Shown here piece after piece: positions 1 through 64,000 of a DNA stretch of 64,000 nucleotides (within the stretch, counting starts at the first letter, position 1; every line of letters begins with the position of its first letter). The translations under genes and the position numbers were made by a program. Under the pieces are notes generated by a model. The model saw only the letters and a program-made list of their open reading frames with translations. It did not search any database and was not told where the DNA came from. Source of the DNA: Acidobacteriota bacterium (GTDB taxonomy: Bacteria > Acidobacteriota > Vicinamibacteria > Vicinamibacterales > UBA2999); NCBI GenBank assembly GCA_016871195.1, contig VFZN01000001.1, forward strand, positions 124,001 to 188,000. Direction: 5' to 3'.

Positions 1-1
1 C

Positions 2-274
2 GAGTGGCAGATCGACCCGGCCGCGCTCGATGGCGCCCTGCAGTTGCTGCGCGTGTGGGGCGTCGCCCGTGACGGGCGGCACAGCCTGCCCACCAGCATC
101 GGCCGCTGCCGCGTGTGGCAGGCCTGGCCTGCACAGGGCGAGGTGGGCTGCGTGCTCGAGTGCCGCAAGGACAAAGCGTTCAAGCTGACCGCCAATGCGA
201 GATTCTTCGACCTTGCCACTGGCGCGGCCCTGCTGTCACTCGACGGCATCGTGATGCACGTGCACGGATCATGA
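2..274 (+). CDS. Polyunsaturated fatty acid synthase subunit, C-terminal end (5' part outside window)
   Basis: The reading frame is open from the first bases and stops at 272-274, so only about 90 C-terminal residues are visible. They contain DPAALDGALQLL, the usual distal motif of a polyketide-synthase-type double-hotdog dehydratase (D-x-x-x-Q with flanking hydrophobics), followed by a beta-rich tail. The stop overlaps the ATG of the next gene (ATGA), so the two are translationally coupled. By comparison with myxobacterial Pfa clusters this would be the end of the subunit carrying KS, malonyl-AT, tandem ACPs, KR and DH. That full architecture is inferred from the neighbour, because only the last domain can be seen here. 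Confidence 0.75.
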   Translation, partial: EWQIDPAALDGALQLLRVWGVARDGRHSLPTSIGRCRVWQAWPAQGEVGCVLECRKDKAFKLTANARFFDLATGAALLSLDGIVMHVHGS

Positions 275-3200
275 GCGCACGTGTCATGCCTATCGCCGTG
301 GTCGGTCGCGGCACCGTACTGCCCGGCGCTCTCGACACCTCAACGCTGTGGCAGCGCATCCTGTCGCGCGATGACCTGACCGGCCCGAGCACGCGGGCGA
401 TGTGGGGGCTGTCGCCCGCTGCCGTGTGCGACGACCCGCGCGAGCCGGCGGCCTGCGCGCGCGGCGGCTATGTCAGCGGGTTCGACCGCGTGTGGTCGCC
501 AGAGGGCTTCAGTGTCGGCGCCGAACAGCTAGCCGCGCTGCCTGAAGGGTGGCGCTGGCTGTTGCACGCCACACGGCAGGCGCTGCGCGAGGCCGGCATC
601 GAGTCGCCGGGCGCACGCGCAGGTCTCGTGCTGGGCTCGCTCGGCTATGCCACGCGGACATTCGCCGACACTGCAGCCCGCCGGTGGTGCGGCGATCTTG
701 ACGCCGACAGTCCCGCACTCGCCGGACAGTACGGGGCCGTGTCATGGACCGCCGCCGCGTGCGGCCTCGATGGTCCGCGCTTCGCTCTCGACGCCGCCTG
801 TGCCTCGGGCCTCTATGCCCTCACGGCGGCCTGCGATCTGCTCGAGTCGCGTCAGGCCGATCTCGTGGTGGCCGCAGGCCTCAATGCGGCAGACGATCTG
901 TTCCTGCACGTCGGCTTCACCGCCCTGTCGGCGCTGAGCCGCACGGGCCGAAGCGCTCCGCTCAGCACAGAGGCCGATGGCCTGCTGCCGGCAGAGGGCG
1001 CGGCCGCGCTCGTGCTCAAGCGTCTGGATGACGCGGTCGCCGCCGGCGATCGCATCTACGGCATCGTGCGCGGAGTCGGGCTCAGCAACGACGGGCGCGG
1101 ATCGGGCCTGCTGCATCCGGCCACCGTCGGACAGCAGCGTGCCATTCGCCGCGCCTACGAAGGCACGGCGCTCACCCCCGCCGACATCCAGCTGCTGGAA
1201 TGCCATGCGACGGGCACCCTCGTGGGTGACCGCGAAGAGATTCTGAGCGTGCGCGCTGTCTTCGGCGATGCACACGAGATGGCCATCGGCTCGCTGAAGG
1301 CGCAGCTCGGGCACCTTATCACCGCCAGTGGCACAGCAGGCGTGCTCAAACTGCTCGGCGCGTTCGAACATGCACAGCGCCCACCAGCGCCTCTCGTCAG
1401 CCTGGCCCATCCCATCAACGCCCTGCAGGGCAGCCGCCTGCGCCTGCATGATGCCGCCGATGCGTGGACACCCGGGCATGCCCCGAGACGAGCGGCGATC
1501 AATGCGTTCGGCTTTGGCGGGTGCAATGCCCACGCCGTTCTGGAAGGGCCCGAAGGAGCCGACGACCTGCGCCGCACCGCGCGCCCTCGCCCCGCGACAC
1601 GCCGCGAGGCCGCGCCGGTGGCAGAGACACCATCGACAGCACCCGCACTGGCGCTGGTAGCCTGCGAGATGTCCGTCGGTGCGGCCGCTGACGTGACGAG
1701 CGTGCTGCGCGTGCTGCTGTCGCTCGATGCCGCCACGCGCCGGACCGGCGCCATCGATCTCGAGCTCAAGGGCCTAGGCTTTCCCCCAGCCGATCTCCAG
1801 CAGACCCTGCCGCAGCAGGTGCTGCTGCTGCGTGCCGCGCAGTCGCTGCGCGCGCACCTCGGTGATATCGACCGTGACCGCCTCGGGATCTTTGTCGGCA
1901 CCGATGTCGACCCTGCCGGTGCCCGGCACGGCTGCCGCTGGCGGCTGTCGCAGTATCTCGGCCGCGACACCAGCGAGGCCGAACGTGACGCGGTGGTGTC
2001 ACCCCTGCAGGCCGCCGGCGTGCTGGGGACGATGCCGAACATGCCGGCCAACCGGCTCAACAGTGCGCTCGATGCGCGCGGCCCGGGCATGGTGGTCAGT
2101 GCGGGCAGCACCTCGGGCACCGAGGCCCTGCGTCTGGCGGCCGATGCCCTCGGGTGCGGCGACATCGATGCGGCCCTGGTCGGAGCCGTCGACGCCAGCG
2201 GCGGCGCCTTCGGTGACGATCCGTCACTCGCCGACACCTGTGTGGTCTGGGTCATCATGCGCGCCGGCGAGACCGGCACCCGCGACGTGCTGGCCACGCT
2301 GACACCCGCCACCGGCGACCGTCACACCGACACCGTCGTCGTGCCCTGGGCCGATGGCGGGCATGCGCAGTCGCTGCTGCAGCTGTCGACGGCGGCACTC
2401 TGTTGCCGCCACGCCCTGTGGCCTGACGATCCGCGGCAGCCCTGGGTGGGTGCCGATCAGGTGCTGACCCTGCATGGATGGCGCGTCGAGTCACCGCGCG
2501 TGCAGGGGCTCGCCGAGGATGTGCCGACGCTGCCCGATGTCGACGAGGCGCCGCAGGGGACCTCCGGTGAACTGGCCCTGGTCTTCACGGGCGCAGCCGC
2601 CGCCTATCCGGGCGCAGGGCGCACGCTGCTGCGTGCACTGCCGGCGGTCGGCGACGACCTGCGGGCCATGGCCCCGCACCTCGCCGCCTCGCTGCCGGCG
2701 CTGCTGGCGCAGCCCGCCCTGTCGCTGATCGATCAGTTGCAGCTGGCCACGCTGGTCAGTCAGTCGCAGGCGCTGCTGCTGGCGCGGCTCGGCGTGGTCC
2801 CTGACGCCTGTCTCGGCCTGTCGAGCGGTGAAACCAACGCGATCATGGCCACGCGTGCATGGACCGATCCCGACGCACTGTTTGCCGACGTGCGCACCTC
2901 GGGCATGTACGACCGGCACCTGGCCGGGCACTATCAGACACTGCGCACGGCCTGGAACCTTTCCGATGCGGCGCCGGTGTCATGGCGCTGCTATCGCGTC
3001 ACGCATCCGGTCGAGGCCCTGGAAGCCGAGGTGGCCAGGCATCCGCGCGTACGCGTGCTCATCGAACACCACGAGCGCGATGCCGTCATCGGGGGCGACG
3101 AGGCCCAGTGCCTCGCGGTCATCGACGCGCTGCAGGCCAGTGCCGTGCCCATTCACCACGATCTGCTGGTGCACTGCTCCGAGCTCGATCCGTTCGCCGA

Positions 3201-6200
3201 GACCTGGTATGCCGTGCACCACCGCACGACCCGCTCGTTCACCTCGCCCCGGTTGTATGCCAACGCCATCAACCGTGCCTACGAGCCCTCGTCCGATGCC
3301 TGCGCGACGATGCTCACGACGCAGGCCCGGTCGCTGGTGCGCTTCCATCCCACCGTGGCACAGGCGTATGCCGACGGCGTGCGCACGTTTCTCGAGCTGG
3401 GCCCGCGCGCGGCGTGCACGGCGTGGATCGATCACATTCTCAAGGGCCGCACACACGACAGCGCGGCGATGGATGGCTCGCGGGGCACGCTGCACGAGGC
3501 CGCTGATGCGCTGGCCACGGTGGCTGCCGCCGGTCACCGTGTCGATCTGCGTGCGTGGCGTGCCCTGCTGTCAGATATCCGGGTCATTGCCCCGGTCGAT
3601 CGCGGACGCACGCGAGCCGCAACCATTCGCATTCACGGACACCTGCCGCAACCGGTGTTCCACCGCATCGGCAGTCACGACGCGCTTGTGCCGGCCCCCA
3701 CGCTCATACCGTCGCTCGACTCGCGCCTGCATCCGGTAGCATCGGCTGCCGTTGAACCCATCGTCCTGCCCGCCACTGACGGGCCCTGGTTTCCTGAAAG
3801 TGTCGATATGACGCATCCTTCTGCCGCGCTGCAGGCGCTGGCCACGGTTCAGCGGGGGCTGCTGCAGGTGCAGCAGCTGGCGGTCAGCTACCTGCACGCC
3901 CTACCGCATTCGTCCACCCAGTCCGCCGTACTGGCGCTGCCTCCCTCTGTCGCGCCGATTGCGGACGCGGAGCCTGTCGCCGGCATATCCACAGGGGCGG
4001 CACACGCAACGGCCCACGGCCACGCCGACATCATCGCGACCGACGCGTCCGCTGCAGTGGTCGCGCCTGCGACGAACCCGGCACCCGAGGCTGCGCCCAC
4101 ACGCCGTGCGGGTATGCCGCCGCCCGGCACCCTGACCTTCACGCGCGAGCAGCTGGCGATTCATGCCGGTGGCACCATCTCCGAGATTTTCGGACCACAG
4201 TTCATTCCGCAGGATCGCAACCGCCGGCAGGTGCGCATGCCGATGGAGCCCCTGCTCCTCGCCGATCGCATCACCGGCATGGTCGGCGAGCCCGCCAGCA
4301 TGAAGACGGGCACGGTGTGGACGGAAACCGACGTCCGCTCCGACTCGTGGTACCTCTACGACAACCGGATGCCGACCGGCATCATGATCGAGTCGGGCCA
4401 GGCGGATCTGTTCCTCATCAGCTGGCTCGGCATCGACCTGCTCGATCGCGGCGAGCGTGTCTATCGCCTGCTGGGATGCGAGCTGACGTTCCACGGCGGA
4501 CTGCCGACCGTCGGCGACACACTGCGCTACGAGATTCACATCGACTCGCATGCGCGTCACGGCGATATCGGGCTGTTCTTCTTCCACTACGACTGCCGCA
4601 TCGACGACCAGGTGCGCCTGAGCGTGCGACACGGGCAGGCCGGGTTCTTCACCGACGAGGAACTCGCCGAAAGCGCCGGAGTACTGTGGGATCCGGCCGA
4701 TGACGTGCCGGCGGCTGACGCACCGCTCGACGGCCCGCGTCCGGGCGTGGTGCCGGACGCGGCTTACGATGCCGATCGCGTGCGGGCCTTCGCGCAGGGA
4801 CGCCTCGTCGATGCCTTCGGTGAGGGCTTCGTCCGTGGGGCCAGCCACACGCGCACGCCGCGCATTCCCGATGGGCCGATGCGTCTGTTTGATCGCGTCG
4901 AGGCCTTCGATCTGCACGGCGGCCCCTGGGGCCGCGGATACATGCGGGCCGTACTCGGCATCTCGCCCGATCAGTGGTTCTTCCCCGGGCACTTCAAGAA
5001 CGATCCGTGCATGCCGGGCACGCTGATGTTCGAAGGCTGTCTGCAGACGATGGCGTTCTACATGGCGGCACTGGGCTACACCATCGAGCACGATGGCTGG
5101 CGCTTCGAGCCGGTGCAGGGGCGGCCCTATCTGCTGCGGTGCCGCGGGCAGGTGACGCCGAAGGCCACCTCGGTCATCTATGAGGTGTATGTCGCCGAGG
5201 TGATCAGCGGCCCCGAGCCGATGCTCATCGCCGATCTCATGTGTACGGTCGACGGGCTGCGTGCCTTCCACTGCCGTCGCATGGCGCTGCGCCTGACGCC
5301 CGACAATCCGTTCGGCCCGCGCGAGCTGGCTGCCGTGCCTGCCGATCGCGAACCTGTGGCCGAGCACAACGGCTTCCGGTACGGTCAGGCGTCACTGCTG
5401 GCCTGCGCCAACGGCGATCCGGTCGAGGCCTTCGGGGCCCTCTACGCGAGTCTGCCACCGACGCGCCGCGTGCCGCGGCTGCCGGCACCGCCCTATCACT
5501 TCATCTCGCGCGTCACCTCGCTCAGCCATCCGCCTGGCGGCATGAACGCCGGCGTGGTCGTCGAGACGGCCTACGACATTCCTCCCGATGCGTGGTACTT
5601 CGCGGCGCATCCCACGGGGCAGATGCCGGTGTGTGTGCTGGTCGAAGCGGCGCTGCAGCCCTGCGGCTGGCTGGCCTCGTATGTCGGCTGCGCCGTACAC
5701 GAGCGTGACGAGGTGTTCTTCCGCAATCTCGACGGGGCGGGCACGCTGCACCGCGCCGTGCGCCACGACGATGGCTGCCTGCGTGTGAAGAGCCGCCTCA
5801 AGTCGCTGGCCCGCGCGGGCGGCATGACACTCGTCAGCTTTGATGTCACCTGCCATGTCGGCGACGAACTGATCTACGAGCTGGCCACGGCATTCGGGTT
5901 CTTCCCGAAGGCGGCGCTCGAGGGACAGGCGGGCCTGACGGCCTCTGATGAGGAACGGGCCCTGGCCGATGCACGGTCAGGTGTCGATCTGCTGACCGGG
6001 CTCGATGCCGCCGCGCAGGCCTGTCTGCCGAAAGACACGCTGCGCATGTGCGAACGAGTCACCGAACGCCGCATCGGGGCCGACGGCCACGCCCGGCTGC
6101 GTGGCGAAAAGAGCGTGCGGCCTGACGAGTGGTTCTTCCGCGCGCACTTCTTTCAGGATCCGGTGCAGCCGGGCTCGCTCGGGGTCGAGGCCCTCGTGCA

Positions 6201-8472
6201 GCTGCTCCAGGCGCATCTGCTGCTGGACGGTGCGGTCGAGGCGATACCTGGCGGTGAGTTTGCCGATATGGTGTCGGGCGACAAGGGCATCTGGCAGTTC
6301 CGCGGCCAGGTGTTGCCGGAAAGCCAGCTGGTGTCACTGACACTGGCAGCGCAGCCGATCGACAAGACGGCTGACCGCTGGACCGTGGAGGCCGAAGGCT
6401 CGGTGTGGGTTGACGGTCGGCGCATCTACAGCCTGCGTGGCCTGCGCGTCTCGTTCGTGCGGCCTTCGCAGGGCCGCGCACAGATGCGTCGCCTCGATCC
6501 TGAGACGCAGCCGTGGTGGAACGATCATCGACCCACTTTTGCCGATCCGGTACTGCCGGGCATGGCGATGATCAGCACCGCGCTCGACTGTGCGCGCGAT
6601 GCCGTGGGTGTCGACGACCTCACGCTGCGGCGCTGGCTCGTGCTCGATGCGCCGCGCAGTCTGGCCGTCAGCCGCAACGGCACGCACATCACCATCGCCG
6701 AGGGAGGGCGTCCGCTCGCCGATGGCCAGCTGTGCGTCGAGGCCACACCGGCCCCGCGCGTCGTGCCGGCCCTGCCGAAGCAGGCGGCACCACTCGACGA
6801 TCCGTACGCCAGTGGAGCGATGTTCCACGGACCGGCCTACCACCGCGTCGTATCGGGCCGCCGGTCATCGGCCGGCGCGGATCTCACGCTCACGATTGAT
6901 CCCGAGGCTGACCGCCGCGAGCGCGTGTCGCACATCGTGCTCGATGCCGCCCTGCACGGCGTGCCGCACGATGCGATGCCGCTGTGGTTTCCCGACGTCG
7001 CGGAGGGGCAGGTGGCCTATCCCGCGCGCATCGAACGCTTCCGCCTCTATGCGCCGCTGCCCGCGAGCGGCACCATCGACGTGCGCGTGCGGCCTGACGG
7101 GGTGTGGGGCCACCCGCGCTTTCCCCGGGTCTATGTGCAGTGGATTCACAAGGGACGAGTGCTGGCCGATCTGCGGCTGGTCGAAGCCTGCTTCCCCGCC
7201 ACGCGGCTCGGCACACTGCCCGCCGCCGACCGCCTCGCGTTCCTGCGTGACGGACGGTATGTGCCGGGCGCGCGGCTCAGCGAGACCGACGGCACTACCA
7301 CGACCCTGACCGCCGAGGCCATCGCCTCCGCCGACTGGGTGCCCGGCACGGTGCGGACGCTCTACGGTCTCTCCGCAGACGACGTTCCGGTGACGGCGGT
7401 GGCCGCCCGCGAACACGCCGCGCTGCGCCTGGAAGCGCACCCGCGCGATCTGTCGGTGTCGGCAGACGGTCGTGTCTCATCGCCGTGCTTCCCGCTGCTC
7501 GACTACCGGGTGCAGGTGTCAGCAGCCAGCCACAGTGCCACTGTCCGAGACGTGGCCCCCCCGGCGCTCGACATGGCCCGCATCGAGCGGTGGTGGGACG
7601 CGGCCCGCTGGCAGAGTCGCGAGCCGTCGCTGCAGCCGCTGTTTCTCGAGGCGAGCCGACAGTTCGTGCAGCGCATCCGCCTCATTGATCCCGCGGCGAT
7701 CGCCGCCCTCTACGGACGTCCGCTGCTCCTGGTCGCCAATCACCAGGTGGCCGTCGAATCGGTGCTCGCCGGCACCGTGCTGCCCGCCGTCATCGGTCGT
7801 CCCCTGCTGACACTCGCCAAGAGCGAGCATCGCGACACCTGGGTCGGGCGCCTCGCCATGGGCCTCAACGACGACCGTCACGGCCCCGCCATCGTCTACG
7901 TGGACCGGGAGCGGAGGGAAGACATGGCCGAGCGTGTGGCGGACATGGCCGCGGCCGCCATGAGCGGCCAGCGTTCGCTGATGGTGCATGTCGAGGGCAC
8001 CCGCGCCACCCACGGACGGCAGCCCGTGGGAAAGACCAGCTCCGTCTGGGCGGACCTGGCGCTCAGTGCCGGTCTAACCATCGTGCCCCTGCGCTACTGC
8101 GGCGGCCTGCCGGTCAGCGGCACCGACGCGCGCCTCGAGTTTCCCAGCGGGATGGGCGGACAGACGCTGGTGCTGGGCCGCCCCATTCCGCATGAGGAAT
8201 TTGCGCAGCTGCCGCTGGCAACCCGCCGCGATCGCATCCTGCAGGGCCTCGCCGAACTCGAGCCGTTCGATCACGATCCGATGGGCGATGCGGCGTTTGC
8301 CTCACGGGTGTCCGCCGCACGCGGACGATGGGGCCTCGATGAAGTGCGGGCGGTGTTTCTGCTGCTGCAGGCGGCGGCCCAGGGATGGGCCCTTGATGCC
8401 GAGGGCCTGCCGGCCGAGGCGGTCGCACGCCGTATGGGGGGTACGACGTTCTGGGAGTGGTTCGGCGCCTAG
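271..8472 (+). CDS. Giant PUFA synthase subunit (Pfa3/PfaC-like): KS-CLF-AT-DH hotdogs-PS-DH-acyltransferase
   Basis: About 2733 residues from the ATG that overlaps the previous stop. Domains in order: ketosynthase (about 1-430, triad Cys177 in DAACASG, His312, His348); chain-length-factor-like KS (about 470-740, cysteine replaced by Ser613 in AGSTSG); AT (about 770-1130, nucleophile Ser851 in GLSSGE); an Ala/Pro-rich linker; four FabA-like hotdogs (about 1300-2050, His1574, His1780 and His1959; the first lacks the His); a further double hotdog with His2086 and Asp2225 resembling a PKS dehydratase; and a C-terminal PlsC-type acyltransferase (NH at 2490-2491, EGTR at 2575-2578). This matches the myxobacterial Pfa3 layout, in which the terminal acyltransferase is proposed to move the product to lysophospholipid. 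The H-x4-D box has Glu2496 in place of Asp. Product chain and unsaturation cannot be predicted. The enoyl reductase subunit is presumably upstream, outside the window. Confidence 0.88.
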   Translation: MSARVMPIAVVGRGTVLPGALDTSTLWQRILSRDDLTGPSTRAMWGLSPAAVCDDPREPAACARGGYVSGFDRVWSPEGFSVGAEQLAALPEGWRWLLHATRQALREAGIESPGARAGLVLGSLGYATRTFADTAARRWCGDLDADSPALAGQYGAVSWTAAACGLDGPRFALDAACASGLYALTAACDLLESRQADLVVAAGLNAADDLFLHVGFTALSALSRTGRSAPLSTEADGLLPAEGAAALVLKRLDDAVAAGDRIYGIVRGVGLSNDGRGSGLLHPATVGQQRAIRRAYEGTALTPADIQLLECHATGTLVGDREEILSVRAVFGDAHEMAIGSLKAQLGHLITASGTAGVLKLLGAFEHAQRPPAPLVSLAHPINALQGSRLRLHDAADAWTPGHAPRRAAINAFGFGGCNAHAVLEGPEGADDLRRTARPRPATRREAAPVAETPSTAPALALVACEMSVGAAADVTSVLRVLLSLDAATRRTGAIDLELKGLGFPPADLQQTLPQQVLLLRAAQSLRAHLGDIDRDRLGIFVGTDVDPAGARHGCRWRLSQYLGRDTSEAERDAVVSPLQAAGVLGTMPNMPANRLNSALDARGPGMVVSAGSTSGTEALRLAADALGCGDIDAALVGAVDASGGAFGDDPSLADTCVVWVIMRAGETGTRDVLATLTPATGDRHTDTVVVPWADGGHAQSLLQLSTAALCCRHALWPDDPRQPWVGADQVLTLHGWRVESPRVQGLAEDVPTLPDVDEAPQGTSGELALVFTGAAAAYPGAGRTLLRALPAVGDDLRAMAPHLAASLPALLAQPALSLIDQLQLATLVSQSQALLLARLGVVPDACLGLSSGETNAIMATRAWTDPDALFADVRTSGMYDRHLAGHYQTLRTAWNLSDAAPVSWRCYRVTHPVEALEAEVARHPRVRVLIEHHERDAVIGGDEAQCLAVIDALQASAVPIHHDLLVHCSELDPFAETWYAVHHRTTRSFTSPRLYANAINRAYEPSSDACATMLTTQARSLVRFHPTVAQAYADGVRTFLELGPRAACTAWIDHILKGRTHDSAAMDGSRGTLHEAADALATVAAAGHRVDLRAWRALLSDIRVIAPVDRGRTRAATIRIHGHLPQPVFHRIGSHDALVPAPTLIPSLDSRLHPVASAAVEPIVLPATDGPWFPESVDMTHPSAALQALATVQRGLLQVQQLAVSYLHALPHSSTQSAVLALPPSVAPIADAEPVAGISTGAAHATAHGHADIIATDASAAVVAPATNPAPEAAPTRRAGMPPPGTLTFTREQLAIHAGGTISEIFGPQFIPQDRNRRQVRMPMEPLLLADRITGMVGEPASMKTGTVWTETDVRSDSWYLYDNRMPTGIMIESGQADLFLISWLGIDLLDRGERVYRLLGCELTFHGGLPTVGDTLRYEIHIDSHARHGDIGLFFFHYDCRIDDQVRLSVRHGQAGFFTDEELAESAGVLWDPADDVPAADAPLDGPRPGVVPDAAYDADRVRAFAQGRLVDAFGEGFVRGASHTRTPRIPDGPMRLFDRVEAFDLHGGPWGRGYMRAVLGISPDQWFFPGHFKNDPCMPGTLMFEGCLQTMAFYMAALGYTIEHDGWRFEPVQGRPYLLRCRGQVTPKATSVIYEVYVAEVISGPEPMLIADLMCTVDGLRAFHCRRMALRLTPDNPFGPRELAAVPADREPVAEHNGFRYGQASLLACANGDPVEAFGALYASLPPTRRVPRLPAPPYHFISRVTSLSHPPGGMNAGVVVETAYDIPPDAWYFAAHPTGQMPVCVLVEAALQPCGWLASYVGCAVHERDEVFFRNLDGAGTLHRAVRHDDGCLRVKSRLKSLARAGGMTLVSFDVTCHVGDELIYELATAFGFFPKAALEGQAGLTASDEERALADARSGVDLLTGLDAAAQACLPKDTLRMCERVTERRIGADGHARLRGEKSVRPDEWFFRAHFFQDPVQPGSLGVEALVQLLQAHLLLDGAVEAIPGGEFADMVSGDKGIWQFRGQVLPESQLVSLTLAAQPIDKTADRWTVEAEGSVWVDGRRIYSLRGLRVSFVRPSQGRAQMRRLDPETQPWWNDHRPTFADPVLPGMAMISTALDCARDAVGVDDLTLRRWLVLDAPRSLAVSRNGTHITIAEGGRPLADGQLCVEATPAPRVVPALPKQAAPLDDPYASGAMFHGPAYHRVVSGRRSSAGADLTLTIDPEADRRERVSHIVLDAALHGVPHDAMPLWFPDVAEGQVAYPARIERFRLYAPLPASGTIDVRVRPDGVWGHPRFPRVYVQWIHKGRVLADLRLVEACFPATRLGTLPAADRLAFLRDGRYVPGARLSETDGTTTTLTAEAIASADWVPGTVRTLYGLSADDVPVTAVAAREHAALRLEAHPRDLSVSADGRVSSPCFPLLDYRVQVSAASHSATVRDVAPPALDMARIERWWDAARWQSREPSLQPLFLEASRQFVQRIRLIDPAAIAALYGRPLLLVANHQVAVESVLAGTVLPAVIGRPLLTLAKSEHRDTWVGRLAMGLNDDRHGPAIVYVDRERREDMAERVADMAAAAMSGQRSLMVHVEGTRATHGRQPVGKTSSVWADLALSAGLTIVPLRYCGGLPVSGTDARLEFPSGMGGQTLVLGRPIPHEEFAQLPLATRRDRILQGLAELEPFDHDPMGDAAFASRVSAARGRWGLDEVRAVFLLLQAAAQGWALDAEGLPAEAVARRMGGTTFWEWFGA

Positions 8473-8493
8473 CCGCCGCACCACCGCTCGTCG

Positions 8494-10395
8494 TTACACA
8501 TCAATTTCACCGGCATCCTCGGCCCGCTCCATGATGAAGCGGAAGCGTGCCGAGGCATCTTTGCCCATCAGCTCGTTCATCACCCGATCGGTCACCAGTT
8601 GATCGGTCACCTGCACTTTCAGCAGCCGGCGCGTGCGCGGGTTGAGCGTCGTCTCCCAGAGCACCTTGGGCATCATCTCGCCAAGCCCCTTGAAGCGCGT
8701 GATCTCGGGCGTGCTCCGCCCGGACCGCTTCACGATGGCATCACGCTGCGCGTCATCAAGGGCCCAGTGCGTTTCCTTACCGATATCGATGCGGTACAAC
8801 GGCGGCTGCGCCAGATACACGCGGCCTGCCTGAATCAGCTGCGGCATGTGGCGGAAGAGGAAGGTCAGCAGCAGCGTGGAAATGTGGTGCCCGTCCGAGT
8901 CGGCATCGGCCAGCAGAATCACCTTGCCGTAGCGCATGCGCGCCAGATCGAACTGCTTGCCCACACCGCACCCGAGTGCCGTCACCAGATCGGCCAGCTC
9001 CTTGTTCTCGAGCACCTTCGCGGTCGATACGCCTTCCGTGTTGAGCACCTTGCCGCGCAGCGGCAGAATGGCCTGCCGCGCGCGGTCGCGGCCCTGCTTG
9101 GCCGAGCCGCCTGCCGAATCGCCTTCGACAATGAACAGCTCGCTGGCCAGTGACCCCGGACTCGTGCAGTCTGCCAGCTTTCCCGGCAGGTTGACACGAC
9201 CGGCCGTCGGCCCCTTGCGCACCACCTCCTGCTGCGCGGCACGGCTGGCCTCGCGGGCGCGCGCCGCCAGGATGATGCGGGCCACAATGGCCTCGGCCAC
9301 CGACTGGGTATGGTTGAGCCACTGCTCGAGTGCGGGCCGGACCAGCCCGTCGATGACCGACAGCACCTCGGGATTGTTGAGGCGGTCCTTGGTCTGCCCC
9401 TGGAACTGCGGCTCGTCGATGAACACCGACAAGACGCCGGTCGTCCCTTCACGGATGTCGTCGGCCGTCAGCGTGACGCCCTTCGGCGAGAGGTTGTGCG
9501 TGTCGATGTAGTTGCGCACGGCCTTGCCGAGTCCGGCCTTGAGCCCGTTCTCGTGCGTGCCACCCGACGCCGTTGGAATACCGTTCACGTAGCTGCGCAG
9601 ATGCTCGTCGGTCGATTCGGTCCACTGCAACGCCAGCTCGAGCTTGACGACGCCGTCCTTCTCGAGCACGAAGGGTGCCTCGTGCACAGGCTTCGCGCTG
9701 CGCTCTCCGACAATCTTCCTGAGGTAGTCGACCAGGCCGTCGTCATGCTGGAACGTCTCTTTCCGCCCCTGCGCTTCTTCCTCGAAGGTGACCTTCACGC
9801 CGCGGTGCAGGTAGCTGGCCACCTCGAGCCGCTCGCGGATCGTCTGCGCGTCAAACTCGACTTTCGGAAAGATGGTGGCGTCGGGACGGAAAAACACCGT
9901 GGTACCGCTGCCGCGCGCCGCACCGACCTTGCGAATCGGGCCCTCGGGTTTGCCCTGACGGAACCGCATCTCCCACTGCGCACCATCGCGGCGCACCGTC
10001 GCGACCAGTTCGCGTGACAGGGCATTGACGACGCTGGCGCCGACGCCGTGCAGCCCGCCCGCGGTCTTGTAGTTGCCCGACTCGAATTTGCCACCGGCAT
10101 GCAGCACCGTGAAGATCACTTCCAGCGCGCTTTTCTTCGTCGTCGGATGCACATCGACAGGAATGCCGCGGCCGTCGTCTTCGATGGTGATTGAAGTGCC
10201 GTCGCGATGCAGCGTCACCCTGATGTTCGAGGCGTGTCCGTTCATCGCCTCGTCAATCGAGTTGTCGAGCACCTCCCACACCAGGTGGTGCAGTCCGGCA
10301 CTGCCGACGCCCCCGATGTACATGCCCGGGCGCTTGCGGACGGGCTCGAGGCCTTCGAGCACCGTAATGTCTTTGGCGGTATACGTCGTCGACAC
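8494..10395 (-). CDS. parE: DNA topoisomerase IV subunit B
   Basis: A 633-residue type IIA topoisomerase ATPase subunit. Visible in order are the GHKL ATPase domain ([36 protein letters not shown]), the transducer domain, and the TOPRIM domain ([14 protein letters not shown] and DADSDGHH) with the ParE/GyrB C-terminal block GLGEM. DADSDG resembles ParE more than the DADVDG of GyrB, and a parC-like partner is at 22003-24435, so topoisomerase IV (decatenation) is preferred over gyrase. The start is the GTG at 10393-10395 just before the conserved [20 protein letters not shown] block. A longer open frame upstream would add about 52 unconserved residues running into the divergent gene. TAGAAT lies 11 bases before the GTG. 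Confidence 0.9.
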
Positions 10396-10448
10396 GATAT
10401 CCGATGATTCTACGGGAAACCCCGTGCACCTGTGACGATGTGATATCT

Positions 10449-10775
10449 GTGGAGACCGTGCATCCGCGGATAGTGGGATTCGGTGTGGCGGCGGTGGTCC
10501 TGGCGGCTGCCGTGGGGCTGGGATGGTGGCTGATGCCCCCGTCCGGGCCACGCTATCGTGTGGCCAGGCGCACGACGGCCCATCACATGCTGGTGCTGGA
10601 CGTCGAGACGCGCGATCCGGAAGATGCGCTTGAGCTGACCGAGGTCATCACCCGCGACGATCGGTCGCGTTACGAGGAGATTCTCGTGTTCTTCCACCAG
10701 CCGCATCACCGGCGGGCCCTGCGTCGTGTGCAGTGGACCCGCCAGGAGGGCTTTGTCGAGTGGGTGTATCGCTAG
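10449..10775 (+). CDS. Small membrane-anchored hypothetical protein
   Basis: About 108 residues, not recognised as a named family. One hydrophobic segment near the N-terminus (IVGFGVAAVVLAAAVGLGWW) is followed by a soluble, charged, probably extracytoplasmic domain containing RYEEILVFFHQPHHRR and a C-terminal aromatic stretch. The start is uncertain. An ATG at 10404 is in frame but only eight bases from the divergent parE start, which leaves no room for promoters, so GTG 10449 is preferred. GTG 10458 is also possible. The stop overlaps the convergent NYN gene by four bases in a shared CTAG. Confidence 0.6.
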   Translation: METVHPRIVGFGVAAVVLAAAVGLGWWLMPPSGPRYRVARRTTAHHMLVLDVETRDPEDALELTEVITRDDRSRYEEILVFFHQPHHRRALRRVQWTRQEGFVEWVYR

Positions 10776-12328
10776 CGCGAGGTTTTTTTGGCGCGCGCGG
10801 GGGCCTTGCGGGCGCTGGTCTTCCGGGCCGCCCCGGGACGCTTGCGGGCCGCGCCCGTGCGGCGTCCGCGGGTCGCCGTCAGTGCCAGCTCGGGCGGTTG
10901 CGGTTCGTCGATGATCTCGTCGTCGTCACCCGCGGGCACCGGCGGGCGGCCGCCGCCGACGGTGCCGAGCAGCTCGCGGGTGGGATCACTGGCCCCGCCC
11001 ACGATGCGGTTGCCGATGTCGTCATCGGGCAGACCGACGTGGCCGGCTGAGTGGCCGAGCACAGGCTGGTGGTTGGGGCCTTCGCCCGTTTCTTCCTGCA
11101 GATCGTCAGCGGGCTCGGTCTGGCCGGCCGGTGCCAGTGTGGCCCATCCATGGGGCACGGGCCCGCGCGCCGCGATACCCGCGCCGCTGAAGACACGCAA
11201 TGCGCCCTGGCGATCGCGCTCGAGCTTGAGCAGGCCATCCTTCTGGCACGCCCGCATGAGGTCGGCGATTGATCCGTATTTGCGCTCGTCGAACGCAATG
11301 TCGGCCGCACGCAGGAACTGCTTGAACTGTCGCGGGTACATCGGCCATCGGGGAGGCGTGGTGGCCTCGGCCAGCACGCGGCGCACCAGTGCGACGCCCT
11401 CACCGAGCGACGGGCTGTCGCTGCGGCACGGTGCCTCGGCCTCGCCCGTGGCGACGGCATCGGTACCAACCGCCGGCGCGGCATCGTCCGCGGACGCCGC
11501 CTCTGCCGAGGGTTCCGCCATCGGCAGCGCAGGTGCCTCGGCCGAGTCGTCGGCGCGGCCGTCGGCCAGCTCAACCAGCGTCGTACGGCCCTGATGGCGC
11601 AGCACGACGATGCCCTGCTGGGCCAGCTTGTCGGCAAAGTCACGGAAGCTGCCCGAACCGTAGTCGCGCTCTGAAAATGACGAGTCGAGCTGCAGCAGAG
11701 TGCTCTTGAGCAGGCCCAGCTGGGGCGACACTTCGCGGTCGGCCAGCACCTGCAGTGCACGCTTGACGAGTGCTACAGCGCCCTCGAGGCTCTGCGCAGC
11801 ATGACCGCTGCCGCCGCGGGGACGTTCGCCACGGTCGGCCCTCGCCTGTACGCGGCGATCGGGAACGATGTTCTCGTAGGCGATGAACTCGGTGCAGTTC
11901 TTCTGCATCACCTGGCTGGTGAACGCGCGCCCGCCCACGACAAAGACCTTGCGGTCGTACTGCTTCAGTTTCTCGACGAGCGTGATGAAGTCGCTGTCGC
12001 CGCCGACGATGACGAAGGCGTTGATGTGCGCATGGGTGAAGGCCATCTCGAGGGCATCGAGGGCCAGATTGATGTCGGCGCCATTCTTGTCGCCGCCGGG
12101 GGTCATCACGCGCTGCACCAGGCGCACGGCGTGATTCGACATCGCGCGGCCGTAGTCGCCCGACCGCTTCCAGTCGCCGAAGGCGACCTTGGTGACAATT
12201 TCGCCGCGTTCCTTGATGGCTTCGAGGACGGCCCCGATGTCAAAGGGGAGGCCGAGGGTGGTCTTCACGCCGATCTCGACGTTGTCGAAGTCGATGAACA
12301 CCGCAATCTTCAGTTTTTGATCAGACAT
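10772..12328 (-). CDS. NYN-domain nuclease-like protein with two OST-HTH/LOTUS domains
   Basis: A 518-residue protein. Residues about 5-165 are a NYN (LabA/DUF88, PIN-like) domain with the acidic metal-site motifs FIDFDN, GADINLALD and GGDSDF. Two OST-HTH/LOTUS winged helices follow, at about 190-260 (EVSPQLGLLKSTLLQLDSSF) and about 325-395 (YPRQFKQFLRAADIAFDERKYG), joined by an acidic Ala-rich linker. The C-terminal region of about 120 residues is disordered and ends in a Lys/Arg/Ala tail resembling a nucleic-acid-binding tail. The family is associated with RNA binding and cleavage; the target is unknown. The start is the ATG just before DQKLKIAVFIDFDN; upstream in-frame residues look unconserved. 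Confidence 0.82.
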   Translation of the reverse strand: MSDQKLKIAVFIDFDNVEIGVKTTLGLPFDIGAVLEAIKERGEIVTKVAFGDWKRSGDYGRAMSNHAVRLVQRVMTPGGDKNGADINLALDALEMAFTHAHINAFVIVGGDSDFITLVEKLKQYDRKVFVVGGRAFTSQVMQKNCTEFIAYENIVPDRRVQARADRGERPRGGSGHAAQSLEGAVALVKRALQVLADREVSPQLGLLKSTLLQLDSSFSERDYGSGSFRDFADKLAQQGIVVLRHQGRTTLVELADGRADDSAEAPALPMAEPSAEAASADDAAPAVGTDAVATGEAEAPCRSDSPSLGEGVALVRRVLAEATTPPRWPMYPRQFKQFLRAADIAFDERKYGSIADLMRACQKDGLLKLERDRQGALRVFSGAGIAARGPVPHGWATLAPAGQTEPADDLQEETGEGPNHQPVLGHSAGHVGLPDDDIGNRIVGGASDPTRELLGTVGGGRPPVPAGDDDEIIDEPQPPELALTATRGRRTGAARKRPGAARKTSARKAPARAKKTSR

Positions 12329-12466
12329 TCCGATGGATCTCTTGAGGGAAGAAGCGCCGTGAGCGCCACGGCCGATTGCCGCTGACATCTCACCGCCGGA
12401 GCCCGGGCTGCGTCACGTGGCTCGATCTTCAGTATACCCGCAGAGTGCGGCGGACGGTGCGGCCCG

Positions 12467-12838
12467 CTATTTCCGCCTGGCCGTAAAGCTGCCGTTCAGC
12501 ATGCCGCCGATGTTCATCGTGCCCTTCATCGTGTCGCCATCGACGGTGCCTTCGTAGGTGACCGGGGCCTGCTGGCCCTGCACATTGATGGTGAACGAAA
12601 ACTCGATGGCCGAGCCCTTCACCGTGCCTTCCAGTTCCGAGGTGCCGAGCTGACCCTTATACTGGCCCGTCAGCTTCTCGCCGTCCTGCTTGAAGACGAT
12701 GGTCGGCGTGCCGTTGCCCTGTCCGGTGTCGACCGTGAAGATCCATGCACCAGACACCGACGGCGCCTGCGCACGACCCGATACCAGGGTCACCACCATC
12801 AGCACGGGCACAAGCGCACACAGCACACAATGACGCAT
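12467..12838 (-). CDS. Exported small beta-rich hypothetical protein
   Basis: A 123-residue protein with a Sec signal peptide (about residues 1-25, ending GRAQA). The mature part is made of alternating strands with the repeated pattern GxW..F.V, G..LTGQYKG, LEGTVKG, YEGTVDGDTMKGTMNIGG, which looks like a small lipocalin-like or beta-sandwich fold. I do not recognise a named family or function. The start is well supported by GGAGGT followed by four bases and then ATG. It is divergent from the TPR gene at 12915, with 76 bases between them for both promoters. Confidence 0.75.
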   Translation of the reverse strand: MRHCVLCALVPVLMVVTLVSGRAQAPSVSGAWIFTVDTGQGNGTPTIVFKQDGEKLTGQYKGQLGTSELEGTVKGSAIEFSFTINVQGQQAPVTYEGTVDGDTMKGTMNIGGMLNGSFTARRK

Positions 12839-12902
12839 CACGACCTCCGCGTTTGAGAACCTCACGCGATGGTAGCAGATGCCTGAACGGGTCGGCCCCC
12901 GG

Positions 12903-12908
12903 TAAGAT
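12903..12908 (+). promoter_or_regulatory. Candidate -10 box TAAGAT, leaderless type
   Basis: TAAGAT lies exactly six bases before the ATG of the TPR gene and there is no Shine-Dalgarno in between. No convincing -35 hexamer is visible. Confidence 0.5.
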
Positions 12909-12914
12909 GCCTGT

Positions 12915-13535
12915 ATGGTTCTATACCGACGCTCGTCTGTGTGTCTGCTGCCGGCACTGCTGGTGGCGCTGGGGGTGACGGCGCTGGCGCAGCCAGAGGT
13001 GCCGGTGGTCTCGACACAGGTGCTGTTTGAATCCGGCGAGTTTGACGCGGTGCTGGCCCGTGTGGCCGACGGCGCCGAGCCGGCCCCCGAGGATATCTTC
13101 ATCGCCGGCATGACCCTGCAGAAGCGCGAAGATCTCGACGGGGCCTCGGCACAGATGCACCGGCTCGAGGCGAGCGACGATGCGGTGTGGGCGGCGATTG
13201 GGCGGTCGGCCGTGGCCCTGTTCTCGAACCGTGACGCCGAGGCGCTCGAGGTCGCGCGGCAGGCCGTGGCACTCGACGGCGACCATGTCTTTGCCCAGTA
13301 CCAGCTCGGTCTGGCGGCGGTCGGCAACAGCGATTTTCCCACGGCAACCAGGGCGTTCACCCGTGTGATTGACCTGCAGCCTGCGTTTGCCTACGCGCAT
13401 TACTACGCCGGGCGCGCGTATCAGCGTCAGCGGAACCTCTCGAAGGCGGCCGAGCATTATCGGCGCTTCCTGCAGCTGGCACCGGCATCGGCCGACACGG
13501 CGACCGTGCAGGCGCTGCTGCGCGCACTCAAGTAA
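12915..13535 (+). CDS. Exported TPR-repeat protein
   Basis: A 206-residue protein with an N-terminal signal sequence (about 1-25, cleavage after ALA). It has at least three tetratricopeptide repeats: around residues 100-125 (AVALFSNRDAEALEVARQAV), 130-165 (AQYQLGLAAVGNSDFPTATR) and 167-200 (AHYYAGRAYQRQRNLSKAAE). These are protein-protein interaction modules, probably periplasmic. It is convergent with the TamB-Omp85 gene, which ends 22 bases downstream; a link to that envelope machinery is possible but is inferred from position only. Confidence 0.8.
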   Translation: MVLYRRSSVCLLPALLVALGVTALAQPEVPVVSTQVLFESGEFDAVLARVADGAEPAPEDIFIAGMTLQKREDLDGASAQMHRLEASDDAVWAAIGRSAVALFSNRDAEALEVARQAVALDGDHVFAQYQLGLAAVGNSDFPTATRAFTRVIDLQPAFAYAHYYAGRAYQRQRNLSKAAEHYRRFLQLAPASADTATVQALLRALK

Positions 13536-13557
13536 CGCACGCACGCCCGCGGCGGCT

Positions 13558-16500
13558 TCAGAAGATGTGGCCGAAGCCGAGGTAGTAGCGACCCGACCCG
13601 ATCTGGTTGGCCCGGCGCCTCGAATTGGTCGGGGTCGTGGCCGGAATGCCAAAGTCGAGGCGCAGCAGACCAATCGGCGAGTTGAGCCGCACGCCGACGC
13701 CGTAGCCGAGGCTCAGGTCGCGCGTCGAGAACTGTGCGCGGTCAAACGCATTGCCGGCATCGACAAAGGCGAGCGCGCTCAGCCAGCGGCCCAGCGACAC
13801 CCGCGCCTCCTGGTTGACGACCAGCATCGAACGCCCGCCCGAGGGGCTGCCGTCGGGCCCGACCGGCCCGAGGCCGTTTTCCGCGTAGCCGCGCACCGTC
13901 GTGCCGCCGCCGGCGAAGAAGCGATCGACCGGCAGCAGATCGTCGGGACCGAAGCCTGTGCCCGCAAGGACACGCGCCGCCAGCACCACCGGCCCCCATG
14001 AACGGAAGCCTGACTGCTGCACGAACACCTTGCCGTAGCGGGCATCCGACCCGAGGCCGCGTGCGGCTTGCTCAAGGGACACCGACGAAAACGTGCCGCG
14101 TGTCGCGTTGACGGGACTGTCGCGGCGATCGATGAGCGCCGCTGCGGTCACCTGGCCCACCGTGGCTCGTTCATCCAGCGGAAAAAAATCGAGCGGCGAG
14201 GGCGACGGGTCGTACGTGTGGCTCGTCTCAATCCGATAGCCGTAGGTGACTTCCCAGCCGCGGCGACGCCGCCAGCGCTGCTCGAGACTGAGGCTCGCCG
14301 TATCGGTGATGCTGACGACATCGCCCTCGAACCGCATGCGTTCGCGCGACACGGCGCCGAACAGACCCGTGCGGACGGGCAAGCCCAGGAAGCTTGCGTT
14401 TTGCAGAAAGGTATTGGCGCGCTGATAGTCGCGCTCGATACGCGTGGCGACGCCGGCCGTCAGCGCACGCCCGAACACGTTCTGGTTGCGCAGTTCACCG
14501 ATGACGCCCACCGTCGTATCGACGCGCCCGGTTTCGCCGGCCACCTCGCGATCGCGATCGGCCTGTGCTCCGTATCGCAGGCGCCACGGTGCGTACTCTT
14601 CCACCGTCACCACGGCCATCACGGGCTGGTCGCCCCCCTCGGGGGTGCCGTCAGGTTCCGGCGAGATATCGACGGCACGGAAGACATTCGTGTCGAACAC
14701 GCGCTTGCGTGCCAGAGCCCACTCATCCAGATTGACCGGCTCGCCTTCGTGCAGGCGCAGCGCGCCACGCACAACCCCGTCGCGCGTACGGGCACTGCCG
14801 CGCGTGTCGACGCGACGCAGCACCTGCCGCAGACCTTCCGTCACCGTCAGGCTCACGTCGACGGTGCCCGGGCGGCCAGGGGCGGCAGCCACAGTCACCG
14901 ACACATCGTTGAAGCCCCGCTGCCGGTACTGCCGATCCACGCGATCGCGCGCGCGTCCGACGGCGGCCAGCGTGTAGGGGTCGCCGCTGCGCAGTTCGGC
15001 TGCATCAGTCATGTCTGCCAGGCGTGAGTCGTGCACGCCCGACCAGCGCACATCGCCCACCAGAGCGCGCGGCCCCTCGACGACATGCACCGGCAGCACC
15101 ACCCGGTCGGATTGCATCACCGGAGGATCGACCGCGACCGTGGCTGCGAGGTAACCGATGGACCGGTAGTACTGCTGCAGCGTTTGCGCCAGTTTCGAGC
15201 GGTCGGCCCACCCGTCCACGGCAAGACCCGCGCGCGTCACCACGTCTTCCAGCGCGTCACGGCCCACCCCGCCATTGCCGTCGTAGATGCGCTCGCGCCT
15301 GGCCGACACCGGACCGGGGGTCACGGTGACCCGTACGGTCTTCACCGGTCCTTCCACCACCATCGTGCCACTGACCTCGCCGGTCATCTGGCCGCGGGTC
15401 AGCAGCAGCCGTCGCACGCGCGCCTCGGCATCCTGCACCACAAACCGATCGAACACCGCCCGGCTCCACATGTCGTGCACATCGGTGACCAGCCGCGGCG
15501 GCACGGCCACGCCTTCCACCTCAAGCCGTGTTTCAGGACCGCGCGCGATGGCGTACGTCACCTCGACACGGCCATCCTCCCGCGTCTCACGCTCGCCGCG
15601 CACGCGGGCCTCGGCGTAGCCCTGCGCAATCAGCACACTGCGCAGCGCGTCGAGGTCACGCTGCCACTCATACGAGTCGAAGGGTCCACCCGTCACGAGT
15701 CGCACGCGGCGCCGCAACTCGCGCTCGCTGACAGGCGCGTAGTCGCCGGTGATCGCCACGCCGGCGACGCGCACCGTGGGGCGCGACAGCCGAACCGACG
15801 TCCGCTTCGTTCCACCAAACGTCACATCGTGCCGCACCCCTGCTCCCAGCGTGCCGTCGTCGCGCGAGATGGCGCGCACCTCGAGGGTCGGACGGGGATA
15901 GTAGCTGACCACGAATGTCGTCTTGCCGTTCTGCCGCAGGTTCTGCGAGAGCACAAACTCGACGGTGTCGCGCACGCGCTTCGAGAACGTGAGGCGTGTG
16001 ACCGGGTTGGCGTTGTCTTGGAAGAGCAGGCTGGGATCTTCACGGAACTCGTCGCGCACCACATCGCCGCGGTCGAGGCGCACGCTGTCGAACCCGATCT
16101 GCCGACCCGTCACACCCAACAGATCGCTCGACAGCAGTGTCAGGGCATTGCTGCCCGTCACGGCGCCGCCGAACAGCGCCGTGGCGATCTCTTCTTCGCT
16201 GCCGCCGTTCTCCGACTGCAGCTCGTACGAGAACCGCTGCGGCGTGCCCTGCAGTGTCAGGGTGACCGTGCCTTGCCCGGGCAGTCGAGTCTCGGCCTGC
16301 AGGTCGAGATCGGGTTCGATGCGCGACAGGTTGGTGAACGAGACCGTGCCGCGCACCAGCGTGAACGACCGTCCCGCCGCATAGAGCGTCCCGCCCTCGC
16401 GGATGGTCGCCCGCCCGCTGAGCCCCGGCTGTGCATAGGTGCCGACCAGGCGCACCTGCGCACCGGTGTCGACGCGGCCATAGTTGTTGTCGACGCGGAT

Positions 16501-19500
16501 GTCCTCGTCGGTCGTCACCGCAATGTCGAGGCGCATGCCGTCGATCAGCGTCGGCGCCGGCTGAACGCCGGAGGTTGACGCGGCACGCGACAGCGCCGCG
16601 AGACTGATCGGATCGGTGAAGCCGCTGCGCCTGATATGCACATCGCCCCGGGCGCTGAGGTCATACACATCGCCCCCGATGGCACGGACGGTCAACTGCG
16701 CATTGACCTCGCTCCGCAGACCCACCGGGTACTCGACCCCGATACCTCGACCCACCACTGTGACTTCTGCCTCCTGCAGGCCGCCACTGGTGACCACCGC
16801 CTGCCCGGTCAGGCTGACCTGGCCACCGTTGGCCTCGCCGCTGAGCCCGTCGAACGTCACGCGATTGCCCGCCAGCCGGATGGGACCGGTGACACCCGTG
16901 GCGACGAGGCGCGGTGACTGCAGCCCGAACTCCGCATTGCGCAGCGTGATGGTGCCCGCAAGGTCGGGCACGCGTGGTGTGCCGCCGACATAGACGGCCA
17001 CATCCGCCACGCCGTCCACCGAGACGTCGGGAAGCACCGCCGACAGCACGCGTATGATGGCGACGCCGCTGAGGTTGAGGTTGAGCGCCGGTTCCGCCGG
17101 CTGCAAATCGACGTTGCCTTCCAGATAGAGGCGCGTCGACAGCGCCTCCCACGCCACATCGTCCATCGACACGATGCCGCGCGTCAGCGACACGGTCGAG
17201 GGCCGCACCTGCGTCACGGCCACGCCGCCGGCATCGAAGGCGCCACGCTCGAGCACAAACTGCCCCGTGGCCTCGCGCGGGTCGAGGTTCGGCAGCCGCC
17301 CGCGACCCGTCACCGTGAAGGGTCCGCTGACACGCGCCACCTGCAACTGGCCGCTGATGCCGTCGACGCGGAACTCGTCGCCCTCGAGTGAGACGCGCAC
17401 GGCCAGGTTATCGACGAGCCTCTCGCCCTCTGCGCCCACGGTGCCGGCGTCAACGGCCATCGATACCCGCAGGTCTTCGGGGCGTGTGGTGGTTGCGAGC
17501 GAGGCCTGCAGGCGACCCGTCACGTCGACGGGAAGCTCGACTCCGAAGGCCTCTGCGGCCCGGGCGACATCCTGCACGGTGCCCTGATACCGGGCGGCCA
17601 GTACACCGCTGCCGCGTCCGGCCTGTGACCCTGAGACTGTGACGACACTCTGGCCGAGCGCGACCTGCAGGCCATCGACGGCCAGCACCTCAGGCGTCCA
17701 GGTCAGGCGCGCGGGCGCGCGGAGGGCGGCAGCGACACCATTGAGCTGCGCCTCGAGCGTACGTACGGTGAGGTCGGCCGTTGCCGCGGCCGGATCGTTC
17801 CACACACCGCTGGTGCGGGCCTCGAATGACACACGGCCCGTCAGCGCATTCGGCACGGCATCGACCAGCGGGGCCACGCGCCCGAGCGACAGGCGGTCGG
17901 CCACCATCGTGCCCGTGTAGGCATAGGGTGCCTCCAGCGACATGGCACCGTGCACCGAGGCGCCGAGCGCCGGCGCGTCGACATCGACGCGCGCCTCGCG
18001 GCCGTTGAGCGTGACCGTCGCCGAGCCTTCGCTCACCAGATCGCCCACCACACCCCCAGACAGGCGCAGCGTGAAGTGCCCGTGGCCCTGGGGCGCAGTC
18101 AGCGGACCATGACTCTCGAACGTGCCGTCCGCGATGACCTGCGACGGCACGTCCTCAATCAGAGCCCCCGTCCACGAGAGCCCCGACAGCCGTACCGACA
18201 GGTCGTGCGTGTCGTCCAGTCCGTAACGGCCGGTCGCATCGAGTGCACCGGTCCCCTGCTCGATGCGCAAGGCATCGAGCCACACATCTTCAGCGCGGAC
18301 ACGCACGGCACCGGTCGCCAGATGCAGCACCTCTCCGGCCAGCGTCAGATTCGAGGGCTGCACCGTAACGTCAATGGCCGGGGCCTCGAGCGTGCCGCCA
18401 ATCGTCGCCTCGGCCATCAGGGCGCCGCGCAGTCGCGACGATTCATCACGCCCGGTTTGCCATTCATCGAGCGTCGGTACGTCGATGCGCATGGTGCCGC
18501 GCAGTTGCTCGCGCCTCAGATCGACCTGCACCTCACCGGAGGCCACCGTCGATCCTCGCGACACCGACACCTGCTCGACGTCCATGCGCTGGCGGTCGGC
18601 CGTGAGCCGCGCCCTGACCTCGACATCGCCAAGCCCGGGCAGGCCAAGAGCCGGCGAGTAGGCATCGATCGCCACACGCGGCGACGCCATCCGGCCCGCC
18701 AGCGTGACTGCGGCCTGCAGCGTCCCCGAAGAGCCGCGCACCGCCGCCGGCACACGGTAACCCTGCGGCTGCAGCGACCGGTCGGCCCCGGCCAGCGACC
18801 GCACGCGCACCTGCGTCTGCCCCCCGAGCGTGCTGCGCATGACATCATCCCAATCGAACTGCCCCGCCAGGCGGCCATCCGCCGACACGCCATCCGCCTG
18901 CAGCGCATGTGCGATGGTGTAGCGGCCGTTCCGGATGTCGACGCGTGCACGCCCTGCCACCGGTGTCGTGCGGCGGCTCTGGAACCGGCGCGCCGTCGCC
19001 TCGAGCGCCAGACTCGGTTGCGCGCCCCCCACAAACAGCGCCTCACCGTCGAGACGTCCGGCCACCGGCAATACCGTCGTCTCGAAGATGCGCAGGAATA
19101 CCCGCGCATCCACATCACTGAATGTGGCGCGTGTGCGACTGCCGTCGTCGGACCCGGGGGGAATGTCCACATCGAGCGCCAGCTCGCCGCCGCTCTCCGG
19201 TGCCAGCACCAGCCGCGACAGCGTGATCCGGCCATCCGACGTGTACAGCAGCGAGCCGCCGGCCGTCAGTCGCGGTTCGTCACCCACGGCCAGTCGCGGG
19301 CTGTCGACGCGTCCGCTCGCTTCCGCCTCACTGAGCGGCCCGTACACCGCGCCCCGCACATCGGCCATGCCGTCGAGCGGAAACCCGAAGTCAATCCATC
19401 GGCCAAACGCGCCAGTGTCGAGCTGGCCGGCATACTGCAGGTCAAGCGCCGGGGCATCCAGCACACGGACAATGCGTCCGGTGAGACCGAAGCGGCCGAG

Positions 19501-20211
19501 CCGGGCATCCACAGGCACATCGAGCAGCGCGACCTCGTGCCGGTCGAACGCCACGCGCGCCACGAGCGGCGCCACGTCAAGCACGCGATCAGGCCAGCGC
19601 AGCTGGAGTCCGCGCGTCAGCGCCACGGGACCGCTGGCCCTGTCACTCCCGGCTCCCGGCGACGCCTCGAGCGCGATGGTCACACCATCGGCCGAGAACC
19701 GCTCGCCGCCCGGCACATCTTCCAGGACGAACCCAAGATCGCTGACATGCAGCCCGCGCACCGTCAGGGCCAGCGGGTCTTCAGATGGCGGCGTACCGTC
19801 TCCATCAGGCAGGTTGCTGACGCCTCCGGCATCGGTCGACAGCAACACCCGGGGGCTCTCGAGCGCGATATCCGACACCACCACCCGACCGAGGAAGACC
19901 GCCGGGGACAGATCCACAGTCACACGCCGTGCGGTGAGGAACGGCCGGTCCTCGCGTCCCGCCGTGGCCAGCTGCACGTCCGTCAGCGACACCGTCGCGG
20001 TCAGCAGGTTGTAGGTGAACGCGCCCGACTGCAGGGTCAGGCCGACTTCGCGGGCCAGCCAGTCGGTGACCCACGCCTGGGCGCGCGCCCGGGCCGGGGG
20101 CAGGTGCAGCAGAAGCAGCGCGAGGCCCAGCGCCGCCCCCACGGCCACGCCTGTCCCCGCCAGCCAGCGCCTGCCTCCCCTGAACACTCCCTGATTGTAC
20201 CCGTCGCCCAT
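13558..20211 (-). CDS. TamB-like protein fused to POTRA/Omp85 outer-membrane barrel
   Basis: About 2217 residues in one uninterrupted frame. Residues 1-45 hold a basic cytoplasmic end and one membrane anchor (GVAVGAALGLALLLLHL). Residues about 45-1460 are AsmA/TamB-type repetitive beta structure with the conserved TamB C-terminal block (FSKRVRDTVEFVLSQNLRQN). About 1470-1870 look like five POTRA repeats (FDSYEWQRDLDALRSVLIAQG and similar). About 1875-2217 are an Omp85 barrel with the loop-6 motif TVRGYAENG near residue 2107 and a terminal Phe (GHIF). In Proteobacteria TamB and TamA are separate inner- and outer-membrane proteins; here one chain would span the envelope. The role, lipid transport or barrel-protein assembly, is inferred. 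The start is ATG 20211; ATG 20241 is in frame but leaves only 21 bases to the divergent selenoprotein gene. Confidence 0.85.
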   Translation of the reverse strand: MGDGYNQGVFRGGRRWLAGTGVAVGAALGLALLLLHLPPARARAQAWVTDWLAREVGLTLQSGAFTYNLLTATVSLTDVQLATAGREDRPFLTARRVTVDLSPAVFLGRVVVSDIALESPRVLLSTDAGGVSNLPDGDGTPPSEDPLALTVRGLHVSDLGFVLEDVPGGERFSADGVTIALEASPGAGSDRASGPVALTRGLQLRWPDRVLDVAPLVARVAFDRHEVALLDVPVDARLGRFGLTGRIVRVLDAPALDLQYAGQLDTGAFGRWIDFGFPLDGMADVRGAVYGPLSEAEASGRVDSPRLAVGDEPRLTAGGSLLYTSDGRITLSRLVLAPESGGELALDVDIPPGSDDGSRTRATFSDVDARVFLRIFETTVLPVAGRLDGEALFVGGAQPSLALEATARRFQSRRTTPVAGRARVDIRNGRYTIAHALQADGVSADGRLAGQFDWDDVMRSTLGGQTQVRVRSLAGADRSLQPQGYRVPAAVRGSSGTLQAAVTLAGRMASPRVAIDAYSPALGLPGLGDVEVRARLTADRQRMDVEQVSVSRGSTVASGEVQVDLRREQLRGTMRIDVPTLDEWQTGRDESSRLRGALMAEATIGGTLEAPAIDVTVQPSNLTLAGEVLHLATGAVRVRAEDVWLDALRIEQGTGALDATGRYGLDDTHDLSVRLSGLSWTGALIEDVPSQVIADGTFESHGPLTAPQGHGHFTLRLSGGVVGDLVSEGSATVTLNGREARVDVDAPALGASVHGAMSLEAPYAYTGTMVADRLSLGRVAPLVDAVPNALTGRVSFEARTSGVWNDPAAATADLTVRTLEAQLNGVAAALRAPARLTWTPEVLAVDGLQVALGQSVVTVSGSQAGRGSGVLAARYQGTVQDVARAAEAFGVELPVDVTGRLQASLATTTRPEDLRVSMAVDAGTVGAEGERLVDNLAVRVSLEGDEFRVDGISGQLQVARVSGPFTVTGRGRLPNLDPREATGQFVLERGAFDAGGVAVTQVRPSTVSLTRGIVSMDDVAWEALSTRLYLEGNVDLQPAEPALNLNLSGVAIIRVLSAVLPDVSVDGVADVAVYVGGTPRVPDLAGTITLRNAEFGLQSPRLVATGVTGPIRLAGNRVTFDGLSGEANGGQVSLTGQAVVTSGGLQEAEVTVVGRGIGVEYPVGLRSEVNAQLTVRAIGGDVYDLSARGDVHIRRSGFTDPISLAALSRAASTSGVQPAPTLIDGMRLDIAVTTDEDIRVDNNYGRVDTGAQVRLVGTYAQPGLSGRATIREGGTLYAAGRSFTLVRGTVSFTNLSRIEPDLDLQAETRLPGQGTVTLTLQGTPQRFSYELQSENGGSEEEIATALFGGAVTGSNALTLLSSDLLGVTGRQIGFDSVRLDRGDVVRDEFREDPSLLFQDNANPVTRLTFSKRVRDTVEFVLSQNLRQNGKTTFVVSYYPRPTLEVRAISRDDGTLGAGVRHDVTFGGTKRTSVRLSRPTVRVAGVAITGDYAPVSERELRRRVRLVTGGPFDSYEWQRDLDALRSVLIAQGYAEARVRGERETREDGRVEVTYAIARGPETRLEVEGVAVPPRLVTDVHDMWSRAVFDRFVVQDAEARVRRLLLTRGQMTGEVSGTMVVEGPVKTVRVTVTPGPVSARRERIYDGNGGVGRDALEDVVTRAGLAVDGWADRSKLAQTLQQYYRSIGYLAATVAVDPPVMQSDRVVLPVHVVEGPRALVGDVRWSGVHDSRLADMTDAAELRSGDPYTLAAVGRARDRVDRQYRQRGFNDVSVTVAAAPGRPGTVDVSLTVTEGLRQVLRRVDTRGSARTRDGVVRGALRLHEGEPVNLDEWALARKRVFDTNVFRAVDISPEPDGTPEGGDQPVMAVVTVEEYAPWRLRYGAQADRDREVAGETGRVDTTVGVIGELRNQNVFGRALTAGVATRIERDYQRANTFLQNASFLGLPVRTGLFGAVSRERMRFEGDVVSITDTASLSLEQRWRRRRGWEVTYGYRIETSHTYDPSPSPLDFFPLDERATVGQVTAAALIDRRDSPVNATRGTFSSVSLEQAARGLGSDARYGKVFVQQSGFRSWGPVVLAARVLAGTGFGPDDLLPVDRFFAGGGTTVRGYAENGLGPVGPDGSPSGGRSMLVVNQEARVSLGRWLSALAFVDAGNAFDRAQFSTRDLSLGYGVGVRLNSPIGLLRLDFGIPATTPTNSRRRANQIGSGRYYLGFGHIF

Positions 20212-20235
20212 TTGGGAATGAGACCGCTCCTCTGG

Positions 20236-20241
20236 TAGCAT
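20236..20241 (+). promoter_or_regulatory. Candidate -10 box TAGCAT for the peroxiredoxin gene
   Basis: TAGCAT lies 21 bases before the start codon, leaving a short 5' leader that contains the strong Shine-Dalgarno GGAGGT at 20250-20255. No clear -35 is visible. Confidence 0.35.
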
Positions 20242-20262
20242 CGCGCGGTGGAGGTAACGTTC

Positions 20263-20808
20263 ATGCGCGTGAAGTCCGTGTTCGTCGGACTGGCAGCGGC
20301 GCTGGGTGTTCTGGTCGGAAGTGCCGGCCGCGCCGAGGCACAGACTGCCGAGCTCAAGGTGGGAGATGCCGCACCGGCATTCTCGCTGCCCGGCTCAGAC
20401 GGCAAGACCCACAGCCTTGCGGCCTCGAAGGGCAAGCGGGCGGTGGTGCTGGCCTGGTTCCCCAAAGCATTCACCGGTGGTTGAACGGCCGAATGCAAGT
20501 CGCTCCGTGAGAGCGGCGCACTCATCCGTCAATACAACGTTGACTACTACATGGTCAGCGTCGACAACCTCGAGGACAACACCAAGTTTGCCCAGATGCA
20601 CGAGGCCGACTATCCGATCCTGAGCGACGTCTCCAAGGCCATGGCCACGGCGTACGGCGTGCTCAGTCCGGCCGGGTTGGCCCGCCGCTGGACGTTCTAC
20701 ATCGCGCCCGACGGCAAGATCCTCCACATCGACAAGACCGTCGCGCCGGCCTCGTCCGGACCCGACATGGTGAAGAAGCTCGGCGAACTCAACATCGCCA
20801 AGCGGTAA
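20263..20808 (+). CDS. Exported selenocysteine-containing peroxiredoxin (TGA codon 74 read as Sec)
   Basis: The frame from ATG 20263 (GGAGGT seven bases upstream) runs to TAA 20806-20808 and is interrupted only by TGA at 20482-20484. Both sides are one thioredoxin-fold AhpC/TSA-type peroxiredoxin: signal peptide (1-26), KVGDAAPAFSLPGSDG, VVLAWFPKAFTGG-U-TAECKSLRES, YPILSDVSKAMATAYGV, WTFYIAPDGKILHID; 181 residues in total. The TGA sits exactly at the peroxidatic cysteine of the family (usually TPGCT), and Cys78, four residues on, could be a resolving cysteine. A 7-bp hairpin with a G-containing loop follows at SECIS distance. Peroxiredoxins are a known bacterial selenoprotein family, so selenocysteine is much more likely than a nonsense mutation. 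It would reduce peroxides in the periplasm, with an unknown electron donor. Normal calling would give a short N-terminal ORF and a separate downstream ORF. Confidence 0.88.
20499..20517 (+). promoter_or_regulatory. Bacterial SECIS-like hairpin
   Basis: The arms GTCGCTC (20499-20505) and GAGCGGC (20511-20517) pair over seven positions including one G-U, closing a five-base loop CGTGA with G in its second position. The loop begins 22 bases after the TGA, inside the 16-37 base range usual for bacterial SECIS elements. It lies within the coding sequence, as SelB-dependent recoding requires. Confidence 0.72.
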
Positions 20809-20829
20809 TCTCAGGGGTGATTCACCGCA

Positions 20830-20858
20830 CGAGGGCCGGGGTGCTCCCCCGGCCCTCG
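20830..20858. terminator. Strong 12-bp hairpin after the selenoprotein gene
   Basis: CGAGGGCCGGGG (20830-20841) pairs perfectly with CCCCGGCCCTCG (20847-20858) around a five-base loop. It starts 21 bases after the peroxiredoxin stop and ends 35 bases before the threonine aldolase start. There is no T-tract, so it could act as a weak terminator or as an mRNA 3'-end stabiliser. Confidence 0.5.
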
Positions 20859-20893
20859 CTGCGTACAGCGTTCCTCCCGACAGACGCACGGCC

Positions 20894-21913
20894 ATGAATC
20901 TCAAGTCAGACAACGTCCTCGGATGCGCGCCGGAAATTCTCGATGCCCTGACGCGCGCAAACACCGGCACCGATGCCTCATACGGTGCCGACGCCATCAC
21001 GGCGCGCCTGCAGGCCCGGGTGTCCGATCTGTTCGAGCACGAGGCCTTCGTGCTGCCCGTGTCGACAGGCATTGCCGCCAACGGCCTGTCCCTCTCGGTG
21101 CTCACACCGCCATGGGGCGCCATCTATTGCCATGACCTCGCGCACATCGCGCGGGACGAGTGGTGTGCCCCCGAGTTCTTCACCGGCGGCGCACGGCTGC
21201 AGACCATTCACGCGCCCCACGCCCGCATCACACCCGACGCCCTTGAGGCACGCGTCACCGCCACGCTCTACGCGGCCCATCCGTCCGTCGTCTCGATCAC
21301 GCAGGCCACCGAGGCCGGAACGGTCTATACCGTCGACGCCGTGCAGGCCATTGGCGAGCAGGCCCGCTCGCTGGGGCTGGCCCTGCACATGGACGGTGCA
21401 CGGTTTGCCAACGCCGTCGCCTCCCTGGGCTGCCGGCCGGCCGACCTCACATGGCGTGCGGGTATCGACGCCGTCGCGCTCGGCGCCGCCAAGAACGGCA
21501 CGATGACGGCCGAGGCCATTGTGGTGTTCAGGCGCGACCGCTTCGAGGAACTCGAGCACCGGCGCCGACGCGCAGGCCATGTGTCATCGAAGATGCGGTT
21601 CCTGTCGGCACAACTCGAGGCCTACTTTGCGAATGACCTCTGGCTTCGCCTGGCGCGCCACGCCAACGCGCAGGCGGCCCGCCTAGCGCAGCTCCTCGCG
21701 CAACGGACAGACGTGACCCTCGTGCAGCCCGTGGAAGCCAATCTGGTGTTTGCGGCACTCCCTGAGCGGACCACGCGGCACCTGCGCGCGCAGGGTGCAG
21801 AGTTTCTCGACTGGCCGTCGCTCGGCCCCGGTGTGGTCCGCTTTGTCTGCGGCTGGGCCACCAGCGATGCCACCATCGATCAGCTGGTCGCCGCACTCGA
21901 CACCGCCCCCTGA
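20894..21913 (+). CDS. ltaE: Low-specificity L-threonine aldolase-like PLP enzyme
   Basis: A 339-residue fold-type I PLP enzyme of the beta-eliminating lyase/threonine aldolase family. Visible features are the N-terminal KSDNVLG (family SDT/SDN start), the cofactor-region block VLPVSTGIAANGLSLSVL, the Asp-containing LHMDGARFANAV, and the Schiff-base Lys200 in LGAAKNGTM. The family cleaves L-threonine or L-allo-threonine to glycine and acetaldehyde. Substrate preference cannot be set by eye, and related aldolases acting on other beta-hydroxy amino acids are possible. A different fold, the D-threonine aldolase type, is encoded at 32670. Confidence 0.82.
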   Translation: MNLKSDNVLGCAPEILDALTRANTGTDASYGADAITARLQARVSDLFEHEAFVLPVSTGIAANGLSLSVLTPPWGAIYCHDLAHIARDEWCAPEFFTGGARLQTIHAPHARITPDALEARVTATLYAAHPSVVSITQATEAGTVYTVDAVQAIGEQARSLGLALHMDGARFANAVASLGCRPADLTWRAGIDAVALGAAKNGTMTAEAIVVFRRDRFEELEHRRRRAGHVSSKMRFLSAQLEAYFANDLWLRLARHANAQAARLAQLLAQRTDVTLVQPVEANLVFAALPERTTRHLRAQGAEFLDWPSLGPGVVRFVCGWATSDATIDQLVAALDTAP

Positions 21914-22002
21914 CAGGCGGACCCATCAACGGCGTGCACCTCCGTGCCCTCACGCGGTCCGCGGAGAGGGCCGGCGGCAGGGGCCCGGCGCGCTCCCGGC
22001 GC

Positions 22003-24435
22003 TCAGGACGGCAGGACCGGGAGCGTGACCACCTCGGGAATGACCCGCATGAACTGACCGCGCTGCATCAGCTCGCGGCCACGTCCCCCTCGACCGGTCA
22101 CGTCATACTTTGCGGTGCTGATCGTCTGTTCGGCCCCGCGCGACGTCTCCACGGTCATCAGATTGCGATCGCCCCGTGACGCCTGCGCCCCGATGACCCG
22201 GTCGTCCTCGTGCAGCTTGATGAGAATGACACCGCGCCCCGGGCCCGATAGGAAATTGATCTCTCCGACCGCGCACAGCATCGCACGCGCCTCGCGTGTC
22301 GCCGCGATGACCGTCTCACTGCCGGTGCACCGGTCCACCGCCACGACCTCGACACCGTCGGGCACACGCGCGAACCGACGGCCGGCGCGCGTACTCGGCT
22401 CGGCAAATGTTGCCAGCGAAAACCGCAGGCTGTAACCGTCGCTCGTCACCGCCACGGCATGCACCGGCGGCACGTCAACCGCTGCGGCGTCGGCGGATGC
22501 CGGAATGACGCCGATGTCACCCCGCACGCGAGGGTCGAGGCTGTAGGCCGACACAATGCGCTCGCCGTCCTTGAACTTGAACAGCTTCTGCACGGGTTCG
22601 CCGTACCCGGTCGAGGCCGGCACATCCACAAACCGGCAGGTGTACGCGGTGCCCATGTTGGTGAAGAACACGGCGGTGGCGCGCGTGCTGCCTGCCAGCG
22701 CCGCCAGCACGCTGTCGCCTTCCCTGAGTCGCGTGGACGCCAGGTCCTTCACTTCCTTCTGGCGCTTGATCCATCCATCGCGTGACACCACCACAATGCT
22801 GTCTTCATCGACGATGAAGGCATCGGCCGAGTATTCGACCTCGGCGGCTTCCTCGATGAGCGTGCGACGCCGGTCGGCCTTGCCGTCCCCGTACGTCCGG
22901 CGCACCAGTTCCAGCTCGTCGCGCACGAGCGTCCACCGGCTCGACTCGTCAGCCAGCTGCGCGTCGATCTGCTGCGCACGCGCGCGCTTGTCGCGCAGCT
23001 CCTGCTGGATGACCTGAATCTCGAGCCGCGCCAGCCGGTACAGCTTCAGCTCGAGAATCGCGTCGGTCTGCTCGGCATCGAGGCCGAACCGCTGGATGAT
23101 GTGCTGCGCCGCATCGGCCTTGCCGTCCGAGCGGCGAATGATGCGGATGATCTCGTCGAGCGCATCGAAGACCCGCTCGAAGCCCTCGAGCACATGCATG
23201 CGACGACGCAGCTGCGCCAGCTCGTGCCCGAGCCGGGCCGTCACCACTTCAAGCCGGAAGTGGAGGAAGTGCCACAGCATCTGCCGCAGGTCGAGCCGCT
23301 CGGGGCGACCCACCTCGGCATTCTCGGTGGGCACCAGGCAGGTGAGGTTCACGGCAAACGTGCTCTGCAGCGACGTGTGCTTGAACAGATACGCCATCAC
23401 CAGCTGCTCGTCCGCCCCCGCCTTCAGCTCGAGCTCGATCCGCACATCGTCCGTCGAAACATCACGGACGTCGACCAGATGCGGCATCTTCCGGCTGAGC
23501 ACCACATCGCCGATCTGCTCGACCAGCTGCGCCTTGTTCACACCGTAGGGCACGCTCGTGATGTGCAGCAGCTTGCTGCTGCGCGTGACGAGCCCCGGCT
23601 CCCATGTGGCCCGCACCCGCACCGATCCCGAGCCGGTGCGATAGATCTCCTTCAGTTCGTCAGGCGAGTTGAGGATGTGTCCACCGGTGGGAAAATCGGG
23701 GCCCTTCACCCAGCGGCACAGCTGCGCCGTCGTGAGATCGGGGTCATCGAGCAGCTTGACGAGCGCTGTGCAGACCTCGTGGAGGTTGTGCGGTGGAATG
23801 TTGGTGGCCATGCCCACGGCGATGCCCGTCGCCCCGTTCACCAGCAGGTTGGGAATGCGCGACGGCAGCACCACCGGCTCCTGCCGCGTGCCGTCGTAGT
23901 TCGGGCGGAAGGCCACCGTCTCCTGCTCGATCTCCTGCAGCACTTCGTCCGACAGCCGCGCCAGGCGACACTCGGTGTAGCGCATCGCCGCGGCCGCGTC
24001 ACCGTCGAGCGATCCGAAGTTGCCCGAGCCATCCACCAGCGGATACCGCAGCGAGAACGACTGCGCCATGCGCACCAGCGTCTCGTAAATGGCCGAGTCG
24101 CCGTGGGGATGGTAATTGCCCATCACGTCGCCCACCACCTTGGCGCACTTCCGGTGCTTGGCATCGGCCGTGAGGTTCTGCTGCCACATCGTGTAGAGGA
24201 TGCGGCGCTGCACCGGCTTCAGCCCGTCGCGCACATCGGGCAGCGCCCGCGACGTGATGACCGACAGGGCATAGTTGAGATAGCGCGTCTGCGCCGCCTC
24301 GTGCAGCGGCACGGCCTCGGGCGGATCGGCCGGCGGGGCCCCGCCACCGCGCGTCGGAGGAGATGGCGGCACCGCGCCTCCGGTGGCCGGGGCGGCGTCA
24401 TCGAACAGGGAAGGTTCCACGGGACGTTTGGACAT
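22003..24435 (-). CDS. parC: DNA topoisomerase IV subunit A
   Basis: An 810-residue type IIA topoisomerase A subunit. About 45 low-complexity residues come first, then the breakage-reunion domain ([20 protein letters not shown], quinolone-region [17 protein letters not shown], catalytic Tyr in [11 protein letters not shown]), the coiled-coil C-gate, and a C-terminal beta-pinwheel from about residue 510. A degenerate [14 protein letters not shown] near the C-terminus may be a relic GyrA box. Together with parE at 8494-10395, which lies far away rather than adjacent, this would form topoisomerase IV. A gyrA assignment is not excluded from sequence alone. Ser and Glu occupy the usual quinolone-sensitive positions. 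Confidence 0.85.
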
Positions 24436-24505
24436 CGGTCGGGTGCACTCGTCTGCACAGGGCAGACTGTCAAGGATACCGGATGCGACCGCGCGCCTCA
24501 GCGCA

Positions 24506-25894
24506 TCAGGGCACCGACGGGTCGGGCAGCATCTTCCCCGGGTTCATCAGGTCGTCGGGGTCGAGCGCCTGCTTGATGGTCCGCATCACGTCCAGCGCCT
24601 CGCCGTGCTCGGCCTTCAGGTACTTCATCTTCCCCAGGCCCACCCCGTGCTCACCTGAGCAGGTGCCGCCCATGCGCAGCGCCCGGTGCACCAGCCGCTC
24701 GGTGAACGCCGCCACGCGCGCCACCTCGGCGGCATCCCCCGGGTCGAGCATCAGAATCAGATGGAAGTTGCCGTCTCCCGCATGGCCCACAAGCGGCGCC
24801 ACCAGGCCGCTGGCGTCGGCGTCGGCCTGCGTCTCGACGATGCAGGGGGCCAGCTGCGAGATGGGCACACACACATCCGTCGTCAGCGCACGTGCACCCG
24901 GCCGCGAGGCAACCGTCGCATAGTAGACATCGTGCCGCGCCTGCCAGAGCCGCGCCCGATCTTCCGGTGTCGAGGTCCACGCACACGCGGTGGCCCCATG
25001 CTCGCGCGCCAACTCCTGCACCGCTTCGGCCTGTTCGTCCACGGACGCGCGGCTGGTGCCGTGAAACTCGAAAAACAGCGTCGGCACTTCGGGATAGGCC
25101 GTCTTCGAGAAGCGGTTCACAATGGCCAGCTGCACGGCGTCGATGATCTCGATGCGGGCGACCGGAATCCCGAGCTGAATCGTCTGGATGACCGTCTGCG
25201 CTGCGGCTTCGAGTGACGGAAAAGGACACATCGCCGTCGCCACGGCCTCGGGTCGGCCGAACAGCCGCAGCGTCACCTCGGTGATGATGCCCAGCGTCCC
25301 TTCCGAACCGACGAACAGCCGCGTGAGATCGTACCCGGATGACGACTTGCGCGCCCGGGTGCCCGTGCGGATGACGCGCCCGTCGGCCAGCACCACCGCC
25401 AGCCCCAGCACGTTGTCGCGCATCGTCCCGTAGCGCACCGCCGTGGTGCCCGAGGCGCGGGTGGCGGCCATACCCCCGAGGGTGGCGTCGGCCCCCGGGT
25501 CGATGGGAAACATGAGGCCCGTGTTCCTGAGATGCTGCTCGAGCCCCTTGCGCGTGAGCCCGGCCTCGACCGTGACATCGAGGTCGTCGGTGCTGAGCCG
25601 CAGCAGGCGCGTCATGCGGGTCGTGTCGATCGACACGCCGCCGCGCACAGCGTTCACATGGCCTTCCATACCGCTGCCCATGCCGAACGGAATCATCGGC
25701 ACACGGTGGGCGTGGCACAGCCGCGCGACCGCCGCGACCTCGTCGGTCGACAGCGGAAAGACGACCGCATCGGGCCGGGCCGGGTCGTGCCACGACTCGG
25801 CATGACTGTGGTGGTCGCGCACGGCATCGGTGGTCGACACCCGATCGCCCAGCTGCGCCCTGAGAGCCTCGATCAGCGCCTGCATCCCGGTCAT
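24506..25894 (-). CDS. FAD-linked D-lactate dehydrogenase (cytochrome-type)/glycolate oxidase family
   Basis: A 462-residue flavoprotein of the VAO/PCMH family. The FAD-binding domain covers about 35-215 ([62 protein letters not shown]) and the FAD-oxidase C-terminal domain follows, with GHAGDGNFH and [13 protein letters not shown], both typical of D-lactate dehydrogenase and GlcD proteins. It most likely oxidises D-lactate or a related D-2-hydroxy acid, passing electrons to a quinone or cytochrome. There is no signal peptide. It is divergent from the DUF2461 gene with only 26 bases between starts. Confidence 0.82.
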
Positions 25895-25907
25895 GGTAAC
25901 CGTTTGC

Positions 25908-25913
25908 TACGAT
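25908..25913 (+). promoter_or_regulatory. Candidate -10 box TACGAT, leaderless type
   Basis: TACGAT lies seven bases before ATG 25921, supporting that ATG over the in-frame ATG at 25912, which falls inside the box. Confidence 0.45.
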
Positions 25914-25920
25914 GGCGCGC

Positions 25921-26649
25921 ATGGCGGCACCCGCACCGGCCTTCACGGCCCGCACGCTGACGTTTCTTCGGCGACTCGTACGCCACAACGACCGCGCCTG
26001 GTTTCATGCGCACCGCGACGAATACGACGCCGAGGTTCGCCAGCCGATGGTGGCCCTGGTCGAACAGCTGGCCATCGACTTCCGGCGCATCGCCCCTGAC
26101 CTGGTGGCTGACCCGGCCCGCTCGATGTTCCGCCCGTGGCGCGACACCCGCTTCAGCGAGAACAAGGCCCCGCTCAAGACGAATATCGCCGCCGGATTTC
26201 CGCATCGGGCCCTGGGACGGTTGCAGGGCGCCGGCCTCTATCTGGAAGTGAGTCCGACGGGCGTGTGGATGGGCGGCGGAGCCTGGGCCCCGGATACCGC
26301 GCAGCGACTGGCCATCCGCACGCACATTGCCGACAACACCGACCGGTTCCGCCGCATTGTGCGCGCTCAGGCATTCACGCGGATCGGGGGGCTGCAAGGA
26401 CGCCAGCAGACACGCGTGCCGCGCGGGTGGGCGGCCACGCACCCGGCCGCCGAGTGGCTCAGGTACGCGCAGTGGCTCGGCTGGCGTGAAGACCCGGCCG
26501 CGTTCGCCACCGCACCCGATTTTTACGCCACCGTGCTTGGCACCTTCCGGGCACTGGTGCCCCTGGTGACCTTTCTCAACGAGCCGCTGGTGGCGCAGGC
26601 CGCTGAATTACCACAAGAAAACTGGCGCCGCACCAGAGAGAACCGCTAG
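25921..26649 (+). CDS. DUF2461 (TIGR02453) family protein
   Basis: A 242-residue cytoplasmic protein with the DUF2461 pattern: an N-terminal helix pair (TLTFLRRLVRHNDRAWFHAHRDEY), then FRPWRDTRFSENKAPLKTN, then a middle GLYLEVSPTGVWMGGGAWAP and a C-terminal helical part. The function of the family is unknown. The start was chosen from the TACGAT box seven bases upstream; ATG 25912 would add three residues. Confidence 0.8.
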   Translation: MAAPAPAFTARTLTFLRRLVRHNDRAWFHAHRDEYDAEVRQPMVALVEQLAIDFRRIAPDLVADPARSMFRPWRDTRFSENKAPLKTNIAAGFPHRALGRLQGAGLYLEVSPTGVWMGGGAWAPDTAQRLAIRTHIADNTDRFRRIVRAQAFTRIGGLQGRQQTRVPRGWAATHPAAEWLRYAQWLGWREDPAAFATAPDFYATVLGTFRALVPLVTFLNEPLVAQAAELPQENWRRTRENR

Positions 26650-26698
26650 GAGGCCACGTCCGCGCCAGCCGCACACACCGTCTCGACACGGGGCACCG

Positions 26699-27973
26699 CT
26701 AGCCCCGGCGGGCGATGGCGTAGAGGATGCCGCCGGCCACCAGCGCCGCCGCTCCGGCCGCCAGCTGCTGCGACGTGGCCCCGAACAGGATGCCGAACGA
26801 CACGAGCGCCGCCACCACCGGAATCACGATGCCGAAGGGCGTCGTGAAGAGGGCCGGCCCCATCTCTGCCGACGTTGGCTGCCCGCGCAACACCAGCGTC
26901 GACAGGCTCACCGCCAGATAAATCACGAGCCGCGCCACCGCACTGACCGCCGCCAGAAACACAAACGAGCCGGACAGGGCCAGCGCCAGCGCCATTCCCG
27001 ACGTGAACAGAATCGCATTCACCGGCGTCCGATAGCGCGGATGCACGCGTGCAAACCAGCGCGGCAGGTCGGCGTTCTCGGCCATCGCAAACAGTGACCG
27101 CGACGCATTGAGAATGGCGCCCATGTTGTGGCCCGCCATCGAGAACGACGAGCCCAGCGACACCAGCAGCGCACCGCCACCGCCGAGGATCAACGCCGCC
27201 CCGTCCGCCAGCGGCGTGCGCGTGTCGGCGATGCCGGGCAGGATGCCTGTGGCCACCACCGAGGTCAGCGTCATCACCGTGGCCACGACGGCCAGCGTCA
27301 TCACGAACGCAAACGGCACATCGCGCTGCGGATTCGCCGCCTCGCCCGCCAGAATGCCTGTCACCTCATAGCCGCCAAACGCAAAGATCAACAGAAGCGC
27401 CGTCGTCCCGAACTGTTCGCGCGTCACTGACGGTAGCGGCGTGAAGTTGGCCGGATCGACGAACCAGATGCCGAGGACGATGAACAGCGCCAGCGGAAGG
27501 AGCTTGCCGATGGTCAGCAGGTTGACGACCAGCGACGACTGCTTAACGCCCGCCACATTCACGAGCGTCAGCACCGAGGTGAGCCCGCCAATCAGCAGGA
27601 TGCGGGGCCAGCCTTCGGCCAGCGGGGCCCAGTAGAAGGCCAGCGCCAGCGCCAGGCCGTTGACCACCGAGGCCTGGCTGGTCACCCGCGTGAACCACAT
27701 CATCCAGCTGACCTCGAACCCGACAAAGCGGCCGAAGGCCACTCGCGCCGGCAGATACGGGCCTCCGGTACGGTCGAACCGGCTGCCCACCTCGGCAAAG
27801 CACAGCGCAATACACATCGACAGCAGGCCGATGACGAGAAACGCCAGCGGCCCCCACGGTCCGACCAGCCGCGCCACGTCGGCCGGCAGCAGGAAGATGG
27901 CACTGCCAATCACCTGGTTGATGCCGATGGCCGTCAGGTCCCAGCGGCCGAGCGTGCGGCGCAGTTCGGTCAT
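26699..27973 (-). CDS. APC-superfamily amino acid permease
   Basis: A 424-residue integral membrane protein with about 12 hydrophobic segments. The first holds the APC unwound-helix motif (GINQVIGSAIFLLP), and segment 6 has FAFGGYEVTGILAGEAANPQRDVPF, typical of amino acid-polyamine-organocation transporters. The substrate is probably an amino acid but cannot be specified. TAGACT sits nine bases upstream of the ATG (27983-27988 on the minus strand). Confidence 0.84.
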   Translation of the reverse strand: MTELRRTLGRWDLTAIGINQVIGSAIFLLPADVARLVGPWGPLAFLVIGLLSMCIALCFAEVGSRFDRTGGPYLPARVAFGRFVGFEVSWMMWFTRVTSQASVVNGLALALAFYWAPLAEGWPRILLIGGLTSVLTLVNVAGVKQSSLVVNLLTIGKLLPLALFIVLGIWFVDPANFTPLPSVTREQFGTTALLLIFAFGGYEVTGILAGEAANPQRDVPFAFVMTLAVVATVMTLTSVVATGILPGIADTRTPLADGAALILGGGGALLVSLGSSFSMAGHNMGAILNASRSLFAMAENADLPRWFARVHPRYRTPVNAILFTSGMALALALSGSFVFLAAVSAVARLVIYLAVSLSTLVLRGQPTSAEMGPALFTTPFGIVIPVVAALVSFGILFGATSQQLAAGAAALVAGGILYAIARRG

Positions 27974-28020
27974 GAGGGCGACAGTCTACGCCGAACGCCG
28001 ACCCGCCGTGCGCACGGATG

Positions 28021-28026
28021 TATGAT
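28021..28026 (+). promoter_or_regulatory. Candidate -10 box TATGAT
   Basis: TATGAT is 23 bases before ATG 28050, with a Shine-Dalgarno GGAGG in the short leader. The -35 region is weak. Confidence 0.4.
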
Positions 28027-28049
28027 CCGACGGCACCCGGAGGCTTCCC

Positions 28050-29111
28050 ATGCGTCGATTCGTTCATCCTGTTCTGCTCGCACTCACGCTGGCCACCGTG
28101 ACCACCCTGGTCACCCAGGGCGCACAGGCGCCCACCCCGTACAAGCTCGGCATGTTCCAGCAGGGGACGCGCACGTTTCTCGGCATGGTCCTCAACGATG
28201 AGATGGTCATCGACCTCAACCGCACCATCGGCGGCACGCCGGCCACCCTCGAAGGCCTGATTGCCCAGTGGAGCGAACCCACTGCCGCCCGCTTCGCCTC
28301 GGTCGCCGCCGACACCGTGGCCAATCCGCCGGCCTCGGCGATGAAAGTGTCGGCGCTGACCGTGCTTCCGCCGATCACCCAGCCCCGCGTGCTGCTAAGC
28401 ACCGCCGTCAACTATCAGGAACACGCCATGGAAATGCGCAGCGAGCGCACCACGGCTGAGAGTGCCGCAGCCGTGGACCCGAAAGTCGCACAGGGTATTC
28501 CCGGCTACTGGGAACGACGCCCGGGCGACCCCCGGCAGAATCCCTACTTCTTCGTGAAGGCCAACAGCGCCATCACCGCCCACCACTCGCCCATCGTGCT
28601 GCCGAAGGGACGCGATCGCATCGACTGGGAATGCGAGATGAACATCGTGATTGGCCGGACGGCCAAGCGCGTCACGCGCGACCGGGCCGCCGAGTACATC
28701 TTCGGCTACACGCTCATGAACGATGTCTCCGATCGCGGCGGGCGCGCCGACGGACGCCACGGCTCGGACTGGCAGCTCGGCAAGAGCCACGACACCTTTG
28801 CGCCGCTCGGGCCCTTTGTCGTCCCGCGCCAGTTCGTGCCCAATCCGCAGTCGCTCAAGGTGACCTTCACGCTCAACGACACGGTGATGCAGGACTCGAA
28901 CACCGACCGCATGACACACACCGTCTTCGAGCTGGTGGAATACGCCTCGCACATGATGACCCTGCACCCGGGCGACCTCATCTCGACCGGCAGCCCTGCG
29001 GGCGTCGGCACCGCGCGCGCCACCCCGGTCTACTTCAAGGCGGGCGATCGCTCGACCTGCACCATCCAGTCAATCGGCACGCTGCGCAACCCTGTCGTCG
29101 CCGAGCCCTAG
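28050..29111 (+). CDS. Exported fumarylacetoacetate hydrolase-family protein
   Basis: A 353-residue protein with a signal peptide (about 1-26). The mature protein has a short N-terminal domain and the FAH catalytic domain: LLSTAVNYQEHAMEM, YFFVKANSAITAHHSPIVLP, metal-binding acidic motif DRIDWECEMNIVIGR, GYTLMNDVSDR, and the C-terminal LHPGDLISTGSPAGVG. FAH-family enzymes are usually cytosolic metal-dependent hydrolases, isomerases or decarboxylases of beta-keto acids, so export is unusual. The substrate is unknown. It heads a run of exported enzymes on the plus strand. Confidence 0.82.
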   Translation: MRRFVHPVLLALTLATVTTLVTQGAQAPTPYKLGMFQQGTRTFLGMVLNDEMVIDLNRTIGGTPATLEGLIAQWSEPTAARFASVAADTVANPPASAMKVSALTVLPPITQPRVLLSTAVNYQEHAMEMRSERTTAESAAAVDPKVAQGIPGYWERRPGDPRQNPYFFVKANSAITAHHSPIVLPKGRDRIDWECEMNIVIGRTAKRVTRDRAAEYIFGYTLMNDVSDRGGRADGRHGSDWQLGKSHDTFAPLGPFVVPRQFVPNPQSLKVTFTLNDTVMQDSNTDRMTHTVFELVEYASHMMTLHPGDLISTGSPAGVGTARATPVYFKAGDRSTCTIQSIGTLRNPVVAEP

Positions 29112-29138
29112 CACCCGTCGCTCACCAGGCGTTTTCGC

Positions 29139-29144
29139 TATCAT
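29139..29144 (+). promoter_or_regulatory. Candidate -10 box TATCAT, leaderless type
   Basis: TATCAT lies seven bases before ATG 29152; no Shine-Dalgarno lies between. Confidence 0.5.
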
Positions 29145-29151
29145 CTGACCC

Positions 29152-29511
29152 ATGCCGCTTACCACCCGCTACGTTGGTCTCGTGCTGATGATTCTGGGCC
29201 TCGCCAGCTACTGGCTGACCGGGCGCACCAGCTTTACGGCGCTCATTCCTTCCTTCATCGGCATCGTCTTCGCCGTGCTGGCCCTGCTCGCCCAGCGGGA
29301 AAGCCTCAGGCGTCACATGATGCACGCCGCCGTGGCGCTGGCGCTGATTGGCGCGATCGGCGTGCTGGCGCGCGCCGTGCCCGCCGCCATCGGAGGCGAC
29401 CTCATGCGGCCTGCGGTACTCTCGCAGCTGGCAACGGCCGCGGTGCTGCTGTTCTATGTGCGGGCCGGCGTGCAGTCGTTCATTGCTGCCCGTCGCGAGC
29501 GGAAGATCTAG
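29152..29511 (+). CDS. Small four-helix membrane protein
   Basis: A 119-residue hydrophobic protein with four predicted membrane segments (about 5-25, 28-47, 57-78 and 88-110), short loops and a basic C-terminus (RRERKI). I do not recognise a named family; it resembles small uncharacterised membrane proteins of this phylum. Its stop is two bases before the GTG of the amidohydrolase gene, so the two are almost certainly cotranscribed. Confidence 0.75.
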   Translation: MPLTTRYVGLVLMILGLASYWLTGRTSFTALIPSFIGIVFAVLALLAQRESLRRHMMHAAVALALIGAIGVLARAVPAAIGGDLMRPAVLSQLATAAVLLFYVRAGVQSFIAARRERKI

Positions 29512-29513
29512 CC

Positions 29514-30743
29514 GTGCGTCGCCTGCTCTCACCTGTCGTCGCGCTCGCGGTCGTCGCCGCAGGCGCCTGCGGTGTGCTCGCACAGGCACCCGCCGCCACC
29601 GCCTACGACAACGTCCGCCTGATCGTGGGCGACGGACGGCCCGCCATCGAGAACGCCACGTTCGTCGTGAGCGGAGGACGCATCACGGCCGCTGGCCCCT
29701 CGGGCCGTGTGACCGTTCCAGCCGGCGCCGCCCGGGTGTCGCTGACCGGCAAGACCGTGATGCCCGCCATCATCGACACGCACGTGCATACCAGCACGAC
29801 GCGCGATGCCCTCGTGCGTGATCTGCAGCAGCGCGCTGCCTTCGGCATCAGCGCGGCGCTCAGCCTCGGCCTCGACAACACCCCAGCGACCTTCGACATC
29901 CGGGCACAGCGCACACCGGGCCTCGCGCGGCTCTTCACAGCCGGCCGCGGCATCACGATGCCCGAGCCGGGCCGCAGCGACGTGCCCTACTGGGTCACCA
30001 CCGCCGAGGAGGGCCGGAAGGCCGTGCAGGAGCAGGCGGCCCTCAAGGTCGACATCATCAAGATCTGGGTCGACGATCGCGACGGCAAGTACCGCAAGAT
30101 GCCGTCCGAGATCTACACCCCCGTCATCGCCGAGGCACACGGCCGCGGGCTGCGCGTCGCCGCGCACATCTTCAACCTCAGCGATGCCAAGGGCCTGCTC
30201 ACAGCCGGCATCGATGCCTTCGCACACGGCATCCGCGACACCGATGTCGATGATGAACTGATGGCACTGGTCAAGAGCCATCCACGGGTGGTGCTCATTC
30301 CCAACCTGCCCGATCGGGGCGTCGTCGCCGATTACAGCTGGTTGTCGGGACAGGTGCCCGCCGAAGAACTGACGCGCGTGCAGGCCGGGGCGACCAACCG
30401 TCCGCAGGCACAGGCGGCCTTCGGCATTCAGGCCCGCAATCTCAAGCGCCTCTCGGCCGCCGGCATGCCCATCGCGCTCGGAACCGATGGCAACACGCCC
30501 TGGGCGCCGCATGTGGAAATGGCCGACATGGTGGCGTCAGGGATGACGCCGATGCAGGTCATCACGGCGGCCACGAAGAACGGCGCGGCATTCCTGGCAC
30601 TCACCGACGCGGGCACACTCGAGGCAGGCAAGGCGGCCGACTTCCTCGTGCTCGATGCCAATCCGCTCGACGACATCACCAACACGCGAAAAATTTCAGC
30701 GGTGTACTTCGGCGGCATGGCTGTCGATCGATCACGCCGCTGA
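29514..30743 (+). CDS. Exported metal-dependent amidohydrolase
   Basis: A 409-residue amidohydrolase-superfamily protein with a signal peptide (about 1-23). Metal-site motifs: MPAIIDTHVH (first HxH), the Lys of VDIIKIWVDD, VAAHIFNL, AHGIRDTD and ALGTDGNTPW, ending with the composite beta-domain return GKAADFLVLDANPLDD. These place it among imidazolonepropionase- and prolidase-like exported amidohydrolases. The substrate, perhaps a peptide or cyclic amide, is unknown. The start is GTG directly after the stop of the small membrane gene. Confidence 0.83.
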   Translation: MRRLLSPVVALAVVAAGACGVLAQAPAATAYDNVRLIVGDGRPAIENATFVVSGGRITAAGPSGRVTVPAGAARVSLTGKTVMPAIIDTHVHTSTTRDALVRDLQQRAAFGISAALSLGLDNTPATFDIRAQRTPGLARLFTAGRGITMPEPGRSDVPYWVTTAEEGRKAVQEQAALKVDIIKIWVDDRDGKYRKMPSEIYTPVIAEAHGRGLRVAAHIFNLSDAKGLLTAGIDAFAHGIRDTDVDDELMALVKSHPRVVLIPNLPDRGVVADYSWLSGQVPAEELTRVQAGATNRPQAQAAFGIQARNLKRLSAAGMPIALGTDGNTPWAPHVEMADMVASGMTPMQVITAATKNGAAFLALTDAGTLEAGKAADFLVLDANPLDDITNTRKISAVYFGGMAVDRSRR

Positions 30744-30785
30744 CAGGTCTTCCCGGAACACTCACCGTTTCACAGGAGCTGCCCC

Positions 30786-31649
30786 ATGTGCGATCAGGAT
30801 CACTTCGACGACGACACTCTCGACTACGAGGCGCGGGGCCTCGTCACGCGCCGGCAGTTCGGCGCCCTGATCGGGGCCGGCATTGCCATGGCCCTGCCAC
30901 AGGTCGTCAACGCCGTCGCTGTTATTGAGGCCGAGGTCAGCATCACCACGCCCGATGGCACGTGTGATGCCTACTTTGTCCATCCGGCCACGGGCACGGC
31001 CCCGGGTGTCGTCGTGTGGCCCGATATCTTCGGCCTGCGCGGCGCGATGCGCCAGATGGGCAAGCGGCTGGCTGAGACCGGGTACTCGGTGCTCGTGGTC
31101 AATCCCTTCTATCGCACCCAGAAGTCGCCGACGGCCGTCAAGGGTGCGGCGACCCCGATTGCCGACGTGGTGCCGCTGGCGCGCACACTCAATGAACAGA
31201 CCCACATGACCGACGCGCGCGCGTTTGTCGCGTGGCTCGACCAGCAACCCTCCGTGGCCCGCAACCGGAAGATGGGCACACAGGGATACTGCATGGGCGG
31301 ACCGATGGCGTTCCGTACCGCCGCGGCCATGCCCGACCGCGTGGGTGCCGTCGCGTCGTTCCACGGCGGCGGACTCGTCACCGATCAGCCCAACAGCCCG
31401 CACGTGCAGGCGTCGAAGACGCAGGCGCAGTTTCTCGTGGCCATTGCCGCCAATGACGACCAGCGCTCGCCGAACGACAAGACGGCACTCAGAGCCACCT
31501 TCGACGCCGCCAAGCGCCCCGCCGAGATCGAGGTCTATACCGATGCGGCGCACGGCTGGTGCCCACCCGACTCGGGGGTCTACAACGAACCGCTCGCCGA
31601 GCGTGCGTGGAGCCGGCTGCTGGCCCTCTACGGCAAGGCGCTCGCCTGA
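30786..31649 (+). CDS. Dienelactone hydrolase-family protein with Tat-type signal
   Basis: A 287-residue alpha/beta hydrolase. A TRRQFGALIGAGIAMALP segment (about 21-39) looks like a twin-arginine signal after an acidic N-terminus. The catalytic domain has the dienelactone hydrolase nucleophile elbow GYCMGG (Cys nucleophile), an Asp in IAANDDQRSPND, and the catalytic His in AAHGW. The Shine-Dalgarno AGGAG is seven bases before the ATG. The natural substrate is unknown; dienelactones are only the family archetype. Confidence 0.83.
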   Translation: MCDQDHFDDDTLDYEARGLVTRRQFGALIGAGIAMALPQVVNAVAVIEAEVSITTPDGTCDAYFVHPATGTAPGVVVWPDIFGLRGAMRQMGKRLAETGYSVLVVNPFYRTQKSPTAVKGAATPIADVVPLARTLNEQTHMTDARAFVAWLDQQPSVARNRKMGTQGYCMGGPMAFRTAAAMPDRVGAVASFHGGGLVTDQPNSPHVQASKTQAQFLVAIAANDDQRSPNDKTALRATFDAAKRPAEIEVYTDAAHGWCPPDSGVYNEPLAERAWSRLLALYGKALA

Positions 31650-31664
31650 ACCGAGGCGCGCCGC

Positions 31665-32636
31665 CTAGAACACATCGCCGTGCCAGTACGCGATGTCGTC
31701 AGCCGACAGCGGCGGCAACGGAAGGCTGCGGTCCTTGAGGGGCCGCAGCATGAAGATCTCATCAGGCTGCCGCGGGTCGCACAGACGCACCTGCGGCGGC
31801 CGCAGCGAGGCCGGCCACCAGCCGCGAATCACCGGAGGCGTCTCGCCCGGATGCCGCGACAGCATCACCTGCAGCATGCCGCCCAGCCGGGCCCCTGACG
31901 GGTCGCGATCGCCCGCCTCCTCGATCGTCCACGTCCCGTCCTGCACCACGCACACGAGGTAGGCCACCGGCTGGTGTCCTTCCTCCGACACCAGAAACTC
32001 CACGGCCCGACCACCGGGCGCACCGAGCCCCGCCAGCAGGCGCTTCTTGGCCAGCCCATAGCGGATGTAGTCTTCACTGCGCTCGATCGACAGGCGCGCC
32101 GTGGCCCCGCGCGTCGCCTGCATCTCGGCGATGCCGGGAACGTCGCGGTCCTCGCCGCTGCGCACGAGCATCGCCGGCGGCCCACCGTCCTTCCGATCGA
32201 TCTCCAGCCGCCAGTCGATCATCGGCACCGGCACAAAATCGAGCTGCTCGTAGAAACGCGGAGCAATTTCGGAAAACAGTGCCGCGTATTCGTAGCCCTC
32301 AGCCTCGGCCGTCTCGAGCATCTGCGTCAGCATCTGCCGTGCGGCCCCGCGGCCGCGATAGGCCGGCGGCGTGAAGACTGCGCCAATTCCCAGTACGCGC
32401 CTGATGCGGCCATCGACACGATAGGCCAGGTCGTAGCGCTTGGCACTCGATACCAAGTGCCGGCCATCCTGCAGGGCCACGCGATCGAGATGTCCTGTCC
32501 CCCACGGTGTGCGCATCTGCGCGGTCCAGAAACGGCCGTAGGCGGCGCGCGTCAGTCCGTCATGCCACAGCGGAAACGTGTCATCGAGAATGCGCTCGAC
32601 CTCGGGGCCCGAGGACGGCAGCACGATCAGGGCCAT
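31665..32636 (-). CDS. GNAT-family N-acetyltransferase with C-terminal extension
   Basis: A 323-residue protein. The N-terminal half is a GNAT fold with the acetyl-CoA-binding motif VFTPPAYRGRGAARQMLTQML, followed by YEYAALFSEIAPRFYEQLDFVPV. The second half (about 160-323) looks like a second degenerate GNAT-like or Eis-type domain. The acceptor is unknown. The ATG at 32634-32636 is favoured by the TACCGT box seven bases upstream and by the start of homology; a longer frame exists upstream. Confidence 0.78.
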   Translation of the reverse strand: MALIVLPSSGPEVERILDDTFPLWHDGLTRAAYGRFWTAQMRTPWGTGHLDRVALQDGRHLVSSAKRYDLAYRVDGRIRRVLGIGAVFTPPAYRGRGAARQMLTQMLETAEAEGYEYAALFSEIAPRFYEQLDFVPVPMIDWRLEIDRKDGGPPAMLVRSGEDRDVPGIAEMQATRGATARLSIERSEDYIRYGLAKKRLLAGLGAPGGRAVEFLVSEEGHQPVAYLVCVVQDGTWTIEEAGDRDPSGARLGGMLQVMLSRHPGETPPVIRGWWPASLRPPQVRLCDPRQPDEIFMLRPLKDRSLPLPPLSADDIAYWHGDVF

Positions 32637-32643
32637 GGCCTCT

Positions 32644-32649
32644 ACGGTA
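32644..32649 (-). promoter_or_regulatory. Candidate -10 box TACCGT, leaderless type
   Basis: TACCGT on the minus strand, seven bases before ATG 32636. It fits the TANNNT pattern but is a weak -10 by itself. Confidence 0.35.
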
Positions 32650-32669
32650 CTCCATGGCATGATCCCGAC

Positions 32670-33812
32670 GTGACCGTCACCACGCTGCCCACGCCGGCGG
32701 TGCTCATCGATCAGCATCGCGTATCTCGAAACATTGCCCGTCTCGCCCAGGCCACTGCGGCTGCAGGCCTCAGGCTTCGCCCGCACACCAAGACCCACAA
32801 GAGTCCGGTCGTGGCCCGCTGGCAGCTCGCGGCCGGAGCCGTGGGCATCTGCTGCGCCAAGCTCAGCGAGGCCGAAGTCTTTGCCGACGCGGGCATCAGC
32901 GACATCCGCATTCCCTATCCCCTGCATCCGGCCGTCGCCGATCGGCTACTGGCGCTCGCACGCCGCACACACGTCTCGTTCATCGTCGATCATCTGGACG
33001 TCGCCCGCGGGTGGTCACGCGTGCTGTCAGAGGCAGGCATGACCGTTGATGTGCTGGTGAAGATCGACGTGGGTTTCCACCGCTGCGGCATCGCCCCTGC
33101 GACCGACACTGCCGTGCCCTTCATCACCGCGGTGGCGCAGCTGCCGGGGCTGCGCCTGGTCGGGCTGCTCTCGCACGCCGGGCAGGCGTATCACGCCGCG
33201 TCTGAGGCAGACCTGCGAACCATGGCCGAGGAGGAGGCGGCGACGCTGCGGGCGTTGCAGGCTGCGTGTGCCGCACAGGGTGTCGCCCTGCCCGAGCTCA
33301 GTGCCGGTGCGACGCCGACGGCACGGTTCTCGGTGTCGCAACCCGGCCTCACCGAGTATCGTGCCGGCAACTATGTCTATCTCGACCGCACGCAGGTCGG
33401 CCTCGGCGCAGGCACACTCGATGACTGCGCGCTGACGGTGCTGGCCAGAGTCGTCTCGGCACCGGCCCCCGATCGCGTGGTGCTCGACGCGGGCAGCAAG
33501 ACGCTCAGCAGCGACGGCGCCCGAGGATTCACTCCCGGCACGGGCTACGGGGTGGTGCTGCGCCACCGGCCCGACGCGCACGGTGCCCACGTGGAACAGC
33601 TGGCCGATCCGTCACTGACCCTCGAGCGACTCTCGGAGGAACATGCCACCGTGCGCGTCACGGGGAATCAGGCGCTCGTGCCGGGCGACCTCGTGCGCAT
33701 CGTTCCCAACCATTCGTGCGTCGTGTCCAACCTTGTCGACCAGGCCTGGCTAGTCGATCCGCACCACAGCGTCACCGCACTGCCCATCGCCGCACGTGGC
33801 TGCCTTACGTAG
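32670..33812 (+). CDS. D-threonine aldolase-like fold-type III PLP enzyme
   Basis: A 380-residue protein of the alanine racemase N-terminal/DSD1 family. The PLP lysine lies in LRPHTKTHKSP and is followed by GICCAKLSEAEVFADAG, VDVLVKIDVGFHRCGI and LLSHAGQAY, with the metal-binding C-terminal motif VPNHSCVVSNL. This set is typical of D-threonine aldolase and D-serine dehydratase-type enzymes. The reaction, D-beta-hydroxy amino acid cleavage or dehydration, is inferred from the family. The start is taken as GTG 32670, just before TTLPTPAVLID. It overlaps the convergent kinase gene by eight bases. Confidence 0.8.
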   Translation: MTVTTLPTPAVLIDQHRVSRNIARLAQATAAAGLRLRPHTKTHKSPVVARWQLAAGAVGICCAKLSEAEVFADAGISDIRIPYPLHPAVADRLLALARRTHVSFIVDHLDVARGWSRVLSEAGMTVDVLVKIDVGFHRCGIAPATDTAVPFITAVAQLPGLRLVGLLSHAGQAYHAASEADLRTMAEEEAATLRALQAACAAQGVALPELSAGATPTARFSVSQPGLTEYRAGNYVYLDRTQVGLGAGTLDDCALTVLARVVSAPAPDRVVLDAGSKTLSSDGARGFTPGTGYGVVLRHRPDAHGAHVEQLADPSLTLERLSEEHATVRVTGNQALVPGDLVRIVPNHSCVVSNLVDQAWLVDPHHSVTALPIAARGCLT

Positions 33813-35154
33813 CCATCTGCATGGGCACATCACACACCCCTGGTGCAGGACTCGCGGCAAACACTTCGCAACGCGACGCATGCCACGGCCAGTCGCGGAC
33901 GTAGGCCGCGCGCCACGCCTGCGCGATCGCATCGCACTCGCCGTCAGGCACAAGCGCCCACACGCTTCCGCCGAATCCGGCACCGAAGGCACTGGCGGCA
34001 TAGGCACCGGCGCGCCGCGCCATGTCGACCAGGGCCAGAGTCTCGGGCCCCTGATTGCCGAGCAGCAGCTCGGCATCGCGCTGCGAGGCGGCGGCAAGGT
34101 CACCCAGGCTCACGACGTCGCCATCGGCCAGGGCGTGTGATGCCTGCGCGACGCAAGCCTGCTCGCGCTGCAGGTGCTGCAGGCGGGCGTCGAGCCGGGC
34201 CGCATCAGGCTGCGTCGCGATCCACCGGCGCAGGCGTGCCGGGGCATCGGCTCGGGCGAGCACGGCGATCAGCGAGACGGCCGAGTCGCCTGTCTCACGA
34301 TTCCACCAGGCCTGCATCCGATGCACGGCATCGGCCGCGCGATTGTAGGCCGCCATGGCCGCACCGGTCTTTTCGGCCTGCACGCCGCTGGTCGCCACGA
34401 GCAGTGTGACGCCGGCGGGCAGCGGCACCTCGCGGTGGAGACGCACGGGCACATACCCGTAGTGGCCGACTGTGTGGGCGTGCGATGTGAGAATCGCCAC
34501 GTGGTCCTCGCTGCCGCCGTGTGTACCGACGCCCGCATCTCCCGCAAGCGATCCCCAGCGGCTGCCGTTCTCGACGCAGCCCAGGTACCACGCCAGACCC
34601 AGCCGCGTGCGCAGTGCAGGCGTCCATGACGGGTGCGTCTCGAGCGCACCGCGCCGGATGAGCGCCAGCGCAACACCGATCATGAACGCCGACGAACTCG
34701 ACAGTCCGGCGGCCCGCGGAAGATCACTGGCCACGACGATGTCGATGCCGGCAGGGGCATCGGGAAAATTGGCGGCCAGCCGGCCGGCGACTGTCTGCAC
34801 ATACACGGCCCATCCGGGTGCCGCCTGAGAGATCAGCACGGGTGGCCTGCCGTCGCGCCCGGTCTGCCACTCACCGCGTGTCCCGTCACACGCATCCAGC
34901 ACCGTCAGCCGGTCGTCGTCTCTGGGGCGCGCTGCCACGACGAAGCCGCGCGGCACCGCCGACACCAGCGAGTCGCCCCCCGCGTAATCGGTGTGCTTGC
35001 CGAACCATTCCACACGGCCAGGCACCCACCAGCCCCACCGCGCCGTGCGCCCGTGCACCGCTGAAAACCGCGCCGTGACTGTGCGCTGCAGATCGGCTCG
35101 CGACTGCGCCTCAGCGCCGCTGAAGCCCTGTGCCAGCCATGCCTCTGCCGTCAC
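33805..35154 (-). CDS. Galactokinase-like GHMP sugar kinase
   Basis: A 449-residue GHMP kinase. The galactokinase signature region reads GRVEWFGKHTDYAGG (residues 46-60), where canonical GalK has GRVNLIGEHTDY; the sugar-contacting Glu is Lys53, while His54 and Asp56 are kept. The ATP loop is LPRAAGLSSSSAF, the catalytic-Asp region HGGSEDHVAIL, and the C-terminal motif AGAYAASAFGAGFGGSVWAL. It probably phosphorylates C1 of a hexose other than, or in addition to, galactose. GTG 35154 overlaps the stop of the upstream nucleotidyltransferase, so the two are coupled; kinase plus nucleotidyltransferase fits a sugar salvage route to an NDP-sugar. Confidence 0.8.
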   Translation of the reverse strand: MTAEAWLAQGFSGAEAQSRADLQRTVTARFSAVHGRTARWGWWVPGRVEWFGKHTDYAGGDSLVSAVPRGFVVAARPRDDDRLTVLDACDGTRGEWQTGRDGRPPVLISQAAPGWAVYVQTVAGRLAANFPDAPAGIDIVVASDLPRAAGLSSSSAFMIGVALALIRRGALETHPSWTPALRTRLGLAWYLGCVENGSRWGSLAGDAGVGTHGGSEDHVAILTSHAHTVGHYGYVPVRLHREVPLPAGVTLLVATSGVQAEKTGAAMAAYNRAADAVHRMQAWWNRETGDSAVSLIAVLARADAPARLRRWIATQPDAARLDARLQHLQREQACVAQASHALADGDVVSLGDLAAASQRDAELLLGNQGPETLALVDMARRAGAYAASAFGAGFGGSVWALVPDGECDAIAQAWRAAYVRDWPWHASRCEVFAASPAPGVCDVPMQMAT

Positions 35155-35966
35155 AGCCGCACCACCTCATCGCGCAGCGCCCGCATCACCCCGGCCACAT
35201 CGTCCTGCCGTGAGAGATCGAGCACCGGGCCGTCGACCGTGCAGACATCGACGGGTGTGCCCTCGGCCATGGCCAGCATGACGGCGGCAGGAAGCTCATA
35301 CTCGCCGCGTGCGGACATCGGCACGGCGGCGCAGGCATCCATGATGGACGCGCCGATGCGCCACAGGTTCATACTGATCAGCGCATCATCGCCGGCCCCT
35401 GCCAGCATGTCCGCATCGGGTTTCTCGACGAGCCGCTGCAGTCGTCCGAACGCATTCGCCTGCACCAGTGCAAAGCCTGTGAGCCGTTCGCGCGGCAGCG
35501 CCGTCGGCCCCGTGGTCATCGACCGCACAGGGAACGCTCCGAGGGCCGGCACCTGATGCTGCACGAGCGTACGAAGGGCATCGACCGGATACAGGTTGTC
35601 ACCGTTCACGACGAGGCAGTCATCGCCTGCCGCCCAGGTGCGCGCCGCCAGTACTGCATGCGCAGTACCCAAGGCAGTCGGTTGCACCGCCACATCGATC
35701 GAGAGACGGGTCAGCTGCGACGGCCGATACAACGACAGAAAGGCCTCGTGCTCGGGTGGCACGATCAGGCACACGTGCGTCACGCCGGCATCTGCGGCAC
35801 GACTCAGCAGATAGTCGAGCAGCACGCGGCCGTGCGCACCTTCCACCGGCATCAGCGCCTTGGCCCCGCGCTGCGCAGCCGTCGCCTGCGCGGCCGACAG
35901 CCCCCCCGTCGCACCGCGCCGCTGCATGCGCGTGCCGAGGCCACGCGCCATGACGATCAGCTTCAC
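35151..35966 (-). CDS. Sugar-phosphate nucleotidyltransferase-like protein
   Basis: A 271-residue NTP_transferase-fold protein. The N-terminal signature is MARGLGTRMQRR (canonical AxGxGTRM), followed by GAKALMPVEG, DYLLSRAADAGVTHVCLI, TALGTAHAVLAA, and the metal-site Asp in DCLVVNGDNLYPV. It lacks the long left-handed helix domain of larger pyrophosphorylases. It probably makes an NDP-sugar from the sugar 1-phosphate produced by the downstream kinase. The GTG start overlaps the stop of the symporter gene and its own stop overlaps the kinase start, so all three are tightly coupled. Confidence 0.8.
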   Translation of the reverse strand: MKLIVMARGLGTRMQRRGATGGLSAAQATAAQRGAKALMPVEGAHGRVLLDYLLSRAADAGVTHVCLIVPPEHEAFLSLYRPSQLTRLSIDVAVQPTALGTAHAVLAARTWAAGDDCLVVNGDNLYPVDALRTLVQHQVPALGAFPVRSMTTGPTALPRERLTGFALVQANAFGRLQRLVEKPDADMLAGAGDDALISMNLWRIGASIMDACAAVPMSARGEYELPAAVMLAMAEGTPVDVCTVDGPVLDLSRQDDVAGVMRALRDEVVRL

Positions 35967-37723
35967 TGCCGCCACACGCGCCGCACGGCATACCATGCCG
36001 TCAGCCCTGCCGCGACACAGGCGCCGAAAGCGGTCATGGCCGAGGCCGTATGACCAAGCAGCGCATGACCCGTGCCGAAGAGCGCCCCATACACACACGC
36101 GCAGGCGCTCACTGATCCGAGCAGAGCGAGCCCCAGATCGTCTGACACCATCACGTCACCGGCCGTCGCCCTGATGGGCGTCCAGCCCCAACCTGCCGGA
36201 TGCACCCGCCGATAGAACCGTACCAGTGTGTCGTGATCCGTGGGGGGCGTCATCAGTGTCACCGCCACCCACACCACCGTCGTGAGGGCCACGGTGCCGA
36301 GCAGCGTCACGTGCGAGGGCACGTCCCATCCGCGGGCCTTGAGCGCGAACATCATCACCGCCAGCACGAACGAGCTCGCCATCGCCGCAATTTCACTGAA
36401 CGCATTGATGCGCCACCAGAACCAGCGCAACAGATAGAGCAGGCCGGTGCCGGCCCCGATCGACAGCAGCAGATCGAATGCCGCGCGCGCCGAGTCGAGC
36501 ACCAGCGTCATGCCCGCCGCCGCCGCCATCAGCAGGGCGGTCACGAGGCGGCCCATCTGCACGTAGTGCGCCTCGTCGGCCCCGGGTCTGATGAAACGGC
36601 GATAGCAGTCGTGCACCAGATACGAGGTGCCCCAGTTGAGGTGCGTGGAAATCGTCGACACATATGCCGCCAGCAGCCCGGCCACCATCAGGCCGAGCAC
36701 GCCCTCGGGCAGGAAGGTCAGCATGGCCGAGTACGCCATGTCGTGGCCCACGAGCGACGGATCGACATGCGGCAGTGCACGCCGGATGTCGTCAACGGTC
36801 GGAAACACCAGCAGCGACGCCAGCGCCACCACGATCCACGGCCACGGCCGCAGGGCATAGTGCGCCACGTTGAAGAGCAGTGTACCGGCCATGGCGTCGC
36901 GCTCGCTGCGGGCCGACAGCATGCGCTGCGCGACATAGCTGCCGCCGCCCGGCTCTGATCCCGGATACCACGTGGCCCACCACTGCACCGCCAGCGGCAG
37001 CACGAACACCGGCACTGCCACGTCCCACTGCGAGAAATCGGGCAGCATCGCCAGCCGCGACGGGTCAATCTGCCCGACCAGGCCCGAAAGCCCGCCCACC
37101 GCGGGATGTCGCAGCGCATACACCGCTGCCGCGAATGCGCCCCCCATCGCCAGCCCGAACTGCAGGAAATCGGTGACCATCACGCCCCACAGGCCCGAGG
37201 TCGCCGCAAACGCGACGTTGATGACCGAACACACCAGCAGCGTCTGCGCCAGCGGCCAGCCCAGCAGCACGTTGGCGATCTTCGCCGCCGCCAGATTCAC
37301 CGAGGCCATGATGACCACGTTGAAGAAGAGCCCGAGATAGATCGCACGGAACCCGCGCACCCACGACGCGCTGCGCCCCGAGTAGCGCAGCTCATAGAAC
37401 TCGAGGTCGGTAAGAATGCCCAGTCGTCGCCAGAGACGCGCGTAGAAAAACACCGTGGTCATGCCTGTCGGCAGAAAGGCCCACCAGGCCCAGTTGTTCG
37501 CCACGCCGCCCTGCCGCACCAGATCGGTCACCAGATTTGGTGTGTCGGTACTGAACGTGGTGGCCACCATCGACACGCCAACGAGCCACCAGGGCGCGGC
37601 CTGGCCCGAGGCGAAAAACTCGGCGGTACTGCGTCCGGCCCGCCGCGCCAGCCACACCGCCGGTGCGAACGACACGAGCAGCGACACCGCAACAATCGAC
37701 CAGTCGATCGGCGTGAGCCTCAT
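35963..37723 (-). CDS. Sodium:solute symporter (SSS family)
   Basis: A 586-residue integral membrane protein with about 13-14 membrane segments and the SSS hallmarks ASGQAAPWWLVGVSMVATTF (segment 2 start), YLGLFFNVVIM, the conserved WYPGSEPGGGSYVAQRM block and LLAAYVSTISTHLNWGTSYL. Sequences of this type often carry sugars such as glucose, galactose or sialic acid with Na+. The downstream kinase and nucleotidyltransferase suggest that a monosaccharide is the substrate. It sits three bases after the oxidoreductase gene in the same operon. Confidence 0.85.
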   Translation of the reverse strand: MRLTPIDWSIVAVSLLVSFAPAVWLARRAGRSTAEFFASGQAAPWWLVGVSMVATTFSTDTPNLVTDLVRQGGVANNWAWWAFLPTGMTTVFFYARLWRRLGILTDLEFYELRYSGRSASWVRGFRAIYLGLFFNVVIMASVNLAAAKIANVLLGWPLAQTLLVCSVINVAFAATSGLWGVMVTDFLQFGLAMGGAFAAAVYALRHPAVGGLSGLVGQIDPSRLAMLPDFSQWDVAVPVFVLPLAVQWWATWYPGSEPGGGSYVAQRMLSARSERDAMAGTLLFNVAHYALRPWPWIVVALASLLVFPTVDDIRRALPHVDPSLVGHDMAYSAMLTFLPEGVLGLMVAGLLAAYVSTISTHLNWGTSYLVHDCYRRFIRPGADEAHYVQMGRLVTALLMAAAAGMTLVLDSARAAFDLLLSIGAGTGLLYLLRWFWWRINAFSEIAAMASSFVLAVMMFALKARGWDVPSHVTLLGTVALTTVVWVAVTLMTPPTDHDTLVRFYRRVHPAGWGWTPIRATAGDVMVSDDLGLALLGSVSACACVYGALFGTGHALLGHTASAMTAFGACVAAGLTAWYAVRRVWRQ

Positions 37724-37726
37724 CCG

Positions 37727-39073
37727 CTAGACCCCCACGATGCCGAGCGGGGGAAAGCTGCGCCAGCGTCCGCGCGTGAAGTCGGGAAAGTCGACCGTGC
37801 GCGCCCGCGAGGCATTCGACCGCACACTCAGTTCGACCACCGCCGACAGCGCAGCGGCGTCGTACACGTTCATGTCAGTGGGCAGCCCCTCGCGCAGGCA
37901 CTTGATGAGGCGGTAATCCTCGATGTAGTCCATGCCGCCGTGGCCGGCCCCGGCCGCGCGTGCCTCCAGATCCTTCCAGAGCGGATGGTCATAGTCTCTG
38001 AGTGCCTCGGCGCCGTCGGTCCAGCGGTGCGGCGCACTGCGGCCCTCGATGTACAGGCGATTCGGATAGCCCTGGAATATGCCGCGTGTGCCCTGCACCT
38101 GATGAATGCGGCTGTACGGTCGCGGCAGGTTCGTGCAGTGCTGCACCATCACGGTGCGTCCGCGCACTGTCCTGATCAGGCTGGTGTTCACATCGCCCAA
38201 CACGTACTGCTCGCGCCGCTCGGGGGCATCGGCGGGAAAGTGCTCGCGCGCCCAGTCATAGAGACCGCGCGACGGACCGCTCATCGACACCAGATAGTCG
38301 AAGCGATCGCCGCGGTTGATGTCGAGGCAGTTGGCGATGGGGCCCAGGCCGTGCGTCGGATAGAGGTTGCCGTCGAGCTTCGTCGCCCATGCCCGGCGCC
38401 ACAGGCCTTCGTCTTTCTTCTCGAACTTGATCTCGCGCAGGTCGTGCAGATAGCCGCCCTCGACATGCAGAATCTCACCCAGCAGTCCCTGCCGGACAAT
38501 GTGGAAGACCATCATCTCCGGGCGGTCGTAGTTGCAGTTCTCCATCATCACGCAGTGGCGACGATGGGTTTCCGCCGATTCGACCAGCTTCCAGCAGTCC
38601 TCGATCGTCATCGCCGCCGGCACTTCGGTGGCGCCGTGCTTGCCGTTGGCCATGGCCGCCAGCAGCACGGGCACATGCCATTCCCACGGCGTGGCCGTGA
38701 AGACCAGATCGAGATCTTCGGTCTCGCACAGCCGCACAAAGTCGCGGGGCCCGCGCGTGTAGGCGCGTGGCGCCGGATGCCCCGCCGCCACCACCTGCTG
38801 TGTGGCCCAGTCGGTGCGCTCCTGACGCACGTCGCACACCGCCGTGATGCGGCACCCGGGCACCTTGAGGAAATTCTCAAGGTGGCTGCCGCCCTGCAGC
38901 CCGATGCCCACCATGCCGATGCGCACCAGGGGAATCGGAGGCGCCACCGGAAGCGTCGTCGTCTGGGCCTCCGTGGCGCGCACCGATGACAGCGTCGAGG
39001 CGCCGGCCGCCACGGCGGCACCGCCGATCTTCAGGAAATCACGTCGGTTCAAATCGTCAGTCGGCAGTGACAT
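37727..39073 (-). CDS. Gfo/Idh/MocA-family oxidoreductase with Tat signal
   Basis: A 448-residue protein. The N-terminus has a twin-arginine motif (LNRRDFLKIGGAAVAAGAS), implying export of the folded, cofactor-loaded enzyme. A Rossmann motif follows (VGIGLQGGSHLENFLK), then CDVRQERTDW, the ATPWEWHV strand, and the Gfo/Idh/MocA catalytic region KHGATEVPAA. The family uses NAD(P) on sugars and inositols or acts as a glycosidase with bound NAD. A glycoside-cleaving or sugar-epimerising role would fit its position upstream of a sugar transporter. First or second gene of the sugar operon. Confidence 0.83.
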   Translation of the reverse strand: MSLPTDDLNRRDFLKIGGAAVAAGASTLSSVRATEAQTTTLPVAPPIPLVRIGMVGIGLQGGSHLENFLKVPGCRITAVCDVRQERTDWATQQVVAAGHPAPRAYTRGPRDFVRLCETEDLDLVFTATPWEWHVPVLLAAMANGKHGATEVPAAMTIEDCWKLVESAETHRRHCVMMENCNYDRPEMMVFHIVRQGLLGEILHVEGGYLHDLREIKFEKKDEGLWRRAWATKLDGNLYPTHGLGPIANCLDINRGDRFDYLVSMSGPSRGLYDWAREHFPADAPERREQYVLGDVNTSLIRTVRGRTVMVQHCTNLPRPYSRIHQVQGTRGIFQGYPNRLYIEGRSAPHRWTDGAEALRDYDHPLWKDLEARAAGAGHGGMDYIEDYRLIKCLREGLPTDMNVYDAAALSAVVELSVRSNASRARTVDFPDFTRGRWRSFPPLGIVGV

Positions 39074-39115
39074 CGCAGTCCTCGGTGTAGGGCAGCGCCG
39101 GCCGTGCAGCGCACG

Positions 39116-39763
39116 TCAGGGTGTGGCGACCGGCAGGGCGACCGTTGCGCGCGTGCGATCCCACCACATCGCCAGCGTCGTGGCGGTGGGCGTCGTGTTC
39201 ACAAACGCGATCGTGAACTGCTCGAACGACAGGTCGTTGTCCTGCACCGTCATCGGCACGCGCACCAGCTCGAAGCGCGGGTCGTAGTTGTACGCGCCGT
39301 AGAGGTTCACCTTGTCATTCGGGTCGTACTTCGCCTGCACGGGCTGGTTGGTCAGGACGAGGGTCCACACGCCGGCCTTGAGGTCGACAAACACGTTGTA
39401 GGTACCCGGCGGCAGGGTCTTCCCTCCCAGCCGCAACGGCACCTGGGTCGTCAGGCGCGTGGTGTCGTTCGCGCCGGCGCGCCACACCGGGGCGCCGTCA
39501 GCGATGGCCTTCCCATACTCGGCACCGCTGCCGAAGATGCCGGTCCGTCCGCGCAGCAGCGGACGACCGTAGGTCACATGAATCCACTGACCATCCACAT
39601 AGCGACGGCCGCCCTGGGCTGTGGTCTCCCACCGCCCCGCCACCTGTACCGACGCCTGTCCGGCCGGCGAGGCTGGCAGCTTCACGTCCGGAATGGACTG
39701 GGCCGACACCGGCCCGGCGGTCAGCAGGGCCATCACCATCAGTCTCTGTGTCATTACGCGCAT
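39116..39763 (-). CDS. Exported DUF2911 protein
   Basis: A 215-residue protein with a signal peptide (about 1-22). The mature part matches DUF2911: VTYGRPLLRGRTGIFG, AGANDTTRLTTQVPLRLGGKTLPPGTYNVFV and the C-terminal LSFEQFTIAFVNTTPTATTLAMWWDRTRA. The function is unknown and the family is common in Acidobacteriota and Bacteroidota. The start is fixed by AAGGAG seven bases before the ATG. It lies 42 bases upstream of the sugar operon on the same strand and may be its first gene. Confidence 0.82.
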   Translation of the reverse strand: MRVMTQRLMVMALLTAGPVSAQSIPDVKLPASPAGQASVQVAGRWETTAQGGRRYVDGQWIHVTYGRPLLRGRTGIFGSGAEYGKAIADGAPVWRAGANDTTRLTTQVPLRLGGKTLPPGTYNVFVDLKAGVWTLVLTNQPVQAKYDPNDKVNLYGAYNYDPRFELVRVPMTVQDNDLSFEQFTIAFVNTTPTATTLAMWWDRTRATVALPVATP

Positions 39764-39846
39764 GGAACGCTCCTTGATGCCGGTCAGGTCCGGCAGGGTC
39801 TGTGCTGTGTGCGAGTCTATCCGAGCCACGACCCGGCGTTCGCAGC

Positions 39847-39852
39847 TAGAAT
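39847..39852 (+). promoter_or_regulatory. Candidate -10 box TAGAAT, leaderless type
   Basis: TAGAAT lies six bases before the ATG of the BMC gene. The GAGG between the box and the ATG is too close to the predicted transcript start to act as a normal Shine-Dalgarno. Confidence 0.5.
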
Positions 39853-39858
39853 GAGGCC

Positions 39859-40173
39859 ATGGCTGACTCCCCTCACTACGGCGATGCGCTCGGAATGGTC
39901 GAAACCCGCGGGCTCGTGGGCCTCATCGAGGCGGCCGACGCCATGGTCAAGACCGCCAATGTCACCTTTGTCGGATGGCAGAAGGTCGATGCCGGCCTCG
40001 TCACGGCCATCATCCGTGGCGACGTCGGATCGGTCAAGGCGGCCACCGACGCCGGGGCCGCAGCCGCGCGGCGGGTCGGTGAGCTGGTCGGGGTGCATGT
40101 CATTCCGCGGCCGGGCGACGACCTCGAACGCATCTTCCCCATCATCCCCACGCTGCCCGGGCAGGGTCGCTGA
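39859..40173 (+). CDS. Bacterial microcompartment hexameric shell protein (BMC-H, EutM/PduA-like)
   Basis: A 104-residue single BMC-domain protein. The sequence [20 protein letters not shown], then [25 protein letters not shown] and [17 protein letters not shown] is close to EutM/CcmK-type shell hexamers; the pore-lining loop and hexamer-edge residues are in place. Neighbouring genes are DUF2911 (divergent) and pterin dehydratase (convergent). No other shell protein, vertex pentamer, aldehyde dehydrogenase or signature enzyme is in the window, so this is an orphan shell gene here. Confidence 0.9.
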
Positions 40174-40217
40174 CGCGCGCAGACGACCGACAGCCCGTCA
40201 GTGCTGGTCAGCGCGGG

Positions 40218-40535
40218 TCAGCTCGGGTCGCCGAATTCCCGCAGGTGCGGCAGGGCGGCGGCCACCTCGTCGGCCATCTGCGCCCCCTCGGCGTCCTTCA
40301 TCGTGACGCCGCCCTCACTGTGGGTTGAATACCGCACGACGACTCGGCGGTAGTGAATGGCGAGGTCGGGATGGTGATCGCTCGCCTCGGCCCCGGGCAC
40401 CAGCGCACTCACGAACAGCACGGCTTCCGGAAAGTCTTCGAAGGCAAACGTCTTTTGCAGCGCATCGCCCTCGATCGACCAGCCGGGCAGGTCGGCGACG
40501 ACGCGGGCACACTCTTCGGCAGTGAGGCGAGACAT
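40218..40535 (-). CDS. phhB: Pterin-4a-carbinolamine dehydratase
   Basis: A 105-residue protein with the full PCD signature: LPGWSIEGDALQKTFAF, ASDHHPDLAIHYRRVVVRYSTHSEGGVTMKD. It dehydrates 4a-hydroxytetrahydrobiopterin during pterin-dependent aromatic amino acid hydroxylation; in bacteria without phenylalanine hydroxylase it may serve another pterin or molybdopterin role. No hydroxylase gene is adjacent. TATAGT lies six bases before the ATG. Confidence 0.9.
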   Translation of the reverse strand: MSRLTAEECARVVADLPGWSIEGDALQKTFAFEDFPEAVLFVSALVPGAEASDHHPDLAIHYRRVVVRYSTHSEGGVTMKDAEGAQMADEVAAALPHLREFGDPS

Positions 40536-40541
40536 GCCAGC

Positions 40542-40547
40542 ACTATA
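40542..40547 (-). promoter_or_regulatory. Candidate -10 box TATAGT, leaderless type
   Basis: TATAGT on the minus strand, six bases before the pterin dehydratase ATG, with no Shine-Dalgarno. Confidence 0.55.
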
Positions 40548-40577
40548 GATGGAAACACGCCCGGTCCGCGGCGCCGG

Positions 40578-41687
40578 TCAGAGGCGCGCGCCGAACCGGT
40601 CGGGACGCATCCCGGCAGGCACCGCCGCCTGCGGATCGCGCGCGAGCCGCTGCACGAGATGCGCGGTGTACGGGGCCAGCAGCACGCCATTCCGATAGTG
40701 CCCGGTCGCATAAATCACGGCCGGCACCACTGCCGAACGTCCGATCAGGGGCAGGTCATCAGGACTTTTCGGACGCAGGCCCGTCCGGGCCTCAATCACG
40801 GGCGAGTGAGCCAGGGCCGGAATCAGCGCCGCCGCCATCTGCCGCAGACCGGCACAGCCGTCCTCGGTGAGCGACTCATCGAACCCGACATCCTCCACCG
40901 TCGCGCCGGCCAGCACCGTGCCGTCGGGCCAGGGCACCAGATATCCTGCCGTGCCCCAGATGACCCGGTGCAGCAACCCGGGCGATGCCTGCAGCTGCAG
41001 CAGCTGTCCGCGAATCGGCGTCACCGGCACCGGGTCGGCGCCCTCAACGGTCACCTGCGATGACCAGCTGCCTGCGGCCATGACCACGACGTCGGCCGTC
41101 CAGGTACGGGAGGCCGTGCGCACCTCGGCCGAGCCCTGGGGACCGGACGCAATCTGCACGGCACCGGTGTGCGTGTGCACACGGGTGCCTCTGGCCATCG
41201 CGGCCCCGAGCGCAGCGCGCGTCAGCGACCCCACACCCACGAAGCCGTGCATCGGCACGAGCAGGGCGCCCGTGGCCTCGCGGTTGATGGCAGGTTCGAC
41301 CTCGTCGAGCAGAGCGGCAGGGACCCAGCGGCCCTCGATACCGGCCTGCCAGAGCAGCCCTGACTCGGTGCCGAGTCGCTCGGCCTCCGGCACGGTCAGC
41401 GCCACTTCGAGGGTGCCCCCGCGGGCATACACCACCGGCTGGCCGCTGTCTCGCGTCAGCTGTTGCACGAACGTGTCATACAGCTCGAGGCCCTCGTGTC
41501 CGAGCGTCCGCAGCGGCGAGGCCGGGGCCCCTTCGATGTACGGCGCCAGCACACCGGCCGACGCCCGCGTGGCCCCCTCACCCGGGCTTCGGGCATCAAT
41601 CACATCGACGTCATAGCCGGCCTGCACCAGCGACCACGCCACCGTGGCGCCGATGACGCCGGCGCCGACAACGACTGCAGAAGTCAC
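40578..41687 (-). CDS. thiO: Glycine oxidase ThiO-like FAD-dependent oxidoreductase
   Basis: A 369-residue DAO-family flavoprotein: dinucleotide motif VVVGAGVIGATVAWSL, RASAGVLAPYIEG, C-terminal GLRPKSPDDLPLIGRS and ATGHYRNGVLLAPYTA, the last being very characteristic of ThiO. It would oxidise glycine to iminoglycine for the thiazole part of thiamine. No thiS, thiG or thiF is adjacent, so thiamine synthesis is inferred only from family. The start is a GTG, six bases after TAGAAT. Confidence 0.85.
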   Translation of the reverse strand: MTSAVVVGAGVIGATVAWSLVQAGYDVDVIDARSPGEGATRASAGVLAPYIEGAPASPLRTLGHEGLELYDTFVQQLTRDSGQPVVYARGGTLEVALTVPEAERLGTESGLLWQAGIEGRWVPAALLDEVEPAINREATGALLVPMHGFVGVGSLTRAALGAAMARGTRVHTHTGAVQIASGPQGSAEVRTASRTWTADVVVMAAGSWSSQVTVEGADPVPVTPIRGQLLQLQASPGLLHRVIWGTAGYLVPWPDGTVLAGATVEDVGFDESLTEDGCAGLRQMAAALIPALAHSPVIEARTGLRPKSPDDLPLIGRSAVVPAVIYATGHYRNGVLLAPYTAHLVQRLARDPQAAVPAGMRPDRFGARL

Positions 41688-41693
41688 GCGTGC

Positions 41694-41699
41694 ATTCTA
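41694..41699 (-). promoter_or_regulatory. Candidate -10 box TAGAAT, leaderless type
   Basis: TAGAAT on the minus strand, six bases before the ThiO GTG, lying in the 27-base gap after the TonB receptor gene. Confidence 0.55.
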
Positions 41700-41714
41700 T
41701 CTGCGCCTTCCGCC

Positions 41715-44378
41715 TCAGAGCCCCAGCGACAGGCCCACTTCGATGCGTCGGGGCGCCCCGGCCGAGGTGGCCTGCCCGAAGAAGGGTGACAGCTGGTTGC
41801 CGACGAACCTGTTGTAGTTGACGTAGTTCAACACGTTGGAAATCTGCGCGTAGACGTCGAGGCGATACCGCTGGTTGGCACCTTCCATGATCATGATCTG
41901 CGGCCCGTCGCCACCACCGCCACCAGGACCGCCGCCCATGCCGCGCTGTGCAGAGGCCGACCCACCCGCGCGCGGCGTCCGTGCTGCGGCGCCGGCTCCC
42001 GGGGGCATCATCGGCGGCCGCCCCGGGCCGGCCGCGGTCCCACCGAAGCCGAATGACTTGTTGATGCGCAGGCTCGCGTTGAGTGAGCCCGCCCCACGAC
42101 CCGAGTTGCGTCCGACGCCGGGTGCGCGATCGGTGAACACCGTGTCGCCGTTGTCGTCGCGGCCCGTCGTGATGTTGTAGGGCGCCGCCGAGGCCATCTG
42201 CATGTTGAATCCGAGCCTCAGACCATAAGCCACCGGCGCATTGACGTTGACGAAAAGCCGATGGCGGATGTCCTGCATCGACGGTCCCCAGTCAACGTCG
42301 GGATTGATGCTGTCCGAGGGCAGCGCCGTCGCCGAATCGGCATGGTTGCGCACGCGGCCCAGCTGATACATCACGTTCGAAAAGATCCGCAGCCGCTCGT
42401 GGCGGGCATTGAGGCTCAGCGTGAGCCGATCGCTGGCGCGGCGGCCCGTCGACTGAATGTCGGTGATGTTGCCAGCCGACGGCACCGGCCGCACACCGTT
42501 GACTGGCGCGTTCACGTTGACCGATCGCAGCGCGCCGGTGCCGCGCGTCATCATGTAGTCGGCGCGCAGCGACACCGTGGGTGTCAGCGGTCGATCGACA
42601 CCAATCGACGCCTGCTGGATGATCGGCTGCCGCAGATCGGCCGCGCGGATGATGCTGGGCGGCAGCACCTCGCCGCCCCCACCCGTCGAGGGAAACAGCG
42701 GATCGCGCACGACCATGTCGACCTGCCGCCGGCCATCGACACGCATCGTCTGCTCATGAAGGTCCGACTCGTACCAGTCATAGAAGATGCCGTAGCCGCC
42801 GCGCACCGTGGTCTTCCGGTTCGCATTCCACGTGAAGGCCGCACGCGGCGCCATATTGAACCGGTCGCGCACCTGCGTCTGCACCTCCTGCCGCAGCCCC
42901 ACGCTGACCGACAGCGTCTTTGCCAGCCGGAAATCGTCCTGCACGAACCACCCGGCCTTGACCTGCGAATACGCCACCAGCGGGTCGCCGATGCGCACCG
43001 TATAGGTGGCCGGCACCCCCAGCTGATAATTGGCCAGACTGGTGAACACATACACGCCGTTGAAGTTCTGCTGCTGCGTGCTGCGCCAGCGACCGGCTTC
43101 GATCAGCAGCCCCGCGCGCAGGCTATGACGCCGGCCGATGGTGAAGTCGATGTTCTGTGCGAACTCGATCTCATGACTGCTGCGCACACCGCTTTGGCCG
43201 GCACCGCCTGACGTGAAGGCATCGTTCACCCTGAACGTCGGCAGATCGGAATACGGCGTGGTCGACCCGTCGCTGCGGGTCCACTCGATCTTGGTTTCAC
43301 GGAAGACCTTGCGGCCAATGACGCCGGTGCTGCGCAGGCGAACCGTATCGTTCACCTGCCGCGTGTCGTAGCCCCGCTCCGGCATATCGAAATCGCCGAC
43401 GCCAAGATTCTCGCGGTCGGTCGTGCGGTGGTCGAACTCGAGCCGCAGCTGCCCGTTGCTGCCAATGCTGTGGTCCACGCGGGCGTTGATGCCCAGTCCG
43501 TCGTTGGTATTTTTCGCCAGCCCCGCCACAGGAGCCGCGGACGGCGACGCCTGCGCGCGAATCGTGCGCGAGTCGTACGAGAAGTTGCCGTCCACACCAA
43601 TCGACATCCCGGTACGGCCTTTGACCATCGGGCCCTGAACCGACACGTTGAACCGCTGCTGCTGCGTGGGTTCCTTGATCGGCGCAAAGGCATTGCGCGC
43701 ATTCAGGGCATCGTCGCGGAAGCCGAGATTCCCGCGCCCGCGCCAGTTGCCCATGCCCGGGCGCGTGATGATTTCCACGCGCACCATGCCCGCGTCGTGA
43801 TACTCGGAGGAAAAGGAATTGCTATTGAACCGCACCTGCTGAATCTGATCCTTCGGCGGCAGGCGTCCCCCGCGGAATCCGTCGACAAAAATCTGCGCCC
43901 CGGGGCCGGCCATCTGCGCCAGTTGCTCGGCCATCTCGTCGGGGTCGTCCGACAGCGCGTCGATTTCATCGGCCGTCAGCGTCTGCGTGAATCCATTGTC
44001 GCGGCGCTCCTCGGCTGACCGTTCCGCCACGGTCACTTTCTCAGACAGCGCCACCTGCAGCGTGGCCTCGGCGGTGTTCGTACCCCGGCGCACCGTCACC
44101 GACTGCATCAGGGTGCGGAAGCCATCAGCCGACGTCTGCACCTGATACGCCCCGGGCAAGAGGCCGGCAAACGTCGCCACACCTTCGCCGTCCACGCGGC
44201 TGTCGCGCACGCCACCGGAGGCATCGGTCACGGTCACGACCGCATGCGGCAGTGCCAGTCCCGTCGCATCCTTCACCGATACCTTCAGTGTGCCCGTGCC
44301 TGCCGGTCCCTGCGCCCACGCAGGCGCAACCAGCAGGCCGCAGACGAAGACCCACACCCCGACCAGAATTCCGCGCAT
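41715..44378 (-). CDS. Oar-like TonB-dependent receptor with carboxypeptidase-regulatory domain
   Basis: An 887-residue outer-membrane protein. It has a signal peptide (1-22), a CarboxypepD_reg-like beta-sandwich (about 28-110, LKVSVKDATGLALPHAVVTVTD), a plug domain (about 130-215, with IFVDGFRGGRLPPKDQIQQV) and a long beta-barrel ending in an aromatic-poor VGLSLGL. A Gly/Pro-rich insertion near 800-850 (PGRPPMMPPGAGAAARTP) lies in a late barrel loop. Such receptors import large or scarce substrates or act as adhesins; the ligand is unknown. It starts one base after the LolA-like gene stop, so the two form an operon. Confidence 0.83.
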   Translation of the reverse strand: MRGILVGVWVFVCGLLVAPAWAQGPAGTGTLKVSVKDATGLALPHAVVTVTDASGGVRDSRVDGEGVATFAGLLPGAYQVQTSADGFRTLMQSVTVRRGTNTAEATLQVALSEKVTVAERSAEERRDNGFTQTLTADEIDALSDDPDEMAEQLAQMAGPGAQIFVDGFRGGRLPPKDQIQQVRFNSNSFSSEYHDAGMVRVEIITRPGMGNWRGRGNLGFRDDALNARNAFAPIKEPTQQQRFNVSVQGPMVKGRTGMSIGVDGNFSYDSRTIRAQASPSAAPVAGLAKNTNDGLGINARVDHSIGSNGQLRLEFDHRTTDRENLGVGDFDMPERGYDTRQVNDTVRLRSTGVIGRKVFRETKIEWTRSDGSTTPYSDLPTFRVNDAFTSGGAGQSGVRSSHEIEFAQNIDFTIGRRHSLRAGLLIEAGRWRSTQQQNFNGVYVFTSLANYQLGVPATYTVRIGDPLVAYSQVKAGWFVQDDFRLAKTLSVSVGLRQEVQTQVRDRFNMAPRAAFTWNANRKTTVRGGYGIFYDWYESDLHEQTMRVDGRRQVDMVVRDPLFPSTGGGGEVLPPSIIRAADLRQPIIQQASIGVDRPLTPTVSLRADYMMTRGTGALRSVNVNAPVNGVRPVPSAGNITDIQSTGRRASDRLTLSLNARHERLRIFSNVMYQLGRVRNHADSATALPSDSINPDVDWGPSMQDIRHRLFVNVNAPVAYGLRLGFNMQMASAAPYNITTGRDDNGDTVFTDRAPGVGRNSGRGAGSLNASLRINKSFGFGGTAAGPGRPPMMPPGAGAAARTPRAGGSASAQRGMGGGPGGGGGDGPQIMIMEGANQRYRLDVYAQISNVLNYVNYNRFVGNQLSPFFGQATSAGAPRRIEVGLSLGL

Positions 44379-44379
44379 G

Positions 44380-45459
44380 CTAGCCCTTCGGTTTGGCGAA
44401 TTCGGTCGGCTTGATCGACGGGTTCACGCGATACTTCTCGACCGTCCACTCCTCGTTGGGCTGGCCGTCGATCGAGATACTGAAACGATGCGGCAGCATC
44501 ACGCCGTTCACCTTCTTGTAGTCGGACAGATACATCGCAAACTGGGACGGCTGGGGGGGACCCTGTCGCCGCATCTCCTCGATACGCTGGCGCATCTCCT
44601 CCTCGGTGGGGCGCTGTCGGGCCGCATCCTGTCCGTCCGGTGCAGGGGGTGCGCCCCCGGCTGGAGGACCACCCGCCATGGTGTTCCCCCCGGGCGGCGG
44701 GCCACCAGGCCCGGCGCCGCGTGCAGCTCCGGGCCCACCTCCGGGGCCGCCGCCAGGCCCGCCGCGGCGCCCACCAGGGCCACCGGCGATCATCACGCGC
44801 GGCCTGATCTCCTGATACTGCAGCATCACCGGCAGGTGCGTCGCCTGGTCGATGAACAGCTTCACCGGACGACCAGCCTCGTCCGTAATGGCCAGCACGT
44901 CGGCCTTGCCTTCGGGTGACTCGACGACGCCACCGTCGGTGAACGGGGTCGTGCTATCAACCAGGAGCGCCACGGTCCAGCGCTGCAATTCCATCTTCAT
45001 GCGGCGGATGCGCGCCTGCGCCTGCTGTTCTTCGGTCAGGGCGCCTCCGGGTCCGCCGGGACCACCCGGTCCCCCGGGCCCGCGAATCACCATTTGCATG
45101 TTGCCGCCACCCATGCCGCCGCGATTCTGCATGTCGTCCCACGCGTCGGTGCCGTCAAAGCCCGAGATGTGCTCGACCGTTGGGCCGTTGACCATCCCGC
45201 CCATGCCCATCTCTTCGCTCCGGCGCAGCTTGTCGGGCCGTGACAGCAGCAGGGCGATGGTGCCTTCCATGTCGCGCTGGCCCATCGAACGGCGGAAGGG
45301 CCCCTCCGCGCTGAGGGTCTTCAGCGCCTCAAGGGCAGGTCCACCCAGTGCGCGCCGGGTTTCGGCGACGATAGTGGCTGCGCGGTCCTGGGCAAGGAGG
45401 GGCGCACTGGTGCTGACGGCCGCCAGCAGCGCCGCGGTGCAAAGCAGGTGTAGGTTCAT
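44380..45459 (-). CDS. Exported LolA-like protein with Gly-rich insertions
   Basis: A 359-residue protein with a signal peptide (1-23). The N-terminal part (TIVAETRRALGGPALEALKTL, EGTIALLLSRPDKLRR) resembles outer-membrane lipoprotein-sorting or sigma-E regulatory-like beta folds seen beside TonB receptors in this phylum. Two GGPGGPGG-type runs (about 127-140 and 230-255) interrupt the domain. It is followed after one base by the TonB-dependent receptor, suggesting a shared job at the outer membrane. No precise function can be given. TATAGT lies seven bases before the ATG. Confidence 0.7.
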   Translation of the reverse strand: MNLHLLCTAALLAAVSTSAPLLAQDRAATIVAETRRALGGPALEALKTLSAEGPFRRSMGQRDMEGTIALLLSRPDKLRRSEEMGMGGMVNGPTVEHISGFDGTDAWDDMQNRGGMGGGNMQMVIRGPGGPGGPGGPGGALTEEQQAQARIRRMKMELQRWTVALLVDSTTPFTDGGVVESPEGKADVLAITDEAGRPVKLFIDQATHLPVMLQYQEIRPRVMIAGGPGGRRGGPGGGPGGGPGAARGAGPGGPPPGGNTMAGGPPAGGAPPAPDGQDAARQRPTEEEMRQRIEEMRRQGPPQPSQFAMYLSDYKKVNGVMLPHRFSISIDGQPNEEWTVEKYRVNPSIKPTEFAKPKG

Positions 45460-45466
45460 GGCCACC

Positions 45467-45472
45467 ACTATA
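45467..45472 (-). promoter_or_regulatory. Candidate -10 box TATAGT with -35 CTGTCA
   Basis: On the minus strand TATAGT is seven bases before ATG 45459, and CTGTCA stands 16 bases further upstream as a possible -35. This is the best two-part promoter among the leaderless candidates. Confidence 0.5.
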
Positions 45473-45566
45473 GACGTGGAACGGGCCATGACAGTTTTTA
45501 AGCACTCGAAAAATCTTCCTGTTCCGCCCGGGGGCCGGCCTGACGGGACGGTCTCGGGCCGCATGC

Positions 45567-45572
45567 TAGACT
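45567..45572 (+). promoter_or_regulatory. Candidate -10 box TAGACT
   Basis: TAGACT lies eight bases before the ATG of the histidine kinase gene. Confidence 0.4.
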
Positions 45573-45580
45573 CCGGCCTG

Positions 45581-47504
45581 ATGAACTCCCCGTTCAGCCG
45601 CGAGTCGACACTGTCTTCGCTCGTTGCGCTGGTGGCGGTCATGGTGCTGACGCTGGTCTGGCTGCAGTACCGATGGCTCGGACAGGTCAGCGAGGCCGAG
45701 CGCGACCGCATGCAGCGCATGCATCCGCACGGCAGCCGCTCAGTTCAGCATCGGTTTTGATCAGGAGGTGTCACGCGCCGCGCAGACCCTGCAGGTCGAC
45801 GCCGTCTCGATTCGCGACAATCAGTGGGCCGCCTACGCCGAACGCTATGACCGGTGGGCCAGCCAGGCGACAGATACCCGGCTCGTTCACGACATCCTCG
45901 TGGTCGATGAAGAGACTCGTGGGTCGCGCCAGCTCCGCGCACGGCGGTGGAACCCGATCACCCATGCGGTCGACGCGGCAGACTGGCCAGCTGAACTGGG
46001 TGACCTCAGGGACGGCATCGCCTCCAGCCTCGGCCCGGTGCCCCTCCGGCCCGGGCCCGAACGCCGGCGACGCCGCGAGCCCATCACACTCCCGCACACC
46101 GACACCTATACCCTGCTGCGCCCGGCCACACAATTCCTCGCGCCCGACAACCCTGGCGCCGCCCCGAGGCTCTCGGTCATCGGTGCCACCATCATCAGGC
46201 TCGACCCCGACTTCATCACCACCTCGCTACTGCCCGGCCTAGCCGCGCAGCACTTCCACCTGGGCGACCAGGGGTCTGACTATCGGGTGGCGATCGTCGA
46301 AGCCGAGCCGCCGCATCACACCATCTGGGAATCGGCCCCGGGCGTGGCCCAGGCAGTGAGCCGAAACCCCGATGTGGCCCAGCCTCTGCTTGGCCGCCGC
46401 CCCACCATCGTCGTCGCCTCGACGGGCATCGGCCCGTCGGGCGAAAATCGTGGCCCCGGTGCATCGGGACCCTCCCCCCGCATGTTCCTCGAGCTGGTGC
46501 TAGGTCCGCCGCCAACCGACGATGAGCCGCAACCCTTCCGCCCCGGGGCTGGCGCTGCCGCAGAATCACGGTGGCTGTTGCTGGCCACCCATCAGGCAGG
46601 GTCGCTGGCCGAGGCCGTGTCGGCCGTCCGTCGCCGGAACCTCCTCCTCAGCTCGGGCATTCTGCTGCTGCTCACCACAGCCGTCGGGCTCATCGCCGTA
46701 TCGGCGCGGCGAGCCCAGCGACTGGCACGCCAGCAGGTGGAGTTTGTCGCCGCGGTGTCCCACGAACTGCGCACCCCGGTGTCGGTGATCGACACCGCGG
46801 CCCGTAACCTGGCCGACGGCTTCGTGGCAGACCCCGCACGGGTGCGCACATACGGCACCACGATCAACGCGGAAGCCAGGCGTCTCACCGAGACGGTCGA
46901 ACGCGTGCTGCAGCTGTCGGGCATCGCCTCCGGTTCTACCGCGCTGCCCCATGCCGCCGTCCCCGTCGAGGTGCTGGTGCGCGAGTCTCTGGCCGCGTCT
47001 CAGGGCGAGCTCGATGCCCGGTCGGTGCGGGTCGACGTCGACCTGCCCGACACCCTGCCGGCTGTGTACGGCGACGCCCCGGCCCTGCGGTCGGCCCTGC
47101 AGAACCTCATCAGCAATGCCATCAAATACGGGGGAGAGGCGCGGTGGATCGGCATCCATGCCAGCGCCGATGCCGGAACGCCCTCTCAGCCAATGGTCAC
47201 GCTCACGGTCAGCGACCGCGGACTCGGCATCCCCCCCGAGGACCGCGTGCACGTGCTCGAACCGTTCTACCGTGGCCGCACGGCCATGCGCCTGCGGATT
47301 CCCGGCAGCGGACTCGGGCTGCATCTGGTGGCGCGAATTGTCGCGGCGCACCACGGGCATGTCCACATCGCCAGCGAGCCCGGCGCCGGAACCCGGGTGT
47401 CAATGTCCCTGCCGGGCGTGTCGCAGCGGGCGCTCGGCGTCTCCGCGTCTGCAGAGGTGACCGCCTCGTCGGCCGTGGTAGTGTCTCCGGAGGGGCACGT
47501 ATGA
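45581..47504 (+). pseudogene. Sensor histidine kinase, frameshifted after the first membrane segment
   Basis: From ATG 45581 the frame encodes a membrane segment (SLVALVAVMVLTLVWLQYRW) and SEAERDRMQRM, then leaves the coding frame at about 45719-45724 and stops at 45758. One extra base there (the C after ATG 45719-45721) restores the frame, which continues IRTAAAQFSIGFDQEV and stays open to 47504. The remainder has a periplasmic sensor, a second membrane segment (LLLSSGILLLLTTAVGLIAV), the His box SHELRTPVSVID, and ATPase boxes NLISNAIKYG, DRGLGIPPED and GSGLGLHLV. The intact protein would be about 640 residues. The break falls in a GCATGC-repeat stretch, so slippage or a read error are both possible. 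The stop overlaps the response regulator start (ATGA). Confidence 0.75.
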
Positions 47505-48190
47505 CCACACCGCGTGTGTTGCTGGTGGAAGACGAACCAGGATTGCAGCTGACGCTGAGCGACCGGCTCTCGGCGGAAGGCTACGCCGTCGACATCGCCA
47601 GTGACGGCCCTGGGGCACTGGCACAGGTGCAGTCGCGGAGTTACGACACCATTCTCCTGGACGTCATGCTGCCCGACATCGACGGCTTCGAGGTGGCCCG
47701 CAGCCTGCGTGCGCAGGGCATGGCCACGCCAATCCTGATGCTCACCGCACGGTCGCAGGTCACCGACCGGGTCACCGGCCTGTCACTCGGGGCCGACGAT
47801 TACCTCACCAAACCCTTTGATGTCCGCGAGCTGCTGGCCCGCATCGAGGCCCTGCGACGCCCCGCGCCACGTCAGGCGTGGGCGGTGGCCGAGCAGTATC
47901 AGTTCGGCGATGTGGTGGTCGACCTGCGGCGGGCAGAACTGACCCGGGGCGGCACAGCGCTCGATCTGTCCGCCAAGGAATTCCAGCTGCTGCGCTATTT
48001 CATCGAACATCGAGGGGCCACGCTGTCGCGGGAAGCACTGCTGCAGGACGTGTGGGGCTACACCGCCTCATCATCGACCCGCACCATCGACGTCCATGTG
48101 GCCTGACTGCGCCAGAAGCTGGAACCGAACCCGCGCGTGCCCCAGTTCATCGTGACGGTGCACGGGCTCGGTTACAAATTCGCCGGTTGA
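47501..48190 (+). pseudogene. OmpR/PhoB-type response regulator with in-frame TGA in the DNA-binding domain
   Basis: The frame of 230 codons has a receiver domain (VEDE at 9-12, phosphoacceptor Asp54 in LLDVMLPDIDG, KPF) and a winged-helix domain (LSAKEFQLLRYFIEHRGATLSREALLQDVWGY, RTIDVHVA, LRQKLEPNP, FIVTVHGLGYKF). Codon 202 (48104-48106) is TGA in the middle of the recognition helix; relatives have Trp or Arg there, codons one base away. As written the product ends before the wing and would not bind DNA. The upstream kinase is also broken, so decay of the pair or sequence error is favoured over recoding. No SECIS-like hairpin stands at the right distance. Confidence 0.75.
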
Positions 48191-48254
48191 CACTCAGAGG
48201 CGACGAGGCCACCGGCGCCCACGACCCCCGCGCTCGCTAACGCCCGGCCGTCGT

Positions 48255-50012
48255 CTAGGGCTTCGGCTGCAGAATCACGTAGGCCGGCAGGCCCACCGCA
48301 CTGAATCGCTTCATCAGGTCACTGGTCGGGGCCTCGTCCGGCTGCTCCGCCTGCACCTTCACCTTCACGTATCCCGACAGGGCCTGCGTCACCCCCGCGT
48401 CCACCAGGGTCGTCTTGTCCATGGTGAGGCAGTTCTTGCACCAAGTGGCCCACAGGTCAATCAGCACCGGCTTCTGCTCGCGCTCGGCAACCGCCAGGCC
48501 TTCTGACAGCGAGGCGTGCCAGCCGGCCTTCAGCTTCTCTTCCACGCTCGAGGCCACTGCCGCCGAGTCGACCCACTGGTTGGCAAACAATCCGTAGGCG
48601 AGATAGCCGTAGTACATCGCCGTCCCCAGAATCAGCACACCGAAGCCCTGCTTCACCCGCACCATCCATGGCCCGGGCTTGGGCAGTGCCGACAGCCCCG
48701 CACCGGCCAGCGGCCACGGCACGGCCATGCCGATACCGAGCACAAACGGCAGTGCCAGCGCGACCGTGGTGCCTGTCGCATACAGATTGCTGGCAAACAG
48801 CACCACCTGAACCACGACCGGAGCGACACAGGCCCCGGCCAGCAGCGCCGCCACCGCGCCCATCGTGAAGGCCAGCACGAAGGTGCCGCGGCTGGCACCG
48901 TTTCCGACCGATCCGGCAAAGCGCGAAAAATCGATCTCGAACACGTCGAACATGGCCAGCGACAGCAGCACGAACAGCACCGCGATGCCCAGGTTGAACC
49001 AGGGTGACGCATTCAGCGTGCCAAACGTAGAGGCGGTCAGCACCACGATGACCCCGAGCACGCCGTACACGGCCGCCATGGCCGCCCCGTAGGTCAGCCC
49101 CAGCAGGAACCCGCGGCGCCGTGACCCGGCCTGCGCGCCGGCACCGATGATGGCCAGATTGATGGGAATCATCGGCAGCACGCAGGGCGTCAGGTTGAGG
49201 GCCAGTCCGCCCAGAAACACGAGAAGCAGGATGGCCAGCGGTCCCTGGCCCTCGAACAGACCCCGCTGTGGCTCGCCCGACTCGGCCGCACGAATGAATG
49301 CGAGGAAGTCGTCCGTGCCCAAATAGCCGCCCGTCGTAGCGGCGACCGAAAACCGGTCCAGGGCCACGAGTCCCGCCCGCACATCATCGGCCCCGCCGGC
49401 CGGAGTGGTCGGTCGCGGGAGAGGGACCGCAGCCGCCCCGGGCACCTCGCCCGTCCCAAACGGAATCGCCGCGAACACCTCGGCATGCTGCGCGGTCACC
49501 TGCGTACCTGCGGGCATCACGGGTAGCGACCACGCTGCCTGCACCGTGCTCGGTGCGTAACACATCGTGTCGTCGCACGCCTGATACCGCAGCCGAACCG
49601 GAACAGTCACCACTCCGGCGGGGACACCCAAGGCCACCTCGACCACCACGCCGATGACAAAGCGCTGGTCGAACACCAGCAGCGGCTCGGGCAGCCCGGC
49701 CTGGACGAAGTCGACAGCCTTCGGAAATACCACCTCGGAGATCCGCACGCCGTCCGTGGCCTCGACGGTCAGTTCCGTCGGAATGAGCGAGGCATCCCGG
49801 GGACGGTTCGACTGCACATGGAAGCCATTAGGCAGGGCGACCTGCAGGGCCAGTCGGGCCTGGGGGCCGGCGATCACACCGTCGGTCGCCACCAGGGGCG
49901 TGACCTCTGCCGGAATCCGGCGCAGCTGCGCAGAGGCCTCCGCGGCACACAGCAGCCCAAGCACCCCGATGACGACCCGTCTCAGCAGTACCATTGTCAG
50001 TTGGAGACCCAT
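48255..50012 (-). CDS. dsbD: Thiol:disulfide interchange protein DsbD
   Basis: A 585-residue three-domain protein. A signal segment comes first, then a periplasmic alpha domain with the redox pair in YQACDDTMCYAPS (about 150), an eight-helix membrane beta domain with the key cysteines in LNLTPCVLPMIPI and LAGACVAPVVV, and a C-terminal thioredoxin-like gamma domain with WATWCKNC. It moves electrons from cytoplasmic thioredoxin to periplasmic thiol proteins. It is a plausible electron source for exported thiol or selenol enzymes such as the peroxiredoxin at 20263, but that link is an inference. A Shine-Dalgarno AGGAGG and TAGGAT precede the ATG. Confidence 0.9.
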   Translation of the reverse strand: MGLQLTMVLLRRVVIGVLGLLCAAEASAQLRRIPAEVTPLVATDGVIAGPQARLALQVALPNGFHVQSNRPRDASLIPTELTVEATDGVRISEVVFPKAVDFVQAGLPEPLLVFDQRFVIGVVVEVALGVPAGVVTVPVRLRYQACDDTMCYAPSTVQAAWSLPVMPAGTQVTAQHAEVFAAIPFGTGEVPGAAAVPLPRPTTPAGGADDVRAGLVALDRFSVAATTGGYLGTDDFLAFIRAAESGEPQRGLFEGQGPLAILLLVFLGGLALNLTPCVLPMIPINLAIIGAGAQAGSRRRGFLLGLTYGAAMAAVYGVLGVIVVLTASTFGTLNASPWFNLGIAVLFVLLSLAMFDVFEIDFSRFAGSVGNGASRGTFVLAFTMGAVAALLAGACVAPVVVQVVLFASNLYATGTTVALALPFVLGIGMAVPWPLAGAGLSALPKPGPWMVRVKQGFGVLILGTAMYYGYLAYGLFANQWVDSAAVASSVEEKLKAGWHASLSEGLAVAEREQKPVLIDLWATWCKNCLTMDKTTLVDAGVTQALSGYVKVKVQAEQPDEAPTSDLMKRFSAVGLPAYVILQPKP

Positions 50013-50185
50013 GACCTCCTCATCCTACAGGCAACCGGTCCGTTGTTCAGCCCGGAACCTGTCCCCTGCACCGGACACCCGTCCCCAGCGACACGATGCC
50101 GCACCGGGTGACGTATCCTCATCCGAGGACAGCCTCCCCGGGCACAGTTGTTGCTGCTGTCGGGGGCAGGTCACAGGTTCACATC

Positions 50186-51319
50186 ATGGGCATGAATAAA
50201 CTGGTGTTCGCGGCACTCTGCATCGGCTGTCTTCTGACAGCAGGGGTAGGCGGTTTTCTGGCCGTCCGGCTGGCACAGTCGGCGGCGCCGGTCACCGCCG
50301 TCTCGCCCGACGCCACGTCCGCGAGCGCCGCCCCGGCGGTCGACGCAGCGTCACGGCGTGAGGTCTCGGCACCATCGGAGCCCATGGCGCCAACCACCGC
50401 ACCCGGCCCGGCGGCATCCACACCGGCCGCACCCGCGCCTTCGACAGCCACCCAGGCCGTCTCACGAGGCGCCGCAAGAACCGCCTCGGGCGTCGAACCC
50501 CGCCCTGACGAGGCCCCCGCTCGTATTGCCACCCGCGTCGCCTCCTCCTCCGAGCCGCGCGTCGCCACACGAACCTCGCCACGCGCTTCACGCGAGTCGG
50601 CGGAACCGCCAAGTCCCGGCTCGTCAGCGGCCACGGGTCCGATGGCACCCGTGCCGCCTGTCCCTCCCGCGCCCTCCGCGGTTCAGCCCCTCCCCCAGAA
50701 CGCCGGGACGATGTGGGAAGCGCGCCAGGCGGTACAGGCCGAGGCCCCAGTGATGGGAGATGCGGCACCTGAACCGGCGCCCGCACCCGAGTACATCGAC
50801 CTGACCGTGCCCCGCGATGCCGTGCTGGGCCTGCAGATCGAGCGCACCGTCTCCAGCGATAACACCCGCACCGAAGACCGGGTCACTGCGCGGGTCACCC
50901 GCGATGTCCGCGTCGGTAACCGCATTGCGATCCCTGCCGGGTCGCTGGTCACCGGGTCGGTTCTCGATGTCGACCGCGGGGGCCGCGTGCGAGGTCGCTC
51001 ACGCCTGTCGATCCGCTTCCATACCCTGACGCTCAACGACGGCACCGAAGTCTCCCTTCGCACCGATCCGGTCATCCGCGAGGGACAGTCGGCGACGGGC
51101 GAGTCCGCCGCCAAGGTGGGCGGAGCCGCCATCGGCGGCGCCATCCTCGGCGCCATTCTCGGTGGCCAGCGCGGCGCGGCCGTCGGCGCCGGCATCGGCG
51201 CCGCCGGAGGCACGGCGGCGGCCATGACCAACACCCCCGACCAGGCACGCCTCAGTGCCGGCACCACCATCACGCTGCGGATGCAGGAGCAGATCATCGT
51301 CTCTGTGCCGCGCGACTAG
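50186..51319 (+). CDS. Membrane-anchored protein with C-terminal glycine zipper
   Basis: A 377-residue protein. An N-terminal membrane anchor or signal (about 4-30) is followed by a long Ala/Pro/Ser/Thr-rich linker (to about 200), then a compact beta domain (YIDLTVPRDAVLGLQIERTV, VRVGNRIAIPAGSLVTGSVLDV, RLSIRFHTLTLNDG) and a glycine-zipper hairpin (AAKVGGAAIGGAILGAILGG, AAVGAGIGAAGGTAAAM). It resembles envelope proteins of the YMGG/SlyB-like type; the exact role is unknown. ATG 50186 and ATG 50192 are both possible starts. It is followed by a strong terminator. Confidence 0.75.
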   Translation: MGMNKLVFAALCIGCLLTAGVGGFLAVRLAQSAAPVTAVSPDATSASAAPAVDAASRREVSAPSEPMAPTTAPGPAASTPAAPAPSTATQAVSRGAARTASGVEPRPDEAPARIATRVASSSEPRVATRTSPRASRESAEPPSPGSSAATGPMAPVPPVPPAPSAVQPLPQNAGTMWEARQAVQAEAPVMGDAAPEPAPAPEYIDLTVPRDAVLGLQIERTVSSDNTRTEDRVTARVTRDVRVGNRIAIPAGSLVTGSVLDVDRGGRVRGRSRLSIRFHTLTLNDGTEVSLRTDPVIREGQSATGESAAKVGGAAIGGAILGAILGGQRGAAVGAGIGAAGGTAAAMTNTPDQARLSAGTTITLRMQEQIIVSVPRD

Positions 51320-51343
51320 TCCCCCTCCCGTCCGTCCTCCCTC

Positions 51344-51375
51344 GGGCCACGCCGCGTCGGCGTGGCCCTTTTTTT
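51344..51375 (+). terminator. Intrinsic terminator after the glycine-zipper gene
   Basis: GGGCCACGCC (51344-51353) pairs perfectly with GGCGTGGCCC (51359-51368) around GCGTC and is followed by seven T. Confidence 0.92.
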
Positions 51376-51409
51376 CACTCGCGATAGAATCCCCTGTGGA
51401 GGCAGCAGC

Positions 51410-51940
51410 ATGCGCAAGACCGGAATCGTCGCGATCATGTTTGTCGTGGCCATGAGTGCAGGAGTGGGAGCACAGATGCAGAAACAGCAGCGGACAGGCG
51501 TCACCAACTTCACCAAGGTCGACGCGGTCGTCGCCTGCGGCGGTGCCACGGAAACCGCCGCCCTCGAGGGGCTCAAGGCGGACGGCTTCAAGTCGGTCGT
51601 CAATCTGCGGGTCGCCACCGAAGCCGGCGCCAATGTCGAAGAAGGCAAGGCGAAGGCCCAGGCCCTGGGCCTGAACTACTTCCACCTGCCCATCGCCGGG
51701 AATGCGCCCGACCCCGCCATGGTCGACCAGTTCCTCGGTATCGTCGCCAACAAGGCCAACCAGCCCGTGTTCGTGCACTGCGCCTCGGCCAACCGCGTCG
51801 GTGCGGTGTGGCTCGTCAAGCGCGTGATGCAGGACGGCTGGGATGTTGCCCGGGCGACTGAGGAAGCCAAGGCCATCGGCCTCACTGCTCCCGGGCTCGA
51901 GAAGTTCGCGCTCGACTACATCGCCTCGCACAAGAAATAG
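51410..51940 (+). CDS. Exported DUF442-type protein tyrosine phosphatase-like protein
   Basis: A 176-residue protein with a signal peptide (1-21). The mature part has a DSP/DUF442 fold: FTKVDAVVACGGATETAALEGL, FKSVVNLR, YFHLPIAGNAPDP, and the active-site loop VHCASANRVGAVW. Cys and Arg are four residues apart (C-x4-R) as in DUF442/Blh-type proteins, not five as in classical tyrosine phosphatases. The substrate is unknown. The start is supported by GGAGG before ATG 51410 and by TAGAAT at 51385-51390. Confidence 0.77.
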   Translation: MRKTGIVAIMFVVAMSAGVGAQMQKQQRTGVTNFTKVDAVVACGGATETAALEGLKADGFKSVVNLRVATEAGANVEEGKAKAQALGLNYFHLPIAGNAPDPAMVDQFLGIVANKANQPVFVHCASANRVGAVWLVKRVMQDGWDVARATEEAKAIGLTAPGLEKFALDYIASHKK

Positions 51941-51956
51941 GCACCGTCACCTCCGG

Positions 51957-51985
51957 GGGCCGATGCGTTGACACGGCATCGGCCC
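51957..51985. terminator. 10-bp hairpin between the phosphatase gene and metK
   Basis: GGGCCGATGC (51957-51966) pairs perfectly with GCATCGGCCC (51976-51985). It has no T-tract. Its nine-base loop contains the TTGACA that looks like the metK -35 element. Confidence 0.5.
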
Positions 51986-51996
51986 TGAGCCATACT
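51968..51996 (+). promoter_or_regulatory. Predicted metK promoter
   Basis: A perfect -35 TTGACA (51968-51973), a 17-base spacer and CATACT (51991-51996, four of six) form the best sigma-70 type promoter in the window. Transcription would begin near 52003, giving a 5' leader of about 135 bases. Confidence 0.65.
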
Positions 51997-52003
51997 CAGA
52001 CCT

Positions 52004-52122
52004 CGTGCGCGCGGCGATTTTCCCGCTGACTTGATGGGCCGCGCTCGACGGACACACTCCGTCGATATCACTATCTAAGTCGCGCACGCCCGCGACTGAC
52101 TGTCAGCGGGCGTTTTGTTTTT
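52004..52122 (+). promoter_or_regulatory. Candidate SAM-responsive riboswitch with terminator in the metK leader
   Basis: Closing stem P1: CGTGCGCG (52004-52011) with CGCGCACG (52081-52088). Inside are P2, CGGC (52012-52015) with GCCG (52038-52041), and P3, TCGACGG (52045-52051) with CCGTCGA (52059-52065), making a three-way junction. An intrinsic terminator follows: CGCCCGC (52087-52093) with GCGGGCG (52106-52112), then TTTTGTTTTT. An alternative hairpin, GTCGCG (52079-52084) with CGCGAC (52091-52096), overlaps both the P1 3' arm and the terminator 5' arm, so it can act as antiterminator. Formation of P1 would free the terminator. This is off-switch logic upstream of a SAM-making gene. I do not recognise it as SAM-I, SAM-II or SAH. 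Confidence 0.68.
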
Positions 52123-52138
52123 CGAAGAAGGGTGCTCG

Positions 52139-53257
52139 ATGTCGCAGTTCACGTTTTCGTCCGAGTCGGTGTCCGAAGGCCATCCCGATAAGGTGTGTGA
52201 CTACATTTCCGACTCTGTGCTCGATGCCTGCTTTGCCGCAGACCCGCTGAGCCGCGTGGCCTGCGAAACGCTCGTCAAGAGCGACCACGTCGTGCTCGCC
52301 GGTGAGATCACCACGAACGCCGCGCTCGACTTCGATGCCATCGTCCGTCAGGCTGTGAAGGAAATCGGCTACACCGATCCCTCCGAGCCGTTCTGCGACA
52401 CCACCCTCAAGCTGATCTCGCTCATCACCGCCCAGTCGAACGAAATCAGCCAGGGCGTCACCGCAGAAACCAGCCAGAGTGGCGACCAGGGCGCCGGCGA
52501 CCAGGGCATCATGTTCGGCTACGCCACGAGCGAGTCTGACGAGATGATGCCCCTGCCCATCCTGCTGGCGCACAAGCTCACCTACGGACTCGCCCAGGAC
52601 CGCAAGGCCGGCAAGGTCGACTTCCTCAGGCCCGACAGCAAGTCACAGGTCTCGGTCGTCTACGAGAACAACGAACCCAAGTATGTGTCGGCCGTCGTCG
52701 TGTCGACCCAGCACACCCCGGCAGCCGACCAGGCCCGTATCACCGAGTATGTGCGTGAGGATCTCGGTCCCCGCGTCCTCGGCGCCTGGTGGAATGCCAC
52801 CGCTCCGCTGTATGTGAATCCCACGGGCAGCTTCATCCACGGCGGTCCGTCTGCAGACGCCGGCGTCACCGGCCGCAAGATCATCGTCGACAGCTACGGC
52901 GGCTGGGGCCGTCACGGCGGCGGAGCGTTCAGCGGCAAGGACCCCTCAAAGGTCGACCGCAGCAGCGCCTACTTCTGCCGCTATGTCGCCAAGCACATCA
53001 TCGCCGCCGGCCTCGCCAAGCGCGCCGAGCTGCAGGTGGCCTACGCCATCGGCATGGCACAGCCCGTGTCGGTCAAGGTCGACACCTTCGGCACCGGTGA
53101 CGAACGCGCCGCCGAAGAGTTCGTGAAGGCCCAGTTCGACTTCCGCCCGCGCGCGATCGTCGAGCGCCTCAACATGCTGCGGCCCATCTATCGGCAGACC
53201 ACCAACTACGGCCACTTCGGCCGCCCCGGCCTGCCCTGGGAAGACGTCACCCGCTGA
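52139..53257 (+). CDS. metK: S-adenosylmethionine synthase
   Basis: A 372-residue MAT enzyme: ATP-site SESVSEGHPDKVCDYISDSV, EITTNAALDF, QGAGDQGIMFGYAT, LRPDSKSQVSVVYE, NPTGSFIHGGPSADAGVTGRK and YGGWGRHGGGAFSGKD. It makes S-adenosylmethionine from methionine and ATP in the cytoplasm. ATG 52139 begins at the conserved FTFSSESVSEGHP and is preceded by a weak AAGG; an in-frame ATG at 52115 falls in the terminator region. It is probably controlled by the leader described at 52004-52122. The next gene starts ten bases after its stop. Confidence 0.96.
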   Translation: MSQFTFSSESVSEGHPDKVCDYISDSVLDACFAADPLSRVACETLVKSDHVVLAGEITTNAALDFDAIVRQAVKEIGYTDPSEPFCDTTLKLISLITAQSNEISQGVTAETSQSGDQGAGDQGIMFGYATSESDEMMPLPILLAHKLTYGLAQDRKAGKVDFLRPDSKSQVSVVYENNEPKYVSAVVVSTQHTPAADQARITEYVREDLGPRVLGAWWNATAPLYVNPTGSFIHGGPSADAGVTGRKIIVDSYGGWGRHGGGAFSGKDPSKVDRSSAYFCRYVAKHIIAAGLAKRAELQVAYAIGMAQPVSVKVDTFGTGDERAAEEFVKAQFDFRPRAIVERLNMLRPIYRQTTNYGHFGRPGLPWEDVTR

Positions 53258-53266
53258 CGCCTCGCC

Positions 53267-55279
53267 ATGCCACAGACTCCGGCGGCTCACCTGCGCACAC
53301 TCGTTCTGGGCGCCGCGTGTGCCGCCGCGGTCTTCCTGTCGGCTCCCCTCCGCGGACAGGCGCCGGCGGCGCCATCGATCGACGCCCTGATCGAACTTGA
53401 GCGTGTCGGCAGCCCGGCCCTCTCGGGGGATGGTCAGCGCGTCGCCTTCACCGTCAGGCGCACCAACTGGGCCGACAACTCCTACGAGACTGACCTCTGG
53501 CTCGCCGGGTCGACCGCCACAGACGCCCGACAGCTCACCCGGGGCCCCAAGTCAAGCCAGCAGCCGCAGTGGGCCCCCGAGCACCGTACCCTGGGCTTCA
53601 TCTCTGACCGGGACGGCACCCGGCAAATCTATCGTCTCGATGTTACCGGCGGCGAGGCCGAACGACTCACCTCCGTCAAGGAAGGTGTGACGGCGTTTGC
53701 CTGGGCCCCCGACGGGCGTCGTCTGGCGTACACCACCCCGGGCACTGTCAGCGAGGCCCTCAAGGCCCGTGAAGAGCGCTGGGGCGACATCACTCTCGAA
53801 GACGAAGACCGCCGCTACGGCCATCTGCACGTGCTCGACCTCGACACGCGCGCATCGCGAGTGCTGACCTCGGGGTCCTTCGTGGTCGGCGCCTTCGACT
53901 GGTCCCCCGATGGCTCACACATCGCCTTCGACCATCGCATCAGTAACGATGCCGGTGACGGCGGCTCGGCCGACATCTCCGTGGTCGAGGTGGCAACGGG
54001 TTCACGCCGGCCCCTGGTGACACAGGAGGGTCCCGACACCAATCCCCGCTGGTCACCCGATGGCCAGCAGGTGGCGTTCCAGACCGCCATGGCCAAGCCG
54101 TTCTACTTTTTCCAGAACGGCGAACTGGCCGTGGTCACGGCAACGACCGGCGCCGTGAGAAGCATCACGCCCACCTTCGACGAAGACCCGTCGCTCATCG
54201 GATGGACGACCGCCGGCGTATTTTTTTCAGCGTCGCAGCGCACCGAAACCGGACTGTTCGTGGTCGATCCGGCGACGCGCACCATACGTCGGGTACCGGC
54301 TCCCGCCGGCCTGATTGCCAGCCAGTTCTCGGTATCACAGGACGGGGCACAGGTGGCGTATGTCGGGGCATCGCCCACCGGGTTTCCCGATGTGTATCGC
54401 GCACAGGCGTCGACGCTGCTCCGCGCCGAACGACTCAGCAATGCCCATCGTCAGATTGCCGACTGGCCCGCACATCGCCGCGAAGTCATCCGATGGAAGA
54501 GTCAGGACGGTACCGAGATTGAGGGCGTGCTGCACGTCCCGGCCACGGCAGCGCCCGGCACCCGGCATCCCCTCCTGGTGGTCATTCACGGAGGCCCCAC
54601 GGGTGTGTCCCGTCCGCAACCCTATGCCAGCGCCAGCTTTTATCCGATCGACGGCTTTCTGGCCCGTGGCGCGCTGGTGCTCGAACCCAACTACAGGGGC
54701 AGCGCCGGCTACGGGGAAGCATTCCGTTCGTTGAATGTCCGCAATCTGGGCATCGGCGACGCGTGGGACGTGCTGTCGGGCATCGATGCCCTCGTGCAGC
54801 AGGGTCGGGTCGATCCGGCGCGCGTCGGCAGCATGGGCTGGAGCCAGGGCGGCTATATCTCGGCATTTCTCACGACGCGCCATGCCGATCGCTTCAGGGC
54901 GATTTCTGTCGGGGCCGGCATCTCCGATTGGATGACGTACTACGTCAACACCGACATCCATCCGTTCACGCGGCAGTACCTGAAGGCCACGCCCTGGGAC
55001 GATCCGAAGATTTACGCCGACACCTCGCCGATGACCTACATCCGGCAGGCACGCACGCCCACACTCATCCAGCACGGCGATCAGGATCCGCGCGTGCCGG
55101 TGCCGAATGCCTTCCAGCTCTATCAGGGTCTGCGCGATCAGAACGTGCCGGTGCGCCTGGCGCTCTTCAAAGGATTCGGCCACGGGCTGACCCGGCCGAA
55201 AGCCAACCGGGCCGCCATGGAACAGAACTGGGCGTTCTTCGGCACGCACATCTGGGGCGACGCCCCGCGGGAACCATAG
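53267..55279 (+). CDS. Exported S9 family prolyl oligopeptidase-like peptidase
   Basis: A 670-residue protein. It has a signal peptide (about 1-28), a WD40-like/TolB-type beta-propeller (about 40-400, repeats such as ARQLTRGPKSSQQPQWAPEH and RPLVTQEGPDTNPRWSPDGQ), and a C-terminal alpha/beta hydrolase with the Ser elbow SMGWSQGGYISAF, Asp in HGDQDPRVP and His in GFGHGLTRP. It would cleave oligopeptides in the periplasm. It lies close behind metK and may be partly cotranscribed, although the pairing looks incidental. Confidence 0.88.
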   Translation: MPQTPAAHLRTLVLGAACAAAVFLSAPLRGQAPAAPSIDALIELERVGSPALSGDGQRVAFTVRRTNWADNSYETDLWLAGSTATDARQLTRGPKSSQQPQWAPEHRTLGFISDRDGTRQIYRLDVTGGEAERLTSVKEGVTAFAWAPDGRRLAYTTPGTVSEALKAREERWGDITLEDEDRRYGHLHVLDLDTRASRVLTSGSFVVGAFDWSPDGSHIAFDHRISNDAGDGGSADISVVEVATGSRRPLVTQEGPDTNPRWSPDGQQVAFQTAMAKPFYFFQNGELAVVTATTGAVRSITPTFDEDPSLIGWTTAGVFFSASQRTETGLFVVDPATRTIRRVPAPAGLIASQFSVSQDGAQVAYVGASPTGFPDVYRAQASTLLRAERLSNAHRQIADWPAHRREVIRWKSQDGTEIEGVLHVPATAAPGTRHPLLVVIHGGPTGVSRPQPYASASFYPIDGFLARGALVLEPNYRGSAGYGEAFRSLNVRNLGIGDAWDVLSGIDALVQQGRVDPARVGSMGWSQGGYISAFLTTRHADRFRAISVGAGISDWMTYYVNTDIHPFTRQYLKATPWDDPKIYADTSPMTYIRQARTPTLIQHGDQDPRVPVPNAFQLYQGLRDQNVPVRLALFKGFGHGLTRPKANRAAMEQNWAFFGTHIWGDAPREP

Positions 55280-55284
55280 CCCTC

Positions 55285-55300
55285 GCCCCGTCGACGGGGC
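55285..55300. terminator. 16-base GC palindrome between convergent genes
   Basis: A perfect palindrome, GCCCCGTCGACGGGGC, lies between the S9 peptidase stop and the asparaginase stop. It could be a bidirectional terminator hairpin but has no T-tract on either side. Confidence 0.4.
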
Positions 55301-56370
55301 TAGTACTGGCTGAAGATGCGCTGAATGTCGCGCGCGTCCTTCGTCTGCGTCAGCGCCAGCATCAGCAGGATGCGCGCCTTCTGCGGCAGCAGGTGCTGCA
55401 CGCTGACGATGGGAGGCAGCGGCGCCTGTCCCTGGGCGCCGGCGCCCTGGCCGCCGCCCCCGCCGGATGGTCCGGGCACATGTTCGCCGCTCGGAAAGAC
55501 CTGCGCCATCACCACGCCTCGCTTGCGCACCTCGAGGAACGCGTCTCGCTCGCTGGGCGAGAAGCCCGTGCTCGTCACCACCACGCCGACCGTATCGGCC
55601 CCGAGCCTCGGTCCTGCGCCGCCCGGATAGGAATACACCAGCTCCACATCGGGCAGACTCGTGATGCGCGTCACATCGAACTCGGTCTCGGCACCGTGCC
55701 GGCGCGCCGGCCTGAAGAAGAACTCGGGACCGCCGCCTCCGACCACGCCGAGCATGCCCATCTCACCGCCGCTGAATCCTCCGGTGCGCGGATAGATCTT
55801 CCGCGACTCGCGCGCCGACAGGATGCGGTCATCCATCACGACCATCACGCCCATGCCGCGCGCATCCTTCGCGCCCGCCGTGCGCACGGCCGACAGCAGG
55901 TTGATCGGGCCATCGGGGCTGATGCCCGTCGCCGGCCGCTGCGATCCGACGATGACGACAGGCTTGTCTGATTTGGTGGTGAGGTAGAGGAAAAACGCCG
56001 TCTCTTCGAGGCGATCGGTGCCATGCGTCACCACCACGCCGTCGAGATCGGGTCGGGCCAGTGCCTCGTTGATCCGCCGAGACAGGGCCAGCCACTGCGC
56101 CGGCATGATCTCGGTGCTGGCGACGTTCGAGAACTGCTCCGTTTCGATGCGGGCAAACTTCGTCAGCTCGGGAACGCTCTGCACGATGTCGCCCACGCTG
56201 CGGGTGCCGGCCCGGTACGCCCCCAATGTGCCAGGGGCATCCTGCACGCCGGCGATGGTGCCGCCGGTGGCAATCACGCGAATCAGCGGCAGCGATGTGG
56301 ACGTGGACGACTGGGCATCGACCGACGCCGACACCCCGAGCACAAGCAGCACAACCCAGACAGAACGCAT
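55300..56370 (-). CDS. Periplasmic type II-like asparaginase
   Basis: A 356-residue protein with a signal peptide (about 1-19). Type II asparaginase motifs: IRVIATGGTIAGVQ (first catalytic Thr) and VVVTHGTDRLEETAFFL (second Thr-Asp; the usual TM is RL), then VIVGSQRPATGISPDGPINL. A Gly/Gln-rich segment (GPSGGGGGQGAGAQGQ) near residue 310 is unusual. It hydrolyses asparagine, and perhaps glutamine, in the periplasm. ATG 56370 is supported by TAGGAT seven bases upstream; the in-frame ATG 56379 falls inside that box. Confidence 0.85.
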   Translation of the reverse strand: MRSVWVVLLVLGVSASVDAQSSTSTSLPLIRVIATGGTIAGVQDAPGTLGAYRAGTRSVGDIVQSVPELTKFARIETEQFSNVASTEIMPAQWLALSRRINEALARPDLDGVVVTHGTDRLEETAFFLYLTTKSDKPVVIVGSQRPATGISPDGPINLLSAVRTAGAKDARGMGVMVVMDDRILSARESRKIYPRTGGFSGGEMGMLGVVGGGGPEFFFRPARRHGAETEFDVTRITSLPDVELVYSYPGGAGPRLGADTVGVVVTSTGFSPSERDAFLEVRKRGVVMAQVFPSGEHVPGPSGGGGGQGAGAQGQAPLPPIVSVQHLLPQKARILLMLALTQTKDARDIQRIFSQY

Positions 56371-56377
56371 GGCGCGC

Positions 56378-56383
56378 ATCCTA
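56378..56383 (-). promoter_or_regulatory. Candidate -10 box TAGGAT, leaderless type
   Basis: TAGGAT on the minus strand, seven bases before ATG 56370 of the asparaginase gene. Confidence 0.5.
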
Positions 56384-56411
56384 CCGTACTGACCGGCGCA
56401 CCAGTTCCGCA

Positions 56412-57494
56412 TCAACGCATCAGGAACGCGCGGATGGCGTCGTTGATGAAGGTCGCATCCGCCGGGTTGCTGCCGCCGCCGGCCGCGTGCCCCCACAGCG
56501 ACGGAATCGCCGTGAACGTCGACCGCGCGAGGAACTGCTGCTCGTAGCGCGCATCCCCGATGGGGAAGTACAGGTCGGTCTCGCACGGCATGTACAGCAC
56601 CCGCGCCCGAATCGCACGCAGCGCCCGCTCATGGTCGCCGCCAAAGCCCGGCGTGTCACCCACGTTGTGGGCCTGCCAGGTGCGCGCATGCAGAATCAGG
56701 TTGTTGGGATCACGCAGGCGGTCACGCTCGGCGCGCGCCGCAATCACCTGCGCGACGGTCTGCTGCTGCGGCTTGTACAGTTCGCGCCGCCACCACTCCT
56801 GCGACCAGACCCACGAGGCCCAGTGCGACGACCAGGCGCGCATGCCCGCCACCGGCGGCGTGCGATAGCGACCGCGGTCGAATGCCGGATCGGCGGTCAG
56901 CGCATCAATGGCACTCTGCAGGCGCGCGATGCCGTGCGGATAGGTCTTCGCTGTGCCGCACCACGGAATGATCGCCTCCATCATGTCGGGATACGACACC
57001 GCCCACTGAAACGCCTGCTCGGCACCCATCGAAAATCCCGCCACCGCCTGCAGTCGCGTGACGCCGAGGTGCTGCAGCACGCGGCGCGAGGCTTCCACAT
57101 TGTCGCGAATGGCAATGGCCGGGAAGTCGGGGCCGTCCTGCGGTGCTGCCGTGTTGCTGGGCGACGAGGAATAGCCGTTGCCGAACATCTCGGTCAGCAC
57201 AATGAAGTGGCGCGTCGGGTCGAGGGCCTTGCCCGGACCCACGAGGAAGTCGTAGCCGTGATAGTCGGCACCGTAATACGACGGCACGAGGATCGCATTG
57301 TCCTTCGCGGTATTCAGCGTGCCGAACGTCGCATACGCCACGCGCGCATCACGCAGCACCGTGCCGCTTTCCAGACGGAAGTCGCCGAGCGGGAGCCACC
57401 GGCGGTGGGGATCAGCGGCAGGCGCGGGCACCTGCGCCGACAGCAGGGCACCGGCCGAGGCCAGCGCGAGGGCGGCAATCCAGTGGGTCGGCAT
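56412..57494 (-). CDS. Exported alpha/beta hydrolase of the homoserine O-acetyltransferase family
   Basis: A 360-residue protein with a signal peptide (about 1-20). It has the MetX-like architecture: RVAYATFGTLN, an oxyanion region VGPGKALDPTRHFIVLTEMFGNGYSSSP, the Ser elbow AGFSMGAEQAFQWAVSYPDMM, and a lid with HARTWQAHNV, then PCETDLYFP (Asp) and LWGHAAGGG (His). Canonical homoserine acetyltransferases are cytosolic. With a signal peptide this is more likely an exported esterase or acyltransferase of unknown substrate. TAGAAT is seven bases before the ATG. Confidence 0.78.
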   Translation of the reverse strand: MPTHWIAALALASAGALLSAQVPAPAADPHRRWLPLGDFRLESGTVLRDARVAYATFGTLNTAKDNAILVPSYYGADYHGYDFLVGPGKALDPTRHFIVLTEMFGNGYSSSPSNTAAPQDGPDFPAIAIRDNVEASRRVLQHLGVTRLQAVAGFSMGAEQAFQWAVSYPDMMEAIIPWCGTAKTYPHGIARLQSAIDALTADPAFDRGRYRTPPVAGMRAWSSHWASWVWSQEWWRRELYKPQQQTVAQVIAARAERDRLRDPNNLILHARTWQAHNVGDTPGFGGDHERALRAIRARVLYMPCETDLYFPIGDARYEQQFLARSTFTAIPSLWGHAAGGGSNPADATFINDAIRAFLMR

Positions 57495-57501
57495 GCGGCC
57501 G

Positions 57502-57507
57502 ATTCTA
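57502..57507 (-). promoter_or_regulatory. Candidate -10 box TAGAAT, leaderless type
   Basis: TAGAAT on the minus strand, seven bases before ATG 57494. Confidence 0.5.
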
Positions 57508-57636
57508 GCGTGAGGCGGGTCTCCGCGGATGGTCGGTCCCGTCTACCGGCCGTCGCGCGTCGTGAATGTGTCTTCGCGGCCTGTGACCGCGCATCGGCAG
57601 ACGAGGTGCGTCGCCGATCGCACGACGTCGCAGGTA

Positions 57637-58326
57637 TCAGCGCGGTATCGAATCTCGGTGACCAGACGGGGTCACGCGACCGCCCTCGAGCAGGCACACC
57701 TCATCGGCCAGCAGGGCGAGCTCGTCGGCGTCGTGGCTGACATAGACCATCGGCACGTGCCACCGATCCCGAAGCGCACGCAGGTAGGGAAGAATCGCGA
57801 GTTTCCGCGCGCGGTCGACACCGCTCAGCGGCTCGTCGAGCAGCAGCAGTTGCGGACGCGCCATCAGTGCACGCGCCAGCGCCACCCGCTGACGCTCGCC
57901 GCCCGACAGGTGCGTGATCGGCCGCGTCAGCAGGGCTGTGATGTCGAGGGCATCGGCCACCGCTTCGAGCGCGGGCAGTGCCTGCGGACGATCGGGCGCA
58001 CCGGCATCGCTCACTGCCACGGCCCCGTACATCACGTTGGCCTGCACGGTCATGTGGGGAAAGAGCGCGCCGTCCTGCGGCACATAGCCCACGCGGCGAC
58101 GAAAGGCCGGCACCGCGATTCCGTGTGCCGTATCAAGCAGCACCGTACCGGCGACCACGATGCGTCCTTGCTCGGGATGGCGCAACCCCGCCAGCAGCTC
58201 GAGCAGCGAGGTCTTGCCGCTGCCCGACGGCCCGGCCAGGCCCAGCACGCGGGCGTCGCTCTCGAGCGACACCTCGAGCGTAAAGCGCCCCTGAGTCAGC
58301 CGAACCTCGCACACCAGAGCGCTCAC
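57637..58326 (-). CDS. modC: Molybdate ABC transporter ATP-binding protein (short form)
   Basis: A 229-residue ABC ATPase: Walker A GPSGSGKTS, Q-loop GYVPQDGALFPHMTV, signature LSGGERQRVALARAL, Walker B LLLLDEPLSGVD, and a switch His in VYVSHDADE. It ends right after the ATPase core, so the C-terminal TOBE (molybdate-binding) domain of classical ModC is absent. GTG 58326 overlaps the modB stop. It powers uptake of molybdate, or tungstate, with ModA and ModB. Confidence 0.85.
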   Translation of the reverse strand: MSALVCEVRLTQGRFTLEVSLESDARVLGLAGPSGSGKTSLLELLAGLRHPEQGRIVVAGTVLLDTAHGIAVPAFRRRVGYVPQDGALFPHMTVQANVMYGAVAVSDAGAPDRPQALPALEAVADALDITALLTRPITHLSGGERQRVALARALMARPQLLLLDEPLSGVDRARKLAILPYLRALRDRWHVPMVYVSHDADELALLADEVCLLEGGRVTPSGHRDSIPR

Positions 58327-58991
58327 GGCTGCCCCTCGCGTCGCCGCAGCAGTTGCACCGTCAGCACGGCCAGGGCAGCCAGGGCCAGCGAGACCCACAG
58401 CACGTCGCGCGCCTCAGCATCGCGCCCCGATTCAATGAACGTGAACAGGGCCACGGCCAGCGTCTGTGTCTGTCCTGGAATGCCGCCGGCCACAATGATG
58501 GTCGCGCCAAACTCACCGAGGGCACGCGCGAAGCCGAGCAGTGCGGCGACGACAATGCTGCGGCGGGCCAGCGGCAGCGTGACGGTGATCCACACGCGCC
58601 ACGGCGAGGCCCCGAGCGTGGCCGCCACCTGCTCATAGCGGCGGTCAATCTGCTCGAAGCCGGTGCGCAGCGTCAGCACCAGCAGCGGCAGGCTCATCAC
58701 TACCATCGCGAGCACCACGGCCTTCCACGTGAACACCACCTCGACTCCGATGGCATCGAGCAGGCGACCGACGGGCGCTGACACCCCGAGCATCTGCAAC
58801 AGCAGGTAGCCCGTCGCGACCGGGGGCAGCACAAGCGGCAGGGTGACCACCGTTTCCACCACCGGCTTCCCACGGAAGTGCCGGCGCGCCAGCAGCCACG
58901 CGACGCCCATCGCCAGCGGCATTGCCACCAGCGTCGACAGCAGGCCCATCAGCACCGTGAAGGCGGTCGTGGCCCAGATCGTCGTGTCCAT
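58323..58991 (-). CDS. modB: Molybdate ABC transporter permease
   Basis: A 222-residue permease with about five to six membrane segments and the EAA coupling loop (EQVAATLGASPWRVWITVTLPLARR), followed by GFARALGEFGATIIVAGGIPGQTQTL, which is distinctive of ModB/CysT-type permeases. It is the second gene of modABC; four bases separate it from modA and it overlaps modC. Confidence 0.88.
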   Translation of the reverse strand: MDTTIWATTAFTVLMGLLSTLVAMPLAMGVAWLLARRHFRGKPVVETVVTLPLVLPPVATGYLLLQMLGVSAPVGRLLDAIGVEVVFTWKAVVLAMVVMSLPLLVLTLRTGFEQIDRRYEQVAATLGASPWRVWITVTLPLARRSIVVAALLGFARALGEFGATIIVAGGIPGQTQTLAVALFTFIESGRDAEARDVLWVSLALAALAVLTVQLLRRREGQP

Positions 58992-58995
58992 GGCG

Positions 58996-59778
58996 TCAGG
59001 GCGTGCGCACGCCGAACCCGGCGGCCTCGAAGAGCGTGCGCGCCTCGGCCGACTGCAGGAAGTCAACGAACCGCTGCGCCTCGGCCGCGCGCGCCGTGCG
59101 CACGACAGCCACCGGATACGCGATGCCGGGCGTTTCGGCGGCCGGCACCTCGTACGCCACGCGCACCCCGGCACTCGCCAGCGCATCGGTCGCGAACACC
59201 AGGCCGGCATCGGCCCGTCCCGCCGCCACCGCCGCGAGTGCCGCACGGGCCGTCAGCACCGGCACCACTTTCGGAGCCACGCCCTGCCACACCCCCTGGG
59301 CCTCGAACCACTGACGGGCATAGACACCGGCAGGCACACTGTCAGGCTGGCCCAGTGCGACGCGGCGCACGCGGGGCATCGTGAGGTCGGCCGGTCTCAG
59401 GCGCGCAGGGCCGGCCGTCGCCGGCACAATCACCACGAGCCGGTTGGTCAGCAGCACGCGCACCGAGCCTTCGACCAGACGGCCCGAGGCCGCAGCCACT
59501 TTCATCTGCGCGGCATCGGCACTGAAAAACACATCGACCGGCGCGCCCTGCACAATCTGGCGCGCCAGCACCTGCGAACCGGCGGCGTTCAGCGCCACTG
59601 CACCACCGCCGCGCGCACGCCACGCCGTCACGACACGGCCCATGACATCGGACAGGCTCGACGCCACACTCACCGTCAGTGCCGGTGGTGCCGTCTGCGC
59701 AGTCAGCGGGGCCAGCGCCCCCATCATCACCAGCACCAGCCCCACGGGCCGCAGGTGCTTTCTCAGTCGATCGGTCAT
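58996..59778 (-). CDS. modA: Molybdate-binding periplasmic protein
   Basis: A 260-residue substrate-binding protein with a signal peptide (about 1-28). Motifs: LTVSVASSLSDVMGRVV (start of domain 1, oxyanion-binding Ser), VALNAAGSQVLARQI, APVDVFFSADAAQM, VRRVALGQPDSVPAGVYA and the C-terminal YPVAVVRTARAAEAQRFVDFL. It captures molybdate in the periplasm for ModBC. It is the first gene of the operon; TAGAAT lies 11 bases before the ATG. No ModE-like regulator is adjacent. Confidence 0.88.
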   Translation of the reverse strand: MTDRLRKHLRPVGLVLVMMGALAPLTAQTAPPALTVSVASSLSDVMGRVVTAWRARGGGAVALNAAGSQVLARQIVQGAPVDVFFSADAAQMKVAAASGRLVEGSVRVLLTNRLVVIVPATAGPARLRPADLTMPRVRRVALGQPDSVPAGVYARQWFEAQGVWQGVAPKVVPVLTARAALAAVAAGRADAGLVFATDALASAGVRVAYEVPAAETPGIAYPVAVVRTARAAEAQRFVDFLQSAEARTLFEAAGFGVRTP

Positions 59779-59897
59779 GACGCGTTCCGATTCTACGTCG
59801 GCTGACGGCAGGCACCGGTCAGGTCACGCCACCGGCGAGGCCCCGCCTGTGCGAAGATTTGCCGGCCGCCATAACTGCCCACGGGAGCCCGACACCG

Positions 59898-61550
59898 ATG
59901 ACACGCCTGCTTGTGCTGTTGCTGATTGCCTTCTCGCTCGCGCCGGTGTCGGCGCAGGCTCCGCGCCCCGCAGGGGCACCGCGTCCCCCTGCGACCGCAG
60001 CTGCACCGACCGCCGCTGCCGATCCCCTCGATCTCGCCACCATCGGCCGCATCCGCACCGAGGCGATTCAGCGCTCGCAGGCCATGGAGCACGTCTGGTG
60101 GCTGTCCGAGGTCTACGGCCCGCGTGCCACGGCCACCCCCGCCTTCGAGCAGGCGTCGCAGTGGGCCATGAAGCAGTTCACCGCGTGGGGCCTGACCAAC
60201 GTGCATCAGGAACGTTTCCTGTTCGGCCAGGGCTGGACCATCGAACGCTTTTCCGCACATCTGCTGACGCCCCAGACCCAGGCACTCGTCGGTCAGCCCC
60301 GCTGGTATTCACCGTCGACCAACGGGCCGGTCACCTCCGATGTGGTGTACCTCAAGGCCACGAACGAATCCGAGCTCGCCCCCTATCGCGGACAGCTCCG
60401 CGGCAAAATCGTTGTCATGCAGCCGGTGCGCGCCGTGCGCATGCTCGAAGGTCGCCTCATTCTGCGCATGGGCGAGGCCGAGTGGGCCGAGGCCATGCAG
60501 ACGCCGTTGTCATCACCCGCACCACCCTCGGCACGCGTCCTCGAGCAGATGCGGGCCTTCCAGGCGTTTGCCACGCAGGTGCAGCGCTTCCTCGTCTCCG
60601 AAGGGGCGGCGGTGCTGCTCGAGCGCGGCAGCGACAGCGATGAAACACCGGGCGGCAGCGATCTGTCGTGGATGCAGCAGCGCGTCGACGGCGGCACCAT
60701 CTTCCCCGGCAACGGCGGCAGCCGCGATCCGAAGGCCTTCGTGCCCATTCCCTCGGCCACGCTGGCCGTCGAGCACTACAACCGCATCATCCGGCTCATC
60801 GACCGCGGGCAGCCCGTGCGGCTCGAGGTGAACATCGCCACCACGATGCACCCCGAGACCCACCCGGAGGGGAACGGCATCAACACCATCGCCGAAATTC
60901 CAGGCACCGACCTCGCCGATGAAGTGGTGCTGCTGGGCGCCCACCTCGACAGCTATCCGTATGCGGGCGGCGCCACAGACAACGCCACGGGCTCGGCGGC
61001 GATGATGGAAGCCGTGCGCGTCATCCGGACGCTGGGCCTCAAGCCGCGCCGCACCATCCGCATGGCCCTCTGGGCCGGCGAGGAACAGGGTCTGCTCGGG
61101 GCACGCGCCTACGTCAATCGCCACTTCCACGACACCGCAACGAACACGCCGAAACCGGCGCACACCTCGCTCGCCGCCTACTTCAATCTCGACAACGGCA
61201 CCGGCCGCATCGTCGGCGTGTGGGGCCAGGGTAACCTCGGCGCCATGCGGCTCTTCGAGCGCTGGGGCGAGACGGTGAAGGACCTCGGCTTCAAGGCCGT
61301 CAGTCCTCGAAGCGTCGGCTCGACCGATCACGTGCCCTTCGATCAGGCCGGCCTGCCGGGCTTCCAGTTCATCCAGGAACGCCTCGAGTATCAGGCCCGC
61401 ACGCACCACTCGAACATGGACACCTACGACCACGTGCAGCGCGACGATCTCACGCAGCAGGGTGCCATTGCGGCCGTGTTCGCGTGGCATGCCGCCAACA
61501 CGCCCGAGAAGCTGCCGCGGAAGGCCATGCCCTCGTCGGCCAGCCGCTGA
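59898..61550 (+). CDS. Exported M28-family zinc aminopeptidase
   Basis: A 550-residue protein with a signal peptide (about 1-20) and a Pro-rich segment. A PA-like domain interrupts the early part, and the M28 catalytic domain carries the zinc ligands and acid residues in LGAHLDSYPYAGGATDNATGS, MALWAGEEQGLLGARAY, YFNLDNGTGRI and the final His in RTHHSNMDTYDHV. It would remove N-terminal residues from peptides in the periplasm, complementing the S9 peptidase at 53267. GGGAG lies nine bases before the ATG. Confidence 0.87.
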   Translation: MTRLLVLLLIAFSLAPVSAQAPRPAGAPRPPATAAAPTAAADPLDLATIGRIRTEAIQRSQAMEHVWWLSEVYGPRATATPAFEQASQWAMKQFTAWGLTNVHQERFLFGQGWTIERFSAHLLTPQTQALVGQPRWYSPSTNGPVTSDVVYLKATNESELAPYRGQLRGKIVVMQPVRAVRMLEGRLILRMGEAEWAEAMQTPLSSPAPPSARVLEQMRAFQAFATQVQRFLVSEGAAVLLERGSDSDETPGGSDLSWMQQRVDGGTIFPGNGGSRDPKAFVPIPSATLAVEHYNRIIRLIDRGQPVRLEVNIATTMHPETHPEGNGINTIAEIPGTDLADEVVLLGAHLDSYPYAGGATDNATGSAAMMEAVRVIRTLGLKPRRTIRMALWAGEEQGLLGARAYVNRHFHDTATNTPKPAHTSLAAYFNLDNGTGRIVGVWGQGNLGAMRLFERWGETVKDLGFKAVSPRSVGSTDHVPFDQAGLPGFQFIQERLEYQARTHHSNMDTYDHVQRDDLTQQGAIAAVFAWHAANTPEKLPRKAMPSSASR

Positions 61551-61621
61551 TGACCATCGACCGATCGGCACCCCAGGCTGGTTCACGACCCACACCTCCG
61601 GCGGTCGCCTCGCGCACCGGC

Positions 61622-61651
61622 TTGCATGAGGCGCGTGCTTCGCGTTACCAT
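61622..61651 (+). promoter_or_regulatory. Weak candidate promoter of the his leader
   Basis: TTGCAT (61622-61627) and TACCAT (61646-61651) are 18 bases apart. The -10 box ends nine bases before the leader-peptide GTG, so the leader peptide would start almost at the 5' end of the transcript. Confidence 0.35.
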
Positions 61652-61660
61652 TCCATCACT

Positions 61661-61735
61661 GTGTCGTTCGTGTCGCACGTCCATCGCCACCACCATCACC
61701 ATTCGCTAAATGGTCCAGCTGGCATGCGCGCGTAA
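61661..61735 (+). CDS. hisL: His operon leader peptide
   Basis: A 24-codon frame from GTG 61661 to TAA 61733-61735 encodes seven histidines, including the run HRHHHHH with five in a row, and is followed 36 bases later by an intrinsic terminator and then by hisI. This is the classical layout of ribosome-mediated his attenuation: stalling at His codons when charged tRNA-His is scarce would favour the antiterminator. An in-frame GTG at 61670 is an alternative start that keeps all seven histidines. No clear Shine-Dalgarno is visible. CCAGC at 61715-61719, just after the His codons, can pair with GCTGG in the terminator 5' arm and may form the antiterminator. Confidence 0.8.
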
Positions 61736-61771
61736 CACGTCTCTGAAAAGACACACACCGTTTCACGCACA

Positions 61772-61799
61772 GGCCCGCTGGGAGACCAGCGGGCCTTTT
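61772..61799 (+). terminator. Attenuator terminator of the his operon
   Basis: GGCCCGCTGG (61772-61781) pairs perfectly with CCAGCGGGCC (61786-61795) around GAGA and is followed by TTTT-G-C-TTT. It sits 36 bases after the leader-peptide stop and 72 bases before hisI. Confidence 0.88.
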
Positions 61800-61871
61800 G
61801 CTTTGTGCCGTAGCGGTGCGCTCCCTCGAGTCCGGAACCCCGCCCCCCGAACAGGACTCAGGAGTGCAGCA

Positions 61872-62216
61872 ATGGATTTCAGCAAGTTGGACGGCCTCAT
61901 CCCCGCCGTCGTGCAGGACAGCACGAGCGGCGAGGTGCTGATGGTCGGCTTCATGAACGACGAGGCCTGGCAGCGCACGCGCGATACCGGCTATGTCACC
62001 TTCTTCAGCCGCTCGCGTCAGACGCTCTGGACCAAGGGCGAAACGTCGGGCAACCGCCTCGCCGTCCGCCAGATCCTCACCGACTGCGACGATGACACGG
62101 TGCTGGTGCGGGTGGAGCGGGAAGGCGACGGACTGGTGTGCCACACCGGCACCCGCTCGTGCTTCACCACCGAATGGCCGTGCACCACTGCCTCAAGGAC
62201 GGGAGCCGCATCGTGA
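61872..62216 (+). CDS. hisI: Phosphoribosyl-AMP cyclohydrolase
   Basis: A 114-residue protein with the HisI motifs: [30 protein letters not shown], the metal site [11 protein letters not shown], and CHTGTRSCF. It opens the adenine ring in the third step of histidine synthesis. The HisE phosphohydrolase domain is not fused. AGGAG lies seven bases before the ATG. Its TGA overlaps the hisG GTG, so the two are translationally coupled. Confidence 0.95.
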
Positions 62217-63100
62217 CGCTCAAACTGGGCATTCCCAAAGGGTCGCTCGAACAGTCAACCGTCGATCTCTTCCGCCGCGCGGGCTATCAGCTCATCGTCA
62301 GTTCGCGGTCATATTTCCCGACGATTGATGATCCGGAAATTTCGTGCATGCTCATCCGCGCCCAGGAAATGGCGCGCTACGTCGCCGACGGCGTGCTCGA
62401 TGCGGGTCTCACCGGCCTCGACTGGGTGCGCGAGCACGAACTCGGCCACCCCGAACAGCCGCCCCTGACGCCCATCGCCGATCTCGTGTACGCCAAGCAG
62501 AGCTTCGGCACCGTGCGCTGGGTGCTCGCCGCACCCGATGATTCGCCGTTCCGCGAGGCGCGCGATTTCGAGGGGTGCCGCATCGCCACCGAACTGGTGC
62601 GCGTCACGCGCGACTACTTCACGCGCCAGGGCGTGTCGGTCGATGTGGAATTCTCGTGGGGCGCCACCGAAGTCAAGCCTCCCGTCCTCGCCGATGGCAT
62701 CGTCGAGGCGACGGAAACCGGATCAACGCTGCGGGCCAACCGCCTCCGCATTCTCGACACCGTGCTCGAGTCGCGCACGCAGCTGGTCGCCAATGCCGCC
62801 GCGCTGGCTGATCCCCGCAAGCGCGAGAAGATTGAGAACCTCGCCCTGCTGCTCAATGCCGCCATCCACGCGCAGGGCCGCGTGGGTCTCATGCTGAACG
62901 TGCCGAGTCAGCAGCTGCCGCAGATTCTGTCGCTGCTGCCCGCGCTGCAGCAGCCCACCGTCAGCGCGCTCAGTGACCCGGCATGGGTGGCCGTCAATAC
63001 GATTCTGGAAGAGAAGACCGTGCGCGATCTCATTCCCCGCCTCAAGGCCGCAGGCGGCCAGGGCATTGTCGAATACCCGCTCAACAAGATCGTCGTCTAG
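62213..63100 (+). CDS. hisG: ATP phosphoribosyltransferase, long form
   Basis: A 295-residue HisG. The N-terminal [17 protein letters not shown], the middle [15 protein letters not shown], and the signature [27 protein letters not shown] are clear. About 75 further C-terminal residues form the ACT-like regulatory domain of the long (HisG-L) form, so histidine feedback inhibition without HisZ is expected. It catalyses the first, committed step of the pathway. It starts at GTG overlapping the hisI stop; hisD follows after two bases. Confidence 0.95.
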
Positions 63101-63102
63101 CC

Positions 63103-64000
63103 ATGCTGCGCATCATTGATTCCCGTGACACCGGTGCCGTCGACGCCCTGCTGCGCGCGACGCGCCATCGCGATCGCCGTACCGACGTCCGCGTGCGGCA
63201 GATTGTCGAGGCCGTGCGTCGCGGTGGCGATGCCGCCCTGCGACGCTACGCCAGGCAGCTTGATGACCTACAGGGCCCGATCGAAGTGCCACGCACCCGG
63301 TGGATCGCCGAGGCCTCGCGCGTCAGCCCCGGTTTGCGGCGTGCCATCGCCACGGCCGCCGAACACCTCCGTACCGTGGCGCGCGCGCAGGTGCCCCGGC
63401 CCGTGCGCGTCAGCCCCGCACGCGGACTGTCGGTCGAGCAGCGCGTGCTGCCTCTGGCCCGCGTGGGATGCTACGTGCCCGCGGGACGCTATCCGCTGCC
63501 CTCGTCGCTGCTCATGACTGTGGTCCCTGCACGCATGGCTGGCGTTGGCGAGATCTGCGTGGCGTGTCCGCGACCCGATGCCACGGTGTATGCCGCCGCA
63601 CTCGAGGCCGGAGTTGACCGGCTGTTCCAGGTCGGGGGCGCACACGCCGTCGCCGCTCTGGCCTTTGGTACCGACTCGATTCCCCGGGTCGACAAGATCG
63701 TCGGTCCCGGCAACCGATGGGTCTCCGCCGCCAAGGCGCTCGTGGCCAGCGAGTGCGGCATCGACTTCTATGCCGGTCCTTCGGAAATCATCACTGTCGT
63801 GCGCGAGACGCCTGCCGCGTGGGTGGCCGCAGATCTCATCGCACAGGCCGAGCACGACCCCGATGCGCGCGCCATCGCCATCACCACTCGACGCCGGCTG
63901 GCCACACAAATCGCCCGGGAAGTGACCCGTCAGCTGCCACCGCGCGGCATTGCCCGTGTCGCCCTGCAGCAGCACGGCGGTGTCATCGTCTGTCGTTCCA
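63103..64000 (+). CDS. hisD: Histidinol dehydrogenase (3' end outside window)
   Basis: The open frame from ATG 63103 runs off the window; about 299 residues of a usual 430 are visible. Motifs: GCYVPAGRYPLPSSLLM, FQVGGAHAVAALAFGTDSIPRVDKIVGPGNRWVSAAK, GIDFYAGPSEI, and AADLIAQAEHDPDA with the catalytic Glu-His pair. It oxidises L-histidinol to histidine in two NAD-dependent steps. It is the third gene of the his operon, whose gene order is hisI-hisG-hisD. Confidence 0.95.
   Translation, partial: MLRIIDSRDTGAVDALLRATRHRDRRTDVRVRQIVEAVRRGGDAALRRYARQLDDLQGPIEVPRTRWIAEASRVSPGLRRAIATAAEHLRTVARAQVPRPVRVSPARGLSVEQRVLPLARVGCYVPAGRYPLPSSLLMTVVPARMAGVGEICVACPRPDATVYAAALEAGVDRLFQVGGAHAVAALAFGTDSIPRVDKIVGPGNRWVSAAKALVASECGIDFYAGPSEIITVVRETPAAWVAADLIAQAEHDPDARAIAITTRRRLATQIAREVTRQLPPRGIARVALQQHGGVIVCRS

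Follow-up and report, generated by a model that had tools for sequence, protein, structure and literature searches.

A single-frame TamB–Omp85 fusion in Acidobacteriota

In Escherichia coli the translocation and assembly module (TAM) consists of two proteins whose genes lie in the order tamA then tamB, and TamA has its own N-terminus and three POTRA domains. In the cryo-EM structure of E. coli TamAB the last strand of TamB, which follows a hairpin contacting an extracellular loop, pairs with TamA strand 1, while the preceding TamB strands occupy the lumen of the barrel, and lipid-like density is seen in the groove of this phospholipid-binding protein (PMC12800296). TamB also has other partners. 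That of Borrelia burgdorferi works with a five-POTRA Omp85, modelled as a BamA–TamB hybrid in which the last TamB strand pairs with barrel strand 1 and completes the barrel; these are separate proteins, the Omp85 is the organism’s BamA, and TamA is missing (PMC13382580). In Bacteroidota the Omp85 partner is TamL, a separate lipoprotein. Veillonella parvula offers a known case of a single polypeptide that is anchored in the inner membrane and bears an outer-membrane barrel, its trans-envelope MlaD, a proposed lipid bridge of the MCE-domain family, with small ten-strand barrels and domains unrelated to those considered here; its proposed lipid direction is opposite to that of TamB (PMC10665443).

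The protein described here resembles E. coli TAM in its signal anchor, beta-groove, DUF490 domain with barrel-like C-terminal strands and 16-stranded Omp85 barrel with POTRA domains. It differs in being one chain, with TamB first, five POTRA domains and the TamB end placed internally. Like the V. parvula protein it joins an inner-membrane anchor to an outer-membrane barrel, and like the Borrelia system it combines TamB with a five-POTRA Omp85.

Reading frame and domain architecture of the fusion

The window, a stretch of 64,000 nucleotides from an Acidobacteriota genome, carries on its minus strand an open reading frame of 2,227 aa (20241..13558) with zero internal stops. An earlier note on this DNA had described a single uninterrupted TamB–Omp85 frame at 13558–20211. 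The frame itself stood, in agreement with the Pfam domain order and with 36 of 36 other loci; the strand, which had been left unstated, is minus, and position 20211 corresponds to Met11, the second in-frame ATG and an alternative start, Met1 being at 20241. The true start lies somewhere within 20241–20187. Over the same coordinates the plus strand is interrupted by stops and does not encode the fusion protein.

Pfam models matched in the order AsmA/DUF748-like start (under its cut-off), TamB (DUF490; residues 1133–1462, 15856..16845; 63 bits, cut-off 22.4), POTRA (108.6 bits, beginning at residue 1490) and Omp85 (residues 1921–2215; 129 bits, cut-off 24), and the same scan gave no match to an MCE domain. 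AlphaFold2 was used to model the protein in two overlapping parts. In residues 1–1200 (pLDDT 87) a helix at residues 20–44 (20110..20184), holding the most hydrophobic 12-mer of the entire protein (KD 2.63), was followed by a long series of strands forming a continuous beta-groove, and the TamB/AsmA-like groove was assigned to residues 68–1343 (16213..20040). An N-terminal signal anchor is given as a hallmark of TamB in the survey by Heinz (2015, PMC4494059). Across 63 groove strands the hydrophobicity alternation was 2.55, against 1.54 ± 0.14 in shuffled sequences (0 of 500 shuffles reached the observed value), as in a groove with one hydrophobic face. Foldseek neighbours of this half were the lipid-handling proteins ApoB, LPD-3 and LptD, with low TM-scores that support only a general groove-like resemblance.

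The model of residues 1028–2227, built with 50 aligned relatives (mean pLDDT 81, pTM 0.69), contained the end of the groove, helical stretches and five TamB C-terminal strands (residues 1415–1475, 15817..15999), the final one carrying the motif RHxxTF. After a poorly predicted linker (residues 1476–1490, 15772..15816; pLDDT ~44) came five POTRA domains (residues 1491–1882, 14596..15771) and a barrel of 16 strands (residues 1886–2227, 13561..14586) ending in a terminal Phe. The VRGY motif of loop 6 lies at residues 2116–2119 (13885..13896), and (T)VRG(Y/F) is conserved in the alignments. Foldseek matched this half to BamA, with all five POTRA domains aligned, and to TamA; the closest solved fold was TamA (Z 20.6), tied with BamA. 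The C-terminal half therefore has the 16-strand barrel, POTRA domains and VRGY/F loop 6 of the Omp85 superfamily. The N-terminal half has the signal anchor, beta-helical (taco) body and above-threshold DUF490 match of TamB, except that the Phe/Tyr strand expected at the protein C-terminus, conserved here with its Phe, is internal and followed by POTRA domains. The domains read earlier from the letters alone, namely an inner-membrane anchor, repetitive TamB beta structure with its C-terminal block, about five POTRA domains and a VRGY-bearing barrel with a terminal Phe, were all recovered, with anchor and barrel predicted within one chain.

Distribution and companion genes

A sample of 297 Acidobacteriota genomes, spread evenly over the phylum, was searched for the POTRA-barrel half, which was matched in 228. 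In at least about 60 of the 297, among the matches listed, this half lay in an open frame of ~1,940–2,452 aa, and the TamB C-terminal region and barrel shared one frame at each of the 36 other loci checked. This comparison, which the earlier note had proposed, supports a wide occurrence in the phylum. Almost all of the named Acidobacteriota loci L077–L131 and L133 showed the one-frame TamB–Omp85 order; the exceptions were loci cut at contig ends and L122, in which the frame is broken near the barrel. The architecture is kept across at least 25 family-level groups. Sequence comparison hence confirms that in many Acidobacteriota both TAM halves are encoded as one long chain, predicted to run from inner-membrane anchor to outer-membrane barrel.

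Contigs of 84,980 species were also scanned with the acidobacterial query. Named records with the fusion included Vicinamibacteria/Luteitalea, Gp5, Gp6, ‘Sulfopaludibacter’ and ‘Aminicenantes’ MAGs. None of the matches listed was a fusion from outside Acidobacteriota, those from Omnitrophota, Calditrichota, Deltaproteobacteria and others all being unfused, and no frame of fused size was present in seven genomes from other phyla. A handful of records under the names Acidimicrobiia, Cyanobacteria or Dehalococcoidia are apparently MAGs with wrong labels, two of which match genomes of the window’s family. The nearest named relatives of the window, among the matches listed, were Acidobacteria MAGs of Vicinamibacterales type.

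The suggested search for separate bamA, tamA and tamB in the source genome recovered a canonical BamA (contig C10, 452.9 bits, cut-off 297) and a split tamB–omp85 pair on contig C15. This pair comprises a 1,362-aa TamB with the C-terminus ...RKRHTF and, directly following it, an omp85 whose product begins with a signal peptide and whose frame continues past the contig end; the start of contig C4 overlaps this omp85 with 91% nucleotide identity. Two further POTRA-bearing Omp85s are thus present beside the fusion. Since the genome has both a split pair and a canonical BamA, the fusion is neither this organism’s only TAM nor its BAM, and in the window’s order it coexists with a split TAM pair. 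The tamB-then-omp85 order was also seen in most of 20 further Acidobacteriota loci with unfused tamB and/or omp85. Ten genomes checked in other families, including one that is a closed single contig, had the fusion as the only TamB detected, so that it can serve as the only TAM; all ten carry a separate BamA-sized Omp85.

Identity and descent of the Omp85 half

The earlier note had called the Omp85 half TamA. Its physical fusion with TamB was upheld, and its assignment to proteobacterial-type TamA was not: against the NCBIfam TamA equivalog model the fusion scored 94 bits (cut-off 625), and it has five POTRA domains, not three, which together exclude TamA. BamA was excluded by model score (TIGR03303, 181.5 bits, cut-off 297) and by the tree, and the TamL model gave 69 bits (cut-off 400). 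On sequence grounds the fused Omp85 falls in a clade of acidobacterial TamB-linked Omp85s, and the unfused members of this clade have seven POTRA domains.

Quick trees with SH-aLRT support only were built for the Omp85 part and for the TamB C-terminal part, and they agreed in placing an acidobacterial TamB-linked group apart from BamA and from E. coli TamA. Such similarity between both halves is as expected of a unit evolving together. The group subdivides into two fused groups, A (where the window’s protein falls) and B, and one unfused group. When A and B were constrained as one clade the topology was not rejected and its likelihood was better than that of the free search, leaving separate origins of the two groups unsupported. 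A single origin for all fusions was likewise not rejected (AU p 0.39). Two fused loci, L071 and L075, were placed inside the unfused group and retain seven POTRA domains, for which reason a second fusion event is likely.

In both trees the closest kin of the fusion is the split tamB–omp85 pair of the same genome and phylum, which shares its gene order and a homologous RHxF strand. It differs in being encoded by two genes, with an Omp85 that has a signal peptide and seven POTRA domains. Profiles built for each POTRA showed that POTRA1–5 of the fusion correspond to POTRA3–7 of the split partner, the two distal domains being absent. The simplest reading, provisional as is any order of descent events drawn from quick trees with SH-aLRT only, is one old fusion in which a stop codon, a signal peptide and two distal POTRA domains would have been lost; a later, seven-POTRA fusion probably arose separately without POTRA loss.

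The junction and a proposed single-chain mechanism

Split TamBs end in a free strand, ..VRxRHxF, and the homologous strand is retained internally in the fusion. Conserved positions near the junction include R1456, H1471, F1475 and G1476, and conservation reaches 2.2–2.9 bits in the TamB C-terminal strands versus 1.4 in the linker, whose sequence is not conserved. The linker is nevertheless almost constant in length: in a 50-sequence alignment the distance from G1476 to G1499 of POTRA1 was 21–34 residues. No signal peptide was detected at the junction, where the best 12-mer had a hydropathy of 1.03 compared with 2.1–2.7 in split Omp85s.

These observations bear on whether the two halves are truly one protein. 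Merging of two adjacent genes by a frameshift or assembly error might be suspected in a 51-contig assembly that holds a split tamB–omp85 pair in the same order elsewhere, yet fused frames recur in dozens of independent genomes, including the closed 6.0 Mb single contig of G059. An artefact is therefore rejected, its probability being negligible, and a frameshift near 15800, raised earlier as a possible refutation, is ruled out by the one-frame order in all 36 other loci. A subtler alternative is that the frame is fused and the protein is not, because a periplasmic protease cuts the linker or translation restarts to give separate TamB and Omp85. The variable sequence and predicted flexibility of residues 1476–1490 would suit cleavage, but the junction is confined in length to 21–34 residues, and without a signal peptide at the junction, export of an Omp85 translated from an internal start would be impossible. 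This disfavours the internal start that had also been put forward as a refutation, and we regard two separate products as unlikely. Provided that the chain stays uncleaved, the fixed TamB:Omp85 stoichiometry claimed in the earlier note follows by construction as 1:1.

The reading we prefer, and consider likely, is that the fusion is a single-chain translocation and assembly module that works like TamAB, with the last TamB strand able to pair with barrel strand 1. The N-terminal helix would serve as inner-membrane anchor, and the TamB part would span the periplasm as a long hydrophobic groove, bringing its last strands near the outer membrane; from there the linker, short and flexible, and then the five POTRA domains would lead into the protein’s own 16-stranded barrel. 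The groove may deliver phospholipid and/or unfolded (nascent) barrel strands to the lateral gate of that barrel; transport of either lipid or protein is inferred. The last TamB strand would dock on barrel strand 1 in cis, as its counterpart does in E. coli TamAB, making the POTRA domains a large periplasmic loop between two paired strands. Since the chain is anchored at the inner membrane and ends in the barrel, bridge and outlet could not separate; the fusion would fix a 1:1 stoichiometry, and the tether would take the place of docking. The two distal POTRA domains of the split partner may accordingly be docking modules made redundant by fusion.

Topology is compatible with such pairing. In the E. 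coli structure the TamB strand descends to the periplasmic side and barrel strand 1 ascends from there, so joining the TamB end to POTRA1 keeps pairing possible, and TamB-then-Omp85 is, by our argument, the arrangement that lets a fusion preserve it. In a covariation analysis of 78 sequences, barrel strand 1 ranked first of 769 windows for covariation with the last TamB strand, and it remained the best region after gap filtering, within group A by itself and in random subsets, the register being mostly antiparallel. That register would set TamB residues 1465–1475 against barrel residues 1886–1898, with the numbers of paired residues adding up to about 3361 (about 1307 in the numbering of the model). 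Mean-field DCA was dominated by gap artefacts. As known neighbouring barrel strands rose barely above background in the gap-filtered run of these 78 sequences, power is low, and the weak covariation support for docking on the protein’s own strand 1 is suggestive only. A stronger version, possible though doubtful, is that the chain closes on itself, the TamB C-terminal strands becoming extra strands of its own gate in a ‘self-hybrid’ barrel with a POTRA loop, which would form a one-molecule lipid conduit from inner to outer membrane and possibly the sole TAM.

Two other readings accept the single chain and assign it a different role. The fusion might be mainly a barrel-insertion machine in which TamB acts as a scaffold or as a tether that couples force, with lipid transport a by-product, the reading nearest to the mechanical coupling suggested earlier. 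Its five POTRA domains and Omp85 barrel would serve this role, and purified E. coli TAM is reported to insert barrels in vitro (PMC11341756). However, the protein resembles lipid-handling proteins in its long groove of alternating hydrophobicity, phospholipid binding is known for E. coli TamB (PMC12800296) and the genome has a separate canonical BamA; together these make the reading rather unlikely. Alternatively, the last TamB strand might pair in trans with another Omp85, such as BamA or the split partner, so that the fusion acts as a two-barrel adaptor. Borrelia TamB does partner BamA (PMC13382580), and the two further POTRA-bearing Omp85s of the source genome offer candidates, but the tether keeps the cis partner locally concentrated, and within-chain covariation favours the protein’s own strand 1, a signal also compatible with pairing between two fusion copies. 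We consider the adaptor improbable and retain the single-chain module working like TamAB.

No published description of a TamB–Omp85 fusion was found among openly licensed papers; it is unmentioned in the searched passages of surveys that cover TamB and the N-terminal domains of Omp85 proteins (PMC4494059, PMC4104836) and in recent openly licensed TAM reviews and structures. Database curators may well be aware of the domain order already. The fusion would join V. parvula MlaD as a chain that has domains in both membranes. For structural studies, in which full-length assembly and stoichiometry are difficult to maintain, it offers a TAM made from one gene as one chain, and it allows one to test directly whether the E. 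coli hybrid barrel is a working state. That two distal POTRA domains were lost upon fusion suggests which of the POTRAs may act in docking, and retention of the fusion over much of the phylum’s divergence speaks for an obligate rather than a transient 1:1 pairing of TamB with this class of Omp85.

Gene neighbourhood of the fusion

The TamB-Omp85 fusion lies in the gene order candidate Sec-peroxiredoxin, fusion, NYN-domain protein and gyrB, with gyrA beyond (window 8494-20809), an arrangement kept at about 16 loci of close relatives and not kept in relatives more distant than these. Immediately 3' of the fusion is a 297-aa ORF (12467-13360, - strand) for which no matches were found in Pfam or NCBIfam. 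The window also encodes a polyketide/fatty-acid-synthase-like protein of 2,785 aa (115-8472, + strand), in which ketosynthase, acyltransferase, three FabA-like dehydratase stretches and a PlsC-type acyltransferase domain were identified.

A candidate selenoprotein beside the fusion

The divergent peroxiredoxin ORF (20263-20809, + strand; AhpC/TSA match, 100.6 bits) contains an in-frame TGA at the exact position of the peroxidatic cysteine (FTGG-U-TAEC), and its sequence marks it as a candidate selenoprotein. This TGA is conserved at the loci of 16 relatives; one additional paralogue carries Cys in its place. The genome also contains a tRNA-Sec candidate (62 bits against a cut-off of 47).

Split omp85 and a probable second fusion

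The split omp85 gene of the same genome is interrupted by a contig end, leaving two pieces (L037 17214-19889, at the end of contig C15; L039 1-1222, at the start of C4). These overlap by 916 bp at only 91% nucleotide identity, which probably reflects strain mixture within the assembly. At two further fused loci, L071 and L075, all seven POTRAs are retained, and this fusion apparently arose as an independent event.

Follow-up and report, generated by a model that had tools for sequence, protein, structure and literature searches.

Does the in-frame TGA at positions 20482-20484 end a short reading frame, or does it encode the selenocysteine (Sec) of a peroxiredoxin? The question concerns the locus at 20263-20808 (+ strand) of the window, i.e., the whole 64,000-nucleotide stretch of DNA analysed here. 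Judging from the sequence of this locus and of its homologues, it very probably encodes an exported Sec-peroxiredoxin whose UGA would be decoded under the guidance of an RNA hairpin, and for which we infer resolution by the cysteine C78 and a DsbD-fed reduction in the envelope.

Organization of the gene and conservation of the UGA codon

The gene (20263-20808, + strand) encodes 181 amino acids when the TGA is read through, and ends at a TAA stop. A Shine-Dalgarno-like GGAGG is present at 20250-20254 (+ strand), 8 nt upstream of the ATG, in agreement with the ribosome-binding site proposed earlier, and similar motifs precede the start in most of the homologues. Translation reveals a single internal stop, the TGA at residue 74 (U74; 20482-20484, + strand), and the rest of the frame is intact. 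In the peptide P67-KAF-T71-GG-U74-TAE-C78, the TGA takes the place of the peroxidatic Cys, an assignment based on the codons of the homologues. One PF00578 (AhpC/TSA) domain spans both sides of it (residues 33-155, 7.8e-29; 100.6 bits against a cut-off of 26). Translation and domain match bear out the earlier note on this DNA, which had described an otherwise intact peroxiredoxin frame with a TGA exactly at the peroxidatic Cys codon. The note had also predicted that automatic annotation would split the gene, and ORF calling with table 11 indeed yields two pieces, of 78 aa (20248-20484) and 85 aa (20551-20808).

For the comparison of this codon, 80 homologues were retrieved from species genomes. 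The U74 codon is TGA in 56 of them and TGC or TGT in 24, with no other codon represented; an alignment with Cys-containing homologues, suggested beforehand as a check, thus places the Cys on the same codon as the TGA. A nonsense mutation in a pseudogene or a miscalled TGC/TGT is extremely improbable and was rejected: TGC/TGT homologues exist and a TGA seen in just a single genome might be erroneous, but that TGA is conserved across dozens of genomes, in 56 separately assembled homologues, with the frame intact downstream and an RNA hairpin under constraint.

At the level of the phylum, the family was found in 62 of the 396 sampled genomes, and 46 of these carry the TGA form; mis-annotation is therefore probable for many antioxidant genes of acidobacterial MAGs. 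SelA is present in 43 of these 46 TGA-form genomes versus seven of the 16 Cys-only genomes (Fisher p = 8e-5). The three TGA-form genomes without SelA probably represent SelA gaps in the assemblies, because all three have SelB over the cut-off; SelA or SelB is present in 46/46 sampled acidobacterial TGA-form genomes. On the 81-sequence tree, whose root is not fixed, at least four changes between Sec and Cys are required, two of which are forced by well-supported branches. Five loci from genomes titled Cyanobacteria, Acidimicrobiia or Chloroflexi (L025, L026, L037, L057 and L086) have peroxiredoxins nested in acidobacterial clades of this tree; the titles of these MAGs may be wrong, or the genes may have been transferred.

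The RNA hairpin downstream of the UGA

A candidate bacterial SECIS (bSECIS) hairpin is located at 20499-20517 (+ strand). It consists of a 7-bp stem (20499-20505 paired with 20511-20517) closed by the 5-nt loop CGUGA (20506-20510), with a predicted folding energy of -11.0 kcal/mol and 21 nt between the UGA and the loop. The published bSECIS criteria are a stem of 4-16 bp, a loop of 3-9 nt with a G within its first two positions, a spacing of 16-37 nt from the UGA and an MFE <= -7.5 (PMC13188914), and the hairpin lies within all of these limits. The earlier note had let a stem-loop start 22 bases after the TGA. The hairpin does exist, but the 22nd base opens the loop and the stem already starts at 20499. 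As evidence for Sec, it had been over-read: on a single sequence it is not significant, because 298 of the 1641 TGAs of the window (18%) have a hairpin passing the same rules as coded in this analysis, and its use as proof by itself was dropped even though the bSECIS constraints are respected.

The decisive comparative signal is instead the conservation of the hairpin across homologues. Base pairing of the stem is kept in 99.4% of the cells, and not one of 500 shuffles attained its covariation score. In three pairs of the stem, both partners have changed in a compensatory way (basal pair, GC to CG or AU; middle pairs, GC to AU and CG to UA), with these double changes deriving from few lineages. 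In the Sec forms, synonymous diversity at codons 79-84 is 0.056 versus 0.428 gene-wide, i.e., ~8-fold lower, whereas the Cys forms have no matching drop at these codons. The mean hairpin energy is -10.9 kcal/mol in the Sec homologues compared to -4.8 kcal/mol in the Cys homologues. The TGA conserved in 56 independent loci and the conserved hairpin lie far beyond chance.

Selenocysteine machinery and predicted decoding of the UGA

The source genome comprises 3.08 Mb in 51 contigs and is 98.2% complete. A Sec-containing peroxiredoxin implies SelA, SelB, SelD and tRNA-Sec, the components on which the earlier claim had been made to depend, and all four were detected elsewhere in this genome. The protein matches reach 523 bits for SelA, 348 bits for SelB and 353 bits for SelD, and the tRNA-Sec, with anticodon TCA (62.4 bits), was called by both Rfam and ARAGORN. 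The SelD gene (locus L018, contig C1:281074-282000) shares its contig with the window, so that a binning error cannot account for the co-occurrence of SelD and the peroxiredoxin. SelD itself carries an in-frame UGA at its catalytic position (CAG-U-ASK), with a GC-rich hairpin downstream. A third selenoprotein candidate is a SelL-related redox protein (L106 757-1257, contig C12:13556-14056), which scores 137 bits against the NF040769 cut-off of 120 and has an in-frame TGA in LRHFG-U-TFC; the hairpin that follows this TGA is not a strong one when judged from a single sequence. A TGA-bridged frame at window position 30741 was rejected as a selenoprotein, this TGA being an ordinary stop between two genes. 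The Sec-containing formate dehydrogenase alpha subunit (FdhA) is the commonest bacterial selenoprotein; among the contigs of the source genome, no match to this subunit exceeded the cut-off of TIGR01553, the single model used.

From the frame alone, the inserted residue cannot be distinguished, and a standard amino acid such as Trp or Cys could be placed at the UGA through a code change or near-cognate readthrough. This is very unlikely, however, in a genome with the complete Sec machinery that also uses UGA as an ordinary stop (30741), in a family whose only alternative residue is Cys and whose SECIS hairpin is conserved in the TGA forms only. The UGA at 20482-20484 is almost certainly decoded as selenocysteine on this comparative evidence.

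Probable export and genomic neighbourhood

The N-terminus of the protein (~residues 1-27; 20263-20343, + strand) was recognized by sequence inspection as a putative signal peptide with probable cleavage after AEA, in a region of low model confidence. By eye, n-, h- and c-regions can be distinguished in this protein and in nearly all homologues. Since such signal-like N-termini occur in nearly all homologues of both the Sec and the Cys form, the whole family appears to be exported, which supports the envelope location proposed earlier. The candidate selenoenzyme would thereby be placed in the oxidising cell envelope.

Upstream, on the opposite strand, positions 13558-20241 (- strand) are occupied by a single ORF of 2227 aa that combines TamB (PF04357), POTRA repeats and an Omp85 barrel (PF01103) and is, by its predicted domains, a TamB-TamA type fusion. 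The two genes are divergent, with ~21 bp between their first possible starts. A similar divergent TamB-Omp85 gene adjoins the peroxiredoxin in 18 homologous loci, and gyrA/parC adjoins it in three; besides these, no recurrent neighbour and no conserved operon partner was found among the homologous loci.

Protein structure and proposed catalytic cycle

The AlphaFold model has a pLDDT of ~98 over the mature domain, low confidence being limited to ~residues 1-30, and its best matches among solved structures are Bcp1 (Foldseek, 3.6e-16), BcpB, Bcp4 and AhpE; the model thus has the thioredoxin-like Prx fold of the superfamily. The invariant positions of a 55-row alignment include P67, U/C74, E77, C78 and R142; T71 is conserved in >90%, and the PxxxT/SxxC(U) motif and the catalytic Arg (R142) that characterize the peroxiredoxin superfamily are kept. 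C78 (20494-20496, + strand), at +4 from U74 and in a helix that starts at residue 72 of the model, is the sole thiol besides U74 and is invariant in Sec and Cys forms alike. The earlier note had named it as a possible resolving Cys; the invariance of the residue supports this choice, and its role in resolution is likely. A Cys at +4 within one helix requires local unfolding to contact U74.

In the proposed cycle, SelB and tRNA-Sec would decode the UGA as selenocysteine, steered by the hairpin located just 3' of it. Once the protein has been exported and its signal peptide removed, the selenolate of U74 would attack a peroxide (H2O2, organic or lipid), and C78, four residues further in the same helix, would most likely resolve the resulting selenenic acid into a Se-S bond. 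A thioredoxin-like relay in the envelope, supplied with electrons by DsbD, would then probably reduce this bond. A DsbD-type protein (DsbD_N, transmembrane, thioredoxin-like) encoded at 48255-50012 (- strand) is a candidate envelope electron source, a link that we infer; no gene cluster tying the peroxiredoxin to DsbD or thioredoxin was found among the homologous loci.

The exported Sec protein could also act mainly as a thiol/selenol oxidoreductase, either 1-Cys/AhpE-like or in thiol-disulfide exchange, and not as a 2-Cys-type peroxidase resolved by C78. AhpE is indeed one of the best structural matches (TM 0.88 on target), the +4 spacing is unlike that of PrxQ, and C78 could be structural. 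The conserved PxxxTxxU motif with its catalytic Arg, and the invariance of C78 across Sec and Cys forms, argue against such a function, which we consider unlikely.

The exported, C78-resolved Sec-peroxiredoxin can tentatively be set in a wider context. It is possible, though we would not count on it, that it belongs to an unnamed exported clade centred on Acidobacteriota that runs a DsbD-fed U-xxx-C selenenylsulfide cycle in the envelope and is a main client keeping the Sec machinery in genomes that, like this one, have no Sec formate dehydrogenase over the cut-off. The advantage of Sec over Cys is resistance to over-oxidation, and the natural Sec/Cys pairs of this family provide a test bed for that advantage in the envelope.

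Comparison with known peroxiredoxins and selenoproteins

Sec-peroxiredoxins with a TxxU motif are an established bacterial selenoprotein family (PMC13188914, PMC1088965), as had been stated from the outset, and a 2026 review has a Prx entry among the selenoproteins (PMC13188914). Earlier surveys report 43 Sec-peroxiredoxin genes in the Sargasso data (PMC1088965) and Sec-peroxiredoxin in 78 organisms in 2016 (PMC5029168); the Prx counts of such surveys may already include relatives of the window gene. A literature search returned no paper on acidobacterial or envelope Sec-peroxiredoxins.

Like PrxU of Eubacterium acidaminophilum (Prx, COG1225/PF00578), the window protein carries Sec as the peroxidatic residue of a TxxU motif, and Sec-Prx of this kind also share with it a bacterial SECIS and the existence of Cys homologues (PMC13188914, PMC1088965). 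Unlike PrxU, it has a signal peptide and the invariant +4 Cys, and it scores 39.6 bits against the cut-off of 270 of the PrxU model (NCBIfam equivalog NF040737). No fitting NCBIfam model is over its cut-off (PRK09437, 68.5 bits versus 140; PerredPrxQDein, 60 versus 260).

The closest proteins in fold and sequence are those of the PrxQ/BCP group (Sulfolobus Bcp1, 3drn; Xanthomonas PrxQ), in which the resolving Cys commonly sits in helix 2, at +5. The second Cys is at +5 in PrxQ/Bcp 2ywn and in the cytosolic PrxQ of the same genome (L102 1501-1968, GCTKEAC), whereas it is at +4 in the window protein, which also differs from the group by its Sec and its export signal. AhpE of Mycobacterium tuberculosis shares the fold (TM 0.85-0.88 on target), but is of the 1-Cys type according to its PDB title, while the window protein has a second, invariant Cys. 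SelD and the SelL-related protein of the same genome resemble the peroxiredoxin in having an in-frame UGA at the redox Cys; they belong to other families and, unlike it, have no apparent signal peptide. On sequence grounds, the window gene is a newly described member of the Sec-peroxiredoxins, separated from the PrxU and PrxQ models by its exported location and its +4 Cys.
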